Assembly (NCBI RefSeq): GCF_026339875.1
Contig: NZ_JAPEPZ010000005.1
Coordinates: forward strand, 1-64,000
Origin: Streptomyces sp. NBC_01571
Lineage (GTDB): Bacteria; Actinomycetota; Actinomycetes; Streptomycetales; Streptomycetaceae
Length of the DNA stretch: 64,000 bases
Direction: 5' to 3'
Shown here in pieces: positions 1 to 64,000 of the stretch (within the stretch, counting starts at the first letter, position 1; every line of letters begins with the position of its first letter). The position numbers and the translations under genes are program-made. The notes beneath the pieces were generated by a model. It searched no databases and had not been told where the DNA came from. It saw nothing but the letters and a program-made list of their open reading frames with translations.

Positions 1-239
1 TACGACGAGGCCACACAAACGTGGTCCGCTCACATAGGCGCGCTCAACCTGGCGGACTCGGCGTTCTGCAGACCTTGTTCGATGCCGCCCGCACCTACGG
101 AACCGAGGTGCGCCTTGCACCGGTGCCCGTGCCGGAGTGGTGGAGGGGCTCCGTCTTCACCAGCGACTCCGAGATCGCTGCCCTGCTCCGGGCTCAGGCC
201 GATGCAGGGCGGCCGCTGGGGCACCTTCCGCTCGCCTGA
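1..239 (+). CDS. C-terminal fragment of an unidentified gene entering from the left edge
   Basis: A reading frame is already open at base 1 and reads YDEATQTWSAHIGALNLADS, which looks like protein. From about base 60 the protein-like sequence continues in another frame, ending around FDAARTYGTEVRLAPVPVP and stopping at 239. The simplest reading is the tail of one gene carrying a frameshift between bases 40 and 70. I do not recognise the family. It converges on the polymerase gene that follows. Two unrelated chance frames remain possible. Confidence 0.25.
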   Translation, partial: RRGHTNVVRSHRRAQPGGLGVLQTLFDAARTYGTEVRLAPVPVPEWWRGSVFTSDSEIAALLRAQADAGRPLGHLPLA

Positions 240-296
240 CCATCTGGCCCCGTACAGCCGGGATCTGAGCCTGCCGCTTGCTCTGCACGCCAGTCG

Positions 297-1292
297 CTAG
301 AGCGGCCGGGTAGATGACAGGGTTCCCGTACCGGGTGCGGGCCCGGTCGGCGACGGCTTCGATCGCCAGCGGCTTCTCATCGCCGCTGTCCAGCGTGAGT
401 TGCCGGGTCGCCCTGCCGTCAGGACACAGGGATCAGCGCGCAACGCGATGCTGCGGACCCGGGCCCGCTGCAGACCTAGGGATTCGTAGACCGCGTAGGC
501 GGTGCGGGCCAGGAGCACGGTGTGCTGGGTGGCTTCGGGCAGGGTGCGGCTACGGCGCGTGCCGGTGTGGTCGGCGTAGCGGATCGTGCAGGTCAGGCCT
601 GCCGCGATCTGACCAGACGCGCGGAGCTGTGTGCCGAGGTCGTCGGCGAGGGCGAGCAGGGCGCCCCGGTGCTGGGCCGGGTCGAGTTCGTCGCGGGTGA
701 AGCGGTGCTCGGTGCTGATGCTCGCCGCTGTGGGGGCCTGGTCGACGATGGTGGCGTCGTGGCCGAGGGCGCGTTCGTGGAGGGTACGGCCGGCACGGGC
801 CCCGAGCAGCCGCTGCAGCGTGGCCGGCGGCAGGTCGGCGACGTCCCCGACTCTATGCACGCCGTAGGAGGCCAGCGTCGCGGCCACCTTGCTGCCCACG
901 CCGGGCAGTTCCTGGACCGGGCGCGGCCGCAGGAACACGGCGACGGCGTCGGGGGAGTGGTCGATGACGGTGCGCCGGCCGGGCGGGGTGAGGTTGCAGG
1001 CCATCGCGGCGAGCATCCGGTTGGGACCGACGGCCGCAGCGCTGTGCAGACCCAGGAGCGCGAGCGCGCGCATCTGAATCAGTTCGGTCAGGCCCCGTGC
1101 GTCGCGCTTCCAGTACGGCAGGGCGCCAGTGACGTCCAAGACCGCCGTGTCCGCCTCGATGATCTGCACACGCGGTGTGATGTTCTCCAGCAGCGAGCGC
1201 ACACCCTCAAGAAGCCCAGCGCCGCCATCCGTCGGGAGGACGAAGCGGAGATGCAGGACGGTCCGGTGGCCGTGGCCGCTCACGGCGATCAC
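297..1292 (-). CDS. ImuB-like Y-family DNA polymerase, C-terminus frameshifted
   Basis: Protein of the Y-family translesion polymerase class (DinB/ImuB). The helix-hairpin-helix region is clear near residues 127-165 (VQELPGVGSKVAATLASYG, then a VADLPPATLQRLLG-like stretch), followed by the little-finger domain. The N-terminal palm is short and lacks the usual MDAFYASVE catalytic motif, as in ImuB-type accessory polymerases. The GTG start overlaps the stop of the upstream DnaE2-type gene (GTGA), so the two are probably co-translated as a mutasome-like pair. The end is odd: near bases 415-430 the family-like tail (LDSGDEKPLAIEAVADRAR, then NPVIYPAAL) continues in a different frame, so the annotated C-terminal 45 or so residues are probably a frameshift artefact or a mutation. 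Role in damage tolerance is known for the family; activity here is inferred. Confidence 0.8.
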   Translation of the reverse strand: MIAVSGHGHRTVLHLRFVLPTDGGAGLLEGVRSLLENITPRVQIIEADTAVLDVTGALPYWKRDARGLTELIQMRALALLGLHSAAAVGPNRMLAAMACNLTPPGRRTVIDHSPDAVAVFLRPRPVQELPGVGSKVAATLASYGVHRVGDVADLPPATLQRLLGARAGRTLHERALGHDATIVDQAPTAASISTEHRFTRDELDPAQHRGALLALADDLGTQLRASGQIAAGLTCTIRYADHTGTRRSRTLPEATQHTVLLARTAYAVYESLGLQRARVRSIALRADPCVLTAGRPGNSRWTAAMRSRWRSKPSPTGPAPGTGTLSSTRPL

Positions 1293-4200
1293 CCTGCACT
1301 TCCGGGGCTGCGGTGGCCGAGGCGGCGCAGGTCGGCCGAGCGGGTCCCGGCAGGCTGGAGGTCCGCGTACGGATGCAGGCGAGCCCCCGCGGTGCCGTCC
1401 TGAAGGGTGCGCTGCGGCGCGGCGGTTCCCGCCGGGGTGGGGGAGGGGTTGGTGCGGCCGAGGAGGTCGAGTGCGGCCTGCGGGCCGTGGTCGCGGCGGG
1501 CCGCGGCGACCTCTTCGAGGTTCCAGGCCATCTCACCGACCACGGTGCGACGCGGGCCGCGGGCCTCGACGGTGCCCCGCACCAGCAGCAGCCCGGAATG
1601 GAAAACGGTGTGGGCGACCTGTTCGTGGGAGTCCTCGAAGAACGCCAGGTCGATCAGGCCCGCACCGTCCTCGAGCGTCAGGAAGATGACCCGTTTGCCG
1701 GACGGGATCGGTGGGGTCTGTGTGGAGGCCCGGACACCGGCGACGAGCACCTTCTGCCCGGGGACCATCGCGCGCAGTTGCCGTGCGTCGGTCGCGCCGA
1801 GCTCGTTGAGGAGCCGGTGGTGGTGGTCCATGAGGTGGTGGGTGACGTCGATCTGGAGCGTCTCCAGCTCCGCGTCGAGCTTGTCTCGGCTGGTCATCTC
1901 CGGCAGTCCGCTCGGCTCGGCGGACACCAGTTCCCCACCGAGGGGTAGCTGACCGTCGGTGGCGGCCCGGGCGCGAGACTGCCGGTGCAGCTCGACAGCC
2001 TGCAGCAGCAGATCCCGCCGCGTGAGGCCGCCCGTGAGCCCGTCGAGTGCGCCGACACGGATCAGGTGCTGCGCGGTCGGCAGGGACGGACGGGCGCGCT
2101 GCCACAGGTCCTGCAGACCGGCATACGGCTGCCCGCCGACGAGCCGGCCGACTTCCGCTTCGCTGATGCCCTTCACGGTGCTGAACGCGAGGCGTACCCC
2201 CCAGCCGTGGTCGGTCTGTTCGGCGCTGTGCTGGGCGCGGGAGTGGTTGACGTCGACGGGCAGGATCGGCACGCCGTGGCGGCGGGCGTCGGAGACGAGG
2301 ACGCGGCGCGGCCACATCCCGGGGTCGTGTTCCAGCAGTCCGGCGTACAGGAACGCTGGATACCGGGCTTTCAGGAAGGCGCTCTGGAGTGCGGGAACGG
2401 CGAAGGCGACGGCGTGGGCGCGGCAGAAGCCGTACGCGCCGAACTGGGAGACGGTCTCCCACACCTCATCCAGCACCGTGGTGCTGTACCCGCGCTCGCC
2501 CGCGGTGCGCCTGAACCAGGCTTCGACCTTCGGCATCCGTTCGGGGTTCGCGAGGGCGCGGCGGGCGACGTCGCCTGCGGCCCGGTCGCAGCCAGTCATC
2601 TTGGACAGGATCGCGATGATCTGCTCGTGCCAGATCACCACGCCGTAGGTGTCGTTGAGGATCGGCTCCAGGTCTGGGTGCGGGTAGTGGGGCTCGGCGC
2701 CGTGCCGGGCTGCGATGAACAGGGCGGGCATGCCCCCGGACACCGGCCCGGGCCGGAACAGGGAGATGTCGGCGATCACGTCATCCATGTGGCGTGGCTG
2801 CAGTCTTCCCACCAGGTCTTGTTGACCAGGGGACTCGAGTTGGAACAGGCCCACGGTGTCGGAGGCCTGGATGAGTTCGAACGCCAGGCGGTCGTTGAGG
2901 TCGACGTGGTCGGGGTTGTCGAGATCGAGTTGCTGGCCGGTGGTGCGGTGGATCTCCGTGACTGCATGGGCCATCGCGCTCTGCATCCGGACGCCCAGGA
3001 CATCCAGTTTCAGGAGGCCGAAGCCCTCCAGTTCGATGTCGTCCTTGTCGGCCTGCACCATCAGGTAGCCGGCTGGCGTCGGCTGTACTGGGAGCCGGTC
3101 CAGGAGCGAACTGTTCGACAGGATCACCCCGCACGGGTGCATCGCGTAGCCGCGGGGCAGCGCGTCCAGGCCCTCGGCGAGTTCCCACAGCGGGCCGAAC
3201 TGATCTGCTCGGGCAGCGAGTTGCCGCAGTTCCGGCAGCTCCGCCAGGGCGGAGCGGATATCGCGGGCCCGGATGTGCGGAAAGCTCTTCGCGACCTCGT
3301 TCACGACCTGGGGCGGCAGGCCTAGGGCGAGCCCGGTGTCCCGCAGGGCGTGCCGGGCCCGGTAGGTCTCGGGCATGCCGGTGACCGCGGTCCGCTCCGG
3401 CCCGAACCGGTCGATGATCGCGTCATACACCTCCAGGCGCCGCGCGGACTCCACATCCAGATCGATGTCCGGCAGCGACGTCCGGCGCTCGCTGAGGAAC
3501 CGTTCGAACAACAGCCGGTACCGCAGCGGATTGGCTGTGGCGACGAACAGTGCGTGGTTGACCATCGAGCCGGCCCCGGAGCCGCGCGCAGCCACCCGGA
3601 TCCCCAGGGCCCGGGTGTCGGCCACCACCTGTGCGACGGCCAGGAAGTACGGCTCGAAGCCGAGGCGGCCGATGACGTCGAGTTCGTAGTCGAGCTGCCG
3701 CACTGCAGGCTCGTCCCTGTCGAGGCCGCGGGCGACCATCCCGGCCTCACAGCGCTGCCGCAGCAGCCGCATTGCCGAATCCCGCTCACTGCCGGCGCCG
3801 ACGACGGAGGGCTCGGGGAAGTGCGGTCTGCCCAGGCCGAGGTCGGCCGGAGTCAGGGCACAGGACTGCCCCGTGGTCTCTGTTTCGGCCAGCAGCCGGG
3901 CGGCGCCTGACCGGCCGGTACCGGCGGCCTCCGCGACACGCTCGGCGGCCGCGGCCATGGCAGTCGGGTCCTTCATCCACCGCTCGCCGCCGTCCAGGTG
4001 CCGGCGGTCTACGGGCCGCAGCAGCCGCGCCGCATCGAGCACATCGGCCAGCCGGTGCTGCGTGGGGTCGGCGTAGCGGACCGCGTTCGTCAGCACCGCG
4101 CGCACGCCCAGCTCACCGGCCAGGCCCACCGTGCGCGCGGCCAGCCGCAGCGACCCCGGACCCGTCCCCTGCAGGCCCAGATACACCGCCTCCAGCCGCA

Positions 4201-4744
4201 GTCTCTCGTCAGCCAGTTCCCGCCACGGTGCGAGCAGCTGCTCGGCCACGTCGGGACGGCCCGCGGACAGAGCCCGCACCGGTTCGGAGGAAGGGCCGAG
4301 CAGTACCACCAGGTCGCGGTCGGCGTACTCACGCAGCACCGGCCACGACACGACCGGCAGACCGCCGTCAGCCTCGGCGTGCGCGGCGGACACCAGACGG
4401 CACAGCCGCGCCCACCCCGCCAGATTCTGCGCGAGCAGCGTGACCCGCAGCAGCGGCTCCACGACATGCGCGCCGCCCCGTACCGGTGTGCGCGCACGGG
4501 CGGTCTGCGGGGCGGGCGTACGGAGTGGGGCGACGGCGACGTCGACACCGAAGACGGGCCGGATACCGGCGGCCGCGGCGGCCTTGGCGAAGCGCACAGT
4601 CCCGGCGACCGTGTCGCGGTCGGTCAGCGCGAGCGTCGTCATCCCACGCTCGACCGCACGCTGGACCAGGACGTGAGGGAGGGCGGCGCCGTAGCGGGCG
4701 GAGTAGCCGGACGCGACGTGCAGATGAGTAAATCCACAGCTCAC
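1289..4744 (-). CDS. dnaE2: DnaE2-type error-prone DNA polymerase III alpha subunit
   Basis: About 1,150-residue C-family polymerase. The N-terminal PHP domain starts at FTHLHVASGYSARYG and contains ALTDRDTVAGTVRFAKAA. The polymerase core has the catalytic motif PDIDLDVESARR and the glycine-rich ARGSGAGSMVNHALF stretch. An OB-fold region lies near the C-terminus. I chose the GTG at 4744 because it sits just behind AGGAGG and begins exactly where homology to the PHP domain begins; the frame is open further upstream but that part is not protein-like. DnaE2 proteins carry out mutagenic synthesis across lesions with ImuA/ImuB partners. Here the ImuB-like gene overlaps the stop codon, supporting a joint role; no ImuA/RecA-like partner or LexA box is visible nearby. 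Confidence 0.9.
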   Translation of the reverse strand: MSCGFTHLHVASGYSARYGAALPHVLVQRAVERGMTTLALTDRDTVAGTVRFAKAAAAAGIRPVFGVDVAVAPLRTPAPQTARARTPVRGGAHVVEPLLRVTLLAQNLAGWARLCRLVSAAHAEADGGLPVVSWPVLREYADRDLVVLLGPSSEPVRALSAGRPDVAEQLLAPWRELADERLRLEAVYLGLQGTGPGSLRLAARTVGLAGELGVRAVLTNAVRYADPTQHRLADVLDAARLLRPVDRRHLDGGERWMKDPTAMAAAAERVAEAAGTGRSGAARLLAETETTGQSCALTPADLGLGRPHFPEPSVVGAGSERDSAMRLLRQRCEAGMVARGLDRDEPAVRQLDYELDVIGRLGFEPYFLAVAQVVADTRALGIRVAARGSGAGSMVNHALFVATANPLRYRLLFERFLSERRTSLPDIDLDVESARRLEVYDAIIDRFGPERTAVTGMPETYRARHALRDTGLALGLPPQVVNEVAKSFPHIRARDIRSALAELPELRQLAARADQFGPLWELAEGLDALPRGYAMHPCGVILSNSSLLDRLPVQPTPAGYLMVQADKDDIELEGFGLLKLDVLGVRMQSAMAHAVTEIHRTTGQQLDLDNPDHVDLNDRLAFELIQASDTVGLFQLESPGQQDLVGRLQPRHMDDVIADISLFRPGPVSGGMPALFIAARHGAEPHYPHPDLEPILNDTYGVVIWHEQIIAILSKMTGCDRAAGDVARRALANPERMPKVEAWFRRTAGERGYSTTVLDEVWETVSQFGAYGFCRAHAVAFAVPALQSAFLKARYPAFLYAGLLEHDPGMWPRRVLVSDARRHGVPILPVDVNHSRAQHSAEQTDHGWGVRLAFSTVKGISEAEVGRLVGGQPYAGLQDLWQRARPSLPTAQHLIRVGALDGLTGGLTRRDLLLQAVELHRQSRARAATDGQLPLGGELVSAEPSGLPEMTSRDKLDAELETLQIDVTHHLMDHHHRLLNELGATDARQLRAMVPGQKVLVAGVRASTQTPPIPSGKRVIFLTLEDGAGLIDLAFFEDSHEQVAHTVFHSGLLLVRGTVEARGPRRTVVGEMAWNLEEVAAARRDHGPQAALDLLGRTNPSPTPAGTAAPQRTLQDGTAGARLHPYADLQPAGTRSADLRRLGHRSPGSAG

Positions 4745-4986
4745 GCACCTCCTGCATCTCGCCAGCCCCCTCCCTTCCAGGTTCGCACCATAACTCGAAA
4801 TCGCACAAGCGTGCGAATGGGTGATTCGGTCATCCCGCCACACTGGTTGCCTCCCCCGAGGCGGGACAGGCCCTGAATTCAGCCTCGGACCGCACCCCTA
4901 TGACACGCATCACAGGCTGCTGATACGCGTTCGGTCAGAGGTCCTCGAAGCTGTGCCGGCCGCTGGGCACCGGCCGGGGGGGCGGG

Positions 4987-5931
4987 TCAGGCGCCGCGGC
5001 GCCGGGCCAGCTTCTTCGTGGCCGCGGTCTTCTTCGCAGCCCTCTTGGCGGGGGCCTTCTTCGCGGTCTTCGTAGCCGCGGTCTTCTTCTTCGGCTTCGG
5101 CTTGGACTCGGGCATCTCGTGGATCTCGGCGTCCCCGCTGTCGTCGCCGCGCGCGGCCTGCGCCTTACGGACGCTCTCCTGCAGGGCCGCCATCAGGTCC
5201 AGCACCTGCCCGCCCTGCTCCTCGTCTCCCGTGCGGGGCTCCGGCGGCCGCCGGCCCTCGGCTTTCGCCTCGATGACTGCTTCAAGGGCCTCGCGGTAGG
5301 TGTCCCGGTAGCCGGAGATGTCGTCCGTCGTCATCGAGTCGATCAGTTGCACGGCCTCGTCGATCTCCGAGTCCGTGACCTCGGGCTCCTTGGGGGCGAG
5401 CTCGGCGGGGTCGCGGATCTCGTCGTCCCACTTCAGCACGTGCGCGACCAGAACCCCGTCCCGCACCCGCAACAGCACCAGCCGTTCCCGCCCGTGCCAC
5501 GCCAGCTTCGCGACGGCCACCTTCGTATTGCGGGCCAACGCCTTCGCGATCAAGGCATACGGTTTCGCCGCGACCTGACCGTCGCCTTGCAGGAAGTAGC
5601 TGTCCCCGCTGAGCCGGACCGGGTCGATCGAGGCAGCCGGCACGAACGCGACGATCTCGATGGCCTTCGGGGTCGGGAGCGGCATCTCCTCCAGTTCCGC
5701 GTCCGTGACCGCGACCAGCGTGTCCTTGGCGACCTCGAAGCCCTTGCCGATCTCGCCCGCGGACACCTCCCGGTCCTCCGCCTCGCAGTACTTGCGCACC
5801 CGCACCCGGCCCATGTCCTCGGTATGGACCTGGTGGAAGTGGACCGAACGATCGTCGGTGGCACTGACCAGCTTCACGGGGATGGTCACCAGCCCGAAGC
5901 TGATGGCACCGCTCCACAAGGGTCGGGGCAT
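4987..5931 (-). CDS. ku: Ku DNA end-binding protein (non-homologous end joining)
   Basis: Protein of 314 residues beginning MPRPLWSGAISFGLVTIPVK, the hallmark N-terminus of bacterial Ku. The Ku core is complete. The C-terminal 40 residues are a Lys/Ala-rich tail (KKTAATKTAKKAPAKRAAKK), typical of the extended Ku of Streptomyces and likely to bind DNA. The ATG at 5931 has GGAGG seven bases upstream; longer in-frame extensions are not protein-like. Bacterial Ku dimers ring double-strand ends and recruit LigD-type ligases, and a ligase gene is transcribed divergently 112 bp away, giving a compact two-gene end-joining module. On a replicon exposed to breaks or with free ends this would matter, but that link is inference. 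Confidence 0.95.
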   Translation of the reverse strand: MPRPLWSGAISFGLVTIPVKLVSATDDRSVHFHQVHTEDMGRVRVRKYCEAEDREVSAGEIGKGFEVAKDTLVAVTDAELEEMPLPTPKAIEIVAFVPAASIDPVRLSGDSYFLQGDGQVAAKPYALIAKALARNTKVAVAKLAWHGRERLVLLRVRDGVLVAHVLKWDDEIRDPAELAPKEPEVTDSEIDEAVQLIDSMTTDDISGYRDTYREALEAVIEAKAEGRRPPEPRTGDEEQGGQVLDLMAALQESVRKAQAARGDDSGDAEIHEMPESKPKPKKKTAATKTAKKAPAKRAAKKTAATKKLARRRGA

Positions 5932-6043
5932 GACGGACCTCCATGACAGCCCCGAGCCCCCACCAGCGTAGGAGCCGGGCCCCGAGTCTGCTTCCCGAAG
6001 CGCCCAGCGAGCAGCACGGCTGCGGCCGTCGCAGGCTGGACGG

Positions 6044-6934
6044 GTGGACTGGCCCGTCTCCGTTGCCCTCGCACAGCCTGTTCCGGCACTGCCGACCGGA
6101 ACGGGGTGGGTCTTCGAGATGAAGGTCGACGGCCACCGCACGCTCATGTGGCGGACCGATGGAGGAGTGCGGCTGCAGGCCCGCTCAGGACGTGACGTCA
6201 CCGCGGTGTGGGGCGACCTCGCCCTCGCCGGCCTGCCGCTCCCGACCGGGACCGTCCTCGATGGGGAGGCCGTCATCGCCACCGAAGACGGCCGGATCAG
6301 CTTCGAAGCCGCACAGGCCCGGGCCGCATCCTCACCATCCCGAGCCCGCCTCCTGGCCAGCCGGCGCCCCGCGCACTACATCGTCTGGGACGCCCTGCAG
6401 CTGCCCCCGCCCTTCGGAGACGTTCGTGCGCGTCCGTACCGCGAACGGCGCGCAGCCCTCCTCGATGTTCTGTCCGGACTGCCCGCCAACTCGCCGATCC
6501 AGGCCGTGTCCGCCACCAGCGACCGGCACACGGCGCTCACCTGGTACAACACCCTCCAGGACCAGGGTGTCGAGGGGCTCGTCGCGAAACACGCCGCCTC
6601 CCCATACCGCGCCGGCCGCAGCGGCGCGTGGCAGAAGATCCGACACGCGGAAACCATCGACGCCCACGTCGTCGGCTACACCGGACCAGCCACACGGCCC
6701 CGCACCCTGGCCGTCCGACTCCCCGACGGACGCACCGCACTGACCCAGAGACTCACCACGCCGCTCGCCGCGCGGATCGGCCCGCTCCTGGCCGCCGTCG
6801 GGCCAGGACCGACGGGGCACAGCAGCGCCGGGCAGCCCTACACCGCCGTTCCCCACGGAATAGCTGTCGTCGAAATCGCGGCGGGAACCACCCGGCACGC
6901 CGTCGTGACCGCGACCCGACTCCGCGGCCGGTGA
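6044..6934 (+). CDS. ligD: ATP-dependent DNA ligase (LigD ligase-domain type)
   Basis: Protein of 296 residues with the covalent nucleotidyl-transferase motif EMKVDGHR (catalytic Lys about residue 27), later motifs such as LDGEAVIA and EGLVAKHA, and QKIR near the end of the adenylation domain, followed by an OB-fold. Only the ligase domain is present; the polymerase and phosphoesterase domains of full LigD are absent, which is common in Streptomyces where these activities are encoded separately. The start is GTG at 6044. It is divergent from ku, so the shared 112-bp spacer probably holds both promoters. Function in sealing Ku-bound ends is inferred from family and context. Confidence 0.9.
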   Translation: MDWPVSVALAQPVPALPTGTGWVFEMKVDGHRTLMWRTDGGVRLQARSGRDVTAVWGDLALAGLPLPTGTVLDGEAVIATEDGRISFEAAQARAASSPSRARLLASRRPAHYIVWDALQLPPPFGDVRARPYRERRAALLDVLSGLPANSPIQAVSATSDRHTALTWYNTLQDQGVEGLVAKHAASPYRAGRSGAWQKIRHAETIDAHVVGYTGPATRPRTLAVRLPDGRTALTQRLTTPLAARIGPLLAAVGPGPTGHSSAGQPYTAVPHGIAVVEIAAGTTRHAVVTATRLRGR

Positions 6935-7030
6935 ACCAGCGCGTCGACACGTGGGGCGTGAGGATCCGAACGCAATGGTGCCGGTGGCCACCCGGCCACC
7001 GGCACCACTACGAGAACCGTGAAGCGCCTC

Positions 7031-7300
7031 TCAACACCTGCTGGAGAGGGCCGAACAGGTCACCGAGGGACCGACGTTGGCCGGACCGGGCGGGCTCGCC
7101 TGGCTGACCACCAGGGCGATCCCCACCAGGACCCCCACAGCCGTGACGATGCCAACGCCTGCTGCGATCGCCTTGCCGAGGTCGCCCCTGGGCGGAATGG
7201 CGGTGCTGCCCTTCTTTGAGTGGAGGTACACGGCGACCGCCGCGCCCCCGCTGAGGACAAGGATGAGGAGAATGCTGAGGGTGACGGTGAGCGTGATCAT
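7031..7300 (-). CDS. Small two-helix membrane protein, copy A of a pair
   Basis: Protein of 89 residues with two hydrophobic segments (LTVTLSILLILVLSGGAAVA near the N-terminus and AAGVGIVTAVGVLVGIALVV) joined by a charged loop containing PPRGDLGKAIAAG. It is a clear paralogue of the protein at 41079-41339: AVYLxxKxxSTxxPPRGDL is shared. The chosen ATG at 7300 overlaps the stop of a 31-codon ORF (TGATG), which suggests translational coupling; an upstream TTG start at 7408 would extend the same frame by 36 charged residues. The gene lies behind a structured leader shared with the paralogue. I do not know the family; function is unknown. Confidence 0.65.
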   Translation of the reverse strand: MITLTVTLSILLILVLSGGAAVAVYLHSKKGSTAIPPRGDLGKAIAAGVGIVTAVGVLVGIALVVSQASPPGPANVGPSVTCSALSSRC

Positions 7301-7395
7301 CAGAAGCCCGGTGTCTCCGCAATTTCGATACCGCCGATGCCGGGCGCTCCGGGCCGCGGACTGTTTTCCCTGGTCGTGGGGTCTGTCGTAGGCAT
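7300..7395 (-). CDS. 31-codon ORF overlapping the start of the small membrane protein
   Basis: ATG at 7395; the stop (TGA) shares one base with the ATG of the membrane-protein gene. The peptide contains RPGAPGIGG. The second locus has a 42-codon ORF in the same position with RAPGTDGG and the same kind of overlap, so the arrangement is conserved even though most residues are not. It could be a coupling or leader peptide. A competing start, TTG at 7418 spaced five bases behind a perfect AGGAGG (7424-7429), opens a different frame. Confidence 0.35.
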   Translation of the reverse strand: MPTTDPTTRENSPRPGAPGIGGIEIAETPGF

Positions 7396-7413
7396 CCTGT
7401 AGCTTCAATGACA

Positions 7414-7520
7414 GTCAAGGGTTCCTCCTACTGCGAGTACAAGGGTGTCGGGGGACTTGAGACGCACAGAGAGCCCTGGGATGCGGCAGCCGCCAAGCAA
7501 AGTCCGCGTTTCCAGGGCTC
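7414..7520 (-). promoter_or_regulatory. Structured RNA leader A, shared with the locus at 41.5 kb
   Basis: Read on the minus strand, this 107-base stretch aligns along its length with 41473-41580 in blocks: a CCCUGG arm, CUUGGCGGC, the CCCAGG arm, GUCCCCCG, GUAC, GGAGG and CCUUGAC. Bases 7512-7520 pair perfectly with 7471-7479 (nine pairs, GAGCCCUGG with CCAGGGCUC). In the second copy the outer part of the stem is GGGAGC with GCUUCC instead, so pairing is kept although bases changed. It ends with AGGAGG just before a TTG/ATG start. A cis-acting regulatory RNA is the best reading; I do not match it to a known riboswitch class. Confidence 0.6.
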
Positions 7521-7540
7521 TTTGACGTGCATCGATGAGT

Positions 7541-8122
7541 CCTGACGCATACGACGCTACCGGCAGGGTCCGACAACGGGCCGTCGGTGCCGGGTACGAC
7601 ACCGCCGAGGACCGCCCATGCCCGGGACGGCACCGGAAAACAGGTGGGCATCAGCGCTGCCATCGCGCCGCGCGGAGGGACGACGGGGCCGTGCGCGGCT
7701 GTTCAGAGCACAGGCCTGCCTCACCCCATTTCACTCCCGGCCGGGGGCCTTCCAGGGACGTGGCGCGCGGGAGATGGTCCGGCATCCGCGCCGAGCGGAA
7801 CGGACCTGGCAGCCACGCACACGGCGTTGGCCGCCAGGGTGACCAGGTAAGCAGCCTGCGGACCTGCTGGCTTTGTACACGAGTAGCGACGTCGTTTTGG
7901 CGCGACCTTGGGAGTCGCACGCTCGCGCGAATAGGCGGTGTTCACGAGAAGGGGAGGCACCTCGCGGCACTCCCGTCGGCCTGGTGGAGGGTACGCGTCG
8001 GTTGGGCCGCGCTCCGGCGTCAGCGCGCCCCGCCGTGCTTCGGTGTCTTGGTGGCCCGGGGGCTCTTGGTGGCGACTGCGCTGCACCCGACGGCAGGGTT
8101 GTTCAGACCAGCCCTGCACATC
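7541..8122. other. Gene-free stretch
   Basis: About 580 bases with open frames on both strands, none of which has protein-like composition, a good ribosome binding site or a recognisable domain. I see no tRNA or transposon end in it. It may hold remnants of displaced DNA. Confidence 0.5.
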
Positions 8123-8165
8123 CCACGGCGTCGGCACTGCTTCACATACGGTGCCGACGCCGTGG
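8123..8165 (-). terminator. Strong 15-bp stem-loop, probable terminator
   Basis: Bases 8123-8137 (CCACGGCGTCGGCAC) are a perfect inverted repeat of 8151-8165, with a 13-base loop. It lies about 115 bases downstream of the stop of the minus-strand secreted-protein gene. No T-run follows, as is usual for terminators in very GC-rich actinobacteria. An operator or transposon scar is an alternative. Confidence 0.5.
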
Positions 8166-8279
8166 CATCCCGCCCGGTTCGGGCAGGGCCCCGCAGTTGC
8201 GAGGGCGTGGTTGTTGTTGCCGGGCCTGACCAGGCAGGCAAAACCTCCGCAGCCTCACAAGTGATTCGGTCTGGGCTTA

Positions 8280-8561
8280 CTAGGCGCGGGGCACAGCGTC
8301 GAAGATCACGGTCATATCGGCCGTGTAGAGCCCGTTTTGGGTGTCGAGCGGGCGTGCGACGACGATCGTCATGTCGGCTTGGGTTCCGGAAGTGGAAGTC
8401 GCCTCGTCCACGACCTCTTGAGAGAGTGCGGTCAGCGTCACGCCATTGAACTGGTTGGTCAACTCGATAGAGGGGCCGTCGGCTGCCTGCGCGGCTCCGG
8501 AGACGGACAGAGCGGCCGCCGCCAGAGCAAGGGCACAAAGGGTGTGTGTGGGTGTCTTCAT
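8280..8561 (-). CDS. Small secreted protein of unknown function
   Basis: About 93 residues starting MKTPTHTLCALALAAAALSV, a Sec-type signal peptide with probable cleavage after SGAAQA. The mature part (about 65 residues, rich in Thr, Ala and Asp, no Cys) is not a family I recognise. An in-frame ATG seven codons upstream (8582) is possible. An IS5-family element begins only 38 bases upstream of the chosen start, so the native promoter has probably been separated from the gene, which may now be silent or driven from the element. A stem-loop downstream could terminate it. Confidence 0.6.
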   Translation of the reverse strand: MKTPTHTLCALALAAAALSVSGAAQAADGPSIELTNQFNGVTLTALSQEVVDEATSTSGTQADMTIVVARPLDTQNGLYTADMTVIFDAVPRA

Positions 8562-8598
8562 GGCCTGGTTAACGATCTTCATGTTCTCGCGTCACTAA

Positions 8599-9566
8599 GA
8601 GGTCGCGCGGATAGGCGTGCGGTCACGGCCGGCGGTTCGGGCGTTCGTCCCAGCGGTGTGTTGTCCATGCCCGTCGAATCAGGCTACGCACGGTGATGAT
8701 GGTGTCGGCGAGGTCGAAGAATGCGTCGATGACAGTGGCGCGCCGCTCGTAGCAGCGGGCGAGCCGGTAGAAGGCGTTCTGCCAGGCATGGGTGCGTTCG
8801 ACGTGCCAGCGCCTGCTGGCCTGGATGGGCGCCTTCTCCCCCTTGTGTGCGATGCGGCCGTGCAGGCCGCGTTCGCTGAGCAGCTCGCGGGTCTTGTCCG
8901 AGTCGTAGCCGGCGTCCAGGTGCACGGTGATGTCGTCGGGTAACGGCCCCAGGTCGTCCAGGCGGTCCAGGGTCGGGGCGAGCAACGGGGAGTCGTGGCG
9001 GTTGGCGCCGGCCAGGACACGGCCCAGGGGAATGCCGTACCCGTCCGTCATGCCTGAGCGTTTCAGGCCCTGTTTGCCGCGGTCGACTGGTGAGCGACCG
9101 GCTGCCTCGCCGCCTCCGGGCGCCTTGGTGATGGAGCCGTCCACGGCGATCTGGTCGAGGACGAGGCCGACGATCCGGTCGTAGGAGTCCAGCGCGATCT
9201 TCTTGAGCTGGGCGAACACGCCGAGTTGTATCCACTCGTCGCGGCGGGTGCGGATCGTGGTGGCCGAGCAGGCCGTGTCGGCGATCGCCTCGTAGGAGCA
9301 GCCGAAGCGCAGCAGTTGCAGCATCTTGTCGAAGATGATCCGGTCACTGATGCGCCGCCGATGGCAGCCGAGTGGATGGTCCGGATGGAACTCCGGCCGC
9401 TTGGGCAGCAGAGCCACGAATTGGTCCCAGAGCGGTTCGGTGAGCCATGATGGCAGCGCGGGCACAGGTCTCCTCAGTGGTCACAGAGCGTCGCAACTCC
9501 ATGATCATCGGGACCTGTGCCCGTTCTGTTGTCGGGGTCCCCAACCGCGCCTATCCGCGCGACCTC
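8599..9566 (-). mobile_element. Intact IS5-family insertion sequence (968 bp)
   Basis: The ends are perfect 19-bp inverted repeats (GAGGTCGCGCGGATAGGCG at 8599-8617, its complement at 9548-9566). They are flanked by a direct TAA at 8596-8598 and 9567-9569, a TNA-type three-base target duplication. One transposase gene fills the element. Perfect ends and duplication suggest recent arrival. Confidence 0.92.
8623..9465 (-). CDS. IS5-family transposase
   Basis: Protein of 280 residues with the DDE layout of IS5-family transposases: an N-terminal helical region (WDQFVALLPKRP, then FDKMLQLLRFGCSYEAIA), first Asp in IAVDGSITKAPGGGE, second Asp in HLDAGYDSDKTRELL, and the Glu in VERTHAWQNAFYRLARCYERR. 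Length and ending match intact relatives. It occupies nearly all of the IS between the inverted repeats, reads through without frameshift, and is therefore likely functional. Confidence 0.93.
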   Translation of the reverse strand: MPALPSWLTEPLWDQFVALLPKRPEFHPDHPLGCHRRRISDRIIFDKMLQLLRFGCSYEAIADTACSATTIRTRRDEWIQLGVFAQLKKIALDSYDRIVGLVLDQIAVDGSITKAPGGGEAAGRSPVDRGKQGLKRSGMTDGYGIPLGRVLAGANRHDSPLLAPTLDRLDDLGPLPDDITVHLDAGYDSDKTRELLSERGLHGRIAHKGEKAPIQASRRWHVERTHAWQNAFYRLARCYERRATVIDAFFDLADTIITVRSLIRRAWTTHRWDERPNRRP

Positions 9567-9771
9567 TAAGCCCGGCATGCCGCAGAAGTTCCTCGCCCCG
9601 GTACGAGCCGCCCAACGGCCGTGCCGGGCCGTGTCATCAGTCGAGGCACTCGACCCGACGGAGCTTCAGCGCCTACGCCGCCGTCGCCCCGTGCATCGAC
9701 CAAGCATGGTGGCTCCCGAACTCATCGACATTGATCAAGAGACGGGGCCGCCAAGTGACTCCCGAAGCCGT

Positions 9772-9873
9772 TGACCCGTCTCAGCGAAGATTGATCCGAT
9801 CTCACCGAAGCTGCGCTGATCCATCTTCGTCTCAGCGAAGGTTCACGCTTCAGCGGTTTGTCTCAGCGAATCT
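9772..9873. repeat. Left transposon end with five transposase-binding-like repeats
   Basis: Repeats resembling TCTCAGCGAAG occur at about 9779, 9799 (TCTCACCGAAG), 9826, 9844 (diverged, GCTTCAGCGGTT) and 9861 (TGTCTCAGCGAA). They match, in opposite orientation, the motifs at the right end, as expected for TnsB/TniA binding sites. Confidence 0.8.
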
Positions 9874-9916
9874 GCATCGACTGTGCCGGTGAGAATGATC
9901 GGTGCAGGATGATCCG

Positions 9917-10684
9917 CTACTCGGGCGGCATCGCCTTGCGCTGGCGGTATGCCTTCTGGCGGCAGCGGTGCGAGCAGGTCAGGCCACCCTTCTTGACTGA
10001 CTCCTCGGACAACGGACGCCTGCAAGCCGCGCAGATGCCCGGAGTGCGGGGCCGAGCGGTGGCCCGGCGAGTCAGCAGTGGCTCTTGGGCTGGCTGACGA
10101 GCCGCGAGAGCTGTCTGCCGACAGGCAGGCGAACACATCTGGCGAAGCTGCCCATACTGGGCCTCCATCAACTTGCCGCAGACACGGCAAGGCGTCGGCT
10201 CAGGTGCCGGCTGACGGGCTCGATAGGCAATCTGGCGACAGGCCGGTGAACAGGTGCGGCGACGTTGTCCGAACTGGATCTTCATCAGGTTGCCGCAGAC
10301 GCGGCAAGGCACCGGTTCGGGTGGAGTGGAACGCGGGAGTCTCCTGCGGTAGACCTTCGTTCGGCAAGCTGCGGAGCACGTCTTCGGGCGAACGCCGCGA
10401 AGTGAGTTGGCCAATATGGAGGCACCGCATTCCGCGCATGACACCGTCTCAAGAGTGTGTCGCAGTTGGTCGGCATCACGGTCAGTGACAGTCGCTAAGC
10501 GGTCCCAGCTCGGGGCCCCGCGGTGTAGTGGCGGTTCACAAAGAAACTTCCGCAGGTAGGCAGGCGGAAGCTGGTTTGCCTGGGCCAGCCGCGTGATGAA
10601 GGACCGGACCCCTTCCCCGGCCCTTGGGCGGGTCTGGAAGGGAAGGCGGGCGATCGGTGGAGTGCTGCGGGCGGATGGTGTCAC
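9917..10684 (-). CDS. tniQ: TniQ-family targeting protein with four zinc ribbons
   Basis: Protein of 255 residues. Residues 17-50 (TRPRAGEGVRSFITRLAQAN) match the TniQ start (proline-rich, then a helix), the adaptor that directs Tn7/Tn5053-type transposition. After it come four cysteine motifs C-x2-C...C-x3-C at residues 83-107, 127-149, 166-188 and 218-241; the middle two are near-identical (CRVCGxLM...CSPACRQ), so they arose by duplication. Such ribbons probably bind DNA and could choose the target. The GTG start is only 19 bases from the end of an IS3 element and lacks a good ribosome binding site, so the native start may have been lost. Position downstream of tniB on the same strand fits the usual gene order. 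Confidence 0.75.
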   Translation of the reverse strand: MTPSARSTPPIARLPFQTRPRAGEGVRSFITRLAQANQLPPAYLRKFLCEPPLHRGAPSWDRLATVTDRDADQLRHTLETVSCAECGASILANSLRGVRPKTCSAACRTKVYRRRLPRSTPPEPVPCRVCGNLMKIQFGQRRRTCSPACRQIAYRARQPAPEPTPCRVCGKLMEAQYGQLRQMCSPACRQTALAARQPAQEPLLTRRATARPRTPGICAACRRPLSEESVKKGGLTCSHRCRQKAYRQRKAMPPE

Positions 10685-10733
10685 TGTTCGTCGTTGCGGA
10701 ACCTGTCAAAGCGATCAAGGCAGGTAGATCGTT

Positions 10734-11795
10734 TTAACGCTGTGCTGGGATCAGTGGGCCGTCTGGTGCCGGCTGGTTGATCCAGGCCGCTGCGGGGAGC
10801 TTGGGGGGCTCGGGTGGTTTGCGGACGAAGCGTTCGGGGTGCTTCGCGTAGACCGCCTGGAGGACGTCGGCACGCATCTCGCGGAGCTGCTCGGCGAGAC
10901 CGAAGTGCACGTCGTAGGGCGTGTGCAGGCCGATTCCGGAGTGCCGATGCTCCTCGTTGTACCAGGTGAAGAAGTGGGTGCACCACGCCCGGGCGTCCTC
11001 GAGGGATCCGAAACGCTCGGGAAAGTCGTGCCGGTATTTCAGGGTCTTGTACTGGCTCTCGCTGTACGGGTTGTCGTTCGACGTCTTCGGCCGCGAATGC
11101 GACTTGGTGACGCCGAGACCGGCCATCATCTGGGCAACGTTCTGCGCGACCATCGGGGACCCGCGGTCCGAGTGGATCGTCAACTGTCCTGGTTCGATAC
11201 CGTACTTGGCGATCGACTCGGACAGGAACCGCTCCGCGAGGTCCTTGTTCTCGTGCGCGGCGATCATCCAGCCGACCGTGTAGCGGCTGAAGATGTCGAT
11301 GATCGTGTAGAGGCAGTAGTAGACGCCCTTGACCGGCCCCTTCAGCTTCGTGATGTCCCAGCTCCAGACCCGGTTCGGGCCCTCGGCGACCAGCTCGGGA
11401 ACGGTCCGGGGTGGGTGGACGGCCTGGCGGCGGCGTTCACGGACCTCGCCGTGCCGTCGCAGGAGCCGGTACATCGTCGACTCCGAGCACAGGTAGACAC
11501 CCCGGTCCAGGAGCACCGCGTAGATCTCGGCGGGCGCCATGTCGGCGAACTCCGGGCAATGGAGCACATCGAGGACCCGTATCTCCTCCTCGGGCGCGAG
11601 AGCGCGGGGGTGTCGGCGCCGTTCTGGCCGCGGCTTGGCCGGGGCGGGGCTTCGGCGGTGTCGGCGGTAGTAGGTGGCACGGCTCACGCCGAGCGCGGCG
11701 CATGCCTGGACGCGTCCGACCAGCCCGGTGAGCTCTTCAAGAGCCTGGTTGCGGGCGGTGTTGAACGCCACGGCCGCGAACTGGGCCCCGGTCAC
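10734..11795 (-). CDS. IS3-family transposase OrfB (integrase domain)
   Basis: About 353 residues with the rve core of IS3 elements: [12 protein letters not shown] (first Asp), [13 protein letters not shown] (second Asp) and [20 protein letters not shown] (Glu), then [16 protein letters not shown]. The GTG at 11795 overlaps the orfA stop (GTGA), and the frame is open well upstream, so an OrfAB fusion by -1 frameshifting is also possible, as known for IS3. Confidence 0.92.
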
Positions 11796-12205
11796 CGGTT
11801 CTTCTCGCCGTTCCTGTTCGGGGCGCTGTCCGTGGCGAACTGGTCGAGCAGCGCGGAGAGTTTTCCCTGGACCTCGATGACGGTGCGGGCCTTCGCGAGG
11901 TCGGCTTCCAGGCGGGCCTTCTCCGCCTTCAGCTTCGCGATCTCCTTGTCCCTCGGGTCCGCCTTCGGCCGTCCGGCCGACGCGGCGAGCGCGTCCCGGG
12001 CGCCCTTGTCCCGTTGCTGCCGCCACGTCGTGATCAACGACGAGTACAGACCCTCCCGCCGCAGCAGAGCGCCCTTGTCCTTCTTGTCCAACGTCTCGTA
12101 CTCCGCGAGGATTCTCGCCTTGTACTCCGCGGTATACCGGCGCGGACCGGTCGAACGGGCTTCTACCTGCGGATCAGGGGTCCCGTGGTCATTCGTGCTG
12201 GCCAC
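11792..12205 (-). CDS. IS3-family OrfA (HTH and coiled coil)
   Basis: About 137 residues. An HTH_Tnp region ([19 protein letters not shown], then [20 protein letters not shown]) is followed by a leucine-type coiled coil ([20 protein letters not shown]). These are the DNA-binding and multimerisation parts of an IS3 transposase. I chose the GTG at 12205 because AAGGAG lies upstream; an open extension to 12238 exists. Stop overlaps orfB. Confidence 0.88.
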
Positions 12206-12234
12206 CCGGGCACTACTCCTTCTCCGCCCTCGAC

Positions 12235-13440
12235 TCAATGAATCATCCAGTATGCCTGACTCGATCTACTTTGACAGAGAGGGTTGGGTGCAGATCCTTT
12301 GAGGGGCCGCCCCACGTCGCTGGCCTGCTGCGCTGAAGAAACGGCCTGCTCGTGGACCTTGGAACCCTGATTGGATCTGCACCCTTCGTCGTTCGTGGCC
12401 GAGGGGCCTCCCGGGCGCTTGCGGCGGGAGGCGATGTCCAGATCGACGGCCAGCAGACCGGCTTTGGTGATCTTTTCGGTGCCGGTGAGGATGGCGTCGA
12501 CGGCGGCTCCGCGAAGCTGGTGGGACAGGGTGCCGATCATGCCGTCGGTGCGGGTGTGGAGGAATCGGTCCAGGCGCGTGATAGTGCCGCGTTTGTGCTG
12601 GTGCAGTAGCAGGTTGGCTTCCATCTGGGCGACCAGCCCTTTCCATTCCGCGTTGTAGGGGAAAGGATGGGTGGCGACCGAGGTGAAACGGGCGGCGATC
12701 TGGTCGCCGCGGGTGCCGGTCAGCAGGCTGCTGTTCTCGATGTCGATGCCCGCGTAGGCGAAGGTCGCGGGGATGCGCTCGGAGAAGTACTTGAGCGTGT
12801 CGGACGCTTCGGCTCCCGTGCGGGTGTCCAGGGAGATGTTGTGGATCTCGTCGACCAGGACGAGGCCGCTGCGGGCCTTGGTGCAGACGCCGACCACGGA
12901 TTCGATGAGGTCGGTGATGTTGGAGCTTCGCAGGACCGGGAGGCCGAGGAAGCGGGCGAACTCGGCTGCGATCATGCGGGGTGTCGCGGCGGGCGGGACG
13001 GTGATGTAGATGACCGGTATGCGTTCGTCCTGGCCGGGGTGACGGCGGCGGTCCTGGAGTTCGTGGGCCAGACCGAGCTGGGTCAGGGAGATCGTCTTGC
13101 CGGTGTTGGCCGGCCCGGTGACAATCAGGCCTCGGCGGGCGCTGATCGCGCCACGGTTGAGGATGACCAGGCGGCGGCCGCAGGTGACGGTGTGCCGGAC
13201 GGTGGAGGTGGCGACCACTTGCAGGCGGGCGTGGTGGTCAAGGCGATCCTCGTCGTAGGTGTTCTTCTCGTCTTTGGCCAGTGCGTCGGATTCAGCCTCA
13301 TGAACCAGCGCGGCGTACTCAGCCTCGCCGAGCATGACCATCGGCTTGCCGACAGAGGCCGCGACGAACGCGCGCCAGCCGGGCAGGACCGTCAGGTAGC
13401 GGCCGAAGTCGTCCGGCCGGTCGGCCAGCGGGGTGTTCAC
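12235..13440 (-). CDS. tniB: TniB-like AAA ATPase, C-terminus replaced by IS sequence
   Basis: About 401 residues. Walker A is [17 protein letters not shown], Walker B is [12 protein letters not shown], and sensor/arginine-finger regions follow, matching TniB/TnsC ATPases that bridge the transposase and the targeting factor. The GTG start overlaps the tniA stop (GTGA). The last 14 residues (ending AYWMIH) come from the IS3 element whose end is at 12277, so the natural C-terminus has been cut or altered. Loss may affect contact with TniQ, whose gene follows the IS; this is inference. Confidence 0.88.
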
Positions 13441-15530
13441 GGGCGTCTCCAGGGGTCCTCAAGCGGGTCGAAGAGCCCGAGCGGGATCACCTCGGCCATC
13501 GGTTCTTCGTCTTCCTGCTGTTCTTCCGCAACGGGCTCGCCCGCGGTCTCCTGGGACGGCTCGGGCTGCGGAGAGATCACGGCCGGAGCCGTGGCTCTGG
13601 TCCGAGCGGTCACCTGCCGGTCCCGCTTGGAGGGCTTGTTCTTCTTGCTCTTCTTTCCCTCAGCGACTTGGGTAGGGCCGGCATGTGCGCGGGTCAGCAA
13701 GGCGGCCACGGCCTCGGCGAGTTCTTCCTCGGTGGCCTTGGGCAGCTGGTGGCTGACGTGGTCCCAGGCGAGGTCTCCGAAGGGGACAGGTGCCCGGTTC
13801 AAGTATTTCCAGGTCGCCTGGACCCATCCGCCGTCTCCGCGGTGGTTGCGTACCCAGACCCGGGAGACGTCGTAGGGGTCGCGGTGGACCTCCCAAAGAC
13901 CCCGCTTGGCGGTGACGCCTGAATGGTGGCGCCGCATCGGCCCGAGTTCCGGGGCGTCGTAGGTGCGGTTGTTGATCCGGATGCCGTAGGCGTTGACGGC
14001 CCGCCAGGCCGCGGGCAGGAGCTCGATGTAGTCCTGGCCGCTGAGGGCGACCGGGACGTAGCCGCAGGACTCGATCAGCGCGGCGTACTTCTGGTTCGGC
14101 GTGAACAGCCGGCCAGGATGGTCGGGGTCGCGTAGTCCTTCGTGGGGGCGGTTCAACCACCTTGCGACGACCCACTCATCGAGCAGTTCCTGCAATTCGG
14201 GCAGTGACCACAGATTTTCCTTCTCCGGGTGCCGGCCGCGGTGGTCGGTGTTGCGGCCGGTGTGGCCGGGGAGGAACTGCGCGAACATCGTGGCGACCGA
14301 GCCCAGCATTTTCTCGATGTGGCCCTTCTCGAAGGGCGCGCCTTTGTGGGTCGGCTGGAAGTCGATCTCCAGGAACCGGCAGGAGGCTCGGAAGTTGCGT
14401 GAGATGAACGCCTTCCCGTGATCGCAGACGATCATTTCCGGGACGATCACCGGCTTGGCGGCCGCGTGTTTGAGGCGCTCGTCCAGGGTCAGCAGCCGCC
14501 GGTGCGGCAGAACGGAGCGGGACATCTTGAGCGCGTCCACCCAGCCCGGGCGCATCAGTTCCGGAGTAACAGTCCTGGCCAGCAACACGCTGGCGTCAAC
14601 CGACTTCGTCGACGGCCGGAGAACGACCGCTGTCGGGGTCCGGGTCGCGACGTCGATCATCGCCGTGAGTTCGACCTTGCCGACGACCCCGTTGTCGAGG
14701 CGGACCATCACATCGAGCGGGGTGGAGTCGATCTGCATGACCTCGCCCGGGGCGCTGACGGTCAGTTCCCCGAACGGGACAGCCGCCGTGTGGGCCTTCG
14801 ACCGGCGTGTGACGGCCGAGCCCGTTGCGTGGGTGCCCGCCGTCAGTTTCTCCACCAACCGGTAGAGCGTGGCCCGGGACGGCCACGTAACCGCATGTCC
14901 TTCCTGGGTCTGCTCTAGGATCTCCTTCGTCCTCCAGATCAGGTAGGACGCGGTCCGGGTGGAGGAGTCGACGCCTTCCTTGATGGCCTGACGCATCGCG
15001 TCCACCACCTCGGGGTCCACCGTCCCGAACTCCGGCCGCTTGCGGGCCGCGCGGCCATCAGCCAGCCCCGCAACCCCATCCTTCAGATAGCGGCGACGCA
15101 GCCGGGCGACCGTGCTGGCCGTCACCGGGTGCCCAGCCCTCGAAAGCTCCGAGGCCTTGGCCTTCTCCCGCCCGGTCAGCGACGTGCCCGGCCCGTACTC
15201 CTCGCGCGGTTCCGTCCCGGGCTCCGCGTCCGGCGGCAGTCCGTGCACCACTTCCAGGATGTGGCTCTCCCACCACAGTGCCTGTGTGACCGCTGCCGCC
15301 GGGAGCGCCTCCAGAACGGAAGAGGCCGGCAGCGGCATCCGCTCCGGACGGAACAAGACCTCGAAGTCCTCCGCCTCGAACAGCTCGATCAAGGCCACCA
15401 CCCGGTGCGGATCCCCGGCATCCTCCAGGACCACGGCCTGGGCGGTCACCTCAAGAACCCCCCGGACCTGCCCATCGAATCGGACTCTCTCACCGACCAC
15501 CAGAGTCGGCGGACGCGTCAACCGGCCCAT
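13437..15530 (-). CDS. tniA: TniA/TnsB-like transposase (rve integrase)
   Basis: About 697 residues. A winged-helix region (HPVTASTVARLRRRYLKDG) precedes an rve catalytic core with MQIDSTPLDVMV (first Asp), VCDHGKAFISR (second Asp) and PFEKGHIEKML (Glu), then a Mu-type C-terminal barrel and a charged tail (KKSKKNKPSKRD). This is the DDE strand-transfer subunit that would bind the repeated end motifs. I chose the ATG at 15530, which overlaps the end of tnsA by 13 bases; the longer open frame upstream overlaps tnsA and is not protein-like. Downstream the stop overlaps tniB, so the three genes form one operon. Confidence 0.93.
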   Translation of the reverse strand: MGRLTRPPTLVVGERVRFDGQVRGVLEVTAQAVVLEDAGDPHRVVALIELFEAEDFEVLFRPERMPLPASSVLEALPAAAVTQALWWESHILEVVHGLPPDAEPGTEPREEYGPGTSLTGREKAKASELSRAGHPVTASTVARLRRRYLKDGVAGLADGRAARKRPEFGTVDPEVVDAMRQAIKEGVDSSTRTASYLIWRTKEILEQTQEGHAVTWPSRATLYRLVEKLTAGTHATGSAVTRRSKAHTAAVPFGELTVSAPGEVMQIDSTPLDVMVRLDNGVVGKVELTAMIDVATRTPTAVVLRPSTKSVDASVLLARTVTPELMRPGWVDALKMSRSVLPHRRLLTLDERLKHAAAKPVIVPEMIVCDHGKAFISRNFRASCRFLEIDFQPTHKGAPFEKGHIEKMLGSVATMFAQFLPGHTGRNTDHRGRHPEKENLWSLPELQELLDEWVVARWLNRPHEGLRDPDHPGRLFTPNQKYAALIESCGYVPVALSGQDYIELLPAAWRAVNAYGIRINNRTYDAPELGPMRRHHSGVTAKRGLWEVHRDPYDVSRVWVRNHRGDGGWVQATWKYLNRAPVPFGDLAWDHVSHQLPKATEEELAEAVAALLTRAHAGPTQVAEGKKSKKNKPSKRDRQVTARTRATAPAVISPQPEPSQETAGEPVAEEQQEDEEPMAEVIPLGLFDPLEDPWRRP

Positions 15531-16279
15531 CGCTGCCGCCCCTTCGCCCAGACCAGACTCCCGGTCTCCAACAGCCCTCCCGACAGATCCGCCTTCAACT
15601 TCCCCGACCACAGCAGGTGGAACAGCACCGGCAGAACCTGGATCCGGTCGCCGACCCGTCCGCTGCCCTCCCATAAGCCCCTCGGCTCGCTGAACACCTC
15701 CAGAAGGCGCTCAGCCACAGCCTCCGGCCGACCGGAGCGTGCCCGGCGATACCGCGACAGCCACCGGACGTTGGCCATGAACACCGGATCAGGACGGCCG
15801 GCCCACTCGAACTCCCAGCCCACGGCCTCACAAGCACGCTCGGTCGCTGCGAAGGCCTCCCGTGTCCGATCATCCATGTCGTCCTCGGCACGAACGTCCA
15901 CGACCCGGGCCCGCCCCGCAGCCAGCCGGACGAAGTAGTCCGGAGCGTGACGACGCCGTCCCCGGCCGTCGTCCCAGTGCAGCCAGAAAGGCTGCGACGA
16001 TATCGCCGTCACCTGCGGATCGCAGTCGAGCAGGATCAACCGGTCTCGCTCCAGCCACGACTCATACCCCACGTGATCCCGCACGGTCACCGAGTAGTAC
16101 CAGCCGGCGAAGCCCGGCGTTTCCTTGCCCCAACGGAACGGCCGGACAGGTTCGGCCACCTCGAACGGAACCTGCCAACTCGCTCCCAGAGGGAGCCTGC
16201 GGCGCTCTCCATCGCTGAGAAAGTCCAGCTCAAACGCTGCTAACGCCTCATCGCCGTACGCACGCGACAGCGCTTCCAC
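15518..16279 (-). CDS. tnsA: TnsA-like heteromeric transposase endonuclease subunit
   Basis: About 253 residues. The restriction-endonuclease-like core shows GYESWLERDRLILLDCDP (acidic residue), HAPDYFVRLAAGRARVVDVR (Asp and the xDV[KR] motif), matching TnsA proteins that cut the 5' strands so the element leaves the donor completely. Start is uncertain: GTG at 16279 has GGGGGT upstream and begins at VEALSRAYGDEAL; TTG at 16315 is also in frame but abuts the transposon end. It is the first gene inside the right end, the normal place for tnsA in Tn7-like elements. Confidence 0.85.
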   Translation of the reverse strand: MEALSRAYGDEALAAFELDFLSDGERRRLPLGASWQVPFEVAEPVRPFRWGKETPGFAGWYYSVTVRDHVGYESWLERDRLILLDCDPQVTAISSQPFWLHWDDGRGRRRHAPDYFVRLAAGRARVVDVRAEDDMDDRTREAFAATERACEAVGWEFEWAGRPDPVFMANVRWLSRYRRARSGRPEAVAERLLEVFSEPRGLWEGSGRVGDRIQVLPVLFHLLWSGKLKADLSGGLLETGSLVWAKGRQRWAG

Positions 16280-16316
16280 CGCACCCCCAGCCCCGAAGGC
16301 CGAGCAGGCGCTCAAC

Positions 16317-16385
16317 CTTCAGTGAGACTAACGAGCCCCCATTCACCTTCGCTGAGAATCACGGAATCTTCGTTGAGACAGGTCA
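16317..16385. repeat. Right transposon end with three transposase-binding-like repeats
   Basis: CTTCAGTGAGACT (16317-16329), CTTCGCTGAGAAT (16347-16359) and CTTCGTTGAGACA (16368-16380) are inverted relative to the left-end repeats; the terminal GGTCA ends at 16385 and GCCGT follows. Confidence 0.85.
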
Positions 16386-16563
16386 GCCGTCGATAAACGA
16401 CTCCGCTTCTTGCGTGCAGAGCCAGACCTGCAGTGTCCGGTGATCGGGACAGGCCGCCACTGAGTGCCGTGCGTCGATAAACTCACAGTGACCTTCGCCG
16501 CGTTCGATGCGGCCGGCTACTTCAACCAGGGCACCCACGGGCAGCCCTTAGATTGAGGCGTTC

Positions 16564-17211
16564 ATGCAGGACTACGACCGACCTGCGGTCGGCGTGATCG
16601 ACTACCGCACCGGCAACAGCCAGAGCGTGGGGTACGCGCTCAACTTTCTCGGCGTACCGAACCGTCTGCTCACCTCACCTGACGATCTCGACGGCATCGA
16701 CCGGGTCATCCTGCCGGGTGTCGGATCGGCCGGCACCACCATGGAGTACCTGTCCGAAGCCGGATGGCCCGATGCGCTCCGCGAGCGGGTCGTGGACGGC
16801 GATATGCCCTTCCTGGGCATCTGCGTCGGCCTCCAGGTCCTCTTCGAGGCCAGCGAGGAACAGGACGCGAGGTGCCTGGGATGGATTCCCGGCACTGTGA
16901 AGGCCTTCGACGGTGAACAGGTCCGGGTGCCGCAGATGGGCTGGAACCAGGTACACCGGGCCTCGGACCACCCGTTCCTCGCAGCGTTGCCCAGCGCGGG
17001 CCACTTCTACTTCGTGAACAGCTACTACGCCGACCCCGACGACCCGGCCGACACGGCGGCGACAACTGAGTACGGGGTGCCCTTCACCTCCGCCGTGGCC
17101 CGGGGCAACATCATGGCCACCCAGTTCCACACCGAGAAGTCCGGTCCTCTCGGGCTGGACCTGCTCGAGCGGTTCTCCAACACGCCGCAGGAGGAACTGT
17201 GCCCGCGCTGA
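16564..17211 (+). CDS. hisH: HisH-like glutamine amidotransferase
   Basis: Protein of 215 residues of the HisH class I amidotransferase family, which releases ammonia from glutamine for imidazole-glycerol-phosphate synthase. The triad is present: Cys87 in LGICVGLQVLFE, His189 and Glu191 in QFHTEKSG (usually FHPEKSG). GAGG lies six bases before the ATG. It overlaps the HisF-like gene by 13 bases, so the two are translated together and probably form the usual HisHF complex. No other histidine-synthesis gene is nearby and a biosynthetic-looking operon converges on it, so a role outside histidine synthesis is plausible but not shown. Confidence 0.88.
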   Translation: MQDYDRPAVGVIDYRTGNSQSVGYALNFLGVPNRLLTSPDDLDGIDRVILPGVGSAGTTMEYLSEAGWPDALRERVVDGDMPFLGICVGLQVLFEASEEQDARCLGWIPGTVKAFDGEQVRVPQMGWNQVHRASDHPFLAALPSAGHFYFVNSYYADPDDPADTAATTEYGVPFTSAVARGNIMATQFHTEKSGPLGLDLLERFSNTPQEELCPR

Positions 17212-18011
17212 CCACCAGTACCCTGACGGCCCGTCTGATCGCCTGCTTCGACGTCGTCGAGGGCCGGGTGACGAAGGCCCGCCGCTTCGAGGACAACATC
17301 GACGTCGGCGACGCGGCCGCGATCGCCGCCGCGATGTACGCGGACGGCATCGACGAGATCATTTTCTACGACATCCTCGCCAGTGCTCAGCGCCGCCAGG
17401 CTGACCTGGTGACGATCCGTGCCGTGGCGGAGCAGGTGTTCGTGCCGCTGACGGTGGGCGGTGGGATCCGTTCCCTTGAGGACATGCACGCTGTGCTGGC
17501 AGCTGGGGCGGAGAAGATCAGCCTCGACTCGATGGCGGTCCGTGATCCGCAGATCATCACCCAGGGTTCGGTCGAGTTCGGCCGCCAGTGCATCGTGCAG
17601 TCGATGCAGGTCAAGCGTGTCCCCGCTACGGAGCTGATTCCCAGCGGGTACGAGGTGTTCATCGACGGCGCCCGCGTGGCGACCGGGATGGACGCGATCG
17701 CGTGGGCGCGCCGCGGCGAGGAACTGGGCGCGGGCGAGATCTGCGTGAACAGCATCGACCAGGACGGCACCCACCAGGGATACGACCTGGTGATCACCCG
17801 CGCGATCGCGGATGCCGTCAACCTGCCGGTGATCGCTTCCGGCGGTGCCGGGTCGGCGGAACATGCGGCGGCGGCATTCACGGAGGCGGGCGCCTCCGCG
17901 GCGATCGTCAGCTCGCTGCTGTACTCGCCACGGATGGAGCGCACGCTGCCGGTCGCGGAGATCAAGGCGGAACTCGCCAAGCGTTTCGGGCTGCCGGTCC
18001 GTCAGCTGTAG
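17199..18011 (+). CDS. hisF: HisF-like cyclase, divergent (one catalytic Asp replaced)
   Basis: Protein of 270 residues with the HisF TIM-barrel layout: ARLIACFDVVEGRVTKARRF (Asp18, equivalent to the first catalytic Asp), VPLTVGGGIRSLEDMHAVL, and NSIDQDGTHQGYDL. At the position of the second catalytic Asp (AIDAKRV in T. maritima HisF, Asp130) this protein has QSMQVKRV, so Gln137 replaces it. It is also about 18 residues longer than typical HisF. The GTG start has AGGAGG four bases upstream. Ammonia from the overlapping HisH would be channelled into the barrel; with the altered site the substrate or chemistry may differ from imidazole-glycerol-phosphate synthesis. A related family amidates sugars (WbpG/WbuZ-type pairs). 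Confidence 0.8.
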   Translation: MPALTTSTLTARLIACFDVVEGRVTKARRFEDNIDVGDAAAIAAAMYADGIDEIIFYDILASAQRRQADLVTIRAVAEQVFVPLTVGGGIRSLEDMHAVLAAGAEKISLDSMAVRDPQIITQGSVEFGRQCIVQSMQVKRVPATELIPSGYEVFIDGARVATGMDAIAWARRGEELGAGEICVNSIDQDGTHQGYDLVITRAIADAVNLPVIASGGAGSAEHAAAAFTEAGASAAIVSSLLYSPRMERTLPVAEIKAELAKRFGLPVRQL

Positions 18012-18033
18012 CGGCGTCCCGGACCGACGCATG

Positions 18034-18062
18034 GGGGCCGGCCGCATGATGCGGCCGGCCCC
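18034..18062. terminator. Bidirectional terminator between converging operons
   Basis: GGGGCCGGCCGCA (18034-18046) is a perfect complement of 18050-18062, with a three-base loop. It lies 22 bases after the hisF-like stop and 38 bases after the stop of the converging HisA-like gene, so it can end both transcripts. Confidence 0.8.
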
Positions 18063-18099
18063 AGTCGTACACACGAGGCGCGTAACGAGCGCTCGGCGG

Positions 18100-18858
18100 T
18101 CAGGGATGCGGCGTCACGGGCGGTGTCCGGTGGTGATGGCCGGTGGTGTCGGGCAGGCCGCGCGGAGCGGTGAGGTAGGCGCGGCCGACGACGGCTCCCC
18201 AGCCGAGATGCCACAGCCGCTGCAGGTCCGGCCAGCAGGCCAGGCCGCCCGCGTACCACAGGTCGGCGTGCGGGTGGCGTGCCGCGAGACGGTCGAGGGC
18301 GGCCCAGGGGGGTGGTGTGCGGCGGGTGGCGGCGCCGGCGTCGGTGACCAAGATGGGGTGTTCACTGCTGGTGGCGGTGATGAGTGCGTCCAGTGTGTCG
18401 TCCAGGGGCAGGCCGGTGGGACGGGTGAAGCCGTCGGTGACGACGCGGCCGTCCAGGGCGTCGACGGACAGCATCAGCCGGCCGGCGGGGGCGAGGGCGG
18501 CGAAGTCGGGCCAGTTGGCGGGCTGGAGAAGACCAGCGGGGAACAGGCCGGTGGAGCCGATCAGGGCGCCGGCCGCACCGGCTTCCAGGAGGCGGGGGAT
18601 CGCCGGGTCGCCGGGCGTGAGCCGCCCGCCGACCCACAGGCGTCCGGGGTGGCGCCGGACGGCGGTCTCCAGCAGCGCGGTACTGGTGCTGGTGCCGGTG
18701 GAGCGGTCGAGGTCGATGACAGCGGCGGGCACACCGTCGCCGAGCACGTCGGCGATCAGGCTGCCTGGCGGCAGGCCGGGGTGGGAGGCGACCGTACCGT
18801 GCTGGACGTCGATGTTGACCCGCCACCGGCGGGCGGGTGCGGGGGAAGGGGCGGGCAT
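18100..18858 (-). CDS. HisA-like TIM-barrel protein
   Basis: Protein of 252 residues related to HisA, the isomerase of phosphoribosylformimino-AICAR ribotide. HisA landmarks are visible: RVNIDVQHGTVASH (first Asp), AAVIDLDRSTG, LSVDALDGRVVTDGF (second Asp) and a phosphate-loop region LWYAGGLACWPDL. Identity is low and several glycine-rich loops are changed (VGGRL instead of VGGGIR). It is the last gene of a seven-gene minus-strand operon; a GGGAG site precedes the ATG and the gap to the previous gene is 16 bases. HisA and HisF act in sequence in histidine synthesis, so finding both here beside PRPP-binding proteins suggests a phosphoribosyl-derived product. Confidence 0.65.
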   Translation of the reverse strand: MPAPSPAPARRWRVNIDVQHGTVASHPGLPPGSLIADVLGDGVPAAVIDLDRSTGTSTSTALLETAVRRHPGRLWVGGRLTPGDPAIPRLLEAGAAGALIGSTGLFPAGLLQPANWPDFAALAPAGRLMLSVDALDGRVVTDGFTRPTGLPLDDTLDALITATSSEHPILVTDAGAATRRTPPPWAALDRLAARHPHADLWYAGGLACWPDLQRLWHLGWGAVVGRAYLTAPRGLPDTTGHHHRTPPVTPHP

Positions 18859-18874
18859 CGGGGTGCTCCCGGGT

Positions 18875-20152
18875 TCAGGCGGCGACGTTGAGTGCGGCCG
18901 GGCGGGGGACAGGCGGTTCGGCCCAGGTGGTGGCGTGGCCGAGTTCGGCGCGCATCGCGGCGAGTTGGCCGCTGCTCCAGGTGCCGGTGCTCAGGGCGAG
19001 GTCGAAGGAGTCACGCATCTGCTGGTGCAGCGTGCCGTGGGCCTGGTGGGCGGGGTCGCGGGCGTATTCGTGTGCGTCGCCGCGCAGGAGGTGGCCGATG
19101 AGGCGTTTTTGAATGCTGTGGTGCAGGTTGGGGCGCAGGCTCGGCAGGTCGGCGGCGTCGGCGATGTCGTGGAGTCCGCTGCGGTGGTAGAGGCTCCACG
19201 CGGACTCGACGCTGCGGGTGACAGCCTCGCCGCCGAGCTGCTCGACGAGGGTGCGTGCGGCGCGCAGGGTGCTGCCGTAGCCGCAGTTGTCGTCGACGAC
19301 CAGCACGGTCCTGTCGGTGACGGCGGCCGCCAGGGCCTCGCATTGGGGTGCGGGGGCGGTGGCGCGGTGGCGGATGGTGCCGTCGGCGCCGAGGTAGGGG
19401 ACGGCTGACTGGTCGTGGAAGCCCAGCCGCACCAGGTGCACTCGGACGGGGCGGTCCACGAGCAGCGGCAGCAGGGCGCGGGCGGTCAGGGCCAGGGACA
19501 GTGATCCGTACAGCGGGGCGAGCAGGTCAGTGATGTCGGGGCGGGGCAGCAGGACGTGGTCGGCGAGGAACCGCAGCTCGTTCATCATCTTGGTGTGGTT
19601 GTCGAGCTCCCGGAAGGACCGCCAGCCGCCCTCCAGCCTGGTGAGCAGTTCCAGGTCGGCGGGTGTGACGGCGTCGGGCTCAGGGTGCGGGTGCGCGGTG
19701 TGGAGTGCCGTGACGGCGGCGGTGGCCGTGTCCAGGAGGCGGTCCAGGGCGGCCGGGCGGGGGTCTCCTGGGGCGGCCGGGTGGTCGGTGAGGTGGTGCC
19801 AGAGGGCGTAGGCGCCGGCCGCGGTGAGGTTGTGGAGGTTGTCGAGCAGGGCGTGACGCAGGTGCGTGGTCTGTCCGGGGACGTGGTGGCCGAGGAGAGA
19901 GAGGGTGCCGGCCAGCGCCGCGGCGGCGGGCAGTGCGGTGCGGGGCTGGTAGTAGGCGGCGCTGCGGCCCAGCCGGGTTCCGTGCGCGTCGCAGGGCGGG
20001 AAGAACCGGTCCAGCAGCGCCGGGTGGGCGCCCGCACGGGCCGCGGCGTGCAGTTCAGTGGCGGGGATGCGGACTGTGCCCAGCAGATCACCGGAGACGG
20101 GAGCCCGGTCCGGGCGGGTGGCCGGGCGGCCCGGCAGGACGGTGGTGGTCAT
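18875..20152 (-). CDS. Phosphoribosyltransferase-fold protein
   Basis: Protein of 425 residues. The second half carries a type I phosphoribosyltransferase signature at residues 283-299 (VLVVDDNCGYGSTLRAA), the acidic pair and glycine loop that bind PRPP. The N-terminal 200 residues are helical, His/Ala/Leu-rich and not a domain I know. The stop-start overlap with the HAD gene upstream is ATGA. I do not recognise the family. PRPP binding is suggested by the motif; substrate unknown. Confidence 0.65.
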   Translation of the reverse strand: MTTTVLPGRPATRPDRAPVSGDLLGTVRIPATELHAAARAGAHPALLDRFFPPCDAHGTRLGRSAAYYQPRTALPAAAALAGTLSLLGHHVPGQTTHLRHALLDNLHNLTAAGAYALWHHLTDHPAAPGDPRPAALDRLLDTATAAVTALHTAHPHPEPDAVTPADLELLTRLEGGWRSFRELDNHTKMMNELRFLADHVLLPRPDITDLLAPLYGSLSLALTARALLPLLVDRPVRVHLVRLGFHDQSAVPYLGADGTIRHRATAPAPQCEALAAAVTDRTVLVVDDNCGYGSTLRAARTLVEQLGGEAVTRSVESAWSLYHRSGLHDIADAADLPSLRPNLHHSIQKRLIGHLLRGDAHEYARDPAHQAHGTLHQQMRDSFDLALSTGTWSSGQLAAMRAELGHATTWAEPPVPRPAALNVAA

Positions 20153-20952
20153 GTCGGTTCCGTTTCACGGGCCGGACGCCGGACGGCATGCGCGGCCAGG
20201 GCGTTCAGGCAGGAGGGGAGGTCGGGGAAGCGAGCGGCGGGAGGCCGGCCGGGCGGCGCGGGGACGGTGTCGGGACAGATCCAGACCGGGTGCATCCCGG
20301 CACCATGGGCGCCTACGACGTCGTTGGCCCAGCTGTCCCCGACGTACAGGCACTGCTCGGGGGCGACGGACAGGTCGGAGCACGCGTGGAGGAACGGGGC
20401 CGGGTCGGGTTTGCGGGCTCCGGTGTCCAGGGCGCACACCACCGTCTCGAAGGCGCCGTCGAGTCCGGCGTGTCCGAGCTTGGCGTGCTGGGTGGAGCGG
20501 TCGCCGTTGGTGACCACACCGAGCCGGTAGCGCAGTGCGAGCCGCTCCAGCAGTGCCGCGGTCTGCCGGTCGGGGGTGATCGCGAGAAGTTGCTGCCGGG
20601 CGAAGTCGGCGACGAGAGCGCCGAGTTCCCTCTCGTCCGGCTGGATACCGCACTCGTGCAGCGCGGTACGCCAGACGTGGGCGCGGATGACCGGCGTCGG
20701 GCCGAGGTGGGCGAGTGCCTGTTCGTAGTCGCGCCACAGCGTGTCGGACACCCGCGTGTAGGCGGCGGCGATGGCCGGCCCGCTCACGCCGGAGTGCGTG
20801 TGGGCGAGGGGCTGGGTGACGGTGTCCAGGGCGGTGGTCCAGCACGGCAGGTAGGGCACGAGGGTGTCGTCGAGGTCGAAGAGCACCGTGGTGATGCCTG
20901 TCGGCAGCCCGTAGGGGCTGCCCGGGGTACCGACGGCGGGTGCGGGGTTCAC
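20149..20952 (-). CDS. HAD-family hydrolase
   Basis: About 267 residues with HAD motif I at VLFDLDDTLVPY, motif II near GVVTNGDRS, the motif III Lys in DTGARKPDPAPF and motif IV in YVGDSWANDVVGA: all catalytic parts of a subfamily IA phosphatase. The GTG at 20952 overlaps the stop of the preceding fusion gene. In this operon it probably removes phosphate from a pathway intermediate, which is inference. The frame is open further upstream but only as antisense of the fusion gene. Confidence 0.85.
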   Translation of the reverse strand: MNPAPAVGTPGSPYGLPTGITTVLFDLDDTLVPYLPCWTTALDTVTQPLAHTHSGVSGPAIAAAYTRVSDTLWRDYEQALAHLGPTPVIRAHVWRTALHECGIQPDERELGALVADFARQQLLAITPDRQTAALLERLALRYRLGVVTNGDRSTQHAKLGHAGLDGAFETVVCALDTGARKPDPAPFLHACSDLSVAPEQCLYVGDSWANDVVGAHGAGMHPVWICPDTVPAPPGRPPAARFPDLPSCLNALAAHAVRRPARETEPT

Positions 20953-23909
20953 CGGGCAATTCCGTGGCCGGTCATCCGGGCACCGAGGGCGACTGCTGCC
21001 AGCCCGAACGGGCCGCCCGGCCCTGCGGGGGTGCCTGGTGGGGTGAGGCGGAAGAAGAGGTCGGGCAGGAGCAGGCCCAGGATGCGGCTGCGGTCCACGG
21101 GCAGGCCCTCGAAGTGGTCGAGCAGCCAGGGTGTGGTCAGGAGCAGTTCTCCGAGCGGACCCAGGGGGCGGCAGGTGATGTCCACGATGTTGCCGCGGAC
21201 GGCGACGGCAGGATCGGTGAGCAGGCCCGTGTGCTTGAGGCAGGACCCGACAAGTTTGGCCAGTGACTGGTCGAGGTCGTGCAGTCCGGCGAACTCGGCG
21301 TCGATCACCCACCATTGGTGCGGGTCAGCCCGGTCGACGAGGACGTTGCCGAGGTGGAGGTCCCCGGTGCCGTAGGCGAGGTGGCCGCCCGGAGGCAGCG
21401 AACGACGGGCCAGGTGCACCAGCCCCGCGCAGGTGAGCTGCGTGGGTTCGCCGTTGAGGTGAAGGGCGTGGTTCCACCAGGGCCTCATCCGGCGGGCCAG
21501 GTCCTCCACCCAGCCGGACAGCACCACGGGGGTCTGCAGTGAGTGATCGGCGTCCTGCTCCCGGTAGGGGCGGGCGGTGGCGGTGATCAGGCGGACCAGC
21601 CGCACGGACAGGTCACCGAGCACGCGGGTGAAGGCGCCCGGGTCGGTGACGGCCAGGTTGCGCAGGGCGCCAGCGTCGAGGTGCTCGACGATCAGGGTGG
21701 CGTTGTCGCCCTGGTAGTGCAGCGCGGTCTCCGGGACGGGCAGGTGCCGCGCCAGGACCTGCAGGCCGGTGTGTTCCCGTTCGGCGAAGGCCGTGGAGCG
21801 CCCGGGTTTGACGATGACGGGGCCAGCCGGGGTGCGGGCGGCGAAGACCGGGCCGCTGCTGGGCCGCAGCTGTGTGATGGCGCCGTCCGGCGAGGTGTAG
21901 GAGCAGGCCGGGCCGTGACTGTCGGAAGTGATCTGCCAGGACTCGGCAGGCACTTCGGCCCGCACCCGGGCGACAGCCGTGTCGACGGCCACGGTCAGCT
22001 CCAGGGGCGACGGCCGCTGGGCGAGCAGATCGGGATCGAGGAGTCCGGCGTCGAGCAGCGACCAGTGCCCCGTCTCGTCCTCGCCCGCGTACAACAGCCG
22101 GACCTGCCCGGACCGGTCGGGGACCAGCGCGGGATAGAACGCGTAACGGGCGTCCGGCGCACCGGGTCCTGCGCGGTGCAGGATCGTGCCCAGCGGCCGC
22201 CAGCTCTTCCCATCCACGCTGTGTGCGGCGGCCAGGCATCGGGCGGTGCCGGCGCCGTAGACCATCAGCAGCCCGCCGTCGGCAGTCGGCGCCAGGGCGG
22301 GGCAGTCCGCCGCGTAGGCGTCCGGTGCGCCCGGTATGCCGGTGTCCAGGACGATGCCGTGGCGCTGCCAGGAGGTGCCGTCGGTGGAGGTGGCCAGGTG
22401 GATGCGCCGGTGGTGGCCGTCCCGCCCGGCGTACCACATCCACCAGGCGCCGCCGCGTCGCAGGACGGCGGGCATCAGGACGTGTTCGCTCTCGCTCGCG
22501 TGTCCGCTGCTGGGCTCCAGCACGGTCTTCGGGGTGGTCCAGGTGGAGCCGCCGTCGTGGCTGAGGGTGCGGTAGATCCGCCACGGGCCGCCGTCAGCAC
22601 GGGCGCTGAGGAAGGCGATAAGGGTGTTGCCGTCGCTGACCAGACTTGGGCCCATGACGTCGTCACAGCCGTCCGGGACGGGCAGCGGGCGGGCATCGGC
22701 CAGCAGGACGGGGCCGGTGTGCGGCAGCTGGCACAGCATCACCCGGTTGCGGCCGCCGGTGTACCAGGGTTCGGGGGCCCGGCCGGGCAGCTGCCGCGGC
22801 TCGTAGGTGCGCGCGGAGCTCGGGCCGGTGGTGAGGGCGAGCAGGCGGCGGCCGCGGTGCTGGACCGCAGCTGGTGCGAAGCACACCGAGTCAGTCGCGT
22901 CGGCCAGCACGGTGCGGTGCCGTCCGACGCTGTCCGGGCGTCCGCTGCTCCGGCGTCCGGGTGCGGGCGGGCGGGGAAGGCCGGTGCGGGTGGCGGTCAG
23001 GAGGAAGTGGTCTCCGGCCTCTACGAGTTCGGGCAGGCCGGTGGTGGCCAGGACAGCGTCGCTCAGCTGCGTGAATGCGGCCCGGTCGGCGGCTGCCTGG
23101 TCGACGTAGGGGCGCATCCAGGCCGCGACGCCCTCCAGGGAGTAGCGGTCGCTGATTTCCAGCCCGGCGCCGCGCAGCAGGTCTTCGGCCTCGCGAAGGC
23201 TGTGGGTGCGGGTGGGCGGCATGTAGTCGGTGTCCGGGACGCCTGCTGGTGGCTGGTAGCGGCCGTGGCCGAGGTAGCCGGAGGCGGCCAGGGCAGTCAT
23301 GTCGGTGAAGCGGCCGCGCTTGAGGAGGTCACGCAGGACGGAGGTCCGCGTGAGGAAGATCGCGTACAGGCGGCCGCCGGGCGCCAGAGCGGCCGCTGCG
23401 CGGCGCACCGTCTCGGCGGCATCGGCGTCGTCAAGTAGGTGGTAGAGCGGTCCGAACAGCAGCACCGCGTCGAAGTGACCTGGCGGGGCGAGGAGTTGGG
23501 CTGGGCTGTGCCATGTGCCGAGCAGCTGCCCCTCCAGTCCGGCTTCCCTGAACCGGTCGCGGGCAACGGCCAGGCTCGCGGCGGACAGGTCGGACAGGGC
23601 GACAGTGTGGCCGCGGCGGGCCAGGGCCAGGGCATGGACGCCGGGGCCGGAGCCGATGTCGAGGATGCGGCCGGCCGGCGGGAGAGCGGCGAGGACCTGG
23701 CGGTGGATGACCTCAGCCTCCAGCCGGTGGTAGGGGCTCGAGCGGGTGCGCTGCCACTCCCGGGCCGGGTCCGCGTCGTAGAAGGCGGCCACACGCGCCA
23801 GATCAGAGCCGGTGCCAGTGGAAGCCGCGGTGGTGGAGCCGTCCTCGGCGGGCGAGTTCGGCGAGGTGGGGTTCGAGAAGGTCGGGGCCGAGGTCATGGC
23901 CGAGTTCAC
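20949..23909 (-). CDS. Three-domain fusion: SAM methyltransferase, beta-propeller, APH-like kinase
   Basis: Protein of 986 residues with no frameshift. Residues about 35-310 are a class I methyltransferase (RILDIGSGPGVHALALARRG, then ALSDLSAASLAVA). Residues about 335-640 contain repeated blades with Asp/Trp motifs (LSHDGGSTWTTPKTVLEPSS, then LATSTDGTSWQRHG), like the five-bladed propellers of GH43/GH32/sialidase-type proteins. Residues about 660-980 resemble aminoglycoside phosphotransferase/choline-kinase folds: a Lys in VIVKPGRSTAFAEREH, catalytic loop GTGDLHLGNVLVDR and WWVIDAEFAGL. The start is uncertain: GTG at 23909 has AAAGG upstream but overlaps the previous gene by about 107 bases; GTG at 23792 would avoid overlap. 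Substrates are unknown; methyl transfer, sugar binding and phosphorylation on one chain fit tailoring of a small molecule. Confidence 0.75.
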   Translation of the reverse strand: MNSAMTSAPTFSNPTSPNSPAEDGSTTAASTGTGSDLARVAAFYDADPAREWQRTRSSPYHRLEAEVIHRQVLAALPPAGRILDIGSGPGVHALALARRGHTVALSDLSAASLAVARDRFREAGLEGQLLGTWHSPAQLLAPPGHFDAVLLFGPLYHLLDDADAAETVRRAAAALAPGGRLYAIFLTRTSVLRDLLKRGRFTDMTALAASGYLGHGRYQPPAGVPDTDYMPPTRTHSLREAEDLLRGAGLEISDRYSLEGVAAWMRPYVDQAAADRAAFTQLSDAVLATTGLPELVEAGDHFLLTATRTGLPRPPAPGRRSSGRPDSVGRHRTVLADATDSVCFAPAAVQHRGRRLLALTTGPSSARTYEPRQLPGRAPEPWYTGGRNRVMLCQLPHTGPVLLADARPLPVPDGCDDVMGPSLVSDGNTLIAFLSARADGGPWRIYRTLSHDGGSTWTTPKTVLEPSSGHASESEHVLMPAVLRRGGAWWMWYAGRDGHHRRIHLATSTDGTSWQRHGIVLDTGIPGAPDAYAADCPALAPTADGGLLMVYGAGTARCLAAAHSVDGKSWRPLGTILHRAGPGAPDARYAFYPALVPDRSGQVRLLYAGEDETGHWSLLDAGLLDPDLLAQRPSPLELTVAVDTAVARVRAEVPAESWQITSDSHGPACSYTSPDGAITQLRPSSGPVFAARTPAGPVIVKPGRSTAFAEREHTGLQVLARHLPVPETALHYQGDNATLIVEHLDAGALRNLAVTDPGAFTRVLGDLSVRLVRLITATARPYREQDADHSLQTPVVLSGWVEDLARRMRPWWNHALHLNGEPTQLTCAGLVHLARRSLPPGGHLAYGTGDLHLGNVLVDRADPHQWWVIDAEFAGLHDLDQSLAKLVGSCLKHTGLLTDPAVAVRGNIVDITCRPLGPLGELLLTTPWLLDHFEGLPVDRSRILGLLLPDLFFRLTPPGTPAGPGGPFGLAAVALGARMTGHGIAR

Positions 23910-24519
23910 GCAGCCTTTCGTCGATCTGTTTCGTGGTCAGGGGGCCGGCGGCCAGCAGGCAGGCGGCGGTCTGGTCGAAGTCGCGAAGGACCCGCCACGG
24001 CAGGACCAGCGCGGGAAGGTCGCTCATCGTCCGTGCGGCGAACTGCGGTGCCGGATCGGCACGGTCGGACGTGGCCAGGCACGCCAGCTGCGGGCTGTAC
24101 GGGGCGAGCTGGCTGAGGTAGTAGCGGGCGGTGCGGCCGGAGTCGACGACTTCGTCGACCACGACGACCGGCTGCCCGGCCGGTGGGGTGGCCGGCGTCA
24201 GCAGGCCGTCCGTGGCGGCGAACAGGCTGATGCCATCGGTGCGGCCGCCGTGGTGGCGGGCCGCGGCGGCCAGCACCAGCGAGCCGGGCAGAAGGTCGGC
24301 CAGCGACTGCGCGGTGATCCAGCCGCCTTGCAGCACCCCGACCAGCGTGAGTGGCCCAGGATGCTGAGCGCGGATCTGTGCCGCCACGTCGGCGGCCATC
24401 ACCTGGTAGGCCCGCCAGGACACCATCCGGGCGCGGCGCCCGTCGGCGGCCGAGAAGACCAGGTCACAAACCGGCACCGGCACCGGTGCGCTGTCCGCGG
24501 GCAGCCGGGGGTCAGACAC
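23803..24519 (-). CDS. Phosphoribosyltransferase with C-terminal winged-helix-like tail
   Basis: Protein of 238 residues. The PRPP motif VVVVDEVVDSGRTARYY is at residues 118-134, preceded by GVLQGGWITAQSLADLL, where such enzymes place the PPi loop; xanthine/hypoxanthine-type phosphoribosyltransferases are the closest class I recall. Residues about 190-238 (TTKQIDERLRELGHDL) look like a small winged helix. The ATG overlaps the stop of the upstream gene by eight bases. It may salvage or build a nucleotide intermediate. Confidence 0.72.
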   Translation of the reverse strand: MSDPRLPADSAPVPVPVCDLVFSAADGRRARMVSWRAYQVMAADVAAQIRAQHPGPLTLVGVLQGGWITAQSLADLLPGSLVLAAAARHHGGRTDGISLFAATDGLLTPATPPAGQPVVVVDEVVDSGRTARYYLSQLAPYSPQLACLATSDRADPAPQFAARTMSDLPALVLPWRVLRDFDQTAACLLAAGPLTTKQIDERLRELGHDLGPDLLEPHLAELARRGRLHHRGFHWHRL

Positions 24520-25912
24520 GGCGGACCTCCGGCGCGTACCGGTCCCACAGCAGCGCCAGCAGCCGGTCCGAGCCGCCCGACACCCGTGCGAAGGCCGCGA
24601 CGGCGCTCTCTCCGGGCGGGCCCGGACGCTTGCGCCGAGCCCACAGGCTCGGCGCGGCAGGAAGGACCCCGCCCACCTGTCGCACCTGTTCTTCCAGCGT
24701 GGCCAGGTGGTCGGCGACGTCCCGGCCTAGCGCGGTGAGTTCCTCGGGATGGTTGAACGGGGTGCCGACGTCCAGGGTGAGCGGCACCAGGTACACCGCT
24801 GCCGGGGTGCCGGTCAGGCTGTCGCGCAGCCCGTCGTGCGTGCGGCCGGTGAACACGCTGTCGTCCACGTGCACGACCACCACGCCGTCGGCATCCAGTG
24901 GACCGGTCCGCCACGTGCCCGCAGCGACGCGGGCCATCTCCGCCTCGTGGACGGAGAATCGGCTCACGGCCAGCCGGACCCTGGCCCGATCGGCGGCCGG
25001 GAGCATTCCGGCGAGCAACGGGCCGACGGCCATCGCGCCGAACGCCTCGCTCACCAGCAGCACTGGCGCCTGGGGGTGGGAGTGGGTGATCGCGGGCCAG
25101 CGGGTGTAGGCGACGGCGGCGACCTGCCACAGCACGTCGCCCTCGCGCACCGCGCGCACCGCATCCGCCGCCGCGCCGCGACAGGCCAGCTCCCCGCCGA
25201 CGCCGTGGAGCACCTCGGCGGCGTGCGGGTCGGCCAGCAGCGCAACCGCCCGGTCTCCCCACGTGTGCGGAGCGCACGGACCGGCTGCCGGATGCCAGCG
25301 GTTGAAGGAGGCTTCGGCCAGCAGCACAGCGAGACCTTCGAGAAGGCCGTCCAGGACGGCCGCCGTCTCTTCCTGTCCGAGGGCTGCCGCGCTCCACCGG
25401 GCGGTGCACACGTCGTTGACGGCCGCTTCGAGGAACGCCAGCCAGGCCAGCCACGGATACCACCGGGCCGGTTCTTCTGCCGCGCCGTCGGCCAGCGGCC
25501 GGGCGAACGCCGCGTACCGCGGCCACCGCTCGGCCACCAGCGAGAAGCGACGGGCCGGGGACGGGGCGCGGCCGGGCAGGTACATCTGTGCGTCGGCGGC
25601 GTAGTAGCCGAAACCGCGCAGGTAGGCCCAGCCGTCGCGGACCGCCATGTCGGAAAAGAAGTCCGCTGCCGCACTGCCGAGTTGACCCGTGTGGGAGGCC
25701 GGGATCCGGAAGCCGCCGCCCTCCGCCAGATGCTCCAGCGGTGCAGGAGCACCCTGGAGAGGAAGGACGACACAGCCGCTGGCCGCGAACTGCTGCGTCC
25801 AGCGCTTCTCCAGTTGCCGCCGGTTGGCGTCGATCTCCCGGGACCAGGCGAAGATCCGCTGCCGCTCGGGAGTCGTCAGCCGCTCCGAGCGGCCTGCCGT
25901 CGGGGCGGCCAT
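24512..25912 (-). CDS. Unrecognised protein with a PRPP-binding-like motif
   Basis: Protein of 466 residues. Residues 344-358 read VVVVHVDDSVFTGRT, again the acidic pair plus glycine loop of type I phosphoribosyltransferases, preceded at about 284-304 by PVLLVSEAFGAMAVGPLLAG. The first 260 residues are helical and rich in Trp and Ala with no domain I can name. Start ATG at 25912 overlaps the aminotransferase stop (TGATG). It is the third protein of this kind in one operon. The motif is seen; enzymatic activity is inference. Confidence 0.6.
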   Translation of the reverse strand: MAAPTAGRSERLTTPERQRIFAWSREIDANRRQLEKRWTQQFAASGCVVLPLQGAPAPLEHLAEGGGFRIPASHTGQLGSAAADFFSDMAVRDGWAYLRGFGYYAADAQMYLPGRAPSPARRFSLVAERWPRYAAFARPLADGAAEEPARWYPWLAWLAFLEAAVNDVCTARWSAAALGQEETAAVLDGLLEGLAVLLAEASFNRWHPAAGPCAPHTWGDRAVALLADPHAAEVLHGVGGELACRGAAADAVRAVREGDVLWQVAAVAYTRWPAITHSHPQAPVLLVSEAFGAMAVGPLLAGMLPAADRARVRLAVSRFSVHEAEMARVAAGTWRTGPLDADGVVVVHVDDSVFTGRTHDGLRDSLTGTPAAVYLVPLTLDVGTPFNHPEELTALGRDVADHLATLEEQVRQVGGVLPAAPSLWARRKRPGPPGESAVAAFARVSGGSDRLLALLWDRYAPEVRRV

Positions 25913-27120
25913 CAGGCGGCGTCCCGTACGGCCAGGTCCCGGGAGACGTCGGCGAAGGCGGCGGCGTACGCGTCGATCGTCTGCGGACTGTCGTGAGGGG
26001 TGACGGTCACACTGATCCGGCCCGAGTCGAAGGCGGCCGCTCCGGGAAACGGACCGCAGAGCCGGGGACACCAGGTCCCGGCGGCGGCCCGCATCGGGAC
26101 CGGGTCGGTGAACATGGGCATGTCCTGAAGCGAGCCGATCGACGGGTAGTGCGCCGGGACACCGGCCGCCTGCAACCTGCGCAGATACCCGTCCGTATCC
26201 GCCCCGCGCTTCAGCTGCAGGGTCTGGATCTGGGGCCGGTAGCTGAACCATCCGCCCATGCCCGCGCCCGGGCGCACCACCGGCGGCCGGACACCCGGCA
26301 CCGACTCCAGGAGGCGGCTGAACCTCTCCAACAGCGCAGTGCGGGCCGCGACCCGTTCCACCAGCCGCTCAGCGTTGGCCAGCGCGACGACGGCGGCCAG
26401 CGGGTGCATGCGCATCTTCAGGCCAAGCCCGGTCTCGCCGAACACCCGCAGCGCCTCGTCCTCCAAGGCCAGGGCGCGGCCGCGGTAGTGCCCGGCCAGC
26501 ACAGCCCGTTCGTACAGTGACCGCAGCCGGGTGCCGAGGATGCCGCCCTCACCGGCGACCAGGGTCTTGCGCGCCTGGAGACTGCCGACGGCGATATCCC
26601 CGAACATGCCGACCGGCCGCCCCTGCCACGTGGACAGAACTGCGTGGCTGAAGTCCTCGATCAGGCGCAGATCCCGTGCACGGCAGATCTCGGCGATCTT
26701 GTCCATCTCGGCGGGGTGCCCCAGGTAGTGGGTGACGGTCACACACCGGGTCATCGGTCCGATAGCCGCCTCCAGCGCGGCGGGCGACATGGTCCCGGTG
26801 TCCGGCTCGACGTCGACCAGCACCGCGTTCAGCCGGCAGTGCGCGGCCGGAGTCAGCGACGCATGGAAGGTGTTGACGGCGCCGATCACCTCCGAGCCGG
26901 GCGGCAGGTCCAGGGCCAAATAGGCCGCGTGCAGAGCTGCCGTGCCCGACGCGAACGTGAGCGTGTTCGACAAGCCCAGAACATCGCTGAGCTGTGCTTC
27001 CAGGCGTCCGATCACCCCGGAGCCGTCGGCGATCGACAGCTGGCCGCCGCCGCGCACGTACTGCGCCAGGGCCTCCGCGACGTGGTCAAGTTCCAAATCC
27101 GCAGGAGCGGTCTGCGACAT
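25912..27120 (-). CDS. DegT/DnrJ/EryC1/StrS-family aminotransferase
   Basis: Protein of 402 residues, the normal length of the family that aminates keto-sugars and related compounds using PLP. Seen are the glycine-rich start TFASGTAALHAAYLALDL, Asp156 in LIEDFSHAVLSTW (pyridine-nitrogen ligand) and Lys185 in GSLQARKTLVAGEGG (Schiff base). The ATG at 27120 has GGAG seven bases upstream and is the first gene of the seven-gene operon. Such enzymes are typical of aminosugar or aminocyclitol units in secondary metabolites and surface sugars. Confidence 0.88.
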   Translation of the reverse strand: MSQTAPADLELDHVAEALAQYVRGGGQLSIADGSGVIGRLEAQLSDVLGLSNTLTFASGTAALHAAYLALDLPPGSEVIGAVNTFHASLTPAAHCRLNAVLVDVEPDTGTMSPAALEAAIGPMTRCVTVTHYLGHPAEMDKIAEICRARDLRLIEDFSHAVLSTWQGRPVGMFGDIAVGSLQARKTLVAGEGGILGTRLRSLYERAVLAGHYRGRALALEDEALRVFGETGLGLKMRMHPLAAVVALANAERLVERVAARTALLERFSRLLESVPGVRPPVVRPGAGMGGWFSYRPQIQTLQLKRGADTDGYLRRLQAAGVPAHYPSIGSLQDMPMFTDPVPMRAAAGTWCPRLCGPFPGAAAFDSGRISVTVTPHDSPQTIDAYAAAFADVSRDLAVRDAA

Positions 27121-27335
27121 GCCGTTCTCCAGGTCCTGCGCACACCGGTCGGTGCCCGGTGCACGCCCTAGGCGGGAATCCCGGACGGCGGCCCCTGCGG
27201 GGCGGCCGTCCGCGCCGCGGGCACGGTCTGCGCCGGCGGGGTGCACCAGCAGACAGCGACGCCGCAGGCTGCGGCAGAGGGGACGGGTGAGAACGGTGAG
27301 AACGTCAGGGTGAGACTGAGAAAAGCCGAGAATTC
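27121..27335. promoter_or_regulatory. Divergent control region with a hairpin
   Basis: This 215-base spacer separates the operon start from the divergent regulator gene and must hold both promoters. Bases 27183-27195 and 27199-27211 form a 13-bp stem with one mismatch and a three-base loop, so the operon transcript may begin with a strong hairpin. No clear -10/-35 pair can be assigned by eye. Confidence 0.45.
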
Positions 27336-28811
27336 GTGCCCAACCCGCGCAGACTGACCTACCGTTTGCTTGTGATATCTCTCCGCAGCGCAGCGCTGGA
27401 CCGGTTACCGGCGCCCGGCGGACGCATACAGAACCAGCACCTCGCCGACGCCTTGGAGTGCACCGGCTGGTCACCGCGCGAACTTGTGCGCACCCTCAAC
27501 CCGCGCCTGGACGCCATCGGCGAACCCGCCCTGCACCTCACTGCCGGCCGCAGCTGGCTGAACGGCGCTCAGCCACGTTCCGAGACCGTCCGCCGCCTCG
27601 TCGCCACCGTGATCACCGAGGCCACCGGCGATACCTACACCACAGCCGACCTGTGGGGACACGAACAACGCCCCAGCCACCGGGAGAAGACGGCCACCGA
27701 CGACCTCCTCGGCCGACGCTCCCTGACCGAGATCCTGGCCACCGCCACCGCATGGACCGCCACCGAACCGCGGGAACAAGCCGTCCTCCACCCGGCCACC
27801 GACACCACCCTGTTCAGCGCCGTCTGGGATGCCACCCGCCAAGCACCGCTCCACACCTTCCCGGGATCAGGCCCCGACGAGGTCATCCCCCCGTTCATGG
27901 ACGCCCTCGAAGGCCACCTGCGCCAGCTACGCCGCCTCGACGACACCGCCGGCGGCGGCGCCCTGCCCCAGCGCTACGTACGCAGCGAGCTCGCGGGCGT
28001 CCTGGAACTCGTACGCAACAGCCGCTACAGCACCGACATCGGCACCCGTCTGCTGATCACAGCCAGCGGAATGGCCCAACTCGCAGGCTGGATGGCCTTC
28101 GACGCCGACCTCAACGCCGCCGCCCAGCGCTACCAGCTCCTCGCCATCCGTCTCGCCCGCTCCGCCGGCGACACCCACGCCGTCGCCAACGTCCTGGGCA
28201 TGCTCTCCTACCAGCACGCCGCCTGCGCCAAGCCCGCGGCCGCCCTGCGCTTCGCCGAAGCCGCCGTCGACCACACCGCGCGCAGCCTGCCCATCGTCCG
28301 CGCCCGGGCATGGGGACGGCTGGCCACCGCGTACGCCGTAGCCGGCGACACAGACGCCTTCCGCAACGCCACCGAACGCTGCCACCTGCTGCTGCAGCAC
28401 CGCCGCGACGACGACCCCCCAGCCCTGTACTACTTCACCCCCGAACAGGTCGCCGCCGAGACCGGCCACGCCCTCGTCGAACTCGCCGCAGCCAACCCCG
28501 GCCACGCACGACGACTCCTCGCCGAAGCCACCGAACACCTGTCCCCACTCGCCGACAACGGTCCGACCAGCGGCTTCCAGCGCTCCGCTCTCCTGCACGG
28601 CATCCACCTCGCGCGCGCCCACCTCCTCGCGCACGACACCGAAACCACCCTGCACACGCTGCTGCGACTGGCCGACCACGTGCCGCACGTTCAGTCGATC
28701 CGCTGCCGCAGCCTCCTGCGCCGCATCCGCCGCCAGGCAGGCACCCACATCCACTCCCCGGACGGCGCTGATGCGCTCGCTATGGTCGACCGGGCACTAT
28801 CGGTGTCATGA
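27336..28811 (+). CDS. Probable transcriptional regulator with TPR-like C-terminus
   Basis: Protein of about 491 residues starting at GTG. The N-terminal 100 residues resemble an XRE-like DNA-binding region (QNQHLADALECTGWSPRELV, then SRSWLNGAQPRSETVRRLVA-like stretch). The rest is a helical TPR-type repeat region, a layout common among Streptomyces pathway regulators. It is divergent from the operon and overlaps the following GNAT gene by ATGA. A later in-frame start near 27371 is possible. Control of the adjacent cluster is inferred from position. Confidence 0.65.
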   Translation: MPNPRRLTYRLLVISLRSAALDRLPAPGGRIQNQHLADALECTGWSPRELVRTLNPRLDAIGEPALHLTAGRSWLNGAQPRSETVRRLVATVITEATGDTYTTADLWGHEQRPSHREKTATDDLLGRRSLTEILATATAWTATEPREQAVLHPATDTTLFSAVWDATRQAPLHTFPGSGPDEVIPPFMDALEGHLRQLRRLDDTAGGGALPQRYVRSELAGVLELVRNSRYSTDIGTRLLITASGMAQLAGWMAFDADLNAAAQRYQLLAIRLARSAGDTHAVANVLGMLSYQHAACAKPAAALRFAEAAVDHTARSLPIVRARAWGRLATAYAVAGDTDAFRNATERCHLLLQHRRDDDPPALYYFTPEQVAAETGHALVELAAANPGHARRLLAEATEHLSPLADNGPTSGFQRSALLHGIHLARAHLLAHDTETTLHTLLRLADHVPHVQSIRCRSLLRRIRRQAGTHIHSPDGADALAMVDRALSVS

Positions 28812-29305
28812 CCACCTTCAGCGTTGCCCAGCCCAGCGAATCCGCCCGGCTGCTGAGGGAGGTGCCCTACGACCATCCCGACGCACGCCGCCTCACCCAG
28901 GCCCTGTACCGGGAACAGGTCGCCACCTACGGGTTCGCCGACGACCCCGCCGACACCCCCGCCGCGCACTTCGACCCACCGCACGGGCTGTTCCTCATCG
29001 CTGACCGGGACGGTGTGGCCGTGGGCTGCGGCGGCATCCGCCTCCTCGACGCGAACACCGCAGAGATCAAACGGATGTACGTGACGGCTACCGCGCGCGG
29101 CCAAGGCCTGGGCAGGCACATTCTTCGGAGCCTGGAGGACCAAGCAGCCTCCCGGGGTGCCATGCAGATCGTCCTGGAGACCGGTGTCAGCAATCACGGT
29201 GCCCTGGCGCTCTACCAGAGCAGTGGATACGGGCCTCGCCCCTCATACGTATCTGGTCGAGACCCCTTCGTGAACCGCGCTCTGACGAAGCAACTCGGAG
29301 AGTGA
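28808..29305 (+). CDS. GNAT-family N-acetyltransferase
   Basis: Protein of 165 residues with the acetyl-CoA binding motif A: IKRMYVTATARGQGLGRHIL (R/Q-x-x-G-x-G/A), and motif B near NHGALALYQSSGY. Its ATG overlaps the regulator stop. Substrate cannot be read from sequence; it might acetylate a product or intermediate of the neighbouring cluster, or a protein. Confidence 0.88.
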   Translation: MTTFSVAQPSESARLLREVPYDHPDARRLTQALYREQVATYGFADDPADTPAAHFDPPHGLFLIADRDGVAVGCGGIRLLDANTAEIKRMYVTATARGQGLGRHILRSLEDQAASRGAMQIVLETGVSNHGALALYQSSGYGPRPSYVSGRDPFVNRALTKQLGE

Positions 29306-29358
29306 CCTTCGCTGCCAACGAGCTCGCGAGCCGCACGCACCCCGACAGCGGCCCCCGG

Positions 29359-29545
29359 CTAGGGCGCCGGTTCGTACTCCACCGGCTGTTGCCCGCACCC
29401 TTCGGCCAAGCCGGTCAGAGCGGCGCGTTCCCGGTCGTCGACCAAGTGCCAGCGGAGCTTCGTTGCCACCCAGTCCGCGGTGTAGGTGCAGCGGGCGTCC
29501 GCAAGGGGTGGCAACCAGTCGGCTGGGTCCTGGTCGGCTTTAGTG
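29359..29545 (-). pseudogene. C-terminal fragment of a secreted HNH-type nuclease
   Basis: On the minus strand a stretch reads ADARCTYTADWVATKLRWHL and ends EYEPAP at a stop (29359). This matches the C-terminus of the actinobacterial HNH/DUF1524 (GmrSD-type) secreted nucleases, where a Cys-containing YTADW segment follows the active site. There is no start or upstream domain here. The matching N-terminal portion is found 3.5 kb away at 33067-33282 on the same strand. Confidence 0.6.
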
Positions 29546-29742
29546 CCTGTCTGAGATCTCTGGAAAAGGGGATCCCGTCGGTTACTAGATCATGACCAAC
29601 CCAGAAACCTTCAGTAGTGTGAGGCACAGGCCGCACTTCTGTCCTATAGCGTCCCCATGCCGAGATCATCCGGCTCGATGCCGGTTGGCCGATGGAGTGA
29701 GACGGCCCGTGTGCCGGGCCACCTCACGAACTGGAGAACGCC

Positions 29743-30051
29743 TTGCCCAGATGGGCCATCCTGCAAGCTGCGGGCCAGTCGGAAGCCTTCACCTACGGCG
29801 TCTACCGTGAAGTCGAAGGAACCGAAGCTGAAGCTCTTGCCGTGATGCGGGGCCTCATCGACACCTTCGATGAGGCTAGAACCGAGAGAAAGCGGAAGCG
29901 GCAGACGCGACAAGTCTTCCGGCTCTCCGAGCGCACCTACTTCGTCCGCGTCCAGTATCCGTGGGCCTCCGACGAGAGTGCCCAGTTCACGCTCGCCGAA
30001 CTCATAGCGGACACCAGTTCCGACGATCTCCCGGATATTGTTGGAGGCTAG
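29743..30051 (+). CDS. Hypothetical protein, 102 residues
   Basis: Starts at TTG with GGAG upstream (spacing 7). Sequence is charged and soluble (GVYREVEGTEAEALAVMRGL, then FRLSERTYFVRVQYPWASDE), apparently one alpha/beta domain. Composition and reading-frame bias look coding. Not a family I recognise. Flanked by an HNH fragment and a transposase gene. Confidence 0.55.
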   Translation: MPRWAILQAAGQSEAFTYGVYREVEGTEAEALAVMRGLIDTFDEARTERKRKRQTRQVFRLSERTYFVRVQYPWASDESAQFTLAELIADTSSDDLPDIVGG

Positions 30052-30133
30052 ACCTCCTACCAGTCTGCCTCCTTAGCGTCTGGCTGAGATCCCGGCTCGT
30101 TGATGGTCCGTGGGCGCGTGCGGGCATGCCTTT

Positions 30134-30168
30134 GCGCTGTGGAGCCGCCTTCGGCGGCTCCACAGCGC
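30134..30168. terminator. 16-bp stem-loop terminator
   Basis: GCGCTGTGGAGCCGCC (30134-30149) is the exact complement of 30153-30168; the apex is a C-UUCG-G type tetraloop. It lies between the end of the 102-residue gene and the stop of the converging transposase gene and could stop both. Confidence 0.75.
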
Positions 30169-30180
30169 CGGGGATGAAGC

Positions 30181-31077
30181 TCAGGGTGAGGACTGCCAAG
30201 GGGGCCCAAGGTGGGGCGAGGGTCGGCCGGTCAAGCTTCTCGACCAGCTGGCGTGAGGGCCTTTGCGCGTGAGCCGGCGGGTCATCAGAGTGATGAGTGC
30301 CCAGGTCAGGTGGGCTTCTGAGTGCTGCGGAAGACGTTCGTAGTCGCGGACGTTGCGGCGGGCTTTCATGATCCAGCCCAGGGTCCGTTCGACTTTCCAG
30401 CGCCTGGGCAGGACGACGAAGCCTTTCGCGCCGCGGGGGCGGGAGACCGTTTTGAGGGTCATGTTGAGGAAGCTGCCCGACCAGTTGATGAGCTGGCCGC
30501 CGTAGGCGGAGTCGGCCCAGACCTGCGTGATCTGCGGTTGCATGACCCGTAGCCGCCAGAGGAGTTCGCGGGCCGCGTCACGGTCGGTGGTGTCGGCAGG
30601 CGTCACCGTGATCATCACCGGAAGCCCGAGGGTGTCGACGGCGATGTGTCTCTTGCGGCCGTTGATCTTCTTCCCGGCGTCGAACCCGCGGGTGGCCTTG
30701 GAGACTGTCTCGGCGCCTTTGACCGACTGCGAGTCGAGGATCAGCGTCACCGGCCAGGGGCATCGCCCCTGGCCCGTGCGGATCTGTCGACGGAGTTGAT
30801 CACGGAGATAGCCGATGACGCCGCGGCGGTGCCAGGCGGCGAAGTGGTAGTAGACGGTCTGCCAGGGCGGATAATCCGCAGGCAAAGCCCGCCACTTGAC
30901 TCCGTTGTCGACGAGATAGCGGATCGCGTCGACGATGTCGCGCCGTGGCCACTTCTCCGGTCGGCCGCCCATCTTGGTCTGGCAGGCCGGCAGGGGAAGC
31001 AGCGGTTCGATCAGCGCCCACTCCGCGACCGTGGTGTCGGAGGGATAGCGGCGACGGCGGGTCGTTGAAGCTCGCAT
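30181..31077 (-). CDS. IS5-family transposase (second type)
   Basis: Protein of 298 residues, unlike the transposase at 8.6 kb. DDE residues are in LILDSQSVKGAE, QVWADSAYGGQLI and KVERTLGWIMKARRNV. N-terminal helical part (ALIEPLLPLPACQTKMGGRP) and the insertion domain are complete. It is followed by a strong stem-loop and preceded at 16 bases by the racP stop, so the element probably inserted beside racP. I could not define its inverted repeats, so element borders are left open. Confidence 0.88.
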   Translation of the reverse strand: MRASTTRRRRYPSDTTVAEWALIEPLLPLPACQTKMGGRPEKWPRRDIVDAIRYLVDNGVKWRALPADYPPWQTVYYHFAAWHRRGVIGYLRDQLRRQIRTGQGRCPWPVTLILDSQSVKGAETVSKATRGFDAGKKINGRKRHIAVDTLGLPVMITVTPADTTDRDAARELLWRLRVMQPQITQVWADSAYGGQLINWSGSFLNMTLKTVSRPRGAKGFVVLPRRWKVERTLGWIMKARRNVRDYERLPQHSEAHLTWALITLMTRRLTRKGPHASWSRSLTGRPSPHLGPPWQSSP

Positions 31078-31093
31078 GAGGAGAGGTCCGGGG

Positions 31094-31528
31094 TCATTTG
31101 GAGAGCTGGGCGAGGGTGGCGCGGACGCCGGTGAGCTGGGCGGATGCGAGCTGGGCCCACTCGTCGTCGGGGTGGCGCATGAGGTGCGGGTCGAGCGTCC
31201 CCGTGATCAACCGGGTGAGGCGGCCAAGGACGAGACGGAACTGCTTCTTCTCGTATTCGATCCAGTCGGCCGGTTCCTCGGAGAAGAGATAGCCGTCCTT
31301 GCGGCGCCAGATGATCGGGGTCAGGTGCTCCGAGGCCCCGACGTCCCGCAGATGACGGACTCCCCGGGCGACCTGCGACGGAGAGAGACGGGTGGCGGCG
31401 ACCAGCTGCTTGGTCTGGAGTCCTGATGGTCGGGCTTCCATGAGCGAGACGCGGACCAGGTCGCCGTAGTGCTCGGACAAGGGCCGGGCCTGACCGGCGC
31501 CTCGGGGAGGGCGGGACACTGCTGTCAC
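31094..31528 (-). CDS. racP: RacP-like protein
   Basis: Protein of about 144 residues. A winged-helix-like N-terminal half (LQTKQLVAATRLSPSQVARG) is followed by a basic and helical C-terminal half with RRKDGYLFSEEPADWIEYEK. This fits the RacP proteins often annotated on Streptomyces replicons, usually next to a DUF6192 gene. The GTG start overlaps the stop of the (broken) DUF6192 gene as GTGA. Name and family are from recall; its molecular role is not established to my knowledge. Confidence 0.5.
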   Translation of the reverse strand: MTAVSRPPRGAGQARPLSEHYGDLVRVSLMEARPSGLQTKQLVAATRLSPSQVARGVRHLRDVGASEHLTPIIWRRKDGYLFSEEPADWIEYEKKQFRLVLGRLTRLITGTLDPHLMRHPDDEWAQLASAQLTGVRATLAQLSK

Positions 31529-31882
31529 TCGCCCTTGAGGAGCTGGGCGAGCTGCTCGTCCAGGGGAACGTGCCCGTCTCCAGCGCGGCCTCCAGCCAGT
31601 CGGCAGCTCCCCGGACCTTGGCGATCGAACGACGGACGGTCTCACGTTCGTCGTCGCTGAACTCCTGGTCCCGCAGCCGCGGAACGAGTCGTCCCAGTCG
31701 ACCGTGAACAGGTCGTCCGCCCCCTTGGCCACTGACCCTCCCACCGGTCGCATCGGTTCGATGAGCAGAGCCTTGTCACCCAGTGCGAACTGGGCCTTCG
31801 TGACCTGAGCGATCAGCTCGCGCGCTTCCGCGACGAGCTCTTCGTAACGCGTCCGTGAGACGTTCCCGACCCGATCCGACAT
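31525..31882 (-). pseudogene. Degraded DUF6192-family gene
   Basis: Starts MSDRVGNVSRTRYEELVAEA, the conserved N-terminus of DUF6192 proteins, and reaches the family's end (DEQLAQLLKGE) at a stop overlapping racP. The coding sense moves through three frames: DDLFTVDWDD, then LRDQEFSDDERETVRRSIAK, then VPLDEQLAQLLKGE. The central part of the normal protein is missing as well. So there is one internal deletion plus two frameshifts. Confidence 0.6.
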
Positions 31883-32116
31883 GACGTCACCGCCCTCGTG
31901 CCCCCGGGCCGGGCCGAACACCGGCGGTGTTCGACCTCGCCCTACGAAAGGCCATACGCGCGGTGCCTTGAGAATCCGATCCATCGTGGACGTGGTGGCC
32001 CTGTCAAGGGGCCCACCTGGGCTTCATCAACGAAAGCTGGTTCTGGCTCAGCTTCTGCTTCTGTGGTGCGTGCACCTTGAGTGACCGTGCAATGCGGGAC
32101 CGCTGCGGGGCATGAG

Positions 32117-32902
32117 TCAGAATGGCGGGTCTTCTGAGCAGCCGCCCGTCCAGCGTTCGGCGATCCGCCGGGCTCGGAGTTCACGGACTGCCACATCGTC
32201 TGCGTTTTCCAGGCCGCTGATGTCGTGGCCCCACGCCGTCAGCGCTTCCAGGACACGGTCGCGTTTGTAGCGGTCGGTGCTGGTGTTCAGCAGACGTCGG
32301 GCGTGGTCAACCAGTTCGGTTCGGTGTTGAGCGAGTACGGGATGCTCTGCCAGGGGGAGGGCAGCGACGAGAGCCGCCGCGCGTACGTCCGCGTCGTCGT
32401 GCTCGAGGAGCGGGTGAACGGCGGAGTAGAAGCTGGGACGCAGGTCTCGAAAAGCACGCATGTCCGGACACTCGTCGAGAAACGCGCTGCCCGAACTGCG
32501 CTCGCCGATGGCAACGCATTCGTCGTCTGCGTCGTAGGCAGTGCTGCTGAGCCAATCCAGTAGCACCACGCGGGTGAGGTAGTGCGGTGTCTGATCGGCA
32601 TCCTGCTCGAAGCCGCCTGCAACAGTGGCCGGGTGGTTGAGGACCGTCGCGACGTACAGCGCTACAGGCACGGTGGCTTCGTAGATGGTGTTCTGGTGGG
32701 TCACTGCCCCCAGCGCATCCACGACGGCGGTGGCCCTGACACGCGGGTCCGCGTGAAGAAGTCGTACCAGGGCAGTCGGCAGGAGTTCACCCGTGCCTGA
32801 TGGGGTCTCGAGCGAAGCCCAGTCCGTGTTGTCCAGAATCTCTTGGTAGTGGGGTAGTTCGGCGCGCGCAGGTTCGTTGCTCTGGACACGATGGTTGGTC
32901 AC
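32117..32902 (-). CDS. HEAT-repeat-like hypothetical protein
   Basis: Protein of 261 residues made of paired helices (PLLEHDDADVRAAALVAALP; VVDALGAVTHQNTIYEATVP), the pattern of HEAT/ARM-like repeats used for protein binding. No catalytic motif is seen. Similar Streptomyces proteins are annotated only as HEAT-repeat or hypothetical proteins. It stands alone, between the DUF6192 remnant and an HNH fragment. Confidence 0.7.
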   Translation of the reverse strand: MTNHRVQSNEPARAELPHYQEILDNTDWASLETPSGTGELLPTALVRLLHADPRVRATAVVDALGAVTHQNTIYEATVPVALYVATVLNHPATVAGGFEQDADQTPHYLTRVVLLDWLSSTAYDADDECVAIGERSSGSAFLDECPDMRAFRDLRPSFYSAVHPLLEHDDADVRAAALVAALPLAEHPVLAQHRTELVDHARRLLNTSTDRYKRDRVLEALTAWGHDISGLENADDVAVRELRARRIAERWTGGCSEDPPF

Positions 32903-33066
32903 GGGCGGAGGCTATAGCGTCCTGGGCTCAGTCCTGAACTCAGAGGAATGATGCGAGCGACTCGCTTCCGCTCTCTGTGCCTCACGTGCCTCAAGACCAC
33001 CACCGCGCTAAGATCCATATGTACCAAAGGCATTGCGCTCCATCCCGATTTGAGTGTGCAGATAAC

Positions 33067-33282
33067 GCGGGTGTTGCACGAGTCGCGGTCGGCGTCGACC
33101 CAGTGCTTGAACGCGGTGCGCTGGTAGCCGTCGCGGGACTCGGCGGCAGCCGGCAGCAGGTCGACGGCGGAGGCCAGCGGCAGCAGTGCGACGTGCCGGG
33201 CCGAGTCCGCGGCGGCCGGGGTGGTGAGGGGCACGGTGAGGAGAGCGGCGGCGGTCAGGCCCCGCAACACGATCTTGAACAT
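33067..33282 (-). pseudogene. N-terminal fragment of a secreted HNH-type nuclease
   Basis: Begins MFKIVLRGLTAAALLTVPLT, a signal peptide, and continues ESRDGYQRTAFKHWVDADRD followed by CNTR, the conserved N-terminal half of secreted HNH/DUF1524 nucleases. After Arg (base 33067) similarity stops abruptly. The family's C-terminal part lies at 29359-29545 on the same strand in the right order, so one ancestral gene was probably split. Confidence 0.65.
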
Positions 33283-33744
33283 GCTGCGTTGATACGGGCA
33301 GCGCGGCGGGTCCCGCCCGCAAATCGCGCAAACGCCACCCGGGTGGAACGGAAGGCATACGAGCGCCAGGGCAGCCGTATGGCCTCCCGTGGGGAGCCGG
33401 GAGGTGCGGCGGGCCCCGCCGGTCGCAGCGACCAGCAGGGCCCGGCAAGGGGGCCTCACCCGGGGGATTAGCGCGGCGCCCGCATGCACACCATGCACCA
33501 CAAACCGGCCACACGGATAGACGTTGGCCGAAACCTGCCCACCCTCCGTGTCGCCAGCACCGATGCCGCGTCGGAGACGAGGTGGGACGGGACGTAGAAA
33601 CGCCTCCAGATGTGCACCCCCAGAGGTGTTCTCCCCATGCTCCGCACCATTCCAACGAGCGCGGCGGGACTTGGTTACGCCTGCGCTCGAACACTTCGAG
33701 GCACAGACCTATCGGCGTACCGCCGCCTCGGCGGCCATGGTGGC
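33283..33744. other. Gene-free stretch
   Basis: About 460 bases between the nuclease fragment and the next gene. Open frames exist but none has a plausible start, composition or family. It should contain the promoter of the broken nuclease gene. Nothing else is recognisable. Confidence 0.45.
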
Positions 33745-34155
33745 TTATGCCGCGAGCGCGTGGTCGCGGTGGTGCTTGAGCTGGCTGCGCGCGGTGGACC
33801 GTTCGGCCGGCTCGACCGTCTCCCAGAACGAATGGCAGACGATCAACGCGGCCAGTTCGGTTTCCCTTACCCGGAGTTGGCCGTGCGTCGCCTGGTCGTC
33901 AGAGTTCCAGCCAGGCGAATCAGGGCGCGACGCCGGCCGCCACGAGTTCTCGTGCGAGTCCCACGCGGGCAGCGGTTCGACAGACCAGGGCTGCCGCTTC
34001 AGCAGGCGCTGCAGGTCGCCGCGTACCTGATCAAGTTCGTCCTGGGCCGTACGAAGGTCCTCGGGAAAGTTGTATGTCTGTGCCACCCCGCCACGGTACT
34101 GCTGTTCGAACGACCGGGCGGCCCGCCGGGCCGCCTCCACGTGAGACGGCGCCAT
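33745..34155 (-). CDS. Hypothetical coiled-coil-like protein, 136 residues
   Basis: Starts MAPSHVEAARRAARSFEQQY with AAGGG upstream of the ATG. Helical and charged throughout (LRTAQDELDQVRGDLQRLLK), so a short coiled coil is likely. No catalytic residues stand out. It is divergent from the HU gene with a 133-base spacer that must carry both promoters. The open frame continues upstream through antisense of hup, which I reject. Confidence 0.6.
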   Translation of the reverse strand: MAPSHVEAARRAARSFEQQYRGGVAQTYNFPEDLRTAQDELDQVRGDLQRLLKRQPWSVEPLPAWDSHENSWRPASRPDSPGWNSDDQATHGQLRVRETELAALIVCHSFWETVEPAERSTARSQLKHHRDHALAA

Positions 34156-34288
34156 ATGTCCCTTATGGGCGATATTGGTACTGCTGCTTTGCCCCGCGGG
34201 TCGCGTTGTCAGTGGCCGATGGCAGCATGTCGGCTTGTCCCGCCTGCACGCCGCAGACCGGGCTGATCCAGGAATATGGAGCAAAGCA

Positions 34289-34570
34289 ATGAACCGGAGC
34301 GAACTGGTGGCTGCGCTGGCGGAGCGCGCCGAGGTGACCCGTAAGGACGCCGATGCGGTGCTGACCGCCCTCGCCGAGAGCGTCGGCGACGTCGTCGCCA
34401 AGGGCGACGAGAAGGTGACGATCCCGGGCTTCCTCAGCTTCGAGCGCACGCACCGCGCCGCGCGCACGGCGCGCAACCCGCAGACCGGCGAGCCGCTGGA
34501 GATCCCGGCCGGATACAGCGTCAAGGTGTCCGCGGGCTCCAAGCTCAAGGAAGCCGCCAAGGGCAAGTGA
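34289..34570 (+). CDS. hup: HU-family nucleoid DNA-binding protein
   Basis: Protein of 93 residues starting MNRSELVAALAERAEVTRKD, full-length for short HU (HupA type) without the Lys-rich tail of the other Streptomyces HU. The DNA-binding arm with the conserved RNPQTGEPLEIPAG motif is intact. GGAG precedes the ATG. HU dimers bend DNA; accessory replicons often carry their own copy. Confidence 0.95.
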   Translation: MNRSELVAALAERAEVTRKDADAVLTALAESVGDVVAKGDEKVTIPGFLSFERTHRAARTARNPQTGEPLEIPAGYSVKVSAGSKLKEAAKGK

Positions 34571-34770
34571 CCCCGGCTTCCGTTGCCCTGCTGGGCACCG
34601 GGAGCACGGATCGGCACAGGTATCAGGCTGGGACGCGGCACGCTACGCCGCACACAAAGCCGCGTACTTGAGCCGCCACGGGGTAGAACGGATGCCGGGC
34701 ACCGTCCGCTCGCGGACGGGCCTGCACCCAGACGGGCCGGGAATTCCGGCAGGATTTGAAGGACATCAGT

Positions 34771-34974
34771 ATGGCCAGCGGCACCGTGAAGTGGTTCAAC
34801 GCCGAGAAGGGCTTCGGCTTCATCGAGCAGAACGGCGGCGGACCGGACGTCTTCGCCCACTACTCCAACATCTCCGGCAACGGCTTTCGCGAACTCGTAG
34901 AGGGCGAGACGGTCACGTTCACCTTGGGCCAGGGCCAGAAGGGTCCCCAGGCCGAGAACATCGTCCGCGGCTGA
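34771..34974 (+). CDS. csp: CspA-family cold-shock protein
   Basis: Protein of 67 residues, the standard single-OB-fold size, with RNP1 KGFGFIEQ and RNP2 DVFAHYSNI, the aromatic surface that binds single-stranded nucleic acid. GAAGGA lies upstream of the ATG; the 200-base leader after hup may fold, as in other csp genes, but no specific element was identified. A terminator-like stem follows. Confidence 0.95.
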
Positions 34975-35040
34975 CACGACCATCGCGGAGCGGATGTCCC
35001 AGGCCTTCGAGAGCCTCGGGTTGAATCCCACCGTGTGAAG

Positions 35041-35065
35041 AGGGGTCCGGCGCAGTCGGGCCCCT
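35041..35065 (+). terminator. Stem-loop downstream of csp
   Basis: AGGGGTCCG (35041-35049) pairs with CGGGCCCCT (35057-35065), nine pairs including one G-T, loop of seven; CCTCC follows. It is 66 bases after the csp stop. Confidence 0.6.
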
Positions 35066-35325
35066 CCTCCGTTCCCCCGCTCTCCTGCGGGCCTGGCCAG
35101 CTCCGGCAGCGCCGAGAAGTGGTCAGCCCGGCCTCGCCAGAGCGTTACGAGACCGGGCTGAAACTGTGGGCCAGCAGCCAGTTGGCGCCGGGACCCCAGC
35201 CTTCGCGCATCCTAGAACGCACTTCATGCCGCCGGTGCCCGTTGCCAATCATCAAACTGCGCCGGGAAGCACACGGTCGGGTGATGCTCCCCTGATCGGA
35301 GAACTGCCGGCCACGCCAACGCGTC

Positions 35326-35580
35326 GTGCCGGGCATGAGAGCAATCCTTGACGCACATGTGGCAGAGCCGGGCCTGGCGGTGGTGGAGATCGCGGCCGCC
35401 GACGACGAGACAGCCTTCGCCATCCAGGACCTGCTCACCCAACGATGCGCTGCGGCACCAGCCGACCGCACGACCAGAGATCCAGGCGAACCGGGCGTCC
35501 GGCTGCGGTTCTTCGTCGACCTACGCGAGCGGCCAACGTATAGCCCGATCCGTTCAGCGGGCATGGCCGGCGAGCAGTAG
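35326..35580 (+). CDS. DUF6207-family protein
   Basis: About 84 residues (81 from the ATG at 35335). The conserved pattern HVAEPGLAVVEIAAADDETA, a central Ala/Gln stretch, and DPGEPGVRLRFFVDLR matches DUF6207 proteins, which are abundant, small and species-restricted in Streptomyces. GTG at 35326 and ATG at 35335 are both possible starts. Function is unknown. Confidence 0.75.
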   Translation: MPGMRAILDAHVAEPGLAVVEIAAADDETAFAIQDLLTQRCAAAPADRTTRDPGEPGVRLRFFVDLRERPTYSPIRSAGMAGEQ

Positions 35581-35615
35581 ATCGGCACGCTTGCCGTTGG
35601 CGCGTCGGTGCGGCA

Positions 35616-36869
35616 TCAGGGCATCCAGGTGTTCGGCAGGGCCAGCCCAGGCGGCAGGGACTCGCCTGCTCCAGGTACCAGCCCGGACGGGGCATCGCCC
35701 AGCGCACCGGCGAAGTTCACGTCGCCGCCTGAGAAGGTGGCGCGATCGAAGTGCACGGTGTTGCTGGAGAAGGTGGCGCCGCCGAAGCCCACGTCGCTGC
35801 CAGAGAAGGTGGCACTGCCGAAGCTCACATTGCCGCCGGAGAAGCGGGTGTCGGTGAAGCGCAGGTCACCGCCCGAGAAGGTGGCGCGGTCGAAGCGCAC
35901 GGTGCTGCCGGAGAAGGTCGCGCCATCGAAGTACATGGTGCTGCCGGAGAAGGTGGAGTTGCCGAAGTACACATTTTTGCCGGAGAAGGTCGCATTGATG
36001 AAGACCATGTGGTTGCCGGAGAAGGTGGCGTCGTCGAAGCGCACGGTGCTGCCGGAGAAGGTAGCCCCGGCGAAGCCCACGGCGCCGCTGGAGAAGGTGG
36101 CGCGATGGAAGTTCACGAGGCCCTCGCTGAAGGTGGCGCCGCTGAAATCGATGGTGGCGTCGATGGTGATGCCGGCGAGGTCGAGGTTGCAGCCCTGCCA
36201 GGAGCCGTGTGTGCCGGCGGGGAGTCGGTAGTGGTCGCCGATGAGGCGTAGGACGGTGTGGCGGACGGTGCGCAGGGCGAGGTAGCGGTGGTGCTCTTCC
36301 TGGACAGCTGGATTGTCGGTGCCGGGGTCGGGGGTGTGGGGGAGTTGGAGGTAGGCGCACAGGACGTCGATGCATGTCTGGCGCAGGGCCCGGGTGGGGG
36401 CGTCGTCGGCGAGTCCGGCCAGGGCGTGGACGCCGCCGAGCTGTACGGCGGGGGCGTTGTCGCCGAGTTGGGAGACGGCGGTGGTGAAGCGTTCGGTGTG
36501 CAGGCGGGTGGCGTCGCGTAGGGCGCCGTCCTCGTCGACGCGTTGGCGCCGGTAGGCGACGATCAGCGCGACCAGGGCCCCGGCGCCGGCGACGACGCCG
36601 AAGGACAGTTTCACCAGATCGAACAGGGTCGAGGAGTCGAGGCGGTGCTCCGGTTTCAGGCCGCGGGCTCCCAGGAGCTCCCACGCGGTGTAGAAGACAC
36701 CGCCCGCGACGAGCAGGGCGACAGCGAAGGCCAGAGCGAGGACGGGGCCGACCGGCCAGAGATTCAGGCCGCGCCGTTCGACCGGGCGCCGTTGCAGACG
36801 TGGGCTCACCCCACAGGAGACTCCGCGGACGCGCCACCGGTTGCACGCCGAGCCGGGACGCGGTCGCAA
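35616..36869 (-). CDS. Membrane-anchored pentapeptide-repeat protein
   Basis: Protein of about 417 residues. Two hydrophobic segments near the N-terminus (PVLALAFAVALLVAGGVFYT and a second around KLSFGVVAGAGALVALIVAY) are followed by a helical region (residues about 110-215) and a right-handed beta-helix of regular ATFSGxxVxF units, about 15 of them. Start is uncertain (ATG 36869 or GTG 36809). Such proteins are widespread in Streptomyces; the quadrilateral helix usually serves as a binding surface, some imitating DNA. The DNA shows matching 30-36 bp periodicity. Confidence 0.82.
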   Translation of the reverse strand: MRPRPGSACNRWRVRGVSCGVSPRLQRRPVERRGLNLWPVGPVLALAFAVALLVAGGVFYTAWELLGARGLKPEHRLDSSTLFDLVKLSFGVVAGAGALVALIVAYRRQRVDEDGALRDATRLHTERFTTAVSQLGDNAPAVQLGGVHALAGLADDAPTRALRQTCIDVLCAYLQLPHTPDPGTDNPAVQEEHHRYLALRTVRHTVLRLIGDHYRLPAGTHGSWQGCNLDLAGITIDATIDFSGATFSEGLVNFHRATFSSGAVGFAGATFSGSTVRFDDATFSGNHMVFINATFSGKNVYFGNSTFSGSTMYFDGATFSGSTVRFDRATFSGGDLRFTDTRFSGGNVSFGSATFSGSDVGFGGATFSSNTVHFDRATFSGGDVNFAGALGDAPSGLVPGAGESLPPGLALPNTWMP

Positions 36870-37083
36870 TCACCGCGGTCGCGCTCCGGTTGTCGGTGGC
36901 ACCCCGTACGGTAGATCCCGTAGAGAGCGGCATGCCGCGAACCGCCGTTTCCGCTGCTGCCCCTCGCGCCCACGCCGCACCGGGGCGGCGCCGCCGGACA
37001 AGGACCGCACCAGGGTCCCGCGCCGCACCACCTGAACACCCGTCTGTCCGGCTGCGCCCTTGCACGCGACGTCCGGCGGGAGC

Positions 37084-37671
37084 GTGGGGTCCCGCTGTGG
37101 AGACGACCGTGACCAAGCAGGAACCGACCACCTCAAGCGCCACGCCCGGGAGCTCGCCCGCACCAGCGGCCGGCGCTTCCCCGACGTCCTCGCCGAACTG
37201 CGCCGCGCACCGCGTCCAACGACCGCGCGCCCGCCCTCGAAGGAACTCGTCGCGTTGTGTCCTCGCCCAGCCCATCCCCTCGAGGGCGGCCGGTGCGCCC
37301 GCCCGGCCGGCCACGAACGGCTCGACGGCTACGGCACCTGGTGGTGCTCCCCGGAACCCCACATGCCCGCACACGTCTGGCGGGGCTACCACGACGCAGC
37401 CGACGCGGACCGCCGGGAGCAGGACGCGGCGTGGCTGGCATCGCTGACGCCGGCCGAACGCGACGCGTGGGAGGCGGAGCAGGAGGCGGCGTACTGGGCG
37501 GACATGGCCGACGCGGCCCGCGAGCCGTACGACCCGTACGACGACAAGTACCAGGAACTGGTCCTGGACGCCTTGGACGAGGAGCGCCAGGACACCGAAC
37601 CCAACGACCTCGATGACGACGGCCTTGACGCTCTTGCCGAAGAGGAGACGTGGGACGGGGCCTACCGGTGA
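37084..37671 (+). CDS. Hypothetical acidic protein
   Basis: About 195 residues. A basic N-terminal part (HLKRHARELARTSGRRFPDV) leads to a central Cys/His/Trp-rich piece (CPRPAHPLEGGRCARPAGHE, then GTWWCSPEPHMPAHVWRG) that could bind a metal, then an acidic tail (DDDGLDALAEEETWDG). The start is doubtful: GTG at 37084 is in frame, but GTG at 37109 with a more typical MTKQE start is out of frame, so a small indel may be present. Family unknown; such proteins recur in Streptomyces plasmids. Confidence 0.5.
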   Translation: MGSRCGDDRDQAGTDHLKRHARELARTSGRRFPDVLAELRRAPRPTTARPPSKELVALCPRPAHPLEGGRCARPAGHERLDGYGTWWCSPEPHMPAHVWRGYHDAADADRREQDAAWLASLTPAERDAWEAEQEAAYWADMADAAREPYDPYDDKYQELVLDALDEERQDTEPNDLDDDGLDALAEEETWDGAYR

Positions 37672-37745
37672 CGCCCAACTGCCTTTCCGGCACATCCAGC
37701 GCGACCCCGGTGCGCAGCCGCAGCACCTCGGACGGAGTTCCCCAC

Positions 37746-38420
37746 ATGACCACCACCGCCGGCATGCTCGCGACGTACGGCCCGCTGCAGTTTCCCGGCT
37801 ACGCCGGTCTGGCACTGTGGCAGTTCAGCCGCGCCCGGCGCCTCGGGCTCATCCCCGGCCCCGATGCCGCGGGCGGCCGCTGGTCCGCCGCCGTCTTCGA
37901 CGATGCGCTCGCCCGCATCGACGCCATCCGGCAGGCGGTGGGCACGATGCCGGACGTCGGCGCCGCCCGCGCCGAGGAGCAGCTCGCCGAACGCTTCGGC
38001 ATGACCGTGCACTCCGGAACCGCCGCCGAACTCGCACGCCGTGGCCACCTGCCCGTGGTCGGAGACCATAAGGGCCACGCTCTGTACTGCGGGCTCGCCC
38101 TGGGAAACCTCACCGACCGCCGGAAGGTCGAACGTGCCTCGGCCGCCGGGAAGCTCCACTTGCGCGACGCCGCCGCTCAGGTCCTCGGCATCCGGGAGAC
38201 GGACCTCGACCACCTTCTGCGCGCCGGGCTTCTCACCCCTGCTGCGAGCGCCCGCTCCTGGTGGAACAAGCGCGACGTGGTCCTGCTCTACCGTCAGGCC
38301 GACCTGGACCGCCTCGCTCCAAGCCGCCGCGTCGACTGGGCAGCCGTCCGCGCAACCCCCAAGGGGCACCGGTCCCCGCTCGCGGCGCTCCCCACCCAGA
38401 AGCAGACAGCCGGACGGTGA
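37746..38420 (+). CDS. Hypothetical protein with a helix-turn-helix-like segment
   Basis: Protein of 224 residues; ATG at 37746 chosen because protein-like sequence begins at MTTTAGMLATYGPLQFPGYA. The C-terminal half has AAQVLGIRETDLDHLLRAGL, resembling a helix-turn-helix of MerR/excisionase type, followed by WWNKRDVVLLYRQADLDRLA. Not recognised further. It is one of four consecutive plus-strand hypotheticals likely transcribed together. Confidence 0.6.
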   Translation: MTTTAGMLATYGPLQFPGYAGLALWQFSRARRLGLIPGPDAAGGRWSAAVFDDALARIDAIRQAVGTMPDVGAARAEEQLAERFGMTVHSGTAAELARRGHLPVVGDHKGHALYCGLALGNLTDRRKVERASAAGKLHLRDAAAQVLGIRETDLDHLLRAGLLTPAASARSWWNKRDVVLLYRQADLDRLAPSRRVDWAAVRATPKGHRSPLAALPTQKQTAGR

Positions 38421-38526
38421 GGGCGCAGACCCTGGCACTGTCGCGGCCGCGCAGGGCGACCGTGCGCCGCGTCGGCCCACGCGCCGTCGATCGTTCCCCT
38501 GGCACACTTTCCACTGGAATCCTGCA

Positions 38527-39108
38527 ATGACCGAGATCACCATCCGGCCCGAACCGCGCACCACGGCGTTGACGCTGATCAGGGCGACCGCGCTCGACCA
38601 CGTCGCTCCGGGCAGCCGCGACGACGAACCTCCGCTGCCCAACCGGCAGATGTACGACGACCTGACGTCCGCACTGCAGAGCTGGCGCGCGGCCGGCACC
38701 CTGCGCGAGGACTCCCTACTACTGGTCGAATGGCTGGCGGTCGAGCTGTGCGGCTACCTCCACGAAAGCCTCGACCAGGACAACAGCCGCTTCGACCGGT
38801 GGCTGCGCGACTTCGGCGACGAGGTGTGCCAGAGCCAGACACACCCGCACCCCGCTGGCCCCACCGCGGTAGAGATCATGTCGGTCGTCGCGGACAGGCT
38901 GGGCCCGCCCTCCGACAGCCGCACCGCGACGGAGCAGCTGGTCCGGATCGGAGTGCCGTACCTGCACTACGTCCGGCACGACCACGACATCGAGGACGCC
39001 CGGGAGATCGCCCTCACGTTCGCGCTGTGGGCCGGCCAGCAGCTGGCGGAACTGATGCACCATGACCCCGACCGGGTCCACGGCTACGTGGACTCCCGTC
39101 TCCGCTGA
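38527..39108 (+). CDS. Hypothetical helical protein, 193 residues
   Basis: Starts MTEITIRPEPRTTALTLIRA. It contains long amphipathic helices (LLVEWLAVELCGYLHESLDQ; REIALTFALWAGQQLAELMH), rich in His and Asp. No motif I can assign. Same orientation as its neighbours, 106 bases downstream of the previous stop. Confidence 0.6.
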   Translation: MTEITIRPEPRTTALTLIRATALDHVAPGSRDDEPPLPNRQMYDDLTSALQSWRAAGTLREDSLLLVEWLAVELCGYLHESLDQDNSRFDRWLRDFGDEVCQSQTHPHPAGPTAVEIMSVVADRLGPPSDSRTATEQLVRIGVPYLHYVRHDHDIEDAREIALTFALWAGQQLAELMHHDPDRVHGYVDSRLR

Positions 39109-39415
39109 CCCGCACTGCGCCGAGCCGGGACGCGAAGGCTCCGTGCCGCTTGGACCATCGGCCCGCGGGCCGGGTTGGGGACCGGTAGAGTGCGGGCAGG
39201 CCGACGCATCGGCCCAAGCCCGCACCCTGGCCCATGACCCGGGTGCACCACGGCGAAGGTGCCCGCGGACCCCGCGCAAGGGGGTCTGGTCTGTGAGCAT
39301 CAGTGCGAGGTGTACGTGTACTTCCGGCGGCCACAGGGCCGTTGAGCCTTCCGCATGCTGCTCTTCGCCACGCGCATCGGGTCATGGGGCCGGGCGCGGG
39401 AAATGCGAGAGCCGT

Positions 39416-40744
39416 ATGACCAAGAGCCACGGCCGAAAGAGCCGGGCGAGAAACAGGAGCCGCCGTTCCGGTGCCGCCTACGCGGCGGCCAACGCGGGGA
39501 CCCTCCACGTGCATGCCAGCGGCCCGTCGGCCGAGGACCTCCAACCGGCGGACCCCAGCCGGTGGGGCGTGACGGCCGTGCCGGACCTGGGGATCGCGGC
39601 CGCGTTGATCGGCGCCAGCATCGAACGGTGCGCGCCGTGCCGGCAGTCCCTCACGGCGAAACTCCTCGAGGGGGACCCGATCGTGCTCGCGGTGACCGCG
39701 GACGCCGCCTACCGCCTGCACACGCCCCGCGTACCCGACGAAGACGGCCCTGGCACCGGGCCTGCCCAGGTGTTCTTCTTCCTCGCCCGGCATGCCCGCG
39801 CTCCCGGTGGCGATGCCCGACTGCTGCTCGCGGGAGTCGAGCAGCTGCCCGCAGCCGACCGCAGGCAGCTCCTGAACGCCGTGCTGGACCTCTTCCTCGC
39901 CCCCGTCTCCACGCCCCTGGGCCAGGGCCAGACGACCATCGCCAGCCCGCCGGATGAGAGCGGCGCCATCCGTACAGGACCGCACCCACTTCACCAGGCG
40001 CACGAGCCTCTTCAGCCCAGCAAGGAGAACCGGATCCGTATGAGCGAGACCACCGAAGACGTCATCCAGCACGCGGAAAACGCGGCCCGGTCCCTTGCCG
40101 AGTTCATCACCGAGCTCCAGTACCGGGGGAGGGAGATCGAATACCCGGCGGAGGCCTCCTTCATCGACCGTCATCTCGCCCGCGCCGCAGGCGAGATGAC
40201 GACAGCCCTCACCGCGCTCAGGACCTTCGTCGAAGGCCTCCAGGAGCGGGACCGTCTGATGACCGACTACCGGGGCGTGGCGCTCGACCAGGTGCTCCAG
40301 CGCTACAGGGAGGCATCCCTCGCGGCGGAGCTTCGAGCCGGCCTGCTGCGTGGGTCCTTCCCTGCGGTCGATCGCCCGGTCTCGCAGGGCGCCTCCGGGG
40401 AGTACAGGCCGGTCGCCGCGGCCCGCTCCCTCGCCGAGCTGGTCACCGGCCTCACGTACCGGGGACTTGAGTACCCGCAGGACGCCTACCGGATCTACAG
40501 CTATCTCACGCGCGTGGCAGGGGAGATGAGGACAGCGCTGACCCTGCTCAAGACCTCCGCTGAGAGCCTTCGGGACAAGGAGCCGCGCGAGCACGAGACG
40601 CTCGGCACCTCGGCTCAGCAGTACGCAGGCGCATCCGTCACGGCAGGGCAACTCGCCTCCGCGCTGAACGAGGCGTACTCCGCCATCGGGCACCTCGCCT
40701 ACAAGGAGACACAGGCAGACCAGGAGCCGGCACCGCGCAACTGA
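39416..40744 (+). CDS. Hypothetical protein with a duplicated helical module
   Basis: About 442 residues from ATG 39416 (MTKSHGRKSRARNRSRRSGA, a strongly basic start). Residues about 20-190 hold a Cys pair (ERCAPCRQSL) and an alpha/beta-like part. The second half has two related 55-residue modules: AARSLAEFITELQYRGREIE...GEMTTALTALRTF and AARSLAELVTGLTYRGLEYP...GEMRTALTLLKTS. An in-frame ATG at 40040, preceded by AAGGAG, opens exactly before the first module, so it may be a fusion or produce two proteins. Unknown family. Confidence 0.6.
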   Translation: MTKSHGRKSRARNRSRRSGAAYAAANAGTLHVHASGPSAEDLQPADPSRWGVTAVPDLGIAAALIGASIERCAPCRQSLTAKLLEGDPIVLAVTADAAYRLHTPRVPDEDGPGTGPAQVFFFLARHARAPGGDARLLLAGVEQLPAADRRQLLNAVLDLFLAPVSTPLGQGQTTIASPPDESGAIRTGPHPLHQAHEPLQPSKENRIRMSETTEDVIQHAENAARSLAEFITELQYRGREIEYPAEASFIDRHLARAAGEMTTALTALRTFVEGLQERDRLMTDYRGVALDQVLQRYREASLAAELRAGLLRGSFPAVDRPVSQGASGEYRPVAAARSLAELVTGLTYRGLEYPQDAYRIYSYLTRVAGEMRTALTLLKTSAESLRDKEPREHETLGTSAQQYAGASVTAGQLASALNEAYSAIGHLAYKETQADQEPAPRN

Positions 40745-40793
40745 CCTGACCCTGCCCGGCAGAGGTGCGTTCGTCCGGGGACGCGGTGAACCG

Positions 40794-40824
40794 AGGCCGG
40801 GGCCGCCCATGGGCGACCCCGGCC
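40794..40824. terminator. Bidirectional stem-loop between convergent genes
   Basis: AGGCCGGGGCCGCC (40794-40807) pairs with 40811-40824 apart from one mismatch, around a CAT loop. It stands 50 bases after the preceding plus-strand stop and upstream of the end of the minus-strand small membrane-protein gene. Confidence 0.75.
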
Positions 40825-41078
40825 TTCGTCATACCGGCCCGACGTGCAAGGCTGCCTGGCTCTGTGCGCGAGAACAGGTCGGTGCGCCCGTCTCCGGCCG
40901 CACCGCGCAGGACATGTCGACGTCGCCGTCGGCGGCGTACCCCATCTCACCGGTCTCGCCGCCTGGACCGCGGCGAGCCACGGGCGTTGCGCGGTCTCCG
41001 GCGTCACCGGCCCGGGGCAGCGCCGGCCGGCGTCGGGGCTCGGTGGCCGGTGAGACCGCCGCAGACCACTCGCTGCTG

Positions 41079-41339
41079 TCAGCAACTGCCGGGCGGGGAC
41101 GGACAGGACGGCGCTGGAGCAACGATCGGCGTTGGCACGGCCTGCGGCGGCTGGGAGGCCAGACCGATCCCCATCAGGACGGTCGCGACAGCGGCACCTG
41201 CCGTGATCGCCATGTACAGATCCCCGCGGGGCGGGGCCTCGGTGCTGCGCCTCTTGGTGTCGAGGTAGACGGCGGCGGCCGCGGCCACCGCGAACATGAG
41301 GGTGAGCAACAGGCCTGGCGTGATGGCGAACTCGGTCAT
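41079..41339 (-). CDS. Small membrane protein, copy B of a pair
   Basis: Protein of 86 residues with two hydrophobic segments (PGLLLTLMFAVAAAAAVYLD and MAITAGAAVATVLMGIGLAS) around a loop with RSTEAPPRGDLYM, clearly paralogous to the protein at 7031-7300. The ATG at 41339 overlaps the stop of a 42-codon ORF (ATGA). The frame is also open upstream to a TTG at 41477 placed four bases behind AGGAGG (41482-41487), which would add 46 charged residues. It has the same structured leader as copy A. Function unknown. Confidence 0.65.
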   Translation of the reverse strand: MTEFAITPGLLLTLMFAVAAAAAVYLDTKRRSTEAPPRGDLYMAITAGAAVATVLMGIGLASQPPQAVPTPIVAPAPSCPSPPGSC

Positions 41340-41464
41340 CGGACGGCAGTCCCCTTTACCCGGCCGACAGTGCGAAATCCGTGGCCCGTCGTCCTGCCGC
41401 CGTCTGTTCCCGGTGCCCGTTTGTGCTGGTCGGAGTGCTTGTCGGTGCCGTGCTGTAGCGTCAT
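41336..41464 (-). CDS. 42-codon ORF overlapping small membrane protein B
   Basis: ATG at 41464; the TGA overlaps the downstream ATG. The peptide is hydrophilic (HGTDKHSDQHKRAPGTDGGR) and shares the APGxxGG core and the coupling arrangement with the ORF at 7300-7395. Likely a coupling peptide if translated. Confidence 0.35.
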   Translation of the reverse strand: MTLQHGTDKHSDQHKRAPGTDGGRTTGHGFRTVGRVKGTAVR

Positions 41465-41472
41465 AAGTGTCG

Positions 41473-41580
41473 GTCAAGGAACCTCCTGGTGCCCGTACGA
41501 GAGGCCGGGGGACCTGGACGCCGGAAGCTCCTGGGACATGGCCGGCCGCCAAGCGAAGACCGTGTCTCCAGGGCGCTCCC
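41473..41580 (-). promoter_or_regulatory. Structured RNA leader B
   Basis: Aligned copy of the leader at 7414-7520. On the minus strand GGGAGC (41575-41580) pairs with GCUUCC (41523-41528) and CCUGG (41568-41572) with CCAGG (41530-41534); an inner stem GACACGGUC with GGCCAUGUC holds a loop with CUUGGCGGC. The outer stem differs in sequence from copy A but still pairs. AGGAGG at its end precedes the coding starts. Confidence 0.6.
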
Positions 41581-41830
41581 GAGTGCGCGGGCCCTTCGAC
41601 ACCAAGAACGCTACGGACGGGACCGACAAACGGAGCGTCCGTGGAGCAGCCCCTGGGCGGGGGACTGCTGTCAGCGCCAGGAGCGACACGCCCCCACCGG
41701 CGTCCCAGCGCCACCCCGCACCGGGATAACGACCCCGAACCGCATCTGTCCGGAGAGAGTCCGCAACGCGACTCGGGCTCCCCCCTCGCGCCCGATCTCA
41801 CCCGAAGTCCTGCCCACCCTGGAGGTTGTC

Positions 41831-42049
41831 ATGGAGTACCGGTACGTCCGAGTGCAGGTGTTCGGTGCGAGCCACGCTGATCTGCGTACCGAGACCGCCC
41901 TTTCCGAAGAGCACGTCCGCGGCGCCTACGAGGAGCAGCCGGTGTACATCAACCAGGACCCCACGAGCATCACCGTGAGGTTCGACGACGCGGGGCCGGT
42001 CATTACGTACCTTGCCCAGCGTCCCGCCGATTGGGACGAGCGGGCCTGA
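41831..42049 (+). CDS. Hypothetical protein, 72 residues
   Basis: ATG at 41831 with GGAGG eight bases upstream. Starts MEYRYVRVQVFGASHADLRT; short alpha/beta protein with acidic end. Good coding composition and ribosome site; unknown family. It is divergent from the leader-B operon. Confidence 0.6.
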   Translation: MEYRYVRVQVFGASHADLRTETALSEEHVRGAYEEQPVYINQDPTSITVRFDDAGPVITYLAQRPADWDERA

Positions 42050-42275
42050 CGTTTCGCGAGCTGCCGCAGCGCCCTGACCGCCAGCGTGGTGACGGGCGCC
42101 CGCGGTGCCGTACATGACGAGGGCGTAGAACCGCGTCCGGAGGTCGGGTGCCGGCTTCCGTGTGTGACCCAAGCCCTCACCTATGCGTGGAACTCGATCT
42201 GTAGAAGTGTGGCTTTGGTCATCCTGTTGCGTGACTCTTGGTATCATGAAGGGGAGTTAAGCATCGGGAGGGCGT

Positions 42276-44828
42276 GTGAGTCAGTCACCACAAGCAGAGT
42301 CTGCGATGAACGCGAGTGACGCCCGCAGGGACCTGTACGCCTTGGTCAAACGCGCTAACGACGACGGGGTCACCACTCTGATCCACCGCGGCTCGAAGCA
42401 GGAAGACCGGGTTCTCCTCGCCCCGCTCGACCGGTTCCCGGCCGCGCGGAAGGTCGGCGCGTTCCCCTCCTGGGTGCTGAGCGCGGCACAGAAGGAGTTC
42501 GGCACCCTCGTGAGTCGGGCGGCCAGCGGCCAGCCCCAGGTGCTCCGCCGCAGCAGCACACCCGTCGCGGTGCTGCTGCCCGCCGACGGCCCGATCCACA
42601 GCAGCCCATCCGACCCGGCCGCGCCTGCTGCGGCAACCGCAGGAGGCGCGGTGACCAGCCAGCCCACTCCCAGCCGCGATGCCGGACGCCGGCTCGCGAC
42701 ACTTGGCGATGCCCTCGGTGACGTCATCACCTCCGGATCAGTGCCCGGTCTCTCCTTCGGCCTGGCGGGCCTGGACGCGGCCACCGGCGGTCTGCACCCC
42801 GGACGCCTGGTCCTGGTCGCCGCCCCTCCACAGGTCGGCGGAAGCCTGATCGGCCTCGGGGCGGCCCGGCACACGGCGCTCGCCCTCAACAGCCGTGTCC
42901 TGTACGCGGCTTCGGGCCCCAACCGCGCGGACATCACCCGCCGCATCATCGCCGCGGAAGCAGGCGGCGACTACGCCCGTCTCAAGACCGGCACCCTCAC
43001 CCCGCACGAGCAGGAGGTCGTCCAGCAGCTGAGGAACGCGCCGCTGCTCATCGATGACGGCAGCGACCTGACCGCCGAGGCCATCGCCGAGACCGTCCCC
43101 GTGGCCGGGGAGTTGGCGCTCGTCGTCGTCGACCGCCTGCAGCGGGCTCGCAACCCGCGCCTGCCGCTGTCGGGGGAACACCTCCCGGCCGCCAGCCAGG
43201 TCCTGCGGGAACTGGCCCGCACCCAGCACGTCCCGGTTCTCGCGGTCGTGGACACCGATGACCCGGCCATCGTGAACCTGCTGGACGCCGACGTCATCCT
43301 CACCCTCACCGCGCTCCCCGACACGGGGGAGACGGACGTGACGGTCGCCGAGCGGGATCTGGGCGTCATCGGCCATGCCCGCCTGCGCCCCGACCTCGCG
43401 CACGCCCGATTCCTCGACACCCCCACAACCGCCGGCACCACCGCGGCCGCCGGTGTGCGTGCGGGTGGCGACATGGTCTCGGCCACGGTGGGCAGCGACA
43501 CCGACCGTGAACTGGCGGCGGCCGCCCTTCCCTTCACCTCTGGCGCCTTCCAAGGCTTGCCCGCCGAGGCAACGCATCTGCTGGCCGCGCTGCGTACCGC
43601 GCTCGCCGCCGGCAACATCAAGGACCTTGACGAACTCCGCGTACCGCTGCGGGCCCTAGCTGCCGCCGGGCTCCAACTGCCCGGCAACGCCGAGGGGCGC
43701 AGCCTCGCCGCCGCGCTGCACGCCTACAACGCGCCCGCACCCGCCAGCACCCCCGCGCCGACTCCGGCGGCTGCCCCCGCTCCTGCAAGCGCGGTCGCGC
43801 CGGTTGCGGAGGACAGCGACGAGGCTGAGCGGGATGACGATGACGGCCTGGTGGAGGGCGATGAGGAAGACGAGCCGGAGGGAGCAGTCTTCCCAGCTCT
43901 GCGGATCCTCAAGGACTCGGTGGAACGGTCGAAGATGCACCCCGTCCCGGTCATCCGCAAGGACGACCGGGACGGCGGACCGTGGCCCCTGATCAGTGAA
44001 GACATGGACGGCGAGCCCCGCTGGGTCCACCCCGACGTGACCAGCACCCGCGTCGCACACGAACGCAACGGCAAGCGCGTGCGGCGCGACCAGCTCGACG
44101 TCCCCGCCTCGTTCGGTGACGGTCTGATGTGCCTGATCGACCGCAACGGTTCCTTCCCCTCCGCCTGCTCCGCGGTGCCGCTCGCTCCGAACAGGCTGCT
44201 GCACACCGGTCCGCTGGAGGCGTTCGACAAGTCCAAGGCCGGGATCTACCTCATCGAGATCCCCGCCTGGATGCGCACGGACATGCCGCATCCGTTGGGG
44301 CGTCTCATCGACCGGCCCGACGAGCAGGGACGGGTGTGGGTGACCACCCCGCACCTCAAGCAGCTCGAACGCCTCTACCGCGACGGCCACTTCGCCGAAC
44401 CGGTCGTCATCCACGACTCGTGGACGGGCAAGATCAACGAGTCGCTGTTCAAGCCGTTCTACGAAGCAGCCAGGGCCGCCCGCACCGACCTGATCAAAGT
44501 CGGCGGCGAGCCGTACAAGAACTACAAGACCCGCCTGTCGATCGCGCTGCGTCTGCTGTGGCCCAAGCGGCCCGACTCGCGCTCCCCGTTCTGGCGGCCG
44601 GACTGGCGCATGAGCATGGTCGCCGAAGCCTCGGTCCGCCACTGGACCGTCGCCTTCAAGGCCGTTCAGGCAGGCCACACCCTCATCGCCCTGCGCAACG
44701 TGGATGCCGCGATCTTCTGGACCCCCGACGAAACCCCGCCCGACACGTACCGGATTGGCACCGGGTTCGGCGAGGTGAAGGCCAAGTTCATCCAGCCCGG
44801 CACGTTCATCCCGGAAGGTGACGACTGA
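42276..44828 (+). CDS. tap: Tap-like telomere-associated protein with Phd-like and DnaB-like domains
   Basis: Protein of 850 residues. Residues about 10-55 (NASDARRDLYALVKRANDDG) and 64-105 resemble Phd/YefM antitoxin DNA-binding folds, twice. Residues about 140-400 resemble the DnaB/RecA helicase core (GLSFGLAGLDAATGGLHPGR, then LALVVVDRLQRAR), but the Walker A loop is AAPPQVGGSLIGL, lacking the GKT/S lysine. An acidic Ala/Pro linker follows. Residues about 535-850 recall the C-terminus of Streptomyces Tap proteins (CLIDRNGSFPSACSAVPLAP, FDKSKAGIYLIEIP, WRPDWRMSMVAEASVRHW). Tap proteins recruit the terminal protein to linear ends. GTG start with GGGAGGG upstream; the stop overlaps the Tpg-like gene. 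The assignment rests on recalled pattern similarity. Confidence 0.55.
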   Translation: MSQSPQAESAMNASDARRDLYALVKRANDDGVTTLIHRGSKQEDRVLLAPLDRFPAARKVGAFPSWVLSAAQKEFGTLVSRAASGQPQVLRRSSTPVAVLLPADGPIHSSPSDPAAPAAATAGGAVTSQPTPSRDAGRRLATLGDALGDVITSGSVPGLSFGLAGLDAATGGLHPGRLVLVAAPPQVGGSLIGLGAARHTALALNSRVLYAASGPNRADITRRIIAAEAGGDYARLKTGTLTPHEQEVVQQLRNAPLLIDDGSDLTAEAIAETVPVAGELALVVVDRLQRARNPRLPLSGEHLPAASQVLRELARTQHVPVLAVVDTDDPAIVNLLDADVILTLTALPDTGETDVTVAERDLGVIGHARLRPDLAHARFLDTPTTAGTTAAAGVRAGGDMVSATVGSDTDRELAAAALPFTSGAFQGLPAEATHLLAALRTALAAGNIKDLDELRVPLRALAAAGLQLPGNAEGRSLAAALHAYNAPAPASTPAPTPAAAPAPASAVAPVAEDSDEAERDDDDGLVEGDEEDEPEGAVFPALRILKDSVERSKMHPVPVIRKDDRDGGPWPLISEDMDGEPRWVHPDVTSTRVAHERNGKRVRRDQLDVPASFGDGLMCLIDRNGSFPSACSAVPLAPNRLLHTGPLEAFDKSKAGIYLIEIPAWMRTDMPHPLGRLIDRPDEQGRVWVTTPHLKQLERLYRDGHFAEPVVIHDSWTGKINESLFKPFYEAARAARTDLIKVGGEPYKNYKTRLSIALRLLWPKRPDSRSPFWRPDWRMSMVAEASVRHWTVAFKAVQAGHTLIALRNVDAAIFWTPDETPPDTYRIGTGFGEVKAKFIQPGTFIPEGDD

Positions 44829-45400
44829 TGGCCGGCCCCACCGGACACGGCACTTCCCTCGGCGCCGCGCTGAACGATCTCCTGCGCGCCCAGGTCACCC
44901 CTCGCCACCGCCTGGCCTCCTACAGCGCCAAGCACTGGCACGCCCAGCTCAGCCAGCTCACCGGCACCCGCCGCGGCTACGAAGCCTTGGACACCGCCGG
45001 CCTCGACGTCCGCCCCGACACCCTGATCAAGTGGCTGTCGGATTCCGAGTACAACGTCCGCCGCAGCTACCGCGATCTCATCCACACCGCGTACGAGAAC
45101 GTCGCCTTCGTCCCCGCGGAACCGCTCCCCGATACCGTCAAGGACGGCCAGTTCGAGATCAGCGGGCTCGTCAAAACCGGCGCCGACGAACGTGAGCGTG
45201 GCACCCGCCGCGCCGCCCCCCTGCGCATCGACGCGAGCCGCGGGGACTGGAGCGACATCGAGGCGCTGTGGCTCGCCGGGGACCTGCGCGACGACGGCTT
45301 CGAGGACCGCTTCATCGACGACATCATCATCGCCGACATCGGCGAAGGCACCGACGGCTGGGAATTCAGCGGAAGCTCATACGCAGTCGAGCTCAGGTGA
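44828..45400 (+). CDS. tpg: Tpg-like telomere terminal protein
   Basis: Protein of 190 residues. An N-terminal helix-turn-helix-like part (LDVRPDTLIKWLSDSEYNVR, then RSYRDLIHTAYENVA) is followed by the pattern FEISGLVKTGADERERGTRR, GDWSDIEALWLAGD and FIDDIIIADIGEG ending WEFSGSSYAVEL, which matches alternative Tpg proteins of actinobacterial linear replicons as I recall them. Terminal proteins prime end-patching and stay linked to the 5' ends. The ATG overlaps the end of the Tap-like gene, the usual tap-tpg order. It is far from any visible end in this window. Confidence 0.55.
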   Translation: MAGPTGHGTSLGAALNDLLRAQVTPRHRLASYSAKHWHAQLSQLTGTRRGYEALDTAGLDVRPDTLIKWLSDSEYNVRRSYRDLIHTAYENVAFVPAEPLPDTVKDGQFEISGLVKTGADERERGTRRAAPLRIDASRGDWSDIEALWLAGDLRDDGFEDRFIDDIIIADIGEGTDGWEFSGSSYAVELR

Positions 45401-45634
45401 CAGACGGTCCGCAAGAACTCGCGCGGTCATGGCAAGGAGCTCCGCACCGTGGTGCGACACGCTGCGGCTGCATGATCGCTGATCGTCTCCGGACAAACCT
45501 GGCGCCCGGTCCTGTGTCGGCTGCCACGCTCCGTCGCACGTCTGCTGGAGGAGGTCGCCGCCCGCACCTCCACACCGGCCTCGACGGCCCGATGCCTCCG
45601 GCCGGGCGGCCGTGGGCTGGGCAGCTGTGGATCT

Positions 45635-47191
45635 GTGGCACGCACGCCGGTTCAAAACGATCAGCCCCAGGGAGTTGAGGGAAAGCCTTCCCGGTCAAAC
45701 GCCAAGTTGCGGACAATGCTGCGGAACGAGTTCGGCGTGAGAACGGAAGGCACCGTGGGAATGGTCGGGGGAAGGAACTGGAAGCCGCAGGAAGGCGCCA
45801 GGCTGGGGAAGTGGACGCTCGTCGGCCGCGGTTACCTCGGTAGGGGCGGCAACGGTGAAGTCTGGGAAGCGCGCCGCGAGGGTGATGACGGCCGGTACGC
45901 GATCAAGATGTTCGGCCTCGGGAGGTCGCTGAAGAACCGCCGCCAGAGGTTCGCCGACGAGATCACGTTCCTGCGCGGCTACACCGGCGAGGGAGTGGTG
46001 CCGCTCGTCGACTCTCACGTGCCCGAAGACCCGAGGGAGATCTGCTGGTACGTCATGCCATTGGCCGTCCCGCTGGACGAGGCCCTCGGTGACACCCCGG
46101 CTGAGGAGACGATGCTGGAGGCCATTGCCGGCTATGCCGAGACGCTGGCCACCCTGGCGGAGCAGGGTGTCCACCACCGCGACATCAAGCCGTCGAACCT
46201 GTTCGCGCGTGACGGCCAGTGGGAGATCGGCGACTTCGGACTGGTCACCTTCCCGGGCAAGAGCGATGTCACCAGCTCGGCGGTGAAGCTCGGCCCGGCG
46301 AACTTCCACGCGCCCGAAATGCTGGAGCCCGGTGAGAAGGCCGATGGCGGGCCGGCGGACGTCTGGTCCCTGGCGAAGACGATGTGGGTGCTGCTACGTC
46401 GGACCCGCTGGCCGCTGCCGGGGGAGTACCGGGCCGGCGGTGAATACAGCCTCCAGGGGCACATCGCGTTGCCGTGGGCGGGCGAGCTGGACCGGCTGAT
46501 GCAGCGCTGCACCGCGCTCACCCCGGAGGCCCGGCCGACGATGGCCGACTTCGCGAAGGAGGTCCGCGCCTGCCTGGCCGAGCCGCCCGAGCTGCGCGAC
46601 GCGGCGTCGATCGCCGAGATGCAGGACCGTCTCGCCGCCCTGACCGCTGCGTCGCATGCGGCCGCGGAGCTCGCACTGGAGCGCCGGGACTCTCTTGAAC
46701 GGATCGCTGTGGAGCTCAACGATCTCTGCATGGACCTCTGGGGCGTGGTCGACGGGATGCTCCGCAGCAGGTTCCTCTTCTACGAGTCCCAGCCCGAGCC
46801 CAGTGACGCGACGCGTCTGCTGCCGATGGTGATGCGACCGTGGGCACATCCGCGCGGCGCGCTGTTCACCTCGCCGGATCAGAACGGCAAGGCGGCAGTG
46901 AAATTCTCGTTCGTGGTCCGCGTGGTCGACGAACCCAGCGACGAGGCGGAGATCGCCTTCGACCTGCGGGTGGTCCACCGACACCAAGGATTGGAGGACT
47001 ATCCCTTCAATCGGCAGCGCACCTGGAACGTGCCCCTCGGTTCCGTCCAGTTCGCCCGGGTGCTGGGCGAGATCCGTTCCATCGCCTCCGACGCAGTGCC
47101 GGACATGCTTCCACTGATCCTCCGCATCGTGGCCCTGGCCGACGACCACGTCCCGGACTGGTACGTCAACGCCCGCCCGGGCGACGTCTGA
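45635..47191 (+). CDS. Soluble serine/threonine protein kinase
   Basis: About 518 residues from GTG 45635; ATG at 45761 (GGAAGG upstream) is a likelier start, just before the kinase domain. Hanks motifs: LGRGGNGEVWEARRE (glycine loop), YAIKMFGL (Lys), HHRDIKPSNLFA (catalytic loop), GDFGLVTFPG (DFG). No membrane segment or PASTA repeat. The C-terminal 200 residues hold a helical stretch (ALERRDSLERIAVELNDLCM) and a beta-rich part of unknown role. It stands alone after the tap/tpg pair. Confidence 0.9.
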   Translation: MARTPVQNDQPQGVEGKPSRSNAKLRTMLRNEFGVRTEGTVGMVGGRNWKPQEGARLGKWTLVGRGYLGRGGNGEVWEARREGDDGRYAIKMFGLGRSLKNRRQRFADEITFLRGYTGEGVVPLVDSHVPEDPREICWYVMPLAVPLDEALGDTPAEETMLEAIAGYAETLATLAEQGVHHRDIKPSNLFARDGQWEIGDFGLVTFPGKSDVTSSAVKLGPANFHAPEMLEPGEKADGGPADVWSLAKTMWVLLRRTRWPLPGEYRAGGEYSLQGHIALPWAGELDRLMQRCTALTPEARPTMADFAKEVRACLAEPPELRDAASIAEMQDRLAALTAASHAAAELALERRDSLERIAVELNDLCMDLWGVVDGMLRSRFLFYESQPEPSDATRLLPMVMRPWAHPRGALFTSPDQNGKAAVKFSFVVRVVDEPSDEAEIAFDLRVVHRHQGLEDYPFNRQRTWNVPLGSVQFARVLGEIRSIASDAVPDMLPLILRIVALADDHVPDWYVNARPGDV

Positions 47192-47810
47192 CCAGCGAGA
47201 CGACGAGGGCGACCTTGCAGAGAACCGCTACCGGGCCGCCCGGGTGCAACACGTTCGAGCCCGTGGCGGTGCGATGGCCGATGTCGCGCGACCATCGCAC
47301 CGTTGGGGCCGGGGTGGAGCTGCGGTGCGCCCACGCAGAATCACTCGCGCCGGGGTTGCGGATGGCGGGCGGCCATCCCGCTCCGGCGGACCGAAGGCAC
47401 TCCTCGACGCCCGCCTCGATCCGCCTGCCGCCACCCTGCGCCTGGAAACTGAAGCGCGGTAGGAGGGTGGCTGTGACGCTGCTGTTGTCGCCCCAGGATG
47501 AGTAACGCGGGCGGTCACCGAGGTGGCTCGCCGCGGCGAGTGTCACAGCGGCGCCGCAGCGTACGTCGCGCTGCGCCGGGCTTGCTCAGTAGGTTGCGGT
47601 CTGGGGTTGGTCCTGGGCTTCGGCGCGTTCTTTCGGACCGTGAGGACCACGGTGATGCTGTGAAGGCCTGCTTGCCACCGGGGCACTGCCGGCTGTGCAC
47701 GTCGAGCAAGGGGAACACTCAGTCAGGGCGGTCTGGTGGGTGCGAAGAGCCCACCACGTCGTCCTGGACAGCCTGCTGCGCGGGCAACAGCGCCTGGCAA
47801 GCTAGGCGGC
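47192..47810. other. Gene-free stretch
   Basis: About 620 bases between the kinase and the DUF4145 gene. Short open frames on both strands lack ribosome sites or protein-like sequence. No repeat, tRNA or transposon end is visible. It marks the change from GC-rich to AT-richer DNA. Confidence 0.45.
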
Positions 47811-48602
47811 ATGGCAAACCACTTCGTCCAAGACCTTCGTGCGATAGCGCGGGGCCTGTCTGATGACCCAGCAGAATGGCCCTACATCCCTTGTCCGACA
47901 TGCAAGCGCTCTGGGCTGACCGTTGTCGCTGATTCTCTTGTCATGGAAGAGGCGAGTCAGAGTAAAGCCTGGCATGGCCGCGAAGACTGGGATCCAGAGT
48001 TTATTTACGGAGCGTTTCGATGCGTGATGCGCTGCTACAAAGAAACTTGCGATCTCGTCTGGGTGACGGGCCGGACGAGCGTCTACCAACAGAATATGCG
48101 CGACGGCTATCAAGATCTTCTTCATCCCTTGTTTTTCATGCCCGAACTGCCGCTGATACAGAGCTACGGTGACTGCCCAGAAAAAATCCAGTGGGCGATC
48201 GAGGCCGCATCGCCGATCCTTTGGGTAGATCCGAGTTCGGCCGCGAATCGAATCCGGGCCGCAGTCGAAGTATTGATGGACCACGAAAAAATTCCCAAGA
48301 ATGATGCGAGGGGCCGTGTAATCCCGCTGCATCAAAGGATCGAACAGTTCAAGAGGGACAAGCCTGAGTTCTCGAACGTCTCCGACCTTCTGATGGCGGT
48401 GAAGTGGACAGGGAACGCCGGAAGCCACGGGGATGTCATTCGCGTCCCCGACGTCCTGGATGTGGTCGAGATTATTGACCGCACTATTCAGGAACTCTAC
48501 GACACGTCAGCAGTGAAAATTGAACAAAAGGCCGAAGAGATCGTCGCGCGAAAGGGGCTGCCTGCCAGCCAGATTGCGCAGCTACGCGTGCCGCCTGCGT
48601 GA
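47811..48602 (+). CDS. DUF4145-like protein, AT-richer than its surroundings
   Basis: Protein of 263 residues starting MANHFVQDLRAIARGLSDDP. A Cys motif (YIPCPTCKRSG) begins the protein and the C-terminal half (NRIRAAVEVLMDHEKIPKND; LMAVKWTGNAGSHGDVIRVP) has the HEPN-like helical look of DUF4145, including a conserved GNAGSH-type turn. DUF4145 domains often occur with restriction or other defence genes. Codon usage is visibly less GC-biased (many AAA, ATT, GAA), so recent acquisition is likely. Confidence 0.65.
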   Translation: MANHFVQDLRAIARGLSDDPAEWPYIPCPTCKRSGLTVVADSLVMEEASQSKAWHGREDWDPEFIYGAFRCVMRCYKETCDLVWVTGRTSVYQQNMRDGYQDLLHPLFFMPELPLIQSYGDCPEKIQWAIEAASPILWVDPSSAANRIRAAVEVLMDHEKIPKNDARGRVIPLHQRIEQFKRDKPEFSNVSDLLMAVKWTGNAGSHGDVIRVPDVLDVVEIIDRTIQELYDTSAVKIEQKAEEIVARKGLPASQIAQLRVPPA

Positions 48603-48871
48603 TCGGGGGCCTGCCGGAATCCTCGACTGGTGGACCAGTCGGGTGAACTACCCTGGCGCCGCAGCAACGTCACCGACCGGAAGATTGACGAGTGTGGCAT
48701 CGTCCTCGCTGGTCCTCAAGGGGCCTTGTCCTGGTGCTCTCCCGACTGTCTGACGGGCATCCTGTGATGGGACAGAAGTGGGCTGCGCCCCACCCTCGTG
48801 CGACAAGAGGCGGCCACGACCACCCTGCCGTGCAATGACGTCGGGACGTAGCACGGCCATGGGGAGTCACC

Positions 48872-49024
48872 ATGGCAAAGTCTTCGCTGACCCGAGACGC
48901 CCAACTGCTCGCTCTGTACACCGGGATGCCCTATCAGCGGGCTTTTCAGATCGCCGGAGCCACGCGGCGCCGCTACCCGCTGATGAGCCGGCCTACGTAC
49001 GCCCAGGAACTCCTGGAGCGGTGA
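48872..49024 (+). CDS. 50-codon ORF, possibly a gene truncated by an IS
   Basis: ATG with GGGGAG five bases upstream; MAKSSLTRDAQLLALYTGMP, then YQRAFQIAGATRRR. The stop (TGA at 49022-49024) immediately precedes the decayed transposase start, so the original gene may have been longer and cut by that insertion. Unknown family. Confidence 0.4.
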   Translation: MAKSSLTRDAQLLALYTGMPYQRAFQIAGATRRRYPLMSRPTYAQELLER

Positions 49025-49835
49025 GTGCTGCGCACCATCGCCTGGCCGTCCCACGATCCCGTCTACCCGTGGGGCACCGTCTGGGCCCAGCCCGAGCGCG
49101 AGCAGCTGACGCTGCGCATCGACGGAGACCTGCGCCGGATCATGGACGCGATCCTCTACGTCGACCGCACCGGGATTCCCTGGCGCTACCTCCCACACGA
49201 CTTCGCACCATGGGAAACCGTCTACGGATACTTCGCCGCCTGGCAGAAGGGCAGCGTCTTCGATCAGCTCAAGGGCCTCCGGCGACAACTGGTCCGGGAA
49301 GCCGAAGGCCGCGACGCCGAGCCGAGCGCCTGCATCCTCGACGCCCAGAGCATCAAGACCTCAGCCAACGTGCCCGCCGCCGGGCAGGGCATCGACGCGG
49401 GCAAGAAGATCGCAGGCGCAAACGTCACATCGGCGTCGACACACTCGGCCTTCTCCTGGCCGTGCTGGTCACCGCCGCCAACGTCTCCGACAACGTCGGC
49501 GGCATACATGTGCTCTCGAATATCGCTGCCGACCACCCGGCAATCCCAAGGTATGGGCCGACACCGGCTACCGCACCAAGGTCATCGACCACGGCGCCCG
49601 CCTGGGCATCGACGTCGAAGTCACCCGCCGCGACCCCACCCAGAAGGGCTTCAAGGTGATTCCGCGGCGCTGGGTCGTCGAGCGAACCTTCGGATGGCTC
49701 ATGCACCACCGCCGCCTCGCCCGCGACTACGAGACCCACCCGCACCGCTCCGAAGCCATGATCCGCCTCGCAATGATCGACCTGATGAGCGGCAGGCTCA
49801 CCCGAGAGTCGACTCCGAACTGGAAGGACTCATAG
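49025..49835 (+). pseudogene. Decayed IS5-family transposase
   Basis: Three consecutive frames give one transposase: DAILYVDRTGIPWRYLPHDF to DAGKKIAG in the first, RHIGVDTLGLLLAVLVTAAN in the second from about 49418, and WADTGYRTKVIDHGARLGID to the end (VVERTFGWLMHHRRLARDYE) in the third from about 49547. Each switch fits loss of one base. DDE residues are still readable. N-terminus appears shortened. It is non-functional unless these are sequencing errors. Confidence 0.8.
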
Positions 49836-50294
49836 CCCCCGGGCCACACTGACCCGCGCGTCCTCATCTCTCATCGCCTGCGGCCAGCGGTCATCGATGA
49901 CACGCGCCGCTTCCCGACAGGCACCACAGGCATCCTCCCGTTCCGGCAGCCACCAGTGGTCGGACGGCGACATGCCAGTTTCCTGGATCCCGCACAGCGT
50001 CTTGTCGAAAATCCCGAAGGCGTGGGAGACACCGGCGGGAAGGCCATCCGCGACAGCCCTCTCCCAGCGCATCCCCATGGGCAGGTACGGCGGTCGCGAG
50101 ATCTCGAACCACTCGCCGCCCACATGGGTGGCGGCATGGCACCAGGAACAGGACCAGATCTCCTCTTCCCAGGCCGTCGGCGACACCGGCCACCGCCACG
50201 TCGGCCGTCCACACACATCACACTCCACAGGCGGATCCTCACACGCCGGCACGGGCCGCCCCAAGCGGCTGACATCGCGCCAGTTACCAAACAC
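49830..50294 (-). CDS. Cysteine-rich hypothetical protein, 154 residues
   Basis: Begins at GTG. Contains CDVCGRPTWRWP, a second pair SCSWCHAATH, and CGACREAARV near the end, so one or two zinc sites are likely. FGIFDKTLCGIQETGMSPSD is a distinctive segment I associate with Streptomyces hypotheticals only. The stop lies within the end of the decayed transposase. Confidence 0.6.
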   Translation of the reverse strand: MFGNWRDVSRLGRPVPACEDPPVECDVCGRPTWRWPVSPTAWEEEIWSCSWCHAATHVGGEWFEISRPPYLPMGMRWERAVADGLPAGVSHAFGIFDKTLCGIQETGMSPSDHWWLPEREDACGACREAARVIDDRWPQAMRDEDARVSVARGL

Positions 50295-50390
50295 CCCCGC
50301 CAGGGCAAAACGCTCTTTTAGGGAGTAGGGCGCCTCGCGCTTCCGGCTGCGCCGACGCCCTCAGTAGCGCCAGCCCAGGGCTGCCCTCGT

Positions 50391-51422
50391 TTACGAGATG
50401 TGCGCCAGCCCTTGCGGCGCCTGGCCTGGGCCGCTGTCTGCGCAGTCGCCGGTCCCGAGTGCGTTGGCGATGCTGTAGGCGGTCTTCATGTCGGCGTTGA
50501 GTTCGTCAATGGCCTTGTTCGTCGTGGTGATCGCCGTTGTGAGGTGGGCCTCGGCCGTGGTGATGGCTGTGCTGCCACCGGGAAGCACAGGTAGTCCGTC
50601 GGCGGTGAGTTCCGCCTGTGCGTCCTTGAGGTCGGTGATCCTGGAGCGGAGTTGCTTGATGCCCTGCTGCTCCTGGTCGACGTCGTAACTGGCCGAGCTC
50701 GTGACGTCGTAGCCGACGACGTTCTCCGCGTCGTAGCCGACGACGTTCTCCACGTTGTAGCAGTCCTCGCCGTTGCCGCCCTTGGCGTCTTTGCGCAACT
50801 GGGCAAGGTCTTTGTCGGCCGTCGTGAGATCGTCGCGCACCGACTTCGCGTTGTTGAAGGCGCTGTTGGAGTCCTGGAGGGCGGCGAGCGCGTCGTTGGC
50901 GGTGCTCTGGTGCGCCGCCCGCGCGGTGGCCTGGGCGCTGGCATGTACCGCCTGCTGGTCCTGCTGCTGCGCGGTCTGCTCTGCCGCCGAGTCCTCCGCC
51001 CAGCCGTCCTGCAGCAGGCTGCTGCACACGCTTTGCCCAAATATCTGGCTGCTGGTGTCTCGGACGACGACTATGACGCCGTGCCTCTGCACGGCGCAGA
51101 CCTCGGGCACGAGTCCGCGCACGGCGACGGCTTGCGTGGTCCAGAAGCTACCGCCGCCGGACAGGGAAGAGGCCAGGCTGCGGCATTCACCTGCCGGACT
51201 GGAGCCCGCGCTGTACACCTCGGCACGCGCAGCATGCCCGTACAGGTAGATCGTGCACGTACCCGCACCCTTACCCGCCAACGGCGCCGCGCTGCGCACG
51301 GCTGATGCCGTCGAGGATGCCGAGCGAACGACGGGCGCGCCAGCAGGTGTCTGTGGCGCCGTGCAAGCGACAAGCAGCGCGCCGGAACCGAGCATGACGA
51401 CCACGGCAGCGCTTGTTCTCAT
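50391..51422 (-). CDS. Lipoprotein with coiled coil
   Basis: Protein of 343 residues with a lipoprotein signal (VVVMLGSGALLVAC, lipobox LVAC), Ser/Ala-rich linker, a cysteine-containing domain to about residue 145, and a long helical part (SVRDDLTTADKDLAQLRKDA; AHLTTAITTTNKAIDELNAD). A short direct repeat occurs, NVENVVGYDAENVVGYDV. Exported and membrane-tethered by inference. Its upstream region shares motifs with the two structured leaders elsewhere in the window. Function unknown. Confidence 0.75.
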   Translation of the reverse strand: MRTSAAVVVMLGSGALLVACTAPQTPAGAPVVRSASSTASAVRSAAPLAGKGAGTCTIYLYGHAARAEVYSAGSSPAGECRSLASSLSGGGSFWTTQAVAVRGLVPEVCAVQRHGVIVVVRDTSSQIFGQSVCSSLLQDGWAEDSAAEQTAQQQDQQAVHASAQATARAAHQSTANDALAALQDSNSAFNNAKSVRDDLTTADKDLAQLRKDAKGGNGEDCYNVENVVGYDAENVVGYDVTSSASYDVDQEQQGIKQLRSRITDLKDAQAELTADGLPVLPGGSTAITTAEAHLTTAITTTNKAIDELNADMKTAYSIANALGTGDCADSGPGQAPQGLAHIS

Positions 51423-51548
51423 CGACTGTTCTCCTTGCGAAGGCCCTGTGGATCAGATGTGTTGGAGCTGTACTCTCCCAAATCCTCACCGCTGCCGCGG
51501 CCGAAGTGCTGCGTTGCTGTTCCGAATAGTCTTGCTCGGCTCGGGCGC

Positions 51549-51660
51549 GGTGCCTGTACGTCAGGCCGGGTGGCGTGAGGCTGCGGGAAGTCCTGTTCGT
51601 CTCGAGGCGGTCCGCGAGGTGCTCGGCGATGGCCGGCCCTCAAGTTGGGCGCTGGCCAAG
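51549..51660 (-). promoter_or_regulatory. Leader-like element C, upstream of the lipoprotein gene
   Basis: GGTGCCTGTACGTCAGGCCG (from 51549) matches the corresponding block of leader B in 19 of 22 positions, and the minus-strand CUUGAGGGCCGGCCAU matches leader B's CUUGGCGGCCGGCCAU in 14 of 16. In RNA sense the first block folds as GCCUG-ACGUA-CAGGC. The outer stem and the AGGAGG of copies A and B are not clear here. Confidence 0.4.
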
Positions 51661-51708
51661 GTGCGCGGCCCGGCCCGAAGCCCCGGGATCCGCTCCCGAG
51701 GCCCGGGC

Positions 51709-52893
51709 TCAGGCGGACCGTGTTTGCCCTCCTGACTTGTCCCCCACCCGGCTCTTGTAGGCGTGAGCCTCAGCGCAGAGTTCGCCAAGATAGTGCAGCA
51801 ACGCCCTCGGGTCGGGGTTCACCAGTGCGATACGGGCGACCGTGCCCACGACCGTCGCATCATCCAGGGACGACGCCCATGCTTCGATCGTTTCTCGGTC
51901 AGCGCTCACTGGCGGCATGGAGAGAATTCCGGGAAGATCACGGCGAGCCAGTGTGGCTTGAATGCTCAAGGTGCCCCGTTCTGCTGCGGGCATGGCACCT
52001 GCTGACAGGAGCGCGCGCCGGAGATCGCTGTGTCCGGTCGTGATGTCGAGCTGGGGCGGGATCGGGGTGCTCTGGCGGGACCCTGTGATGAGGATCGGGA
52101 TGGCTGTGGTTCGGATCCAGTCTTCGAGGTAGCCGAGTTCCTTAATCGCGATGGTCCACACTCCGGTATGTGGACGCTGCAGGCAGACGGGCGGGACGAT
52201 CGAGAGTTCGGTTCTGGTGTTGCGCGGACTGCTGGCCAGAATGTCTCCGGGCTGGAGGCGAAGGCTATGGCCAGGCTGGGGGTTGCGCTTCAAAGGGAGA
52301 GCGACGGTGAGATCGGGGTGTTGGCGGTCGGGATAGACGGCGCCGAGGCGGGTGGCGGCGACGGCTGGGGTGCGGTGCTTGGCCAGGTTGGTGTGCTCGG
52401 CCAGGAGCCGGAGTGGGTGGTCGTCGACGTCGCGGCGCTGAAAGGGCTGCAACGCTCGGATCCGCTCCGCGAGCACAGCGCCGGCGGCAAGTGGGGCCAG
52501 TCGGCTCCGGCGTCCGTGTGCGAGCCAGGTATCGAAGCGGGCTGACTCGGTGCAGGCGGGCATTTCAATGCTTCGCGCCTCCTGGTCAGTCAGCCGGCGC
52601 TGCAGGAGGTGCTCGACCTCGGCGTACAAGGTGTGTTCCAGGGCGGCGCGGAGCTGGGTGAGGGCGTCCGCGACAAGGCGGGGCATCAACTCAGGTATCG
52701 GCGCGATAGCGGTCACCTTGATGTGAACCCGATCGCCGTCCACGACCTCCGCGAGGGTCAGCGGGTCCTGGTAGGAGTAGTCATGGACGGTCCGCGTGAC
52801 GTGGTCGATCAGCTGGTCCACATGGGCCAAGGTGTACACCACATGCAGTTGGTGGTCCGGTAGCCAGCCGTAGTCTGCGGCGGAAGTCGTCAT
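51709..52893 (-). CDS. Hypothetical protein, about 394 residues
   Basis: Starts MTTSAADYGWLPDHQLHVVY (ATG 52893). A helical segment LVADALTQLRAALEHTLYAE with later EARSIEMPACTESARFDTWL suggests an all-alpha N-terminal domain; the C-terminal half is beta-rich. No catalytic motif is recognised. It precedes, with an 80-base gap, the end of the nuclease-like gene on the same strand, so they may be co-transcribed. Confidence 0.6.
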   Translation of the reverse strand: MTTSAADYGWLPDHQLHVVYTLAHVDQLIDHVTRTVHDYSYQDPLTLAEVVDGDRVHIKVTAIAPIPELMPRLVADALTQLRAALEHTLYAEVEHLLQRRLTDQEARSIEMPACTESARFDTWLAHGRRSRLAPLAAGAVLAERIRALQPFQRRDVDDHPLRLLAEHTNLAKHRTPAVAATRLGAVYPDRQHPDLTVALPLKRNPQPGHSLRLQPGDILASSPRNTRTELSIVPPVCLQRPHTGVWTIAIKELGYLEDWIRTTAIPILITGSRQSTPIPPQLDITTGHSDLRRALLSAGAMPAAERGTLSIQATLARRDLPGILSMPPVSADRETIEAWASSLDDATVVGTVARIALVNPDPRALLHYLGELCAEAHAYKSRVGDKSGGQTRSA

Positions 52894-52973
52894 GACCGGG
52901 AGCGTAGCCCCAGCGCACACCTGCTGGCCTGGCAGTTTTCCTCACGAGCAGTCGCTTGGCGCAGCAATCCAGG

Positions 52974-54308
52974 TCAGTCCCATATCAGGTGCTCGTTGAG
53001 GAAGTGCGGCCATGGCTGCCAGCCAGCCGGGCCTCGGCGGAGAAGCCGTTTGATCCCTTCTGCCCAGGTCGGCAGGTCGGTCAGCTCTAGTAGCAACCGT
53101 TCGATCTCCCATCTCGTCATCGTGACGCGGTGCCCGTAACCCTCCACTTCCACGACAGCTTCGTTCGCGCCCATCTCACTGCCTTCCGGCACGACCCAGC
53201 GCGCGTCGATTCCAGCCTTGCGTACCTCTTCGACGAAGCCGTCGGAGGATGTCGTGACGGTAAAGACCAGGACATCGGCGATGAGGCCGGCGCACTCTGC
53301 TGGTTGGAGCGGATAGATGCCCCATGGCGGCAGCAACGTGTTGCGGGCAGCTTGGTCCCCGCTGCCGAAGCAGACACGCTGCCCAGTCAGCCTGGTACGG
53401 CGGAGCAACGCCGTGTAGGCCGATTCGAACTGCCGGGTTGCTTCGGGCATCCCCCACCTGTTGCCCGCCACGGAGATATCCATTGCGACCAGGCCGCGCT
53501 GCCCGGGCACCCGCATCGTCTTCAGGCCGTCCTGGTGGGCGAATGCGAAGGCATCGCGGAGGGTGTCCAGGTGAGCCTTGTAGGGAACTCCGGTGGCAAA
53601 GAAGTGGGCCTTCTCGTGCCCCGACAGAGGCCCATTCGTATGGAGGGCATCAGCCGCCATCCGCGTGCGGACGAGCTGCGCGCTCTCCCGCCGCCGCGGG
53701 TTCGTCTTGAGTTCGTACAGCAAGATCTCCTGCTCGCCGTCTTCCCGGGGGTTGTCGAACACGGTCACGTCGCCGATGCGCAGGCAGTTGGTGAGGTCGT
53801 GGAGCATCGCGAAACGGCGGTGCTCGCTCCACTGCTCCTGCGCGAACTGAATCTCGTGGACCGTTCCCTCCTTGCTGAGGGTCATCGGGCCGGGCGACTC
53901 GTTGCGGCGCAGCGCGAGAATGTAGCGGCGGTCGTAGCCAAACGCGCGCCAGGCCATGGCGTCGCCGATGGACCGCAGCTGCCGGCCGACGCGCTCAAGG
54001 ACATCTGACTCCAGGCGCCAATCCTCGATGTCGTACCGATCACCGGCAACGAGCTCGGGAGCATCGGCGGGAAGACGGGCGCCCTTCCTCAGCCGCTTGA
54101 TGACCCGAGACCGCTGTGCCCGTGCCTCGTTGGCTGCGAGAGTGGCAACGAGGAGTCGCTCCTGGAAGGCCACGAAGTCCTCGGGGCTGTGGCACTGACG
54201 CAAGTCGCTGATAAAACTGACCAGCCGTTCACCAGTCTCCCGGTGAAACGGATGCTTCACCAGTGCGTCCAGCCGGTCGGGCGGCATGTCGGTCAACATC
54301 ACAGGCAT
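52974..54308 (-). CDS. Candidate PD-(D/E)XK nuclease-like protein
   Basis: About 444 residues from ATG 54308. Centre of interest: CLRIGDVTVFDNPREDGEQE followed by ILLYELKTNPRRR, which fits the Asp...Glu-x-Lys arrangement (GD...ELK) of PD-(D/E)XK nucleases. The N-terminal half is helical (VIKRLRKGARLPADAPELVA), the C-terminal half of unknown fold. No partner gene is identified. A nuclease, possibly in defence, is a guess from one motif; a non-catalytic relative is possible. Confidence 0.5.
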   Translation of the reverse strand: MPVMLTDMPPDRLDALVKHPFHRETGERLVSFISDLRQCHSPEDFVAFQERLLVATLAANEARAQRSRVIKRLRKGARLPADAPELVAGDRYDIEDWRLESDVLERVGRQLRSIGDAMAWRAFGYDRRYILALRRNESPGPMTLSKEGTVHEIQFAQEQWSEHRRFAMLHDLTNCLRIGDVTVFDNPREDGEQEILLYELKTNPRRRESAQLVRTRMAADALHTNGPLSGHEKAHFFATGVPYKAHLDTLRDAFAFAHQDGLKTMRVPGQRGLVAMDISVAGNRWGMPEATRQFESAYTALLRRTRLTGQRVCFGSGDQAARNTLLPPWGIYPLQPAECAGLIADVLVFTVTTSSDGFVEEVRKAGIDARWVVPEGSEMGANEAVVEVEGYGHRVTMTRWEIERLLLELTDLPTWAEGIKRLLRRGPAGWQPWPHFLNEHLIWD

Positions 54309-54478
54309 GGTCCTATTTTGCAGATCGGATTCTGCCACGGTTCCAGGATCAACGAGGCCCTCGACGGCGCTCGCCAGTGGCGGACGAATGCGCAGGTCGG
54401 GGGCAGGATGAGCGCCCTGCAGCGACTTCGTCGGCACCGCACGGGAATGAGAGGCCGCAGTGACCTTTGCTCAGGTGC

Positions 54479-54910
54479 TCAGGCTGCGGTCTCGTAGGAC
54501 CACGGGCGAACGCAGGTGTAGCCAGGAGGAAGGTCGCAGCCCCTCAGCTCCCTATACCTCGCGTTGGCCTCCCCGCTGGCTTGCTGACCATCGGGGAGCC
54601 TCCGCAGGAAGGGATCACGGTCAGGGTCAAAGAAGGAGCGACGAGGCTCGTCCGTGGCGTCACGGTCGAAGACCGGCTCGCAATCCCCGGTGCCCTCGGC
54701 GTCGTACCTCCCGCCGACCTGCCTCTCATGGCGGTGAGCGACCACAATCAGGCCCAGGCCCACGGCTAGAGTCAAGCCGAGGGCGACGCGGACCTTCGGC
54801 TTGTGCTTCGCATACCAGGTCTTCGTCTTCTCGGCGAAGGAGGTGGGCTCGCCGTCCTCGGGCGGAGTGGAGTCATTCACCTGCACAGACTTACCGGACC
54901 CACTCCTCAA
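54479..54910 (-). CDS. Single-pass membrane hypothetical protein
   Basis: About 143 residues. An acidic cytoplasmic part (NDSTPPEDGEPTSFAEKTKT), one transmembrane helix (VRVALGLTLAVGLGLIVVAH), and an outside part with two Cys (GDCEPVFDRD; GCDLPPGYTC). A GTG at 54880 is an alternative start. Unknown function. Confidence 0.55.
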   Translation of the reverse strand: MRSGSGKSVQVNDSTPPEDGEPTSFAEKTKTWYAKHKPKVRVALGLTLAVGLGLIVVAHRHERQVGGRYDAEGTGDCEPVFDRDATDEPRRSFFDPDRDPFLRRLPDGQQASGEANARYRELRGCDLPPGYTCVRPWSYETAA

Positions 54911-54944
54911 CTGTCAGGTAATCGGCCGACATCGCCCAACAATT

Positions 54945-55828
54945 TCAGTGGCGCTCACCATTTCCGTGACCAGACCGGCCCAGGACGGTGCGGCAAGGCT
55001 CGCTGAAAGGGACCTCGGCCGCCGACACCAGCACGTACCGCGGAACAAAAGACACCCACTGATACCACTGCCCGACAGGTCGGGAGGCTTCCGTCTGTTG
55101 AACGACCCCGAACGACGTCAGGCCCGCCACCGCACACTGGCGGTCTGACGCGCCGTCTACCTGAGTCTGGAGGATCTGGTAGACCGCGCCGTTCGTGTCC
55201 CTGCTGCATCGCCGCACGCCACAAGGCCTGGCCGTAGCCGCGGCCGTGGTGTTGCGGGAGCACGCCGAAGTACTGCGGCAGGAGGCGGACCATCCCGGTG
55301 GCGTCGGGCATGATCTCCATCGGGCCGATGGCGCCGGCCACCCGGCCGTCGTGCAGCACGCTGAGGACCGGTCCGACGTTCCCGGCACGCATCTGCTCGT
55401 ACAGGAACGCGAACCCGTCTGCGCCATCGCGTCGGCGAACTCCCCGAACCCGCGGGGAGCAGGTGGTGCTCCTGGACCGGGAGCCCGGGTGCCGGGCCAG
55501 CCCCGGACGTGAAGTCCTTGAGCTGTACGCGGGTTCCGCTCTTTGCGAGTGCTTCGGGGCGGTCGGGCGCGACGAAGGAGACGACCCGGGCCCGTACTGC
55601 GGCGTGGGCGTGGACGAGCTGCCGGGCGAGGTTTGCGGCGTCGGCCAGGCTGTCCGGGTCGGTCGCGTATGCATGGACGTGGACCGTGCGAGCTCCCCGG
55701 CCCAGGAGCGTCGGCACGAGAGCCCGCCGGCGGTCGTGCTCGATCGCGTCGACCAGGACGCACTCCGTCTTCCGGTCGGACCACCTGCGGTCTTTGTCGT
55801 GGGGGAGGAACCGGTCTGTCCTGGCCAT
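54945..55828 (-). pseudogene. Frameshifted GNAT-type acetyltransferase gene
   Basis: Coding sense moves across three frames: MARTDRFLPHDKDRRWSDRK to VQLKDFTSGAGPAP in the first; GFAFLYEQMRAGNVGPVLSV and GVLPQHHGRGYGQALWRAAM (acetyl-CoA motif H-x-G-x-G) in the second; NGAVYQILQTQVDGASDRQC in the third. At least two frameshifts, near 55470 and 55205, break it. ATG 55828 has GGAG immediately upstream. The protein once had an N-terminal domain fused to a GNAT domain. Confidence 0.7.
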
Positions 55829-56006
55829 CTCCACCACCGCTTCCCCCGTTCCAGCCGCCGGGACCAAGAGAGGACGGCCAGCGTTCGGCCCTGGGCTGGT
55901 GGCTGCGCAGCGTCCGACGCCGCCGTAACTGACGTCGTGGCAGCCTGGTGTGTAGGGATCCTATTCTTCCCTGGAGTGGTTGGCCTGGCTGAGCGAGGAG
56001 TGAGCG

Positions 56007-56645
56007 GTGAGCAGGGGGGCTTCCTCGATTGGCTCAGGTGGGGGCGGCACGATCTATGAGTACCGGGTTGCGGCACTGGATCTGGTTGGCCTGCTGTGTG
56101 GTGTGCAGGTTCCCGGTCTCGATGTGGTGCCGGACTCGGTCTGCCTGCAGAAGGCCAACGACTTCCCGTTGGACGACGTCGTCGTCCTCAACCGCCAGGG
56201 CTCCTACGAGCTGGCCGTACAGCGCCAGGTCAAGCGCACGCTTGAGATGGTGTCCAGTAGTGGCCCGTGGCGCAAGACGATGGGCCAGTGCTTGGCAAGT
56301 CTGGAGTCCTTCGGCGACGAGATCGACGCTGACCGGCACCGTCTCGGCTTGACTGCCTCCGGACCTACAACTGGCCTGGAAGCATTGCGAGATCTGGCTG
56401 CATCCGCTGCTGCACAAAAAAGTGTGGCTGACTTCCTGCAAGAGATGCCCCGCCTGGGCCAGGCCTATCACCGTGTGTGGAAGCACCTGACGCAAACTGT
56501 CAGTGATCTCCTCGCAGAGTCCGACGACAACGCTCCGGAACAGGAGTTGGTGCATCGCAGCGCCTACCGGATTGCTCGCCGTCTCGTCGTCCAGATCGAG
56601 CCCACCGAGCAGATCAGTCCTCGCTACCCTCTCTGTCAGCCTTGG
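56007..56645 (+). pseudogene. N-terminal nuclease-like part of an IS-interrupted defence-type gene
   Basis: About 213 residues before an IS3 element. GTIYEYRVAALDLVGLLCGV followed by DFPLDDVVVLNRQGSYELAV and QRQVKRTLEM resembles the DUF4297/Cap4 double-strand-DNA nuclease domain: a Gly-x2-Tyr start and acidic pair before QVKR. The IS (56646-58131) splits it from the NTPase gene that follows. Removing the IS and one TGG copy does not put the two parts in one frame; one more base change near 56610-56640 would be needed, so this locus carries two lesions or was two overlapping genes. Confidence 0.5.
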
Positions 56646-56705
56646 GTGAGACGTCCCGCTTCGTCGGGTTAGCCTGAGAGGGCACGACAGGAGAACCACC
56701 CCTTC

Positions 56706-57089
56706 ATGACCAGCACCAACCCTGCCGGACTCGACCCGGCCGCGCGGCCGAAGCGTCGCACCTTCAGCCCCGAGTACAAGCTGCGGATCGTGGCCGAGTA
56801 CGACGCCGCACCCCACAACGAGAAGGGTGCGGTCCTGCGCCGCGAACGCCTGTACCACTCGCACGTCAAGGAATGGCGGGGCGCGCGGGACGCCGGGGCC
56901 CTGGAGAGCCTGGTTGACAAGCGCACCAGCCCGGCGAGGCCGAAGAGGTCCGCAGCCGAGGCGGAGAACGAGAGGCTGCGCCGCCGGGTGGAACGGCTGG
57001 AGAAGGAACTGGCCCGGAACAAGGCTGCGCTGGAGGTCATGGGAAAAGCTTCTGCGCTCTTGGAAATGATCTCCGAGGGCGCGGACTGA
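56706..57089 (+). CDS. IS3-family OrfA
   Basis: Protein of 127 residues. HTH_Tnp region (RRTFSPEYKLRIVAEYDAAP) then a coiled coil (ENERLRRRVERLEKELARNK). An A4G slip site at 57044-57048 precedes the region where the -1 frame is open into orfB, so a fused transposase can be made by programmed frameshifting. Confidence 0.9.
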   Translation: MTSTNPAGLDPAARPKRRTFSPEYKLRIVAEYDAAPHNEKGAVLRRERLYHSHVKEWRGARDAGALESLVDKRTSPARPKRSAAEAENERLRRRVERLEKELARNKAALEVMGKASALLEMISEGAD

Positions 57090-57106
57090 ACGCTGCCGCC
57101 GAACCG

Positions 57107-58114
57107 GTGGTCGACGACGCGTTCACCGGCGTCGAGTACGAGCTCGGTGTCACGGCGGCCTGCCGGCTGACCGGCCGTTCTCGGGCCACCCACTACCGCC
57201 GCCTGCGGCCCCCGTCCGAGCGAAAGCCCAGGAAACCGCAGGTCCAGCCCTCGTCCCTCACACCGGAGGAACGGGCGGCGGTCCTGGAGCTGATGAACTC
57301 GGGCGAGTACGCCGAGCTGCCGCCCGCGCAGATCTGGGCCCGCGAGCTGGATGCCGGGCGCTACCACTGTTCGGTCTCCACGATGTACCGGATCCTGCGC
57401 GAGAAGGGGCAGTCCGGCGACCGCCGCCGCCAGGCCACCCACCCGGCGAAGACGGTGCCCGAGCTGGTCGCCACCGGGCCCTCGCAGGTGTTCACCTGGG
57501 ACATCACCAAGGCGGCCGGGCCCGCCAAGGGCGTCTGGTATCACGCCTACGTCATCATCGACATCTTCAGCCGCTACATCGTCGGCCATACCGTCGAGGC
57601 CGCCGAATCAGCGGTGCGGGCCGAGGAGTTGATCCGGGAGACCATCGCCGGCAACGGCATCGTGCCCGAGACCGTGCACGCCGACCGCGGCACGTCGATG
57701 ACCTCCAAGAAGGTCTCTCAACTGCTGATCGACCTCGGGGTGACGAGGTCGCACTCAAGGCCGAAGGTCTCCAACGACAACCCCTACAGCGAGGCCCACT
57801 TCAAGACCGTGAAGTACATGTCCGACTACCCCGAGCGGTTCGATTCGCTGGCCCATGCCCGCGAGTGGTTCGATGCGTTCATCGCGTACTACAACCACGA
57901 ACACCGACATTCGGGCATCGGCTGGCATACACCCGCCAGCGTGCACTTCGGCACCGCCGAGGAGGTCCGAGACCAGCGGGCCGTCACCCTCGCCGACGCA
58001 TACGCCCGCCATCCCGAACGCTTCGGCAGACGCCCCCGACCACCACGGATACCCCAGCAGGCGTGGATCAACGACCCGGCCAAGCGCCGCGACCCCGCAC
58101 CACAAACCTCATAG
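57107..58114 (+). CDS. IS3-family OrfB transposase
   Basis: About 335 residues with the rve DDE core: FTWDITKAAGPAKG (Asp), VHADRGTSMTSKK (Asp), NPYSEAHFKTVKYMSDYPER (Glu), then [16 protein letters not shown]. The frame is open upstream to the A4G site, so GTG 57107 may not be used alone. Related to but distinct from the IS3 transposase at 10.7-11.8 kb. Confidence 0.92.
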   Translation: MVDDAFTGVEYELGVTAACRLTGRSRATHYRRLRPPSERKPRKPQVQPSSLTPEERAAVLELMNSGEYAELPPAQIWARELDAGRYHCSVSTMYRILREKGQSGDRRRQATHPAKTVPELVATGPSQVFTWDITKAAGPAKGVWYHAYVIIDIFSRYIVGHTVEAAESAVRAEELIRETIAGNGIVPETVHADRGTSMTSKKVSQLLIDLGVTRSHSRPKVSNDNPYSEAHFKTVKYMSDYPERFDSLAHAREWFDAFIAYYNHEHRHSGIGWHTPASVHFGTAEEVRDQRAVTLADAYARHPERFGRRPRPPRIPQQAWINDPAKRRDPAPQTS

Positions 58115-58183
58115 CGTCACGACCGTCTCACTGGACTTGAAATCTTCCGCTACCCCGCTCTGTGCGCCGCGCTGCAGGAACGG

Positions 58184-60433
58184 GTGCTACACGCGGACAC
58201 TGGGGTAGACGCCGCTGGAGTGTTCCGGATGGTCGAGGAGCTTGCCCAGGAGTGGGGTCCACGGGGCGGTGCGATCGACGCTGCCATGCTGCGTAACCGG
58301 CTGCGTGCAAGGGGCGTCGCGCTTCGTGGCGATCCGCCGGCCCGGTCTGCCGTGGTGGTCCGCCAACGCGATGAACAGCCTGGGGCGGAAAAGCTCAGCC
58401 AGGCAGCACAGGTGCAGACCCTAACCAGCCGCCCCGGCCGTCCCGCGCGGTCGGATGTGATCGGAGAACTGCAGCCCTCCGATGCGCTGCGCTTGGAAGT
58501 ACACCCTGCTGTGGATGCGGATGTCGGATCCGGTGCGCTCGCTGCGCTTCCTCCCTACATTGCACGCCCTGATGGCCTGGACGGCCGGCTGCGGCGCATG
58601 GTGGCTCAGTCGGCCAACGGGAGCCGCCTGGTAATGGTGGTGGGCGGGTCCTCCACCGGGAAAACACGAGCCTGCTGGGAAGCGGTGCGGGCCGAACTCG
58701 CCTCTTGGCGCATTGTGCATCCGCTGGCTCCGGACCGGCCCGCAGCTCTCCTGCGCGCCTTGCAGGATGACGTGCTGGAGCCGCACACGGTGCTGTGGCT
58801 GAACGAAGCCCAGTTGTATCTCATGGTGAAGGACTACACGACCCAGGTTGCATCAGCACTTCAGGCCCTTTTGACGGACAGCCAGCGCGGCCCCGTTCTA
58901 GTCCTGGGCACCATGTGGCCGACGTACTGGAACCACCTGGCGGACGAACCGGCGGAGGAGGACGAACTGCACGACGGAATGGGCGCCGTGCATCAGCTTT
59001 CCGATCTTGCCCTGACCATCACGATGCCTCCCGCGTTCAATGCGCGAGAACTGGCTGCTGCTGCAGCGCTAGTCGCCTCTGACCCGCGCCTGAGACTGGC
59101 TCGAAGTCGTGCCGCCAGCGGACGCATCACTCAGTTCCTGGCCGGCGCCCCGCACCTGGTGCGCCGATACGAACAGTCCGATGGGGCCGCTCGCGCCATC
59201 CTTCATGCCGCCATGGACGCGCGCCGATGCGGACACGGACCACTGCTGACCGAAGAATTCCTACGGACCGCAGCCGAGGGCTATATCGATGAGGCCACAT
59301 GGCACACGCTGGACGAGGGCTGGTTCACCGCCAGCCTGGCCGAGGTCCTCAAGCCGCGCCGTAAGCTGCCAGGGCCGCTGACACGGTACCGGCCCCGTCC
59401 AGGTGAGCCATCCCCGGATAGCCCGTTGTACCAGCTGGCTGACATCCTTCACGAGAAGAGCCGGACAACCAGGAAAAGGAAGCCTCCTGCCTCCTCTCTG
59501 TGGGTCGCGGCAGCGACACACTCCCGCACGGACGCTGATATGCGGGAACTCGCTGAGGCTGCGCGCACTCACCAGGCGGACTGTGAGGCGCTATATCTGA
59601 GGGCAGCCTCGGGTAGTGACGCCTCCTTGCTCACGTGGTTCATCCGCCGCCTCATCGCCCTCAAGCAGTTCCGACGTGCGGAAGAACTCATCGAAGAGCG
59701 TTGTCTCTCCGGATTACTTCTCGGCGAGCTCTCCTCAGCTGTTGGCCTTTCTGGACAGTACGGGGACAGTGAACGCCTGGCCCGCCGGGCGTTCGCCGTC
59801 AGCGGTGACCGATACGGTCACCGTCGCCTGACCCACCACCTGCTGAGTCTGGGCATGCGCCGCGATGCGACACGCCTCTACTCCTGGGCCGCCGACCACG
59901 GCGACCCGTCGGCTGCTCGTTGGCTCGTCGGGCACTACGAGGCCCAAGGCGACCGGATCACCGCAGAACAGCTGGCGTGCGCCGCTCTCACACAGCACAG
60001 TAGCCCCGCCGCCCTTCTCGCCCTGGCTCGGTCCCGTGTTGCTGCCGGAGAAGTCACCGACGCGGCGAGACTGTGCCAGATCATTGCTGACCGTGGCCAT
60101 GCCGACGTCCTCGTCGCGCGCGCACGCGAGAGTTCAGACCACCGGGATCACGCCGCCGCGCTGTGCTTCTACCGTGCTGCTGCCGCGGTCGAGCACCCCA
60201 AGGCCCTGGAGTGGATGTCATGGCGCTGTGATGGGCAAGGCGACCGCCAGGGCGCTGAAGACCTGGCACACGCCGCAGCCGGACGCGGCAACAGCCACGC
60301 CCTGCACGGCCTCGCCCACCTCAGATTTGCCAAGGGCCATCTCCAGGACGCCGAACGCCTGAACCGCGCTGCCGCACAAGCAGGATCACTGTCCGCCCGT
60401 GAATGGCTCGCCCGTAGAAGCCTGTTCGCATAA
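58184..60433 (+). CDS. STAND-like NTPase with TPR/Sel1-like repeats (defence candidate)
   Basis: Protein of 749 residues from GTG 58184; the frame is open back to the IS end at 58131. Residues about 130-300 hold an NTPase: MVVGGSSTGKTRACWEAVRA (Walker A) and TVLWLNEAQLYLMV (Walker B). From about residue 450 the chain is a helical repeat array (AARLCQIIADRGHADVLVAR; DAERLNRAAAQAGSLSAREW) like Sel1/TPR repeats. Nuclease, NTPase and repeat sensor in one locus is the layout of Avs-type antiphage proteins. The nuclease-like part lies on the other side of the IS3 element, so the system is probably dead or reduced. Confidence 0.65.
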   Translation: MLHADTGVDAAGVFRMVEELAQEWGPRGGAIDAAMLRNRLRARGVALRGDPPARSAVVVRQRDEQPGAEKLSQAAQVQTLTSRPGRPARSDVIGELQPSDALRLEVHPAVDADVGSGALAALPPYIARPDGLDGRLRRMVAQSANGSRLVMVVGGSSTGKTRACWEAVRAELASWRIVHPLAPDRPAALLRALQDDVLEPHTVLWLNEAQLYLMVKDYTTQVASALQALLTDSQRGPVLVLGTMWPTYWNHLADEPAEEDELHDGMGAVHQLSDLALTITMPPAFNARELAAAAALVASDPRLRLARSRAASGRITQFLAGAPHLVRRYEQSDGAARAILHAAMDARRCGHGPLLTEEFLRTAAEGYIDEATWHTLDEGWFTASLAEVLKPRRKLPGPLTRYRPRPGEPSPDSPLYQLADILHEKSRTTRKRKPPASSLWVAAATHSRTDADMRELAEAARTHQADCEALYLRAASGSDASLLTWFIRRLIALKQFRRAEELIEERCLSGLLLGELSSAVGLSGQYGDSERLARRAFAVSGDRYGHRRLTHHLLSLGMRRDATRLYSWAADHGDPSAARWLVGHYEAQGDRITAEQLACAALTQHSSPAALLALARSRVAAGEVTDAARLCQIIADRGHADVLVARARESSDHRDHAAALCFYRAAAAVEHPKALEWMSWRCDGQGDRQGAEDLAHAAAGRGNSHALHGLAHLRFAKGHLQDAERLNRAAAQAGSLSAREWLARRSLFA

Positions 60434-60533
60434 AGCCCGCGCCGACGCGATCTCACGCCGCCAGGCCGGGTGCCGGCCCCTCACCCGTTATCCGGCGTGT
60501 CGTGCCCTTGAACTGTCGACGGTCGCGTAATAC

Positions 60534-60719
60534 GTGACCGCTCACATGAACTTCGTCCTCACCTGGGCAGTCCTCCGCACCATGGGCATCCGGCCGGCCT
60601 GGATCACTGCTCTGCTCGGCACCGGCATCGGCTGGTATCTGGTCCAGAGCATCAACGTGGCCCAGTTGCTCCACGGGGGCGCATTGGTGCTGTCCGTTGT
60701 ACGGGGGGCGGATATGCGC
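60534..60719 (+). CDS. Possible short membrane-protein fragment
   Basis: A plus-strand frame with two hydrophobic stretches (NFVLTWAVLRTMGIRPAWIT; ALLGTGIGWYLVQSINVAQL) occupies the gap after the NTPase gene, and then runs into antisense of the JetD-like gene. It may be a truncated membrane protein or chance. No ribosome site is convincing. Confidence 0.2.
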
Positions 60720-62022
60720 GGCGAAGGTCGGCAAGTAGCTCCTCGATTAGTGCCTCCTCGTAGGCGGGTCGGCCGGATACGCGCATGGCGGCGGCGAGCG
60801 CGGGGTCCCACGGGGTCTCGCCGAGACAGTGGGCGTCCAGGACGCCTGGTTCGAAGGGTGCTGGGTGCAGGCTGGCGGTGTAGTCGTCGGCTGTCATGCG
60901 CCACACCACGGCTTGGGGAACGGTGGCGAGGACAGCGCGTACGAGAGCGAGACCCGCGCAGTCGAAGTCGGCCCGCACGGCGATGCGCCACCCCGCCGCC
61001 GCCAGGCGTGCGACGGCGTCCAGTTCCGTACGCGATGGCGTCCCCACCGTGCACAGCAGCCGTACGGTGCCCGGGGCGCCGTTCAGGGCCGCTGCGGCGA
61101 CCGAGGGGTTCTCGGTGAGGAAGACCCACCGGTCTTCGCTGTGCCGGGGGGCGGGCCAGACGGCGCGGTGCAGCACCCACGGGATGAGGAAGTTGGGCTG
61201 ACCGGGGGGGATGTGCCAGCCGGTGGGATGGACGCCCAGGGTGAGCAGTCCGCCGGTGAAGGTGTCGAGGTCGACGCCGAGCCGGTCCCAGGCCTCCCGG
61301 ACCGATGTGCTGGCCCCGGCGTCGGCTCGGGCCGCGGCGGCTTCGGCGAGGACGAGCGCCGCCAGTTCGGTGCCGGCATCCAGGGCGTGGGGGTTGCCAG
61401 CGGCCGCGTGCGCCAGGAGGCGTCGGTCCGCGCGTGCCGAGGCGGGCAACTGGTGCAGGACGGCGAAGGCGGTTGTCAACAGCCGTTCGGGGTTTGGGTG
61501 CTGCAGGAGGCGGGCGAGGCTGCCGCGGCGGCGCAGGATGTCCCAGCCGGTGTCCTCCGGCCGCAACGGCGCGGCGGGGGGCAGGGCGCGCGCCAGACGG
61601 CTGCGCAGGTGCTGCAGGGTGGTGAGGCGGGCGGTGAGCCGGGCCTTGTCGGCGACGCGGTCGGCCAGGGGTCTGCCGAGCGCGTGGGCGGCTACCGCGC
61701 CTGGCGTCAGGTGCGGTCCCCGGCGCCGCAGAGCCTGAGTGAAGCGTTGCAGGTCGATGCGGTGGGTGCGGCCGGCGGCCAGCGGACGCGGGGCCAGCAG
61801 GCCGATGACGGCGGCGCGCTGGGCGGAGGCATCCGGCGGGATGATCGTGATCGTGCGGCTGTCCATGGCCGCGTCCCCGCGCTGGTCGGCTCGCAGGGCG
61901 ATCTGCTCCCACAGCCAGCGCACGTCGGGGGAGAGCAGAGTGGCCAGATCAGCATTCCGGCATGCCCCGTTGTGGCAGAGCTGCGCGGGGCAGTCGGCCC
62001 GGTCGCTGGCAGTGGGGCTCAT
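60652..62022 (-). CDS. jetD: JetD-like Wadjet subunit (TIGR02679/DUF2399 type)
   Basis: Protein of about 456 residues. The Toprim-like active region is visible at IAVRADFDCAGLALVRAVLA, and the family's IPPGQPNFLIPWVLHRAVWP-type segment and WVFLTENPSVAAAAL precede it. This is the TIGR02679 (DUF2399/DUF3323) family, the nuclease subunit of some Wadjet/SMC-like plasmid defence systems. The start overlaps the JetC-like stop (ATGA). The true C-terminus may be near EELLADLRRAY; the last 20 residues look non-conserved. Confidence 0.75.
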   Translation of the reverse strand: MSPTASDRADCPAQLCHNGACRNADLATLLSPDVRWLWEQIALRADQRGDAAMDSRTITIIPPDASAQRAAVIGLLAPRPLAAGRTHRIDLQRFTQALRRRGPHLTPGAVAAHALGRPLADRVADKARLTARLTTLQHLRSRLARALPPAAPLRPEDTGWDILRRRGSLARLLQHPNPERLLTTAFAVLHQLPASARADRRLLAHAAAGNPHALDAGTELAALVLAEAAAARADAGASTSVREAWDRLGVDLDTFTGGLLTLGVHPTGWHIPPGQPNFLIPWVLHRAVWPAPRHSEDRWVFLTENPSVAAAALNGAPGTVRLLCTVGTPSRTELDAVARLAAAGWRIAVRADFDCAGLALVRAVLATVPQAVVWRMTADDYTASLHPAPFEPGVLDAHCLGETPWDPALAAAMRVSGRPAYEEALIEELLADLRRAYPPPVQRTAPMRPRGATGPR

Positions 62023-64000
62023 GACGTGCCGGCCGGGGACGTCGCGGGGTGGCCGGTAGCCTGCTGGAGCAGGGGACTGTAGGCGCGGACGGGGAAGGCG
62101 ATAACGGTGTCGTTCGGGGCTTTCTCAAGTTCGAAGATGTCGATGCCGTCCCAGGCGCCTGGGGAGCCGTCCCAGTTGTGGCTGGTGCTCATCAGGTCCA
62201 GGTCGAGGCTTTCGAGGTAGGCGGCGATGCCGTCTCTGCCCTGGTCGTCGACGTCGCCGGGGACTTCGTCCAGAGCGCACAGGCGTGCCGCGTGCGGGGG
62301 CAGGTCGCGGTACTCGGCGGCCAGTGCGGCGAGCATGGGTGCGAGGACGATCAGGCGGCTCTCGCCCTTGGAGACGGTCACGCCGCGCGCGCCCCACGTT
62401 TCCTGCTTGGTCGTGCCGCTCCGGGTGATCTTGTACTGGACCTTGATCCAGTTGCGGATGTCGATGGCTTCGGCCAGCCGGTCAGCCTGGCTGCGGGGTT
62501 CGGTTGTGTCCGCCCCGGTCTCGCCAAGTCGCATCACCGCCAGGAGTTCCTGCCCGATGCGGCGTTGTTCCTCCGGGGTGCGTTCGGCATCTCCCTTTTC
62601 GCACGTCAGGTGGTGGATGGTGGCGAGGGAGGGCGGCAGGTCCTTGCGCAGGACAAGGCTGATCTGGACGCCGACTCCGGAGGAAGCTGCGGCCAGCTTC
62701 ATCTGCTCGTTAATTTCACCGACCCAGTCCTGCAGGTCGACCCAGGCGGTGCCGACGGCCGCGGGGATCTGGCCGAGGATGAAGTTCTCCAGGGCGTTCT
62801 CGTCGGCCTGGCTGTAGGCCCGTTCTGCTTCCGCCCGGCGTTCTGCAGCCATCCCCGCGGCGGCGTGCGGGGACATGCGCCGTCCAGCCAGGGACAACCG
62901 GTGGCTCGGCATGCGCTCGAGGGCCAGCCCGTGTCCGAGGTGCCAGTCCTCGTCCGGAGCGGCGGCCAGGTGAAGGCGCAGAGCGTCGCCGCACGCCTCG
63001 ATGCCCGCGGGCGGCTGCGGGACGGACAGCAGGCGGGCGCGCAGCTCCTTGAGCCAGGACGCGACACCGCCGTGGTCCGCCGCGTCGTCCCCTCCCGTAG
63101 CCGAGAGGGCTTCAGCAAGGCCGTCGAGTGTCAGGCAATGGCGCACTGCCGCAACGGACGCCTCCGCTCGGGGCCGGCTCTCCTGCAGACGGCGTGCGGC
63201 CTCCTTCTGCGCCTGGCCCGCCGCGGCTGTTTCGGAGGCCGCCTCCTCCAGTTCCTTGCGAACCCTCCTCAGTCGCTCCCTCACATCCGTGTGTGCCTGC
63301 CGGGCCGCCACCGCCTCCTGAACCAGCGTGAGTTCGTCCATACCGCTGCGCTGCCGGCAGGCCTCCAGCGCGGCGCGTGCATCGCAGAGTTGTCCGAAGC
63401 TGTCCAGGGCCGCGCGTCCGGTGAGCTGGGCTTGGTCGTGTGTGTCAGCCGCGTGTTGCGCCGCGTCCCGCACGTCGTCGAGGAGGTTGCTGGCGCCGCG
63501 CATCTGCTGCGCGGCCCGGTCGAAGAGGTCGGCGCGGCGGCCGGACGCCTCGCACTCTTCGCGCACCAAAGGGAGGCTGTCGGGCAGCCCGTAGCCGGCG
63601 GCCTGCTGACGCCACTGCATCAGCGCCTTTCGGGCCTGTGCTTCCTTCTCCTGGGCCAGTCTGTCCTCTGCGCACGCGTGGTTTCGGGCTTCCTGCTCGG
63701 ACACGGCGCACTCGGCACGGATGGTCTCTGCCTGCATCGCGTCGCGGGATTGCTCGTTGGGGAAGCGGTCGGCAAGCTGCTTCAGCAGCTCCGCGTAGTC
63801 GGCGAAACGAGCCGCGGTCCGCGACAGGCGCGCTGCCCGCAGTTCGAGACGCTCGCTCTCGCGCCGCAGCTCTGCAACACGCCGCAGAGCTGCGGCGTGC
63901 CGGGCTTCGCTTCCGATGTGCTGGGCAACTGGTGCGCCGTGTACTGCGTGCGGCGGCCGGGCGAGAAGAGGCCCGCAGCGGTAGGTGCCGTCGGCGCCGA
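62019..64000 (-). CDS. jetC: JetC-like SMC/MukB-type ATPase (TIGR02680), partial
   Basis: More than 660 residues; the frame is open through the right edge, so the N-terminal ATP-binding half is outside the window. Long coiled coil (VRERLRRVRKELEEAASETA) leads to the C-terminal ATPase part: signature-like VSKGESRLIVLAPMLAALAA, Walker-B-like LCALDEVPGDVDDQGRDGIA and STSHNWDG. These match TIGR02680 proteins of Wadjet-type operons, which extrude DNA loops and cleave circular plasmids. Upstream members (DUF2397/DUF2398 types) would lie beyond base 64000. Confidence 0.8.
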   Translation of the reverse strand, partial: GADGTYRCGPLLARPPHAVHGAPVAQHIGSEARHAAALRRVAELRRESERLELRAARLSRTAARFADYAELLKQLADRFPNEQSRDAMQAETIRAECAVSEQEARNHACAEDRLAQEKEAQARKALMQWRQQAAGYGLPDSLPLVREECEASGRRADLFDRAAQQMRGASNLLDDVRDAAQHAADTHDQAQLTGRAALDSFGQLCDARAALEACRQRSGMDELTLVQEAVAARQAHTDVRERLRRVRKELEEAASETAAAGQAQKEAARRLQESRPRAEASVAAVRHCLTLDGLAEALSATGGDDAADHGGVASWLKELRARLLSVPQPPAGIEACGDALRLHLAAAPDEDWHLGHGLALERMPSHRLSLAGRRMSPHAAAGMAAERRAEAERAYSQADENALENFILGQIPAAVGTAWVDLQDWVGEINEQMKLAAASSGVGVQISLVLRKDLPPSLATIHHLTCEKGDAERTPEEQRRIGQELLAVMRLGETGADTTEPRSQADRLAEAIDIRNWIKVQYKITRSGTTKQETWGARGVTVSKGESRLIVLAPMLAALAAEYRDLPPHAARLCALDEVPGDVDDQGRDGIAAYLESLDLDLMSTSHNWDGSPGAWDGIDIFELEKAPNDTVIAFPVRAYSPLLQQATGHPATSPAGTS

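Follow-up and report, generated by a model that had tools for sequence, protein, structure and literature searches.

The window, a 64,000-nucleotide stretch of DNA from Streptomyces sp. NBC_01571, carries nine core genes (A to I, positions 16564-27120) that form a genuine co-inherited cluster, which confirms the grouping observed in an earlier note. Genes A and B occupy the forward strand. A (16564..17211) encodes a HisH-like glutaminase subunit that scores above the TIGR01855 cut-off and possesses the Cys/His/Glu triad, and B (17199..18011) encodes a HisF of the type termed here HisF-DQ, a name coined in this analysis. The other seven genes are tightly packed on the reverse strand as an operon whose first gene, I (25912..27120), encodes a DegT/DnrJ/EryC1 aminotransferase (PF01041, 195 bits). 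It is followed by H (24512..25912), a phosphoribosyltransferase (PRTase) of 466 aa with a large helical insertion and the motif VVVHVDDSVFTGRT; G (23803..24519), an HGPRT-like PRTase of 238 aa with a C-terminal extension (PF00156, 41.1 bits, residues 42-149); F (20949..23897), a fusion of a SAM methyltransferase, a GH43/GH130-like five-bladed propeller and an APH-type kinase; E (20149..20952), a HAD-family phosphatase (PF00702, 90 bits); D (18875..20152), a PRTase-like protein of 425 aa with the PRPP motif VLVVDDNCGYGST; and C (18100..18858), a divergent HisA/PriA-like isomerase that matches PF00977 at 26.6 bits and aligns with the host PriA. The operon faces hisH-hisF across a 13-bp perfect hairpin (18034..18062) between the convergent B and C. 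Annotation and coordinates confirm the gene set and the tight seven-gene operon facing HisHF described in the earlier note; the shared terminator it proposed corresponds to the hairpin, a possible bidirectional terminator, which is absent from the list returned by a T-tract scan.

Two optional genes follow on the forward strand. The divergent J (27372..28811) encodes a TPR regulator that matches the NsdA-family model NF053720 with 208 bits (cut-off 75) but scores far below the NsdA and NsdB equivalog cut-offs, and K (28808..29305) encodes a GNAT acetyltransferase (PF00583). No J was found next to the cluster in G286 or L012, and K is distributed likewise. Among the eleven proteins scanned there was no match to transporter families, to PKS, NRPS or terpene families, or to an acetamidino-type amidotransferase. 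No RNA element reached the gathering threshold in 16000-30000, and a sigma-70 scan returned 0 sites versus 0.3 expected by chance. Mobile elements flank the cluster on both sides.

By alignment or by eye, the proteins of the nine-gene cluster mostly retain the motifs of working enzymes, and the roles of the PRTases, kinase, propeller and isomerase are predicted purely from fold and motif. Alignment with the host PriA indicates that C keeps the catalytic Asp pair, at positions which we take to be the catalytic ones, together with the phosphate-site glycines, and has a shorter first loop; its score against the TIGR00007 equivalog is 29 bits (cut-off 228.95). The HisA-like alignment left out the C of locus L013 (a 75-aa frame only). 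A profile search with this alignment is biased because the alignment includes the host PriA, and the assignment of C rests on the other searches. H has the PRTase fold and the PRPP motif of type I PRTases, and its profile compares weakly with that of D (probability 25%, E 7.7e-4). The D alignment comprised 24 of 28 proteins (P0018, P0023, P0024 and P0025 omitted) and the H alignment the window plus 27 of 33 proteins (P0156, P0158, P0160, P0165, P0172 and P0175 omitted); F3 was scanned in 6 loci, with L009 omitted. The predicted model of F is only moderate (pLDDT 64), so that the propeller match indicates a fold rather than an activity.

Conservation and distribution of the cluster

Seven loci (the window, L064, L008, L009, L010, L011 and G286) share all nine genes in identical order. 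L012, from a Streptosporangiaceae MAG, contains all seven operon genes and the 3' part of hisF, at which the contig ends; here F is split into two genes, with the methyltransferase separate, and HisHF lies ~5 kb from the operon. The earlier note had offered repeated conservation of the genes together as its own test; this is borne out for the nine core genes by seven full syntenic loci and the near-complete L012. Full-length D and HisF-DQ were found in the same five of 392 sampled Streptomyces genomes, two further genomes of this sample holding D fragments only, and D accounts for 28 proteins in a database of 5.8 billion, one of them its own entry. Gene by gene, pairwise identity follows that of H, with r of 0.93-0.99 over 21 locus pairs that are not independent (15 pairs for HisH, and the D of G286 compared only in part). 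HisHF is the slowest-evolving component, with a mean identity of 84% versus 54-69% for the other cluster genes; canonical HisF changes even less (92-96% identity between the window's own genome, G286 and G280).

The cluster resides on a chromosome-sized contig in G286 and on a linear plasmid in L064. It is mobile and co-inherited, rare but well conserved. The possibility that it is cargo of the neighboring Tn7-like element was rejected because plasmid L064 has the same cluster without the element, which fills the alignment gap at 9775-16384.

The active site and distribution of HisF-DQ

In the window HisF, the position of Asp130 is occupied by Gln (residue 137) and that of Asn103 by Asp (residue 110), while Asp11 is retained (residue 18). 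Gln replaces Asp130 in 7/7 cluster HisF proteins, whereas Asp is present in 27/27 canonical rows (28 loci, L034-L061, of which L034 yielded no row). The available part of PMC11350729 describes Asp130 of HisF as the general base. As judged by alignment, HisF is the new element of the cluster, with a supposedly essential residue exchanged for another. Both replacements occur in all 145 relatives examined, comprising 120 listed of 2253 HisF relatives and 25 loci of another class, referred to as the G430 class and probably Acidimicrobiia. HisF-DQ forms a single clade separate from canonical HisF (SH-aLRT 100 in a quick tree that omitted the partial L012 HisF), and the window HisF scores 266.7 against the TIGR00735 equivalog, below the cut-off of 294.55.

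Among 394 genomes sampled from the window's class, HisF-DQ was found in one, the window's own. It was also seen in a Firmicutes MAG (P0126) and in Streptoalloteichus (P0046). In the G430 class, 15 of the 25 HisF-DQ-bearing genomes were checked; HisF-DQ is the sole strong histidine-type HisF match in 15/15, and all 15 have hisB. Since it is the only histidine-type HisF found in these hisB-containing genomes, HisF-DQ is probably a working imidazole glycerol phosphate (IGP) synthase, converting PRFAR to IGP and AICAR. A dead HisF, suggested by the loss of Asp130, was judged unlikely in view of the reciprocal Asn103-to-Asp change and the sole-HisF pattern. The clade is of interest in itself, as a textbook catalytic residue is replaced, a reciprocal Asn-to-Asp change accompanies the replacement, and some bacteria apparently have no other IGP synthase.

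Proposed pathway and rival explanations

The cluster quite probably specifies a specialized-metabolite pathway leading to a phosphoribosyl-derived, aminonucleoside-like product; the NsdA-family regulator and the retention of catalytic positions in C count for this reading. PRTases D, H and perhaps G would join the 5-phosphoribose of PRPP to a nitrogen nucleophile. HisA performs the Amadori isomerization of an N-phosphoribosyl to an N-phosphoribulosyl compound, and the HisA-like C may do the same here. The DegT protein I would then place an amino group on a keto-sugar carbon, the methyltransferase and GH43-like domain of F would carry out tailoring, and phosphatase E would remove the 5-phosphate. 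The APH-like kinase of F, with GNAT K where present, may mask the product inside the cell. The postulated product is an aminosugar of nucleoside-like character, similar to intermediates of the histidine pathway. With no PKS, NRPS or terpene match among the eleven proteins and no described pathway matched in the literature searched, it may belong to a new chemical class.

HisH and HisF-DQ would together make up an entire additional IGP synthase from a distinct clade. As an insensitive version of the target, the pair would sustain histidine synthesis despite the mimic. This resistance role is narrowly preferred, as the most likely one for HisHF, over that of a biosynthetic cyclase. Counted in its favor are the canonical hisH, hisA/priA (on contig C1) and hisF of the host genome, the separate HisF-DQ clade, the sole-HisF pattern in the 15 G430-class genomes checked, the location of HisHF on the strand opposite to the operon and ~5 kb away in L012, and its slow evolution. 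The still slower canonical HisF counts against the last of these. The Asp130/Asn103 swap is common to the HisF-DQ of another class and need not have arisen here as resistance, and the HisA homologue in the same cluster favors two consecutive biosynthetic steps. The absence of a transporter family among the eleven proteins, unusual for an antibiotic, also counts against the explanation as a whole. Taken jointly, the pathway and the insensitive second IGP synthase are the best explanation, although one that falls a little short of probable.

It is quite possible, if somewhat doubtful, that HisHF-DQ is instead biosynthetic, channeling glutamine-derived ammonia into the ribulosyl intermediate made by C, which would be cyclized or cleaved so that the product contains an imidazole-type ring or AICAR-like unit. 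HisA-like and HisHF-like proteins occur together, C and B converge in L013 as they do in the Streptomyces loci, the glutaminase triad is retained in 7/7 aligned cluster HisH proteins, and Arg12, Glu53, Lys106 and Glu180 of HisF, which we take to be the ammonia gate, are invariant in the alignment. Cluster HisF also differs from the G430-class HisF-DQ at positions such as 60, 134, 136 and 192; however, 193 positions are conserved in each of the two sets, and 164 of these have an identical residue in both, which is little change for a new substrate. The apparently normal reaction of HisF-DQ elsewhere and the opposite strand of HisHF further weaken this alternative.

The probable normal activity of HisF-DQ would also fit an extra supply of ordinary AICAR or imidazole glycerol phosphate as a building block. 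Recruited HisG homologues in adechlorin- and pentostatin-type clusters, and a HisA homologue in the former (PMC13055916, available part), lend this some support, but it is unlikely, as a lone mid-pathway enzyme would hardly lift flux and HisG and SAICAR synthetase are matched only on C1. Slightly less likely still is an intracellular nucleotide-like cofactor, signal or defense nucleotide in place of a secreted metabolite. The lack of a transporter family, the several PRTases, the kinase and the phosphatase are consistent with it, as is a PADLOC Mad2 match to the methyltransferase domain of F (E 1.3e-18). Against it stand the NsdA-family regulator, the patchy, mobile distribution, and the span of the Mad2 match (profile positions 266-418 of 492); the remaining PADLOC matches, with nine of the eleven proteins given, are to a PRPP motif, HAD and a generic methyltransferase. 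A defense system is considered unlikely, as these PADLOC matches are all at the domain level, the Mad2 match being the strongest. Chance adjacency of unrelated genes, for which the mobile elements on both sides might speak, is very improbable and is contradicted by synteny, with order and co-inheritance kept across Streptomyces and a Streptosporangiaceae MAG.

Returning to the resistance reading, a bolder form of it is possible but rather unlikely: a natural product that imitates a histidine-pathway intermediate would inhibit IGP synthase, the producer being protected by a second IGP synthase whose catalytic base has moved from Asp130 to the Asn103 position, or alternatively the rebuilt enzyme would close a new ring in the product. 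Against the resistance reading in either form, we know of no natural inhibitor of IGP synthase, and a narrow literature search yielded no paper that links this enzyme to both a natural product and self-resistance. Because animals lack histidine synthesis, an inhibitor from nature that comes with a resistance copy would be a useful lead.

Comparison with known systems

The HisHF pair resembles the canonical HisH-HisF IGP synthase in having both subunits, the glutaminase triad, HisF Asp11, glycine-rich phosphate-site motifs and PF00977; it differs in the Gln and Asp substitutions, the sub-cut-off TIGR00735 score and the separate clade. The acetamidino-sugar proteins WbuZ, AglZ and HisF2 are likewise HisF/HisH paralogues outside histidine synthesis. 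However, in the only WbuZ-like protein included in the alignment (L098), Asn103 and Asp130 are conserved and Leu takes the place of Asp11, the reverse of cluster HisF. This reversed pattern and the scores of the window HisF below the TIGR03572 and NF038364 cut-offs (225.7 vs 299.7 and 186.5 vs 310) led to rejection of a HisF2 identity.

No described pathway with this gene set was found in the open-access papers searched, in agreement with the earlier note. Its guess of a nucleoside- or imidazole-like metabolite remains reasonable for the nucleoside part, which fits the adechlorin precedent (PMC13055916, available part); as the HisF clade looks like a working IGP synthase elsewhere, HisHF may protect the host or supply an ordinary step rather than a new imidazole. 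In the available part of PMC13055916, the adechlorin, pentostatin, coformycin and pyrazomycin clusters feature adeK (a HisA/PriA homologue), adeC/penA (HisG homologues) and adeA (SAICAR synthetase); 'HisF' and 'HisH' are absent from its main text. Membership of this family was rejected, as the sole genome matches to SAICAR synthetase (PF01259, C1:5169039-5169791) and HisG (PF01634, C1:2431517-2431990) lie on C1, with none on the window's contig C5. Nevertheless, the recruitment of HisA and HisG homologues into adechlorin/pentostatin-type clusters is the nearest precedent. The likeness is a HisA-family isomerase recruited beside the host priA in an actinomycete, here gene C plus the canonical priA on C1, whereas HisH/HisF, three PRTase-fold proteins, a DegT protein and the methyltransferase/propeller/kinase fusion are what the window has instead.

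Organization and flanking DNA of the cluster

The gene cluster singled out in the earlier note is real and uncharacterised. The window sits on contig C5 (89,634 bases) of the 11.5 Mb genome, and positions 16564-29305 are occupied by eleven genes. The minus strand carries, in order, I (DegT aminotransferase), H and G (PRTases), F (a methyltransferase/propeller/kinase fusion), E (HAD), D (PRTase) and C (HisA-like), with overlaps between I/H, H/G, G/F, F/E and E/D and a gap of 16 bases between D and C. Genes A (hisH) and B (hisF), which share 13 bases, are on the plus strand and point towards C, with a perfect 13-bp hairpin (18034-18062) between B and C. The NsdA-family regulator J and the GNAT gene K are divergent from I. 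The annotation of a near-identical locus, plasmid NZ_CP109471 (L064), shows the same genes, the 95-base G/F overlap included.

Over a comparison that runs to 39251, the window aligns with this plasmid at 97-99.5% outside 8600-9565, 9775-16384 and 29547-33067. The second of these stretches, absent from the plasmid, is a Tn7-like element encoding a TnsA-like protein, a Mu/rve-type transposase, a TniB-like ATPase and an rve integrase. Since the insertion ends ~180 bases upstream of hisH, the element is a neighbour rather than part of the cluster. An IS4/5-family transposase gene (30181-31077) lies just past the cluster, within 29547-33067, which the plasmid also lacks. The ~1-kb insertion at 8600-9565 holds one 280-aa ORF and is probably an insertion sequence. 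Genes for DNA polymerase III alpha, Ku and an ATP-dependent DNA ligase are grouped at 1289-6934, likewise on the plasmid. In L064 a linear plasmid carries the cluster; in the Streptomyces genome G286 it lies far inside a chromosome-sized contig.

Conservation and co-inheritance

The nine genes A-I are found in the same order in the window, L064, S. zinciresistens (L008), NRRL WC-3626 (L009), S. humidus (L010), S. lonarensis (L011) and G286; the cluster is present in the Streptomyces genome G280, on a contig as long as that of S. zinciresistens. Genes I to C are also present, at 40-61% identity, in a Streptosporangiaceae MAG (locus L012), where the methyltransferase is encoded by a gene of its own and a contig end ~5 kb away holds the 3' part of hisF. 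Locus L013 is limited to C, B, A and a fragment of D. J and K are optional, because neither was found adjoining the G286 and L012 clusters. A phosphotransferase-like gene, identified by eye, adjoins hisH in G286 (L024, 3331-4338) and was not seen at the other clusters compared.

D was found in the host alone among the first 61 genomes searched, and in 7 of 392 sampled Streptomyces genomes (five full-length, two fragments); HisF-DQ, the HisF type with Asp103 and Gln130, occurs in 5/392, the same five that hold full-length D. Same-sized contigs (464,294; 64,604) suggest co-location of further D, H and HisF relatives. Identities per gene track those of H with r of 0.93-0.99 over 21 locus pairs, which are not independent. 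Mean identity across locus pairs is 84% for HisH and HisF and 54-69% for the other cluster genes; the canonical HisF of the host, G286 and G280 is 92-96% identical.

The short D fragment of Streptomyces genome G269 (L020/L031), with no other cluster gene within 18 kb around it, is probably a remnant. Two weak, short D copies (E 2.8e-7) lie near opposite ends of an 11.5 Mb contig in G278 (L021, L022).

HisA-like and HisF-DQ proteins

Aligned with the host PriA, C is only 23% identical and its first loop is shorter, but its Asp pair, TD motif and phosphate-site glycines are retained; direct sequence search matches HisA structures (E 3.6e-5). C would act as an Amadori isomerase.

Compared with canonical HisF, the cluster protein retains Asp11, while Asp130 is replaced by Gln and Asn103 by Asp (T. 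maritima numbering). Asp103/Gln130 is present in 120/120 relatives examined (the best 120 of 2253 found), in 25/25 loci of another bacterial class represented by genome G430, and in all seven cluster HisF proteins; Asn103/Asp130 is present in 27/27 canonical rows and the host's own canonical HisF. In a quick tree the HisF-DQ proteins form one clade (SH-aLRT 100, branch 4.0). PMC11350729 assigns the general-acid function in HisF to Asp11 and the general-base function to Asp130. We propose that residue 103 takes over the base role in HisF-DQ. It presumably lies on the strand neighbouring that of residue 130.

We take the G430 class to be Acidimicrobiia, because protein P0099, named from an Acidimicrobiia bacterium, stands beside that of class member G816 in the tree. 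HisF-DQ occurs in 25 of 198 genomes sampled from the class, and 15 of the 25 were checked in detail (13 at least 90% complete). None of the 15 has a TIGR00735 match above cut-off. HisF-DQ is the sole strong match (269-292 bits) apart from a WbuZ-like protein in G843 (L098); the remaining matches score 81-112 bits, those in G430 being HisA and those in the other genomes presumed to be so. hisB is present in all 15. The G430 genome is a single contig; it groups hisC-hisB-hisA, places hisH-hisF-DQ elsewhere and has no other HisF. Since HisF-DQ is the sole strong histidine-type HisF in the hisB-carrying genomes checked, and G430 has no other, the simplest inference is that it would be a working imidazole glycerol phosphate (IGP) synthase.

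At L098 (1927-4463), hisH- and WbuZ-like genes come after one that resembles, by eye, N-acetyl-sugar amidotransferases. In this WbuZ the Asp11 position is occupied by Leu, whereas HisF-DQ instead loses Asp130.

Interpretation and known systems

The product of the cluster is most likely phosphoribosyl-derived and nucleoside-like. An insensitive second IGP synthase is slightly ahead as the role of HisHF, because the pair is slow-evolving, lies on its own strand and comes from a clade that seemingly performs the normal reaction; a biosynthetic cyclase follows slightly behind. Searches of the open-access literature turned up no pathway that combines these genes and, among the papers listed, no HisHF in a nucleoside cluster. 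The most relevant paper, PMC13055916, reports the recruitment of adeK and of hisG homologues into adechlorin-type clusters; neither 'HisF' nor 'HisH' occurs in its main text. In contrast to the window's contig, which has no match to either enzyme, the adechlorin-type family has SAICAR synthetase and HisG.
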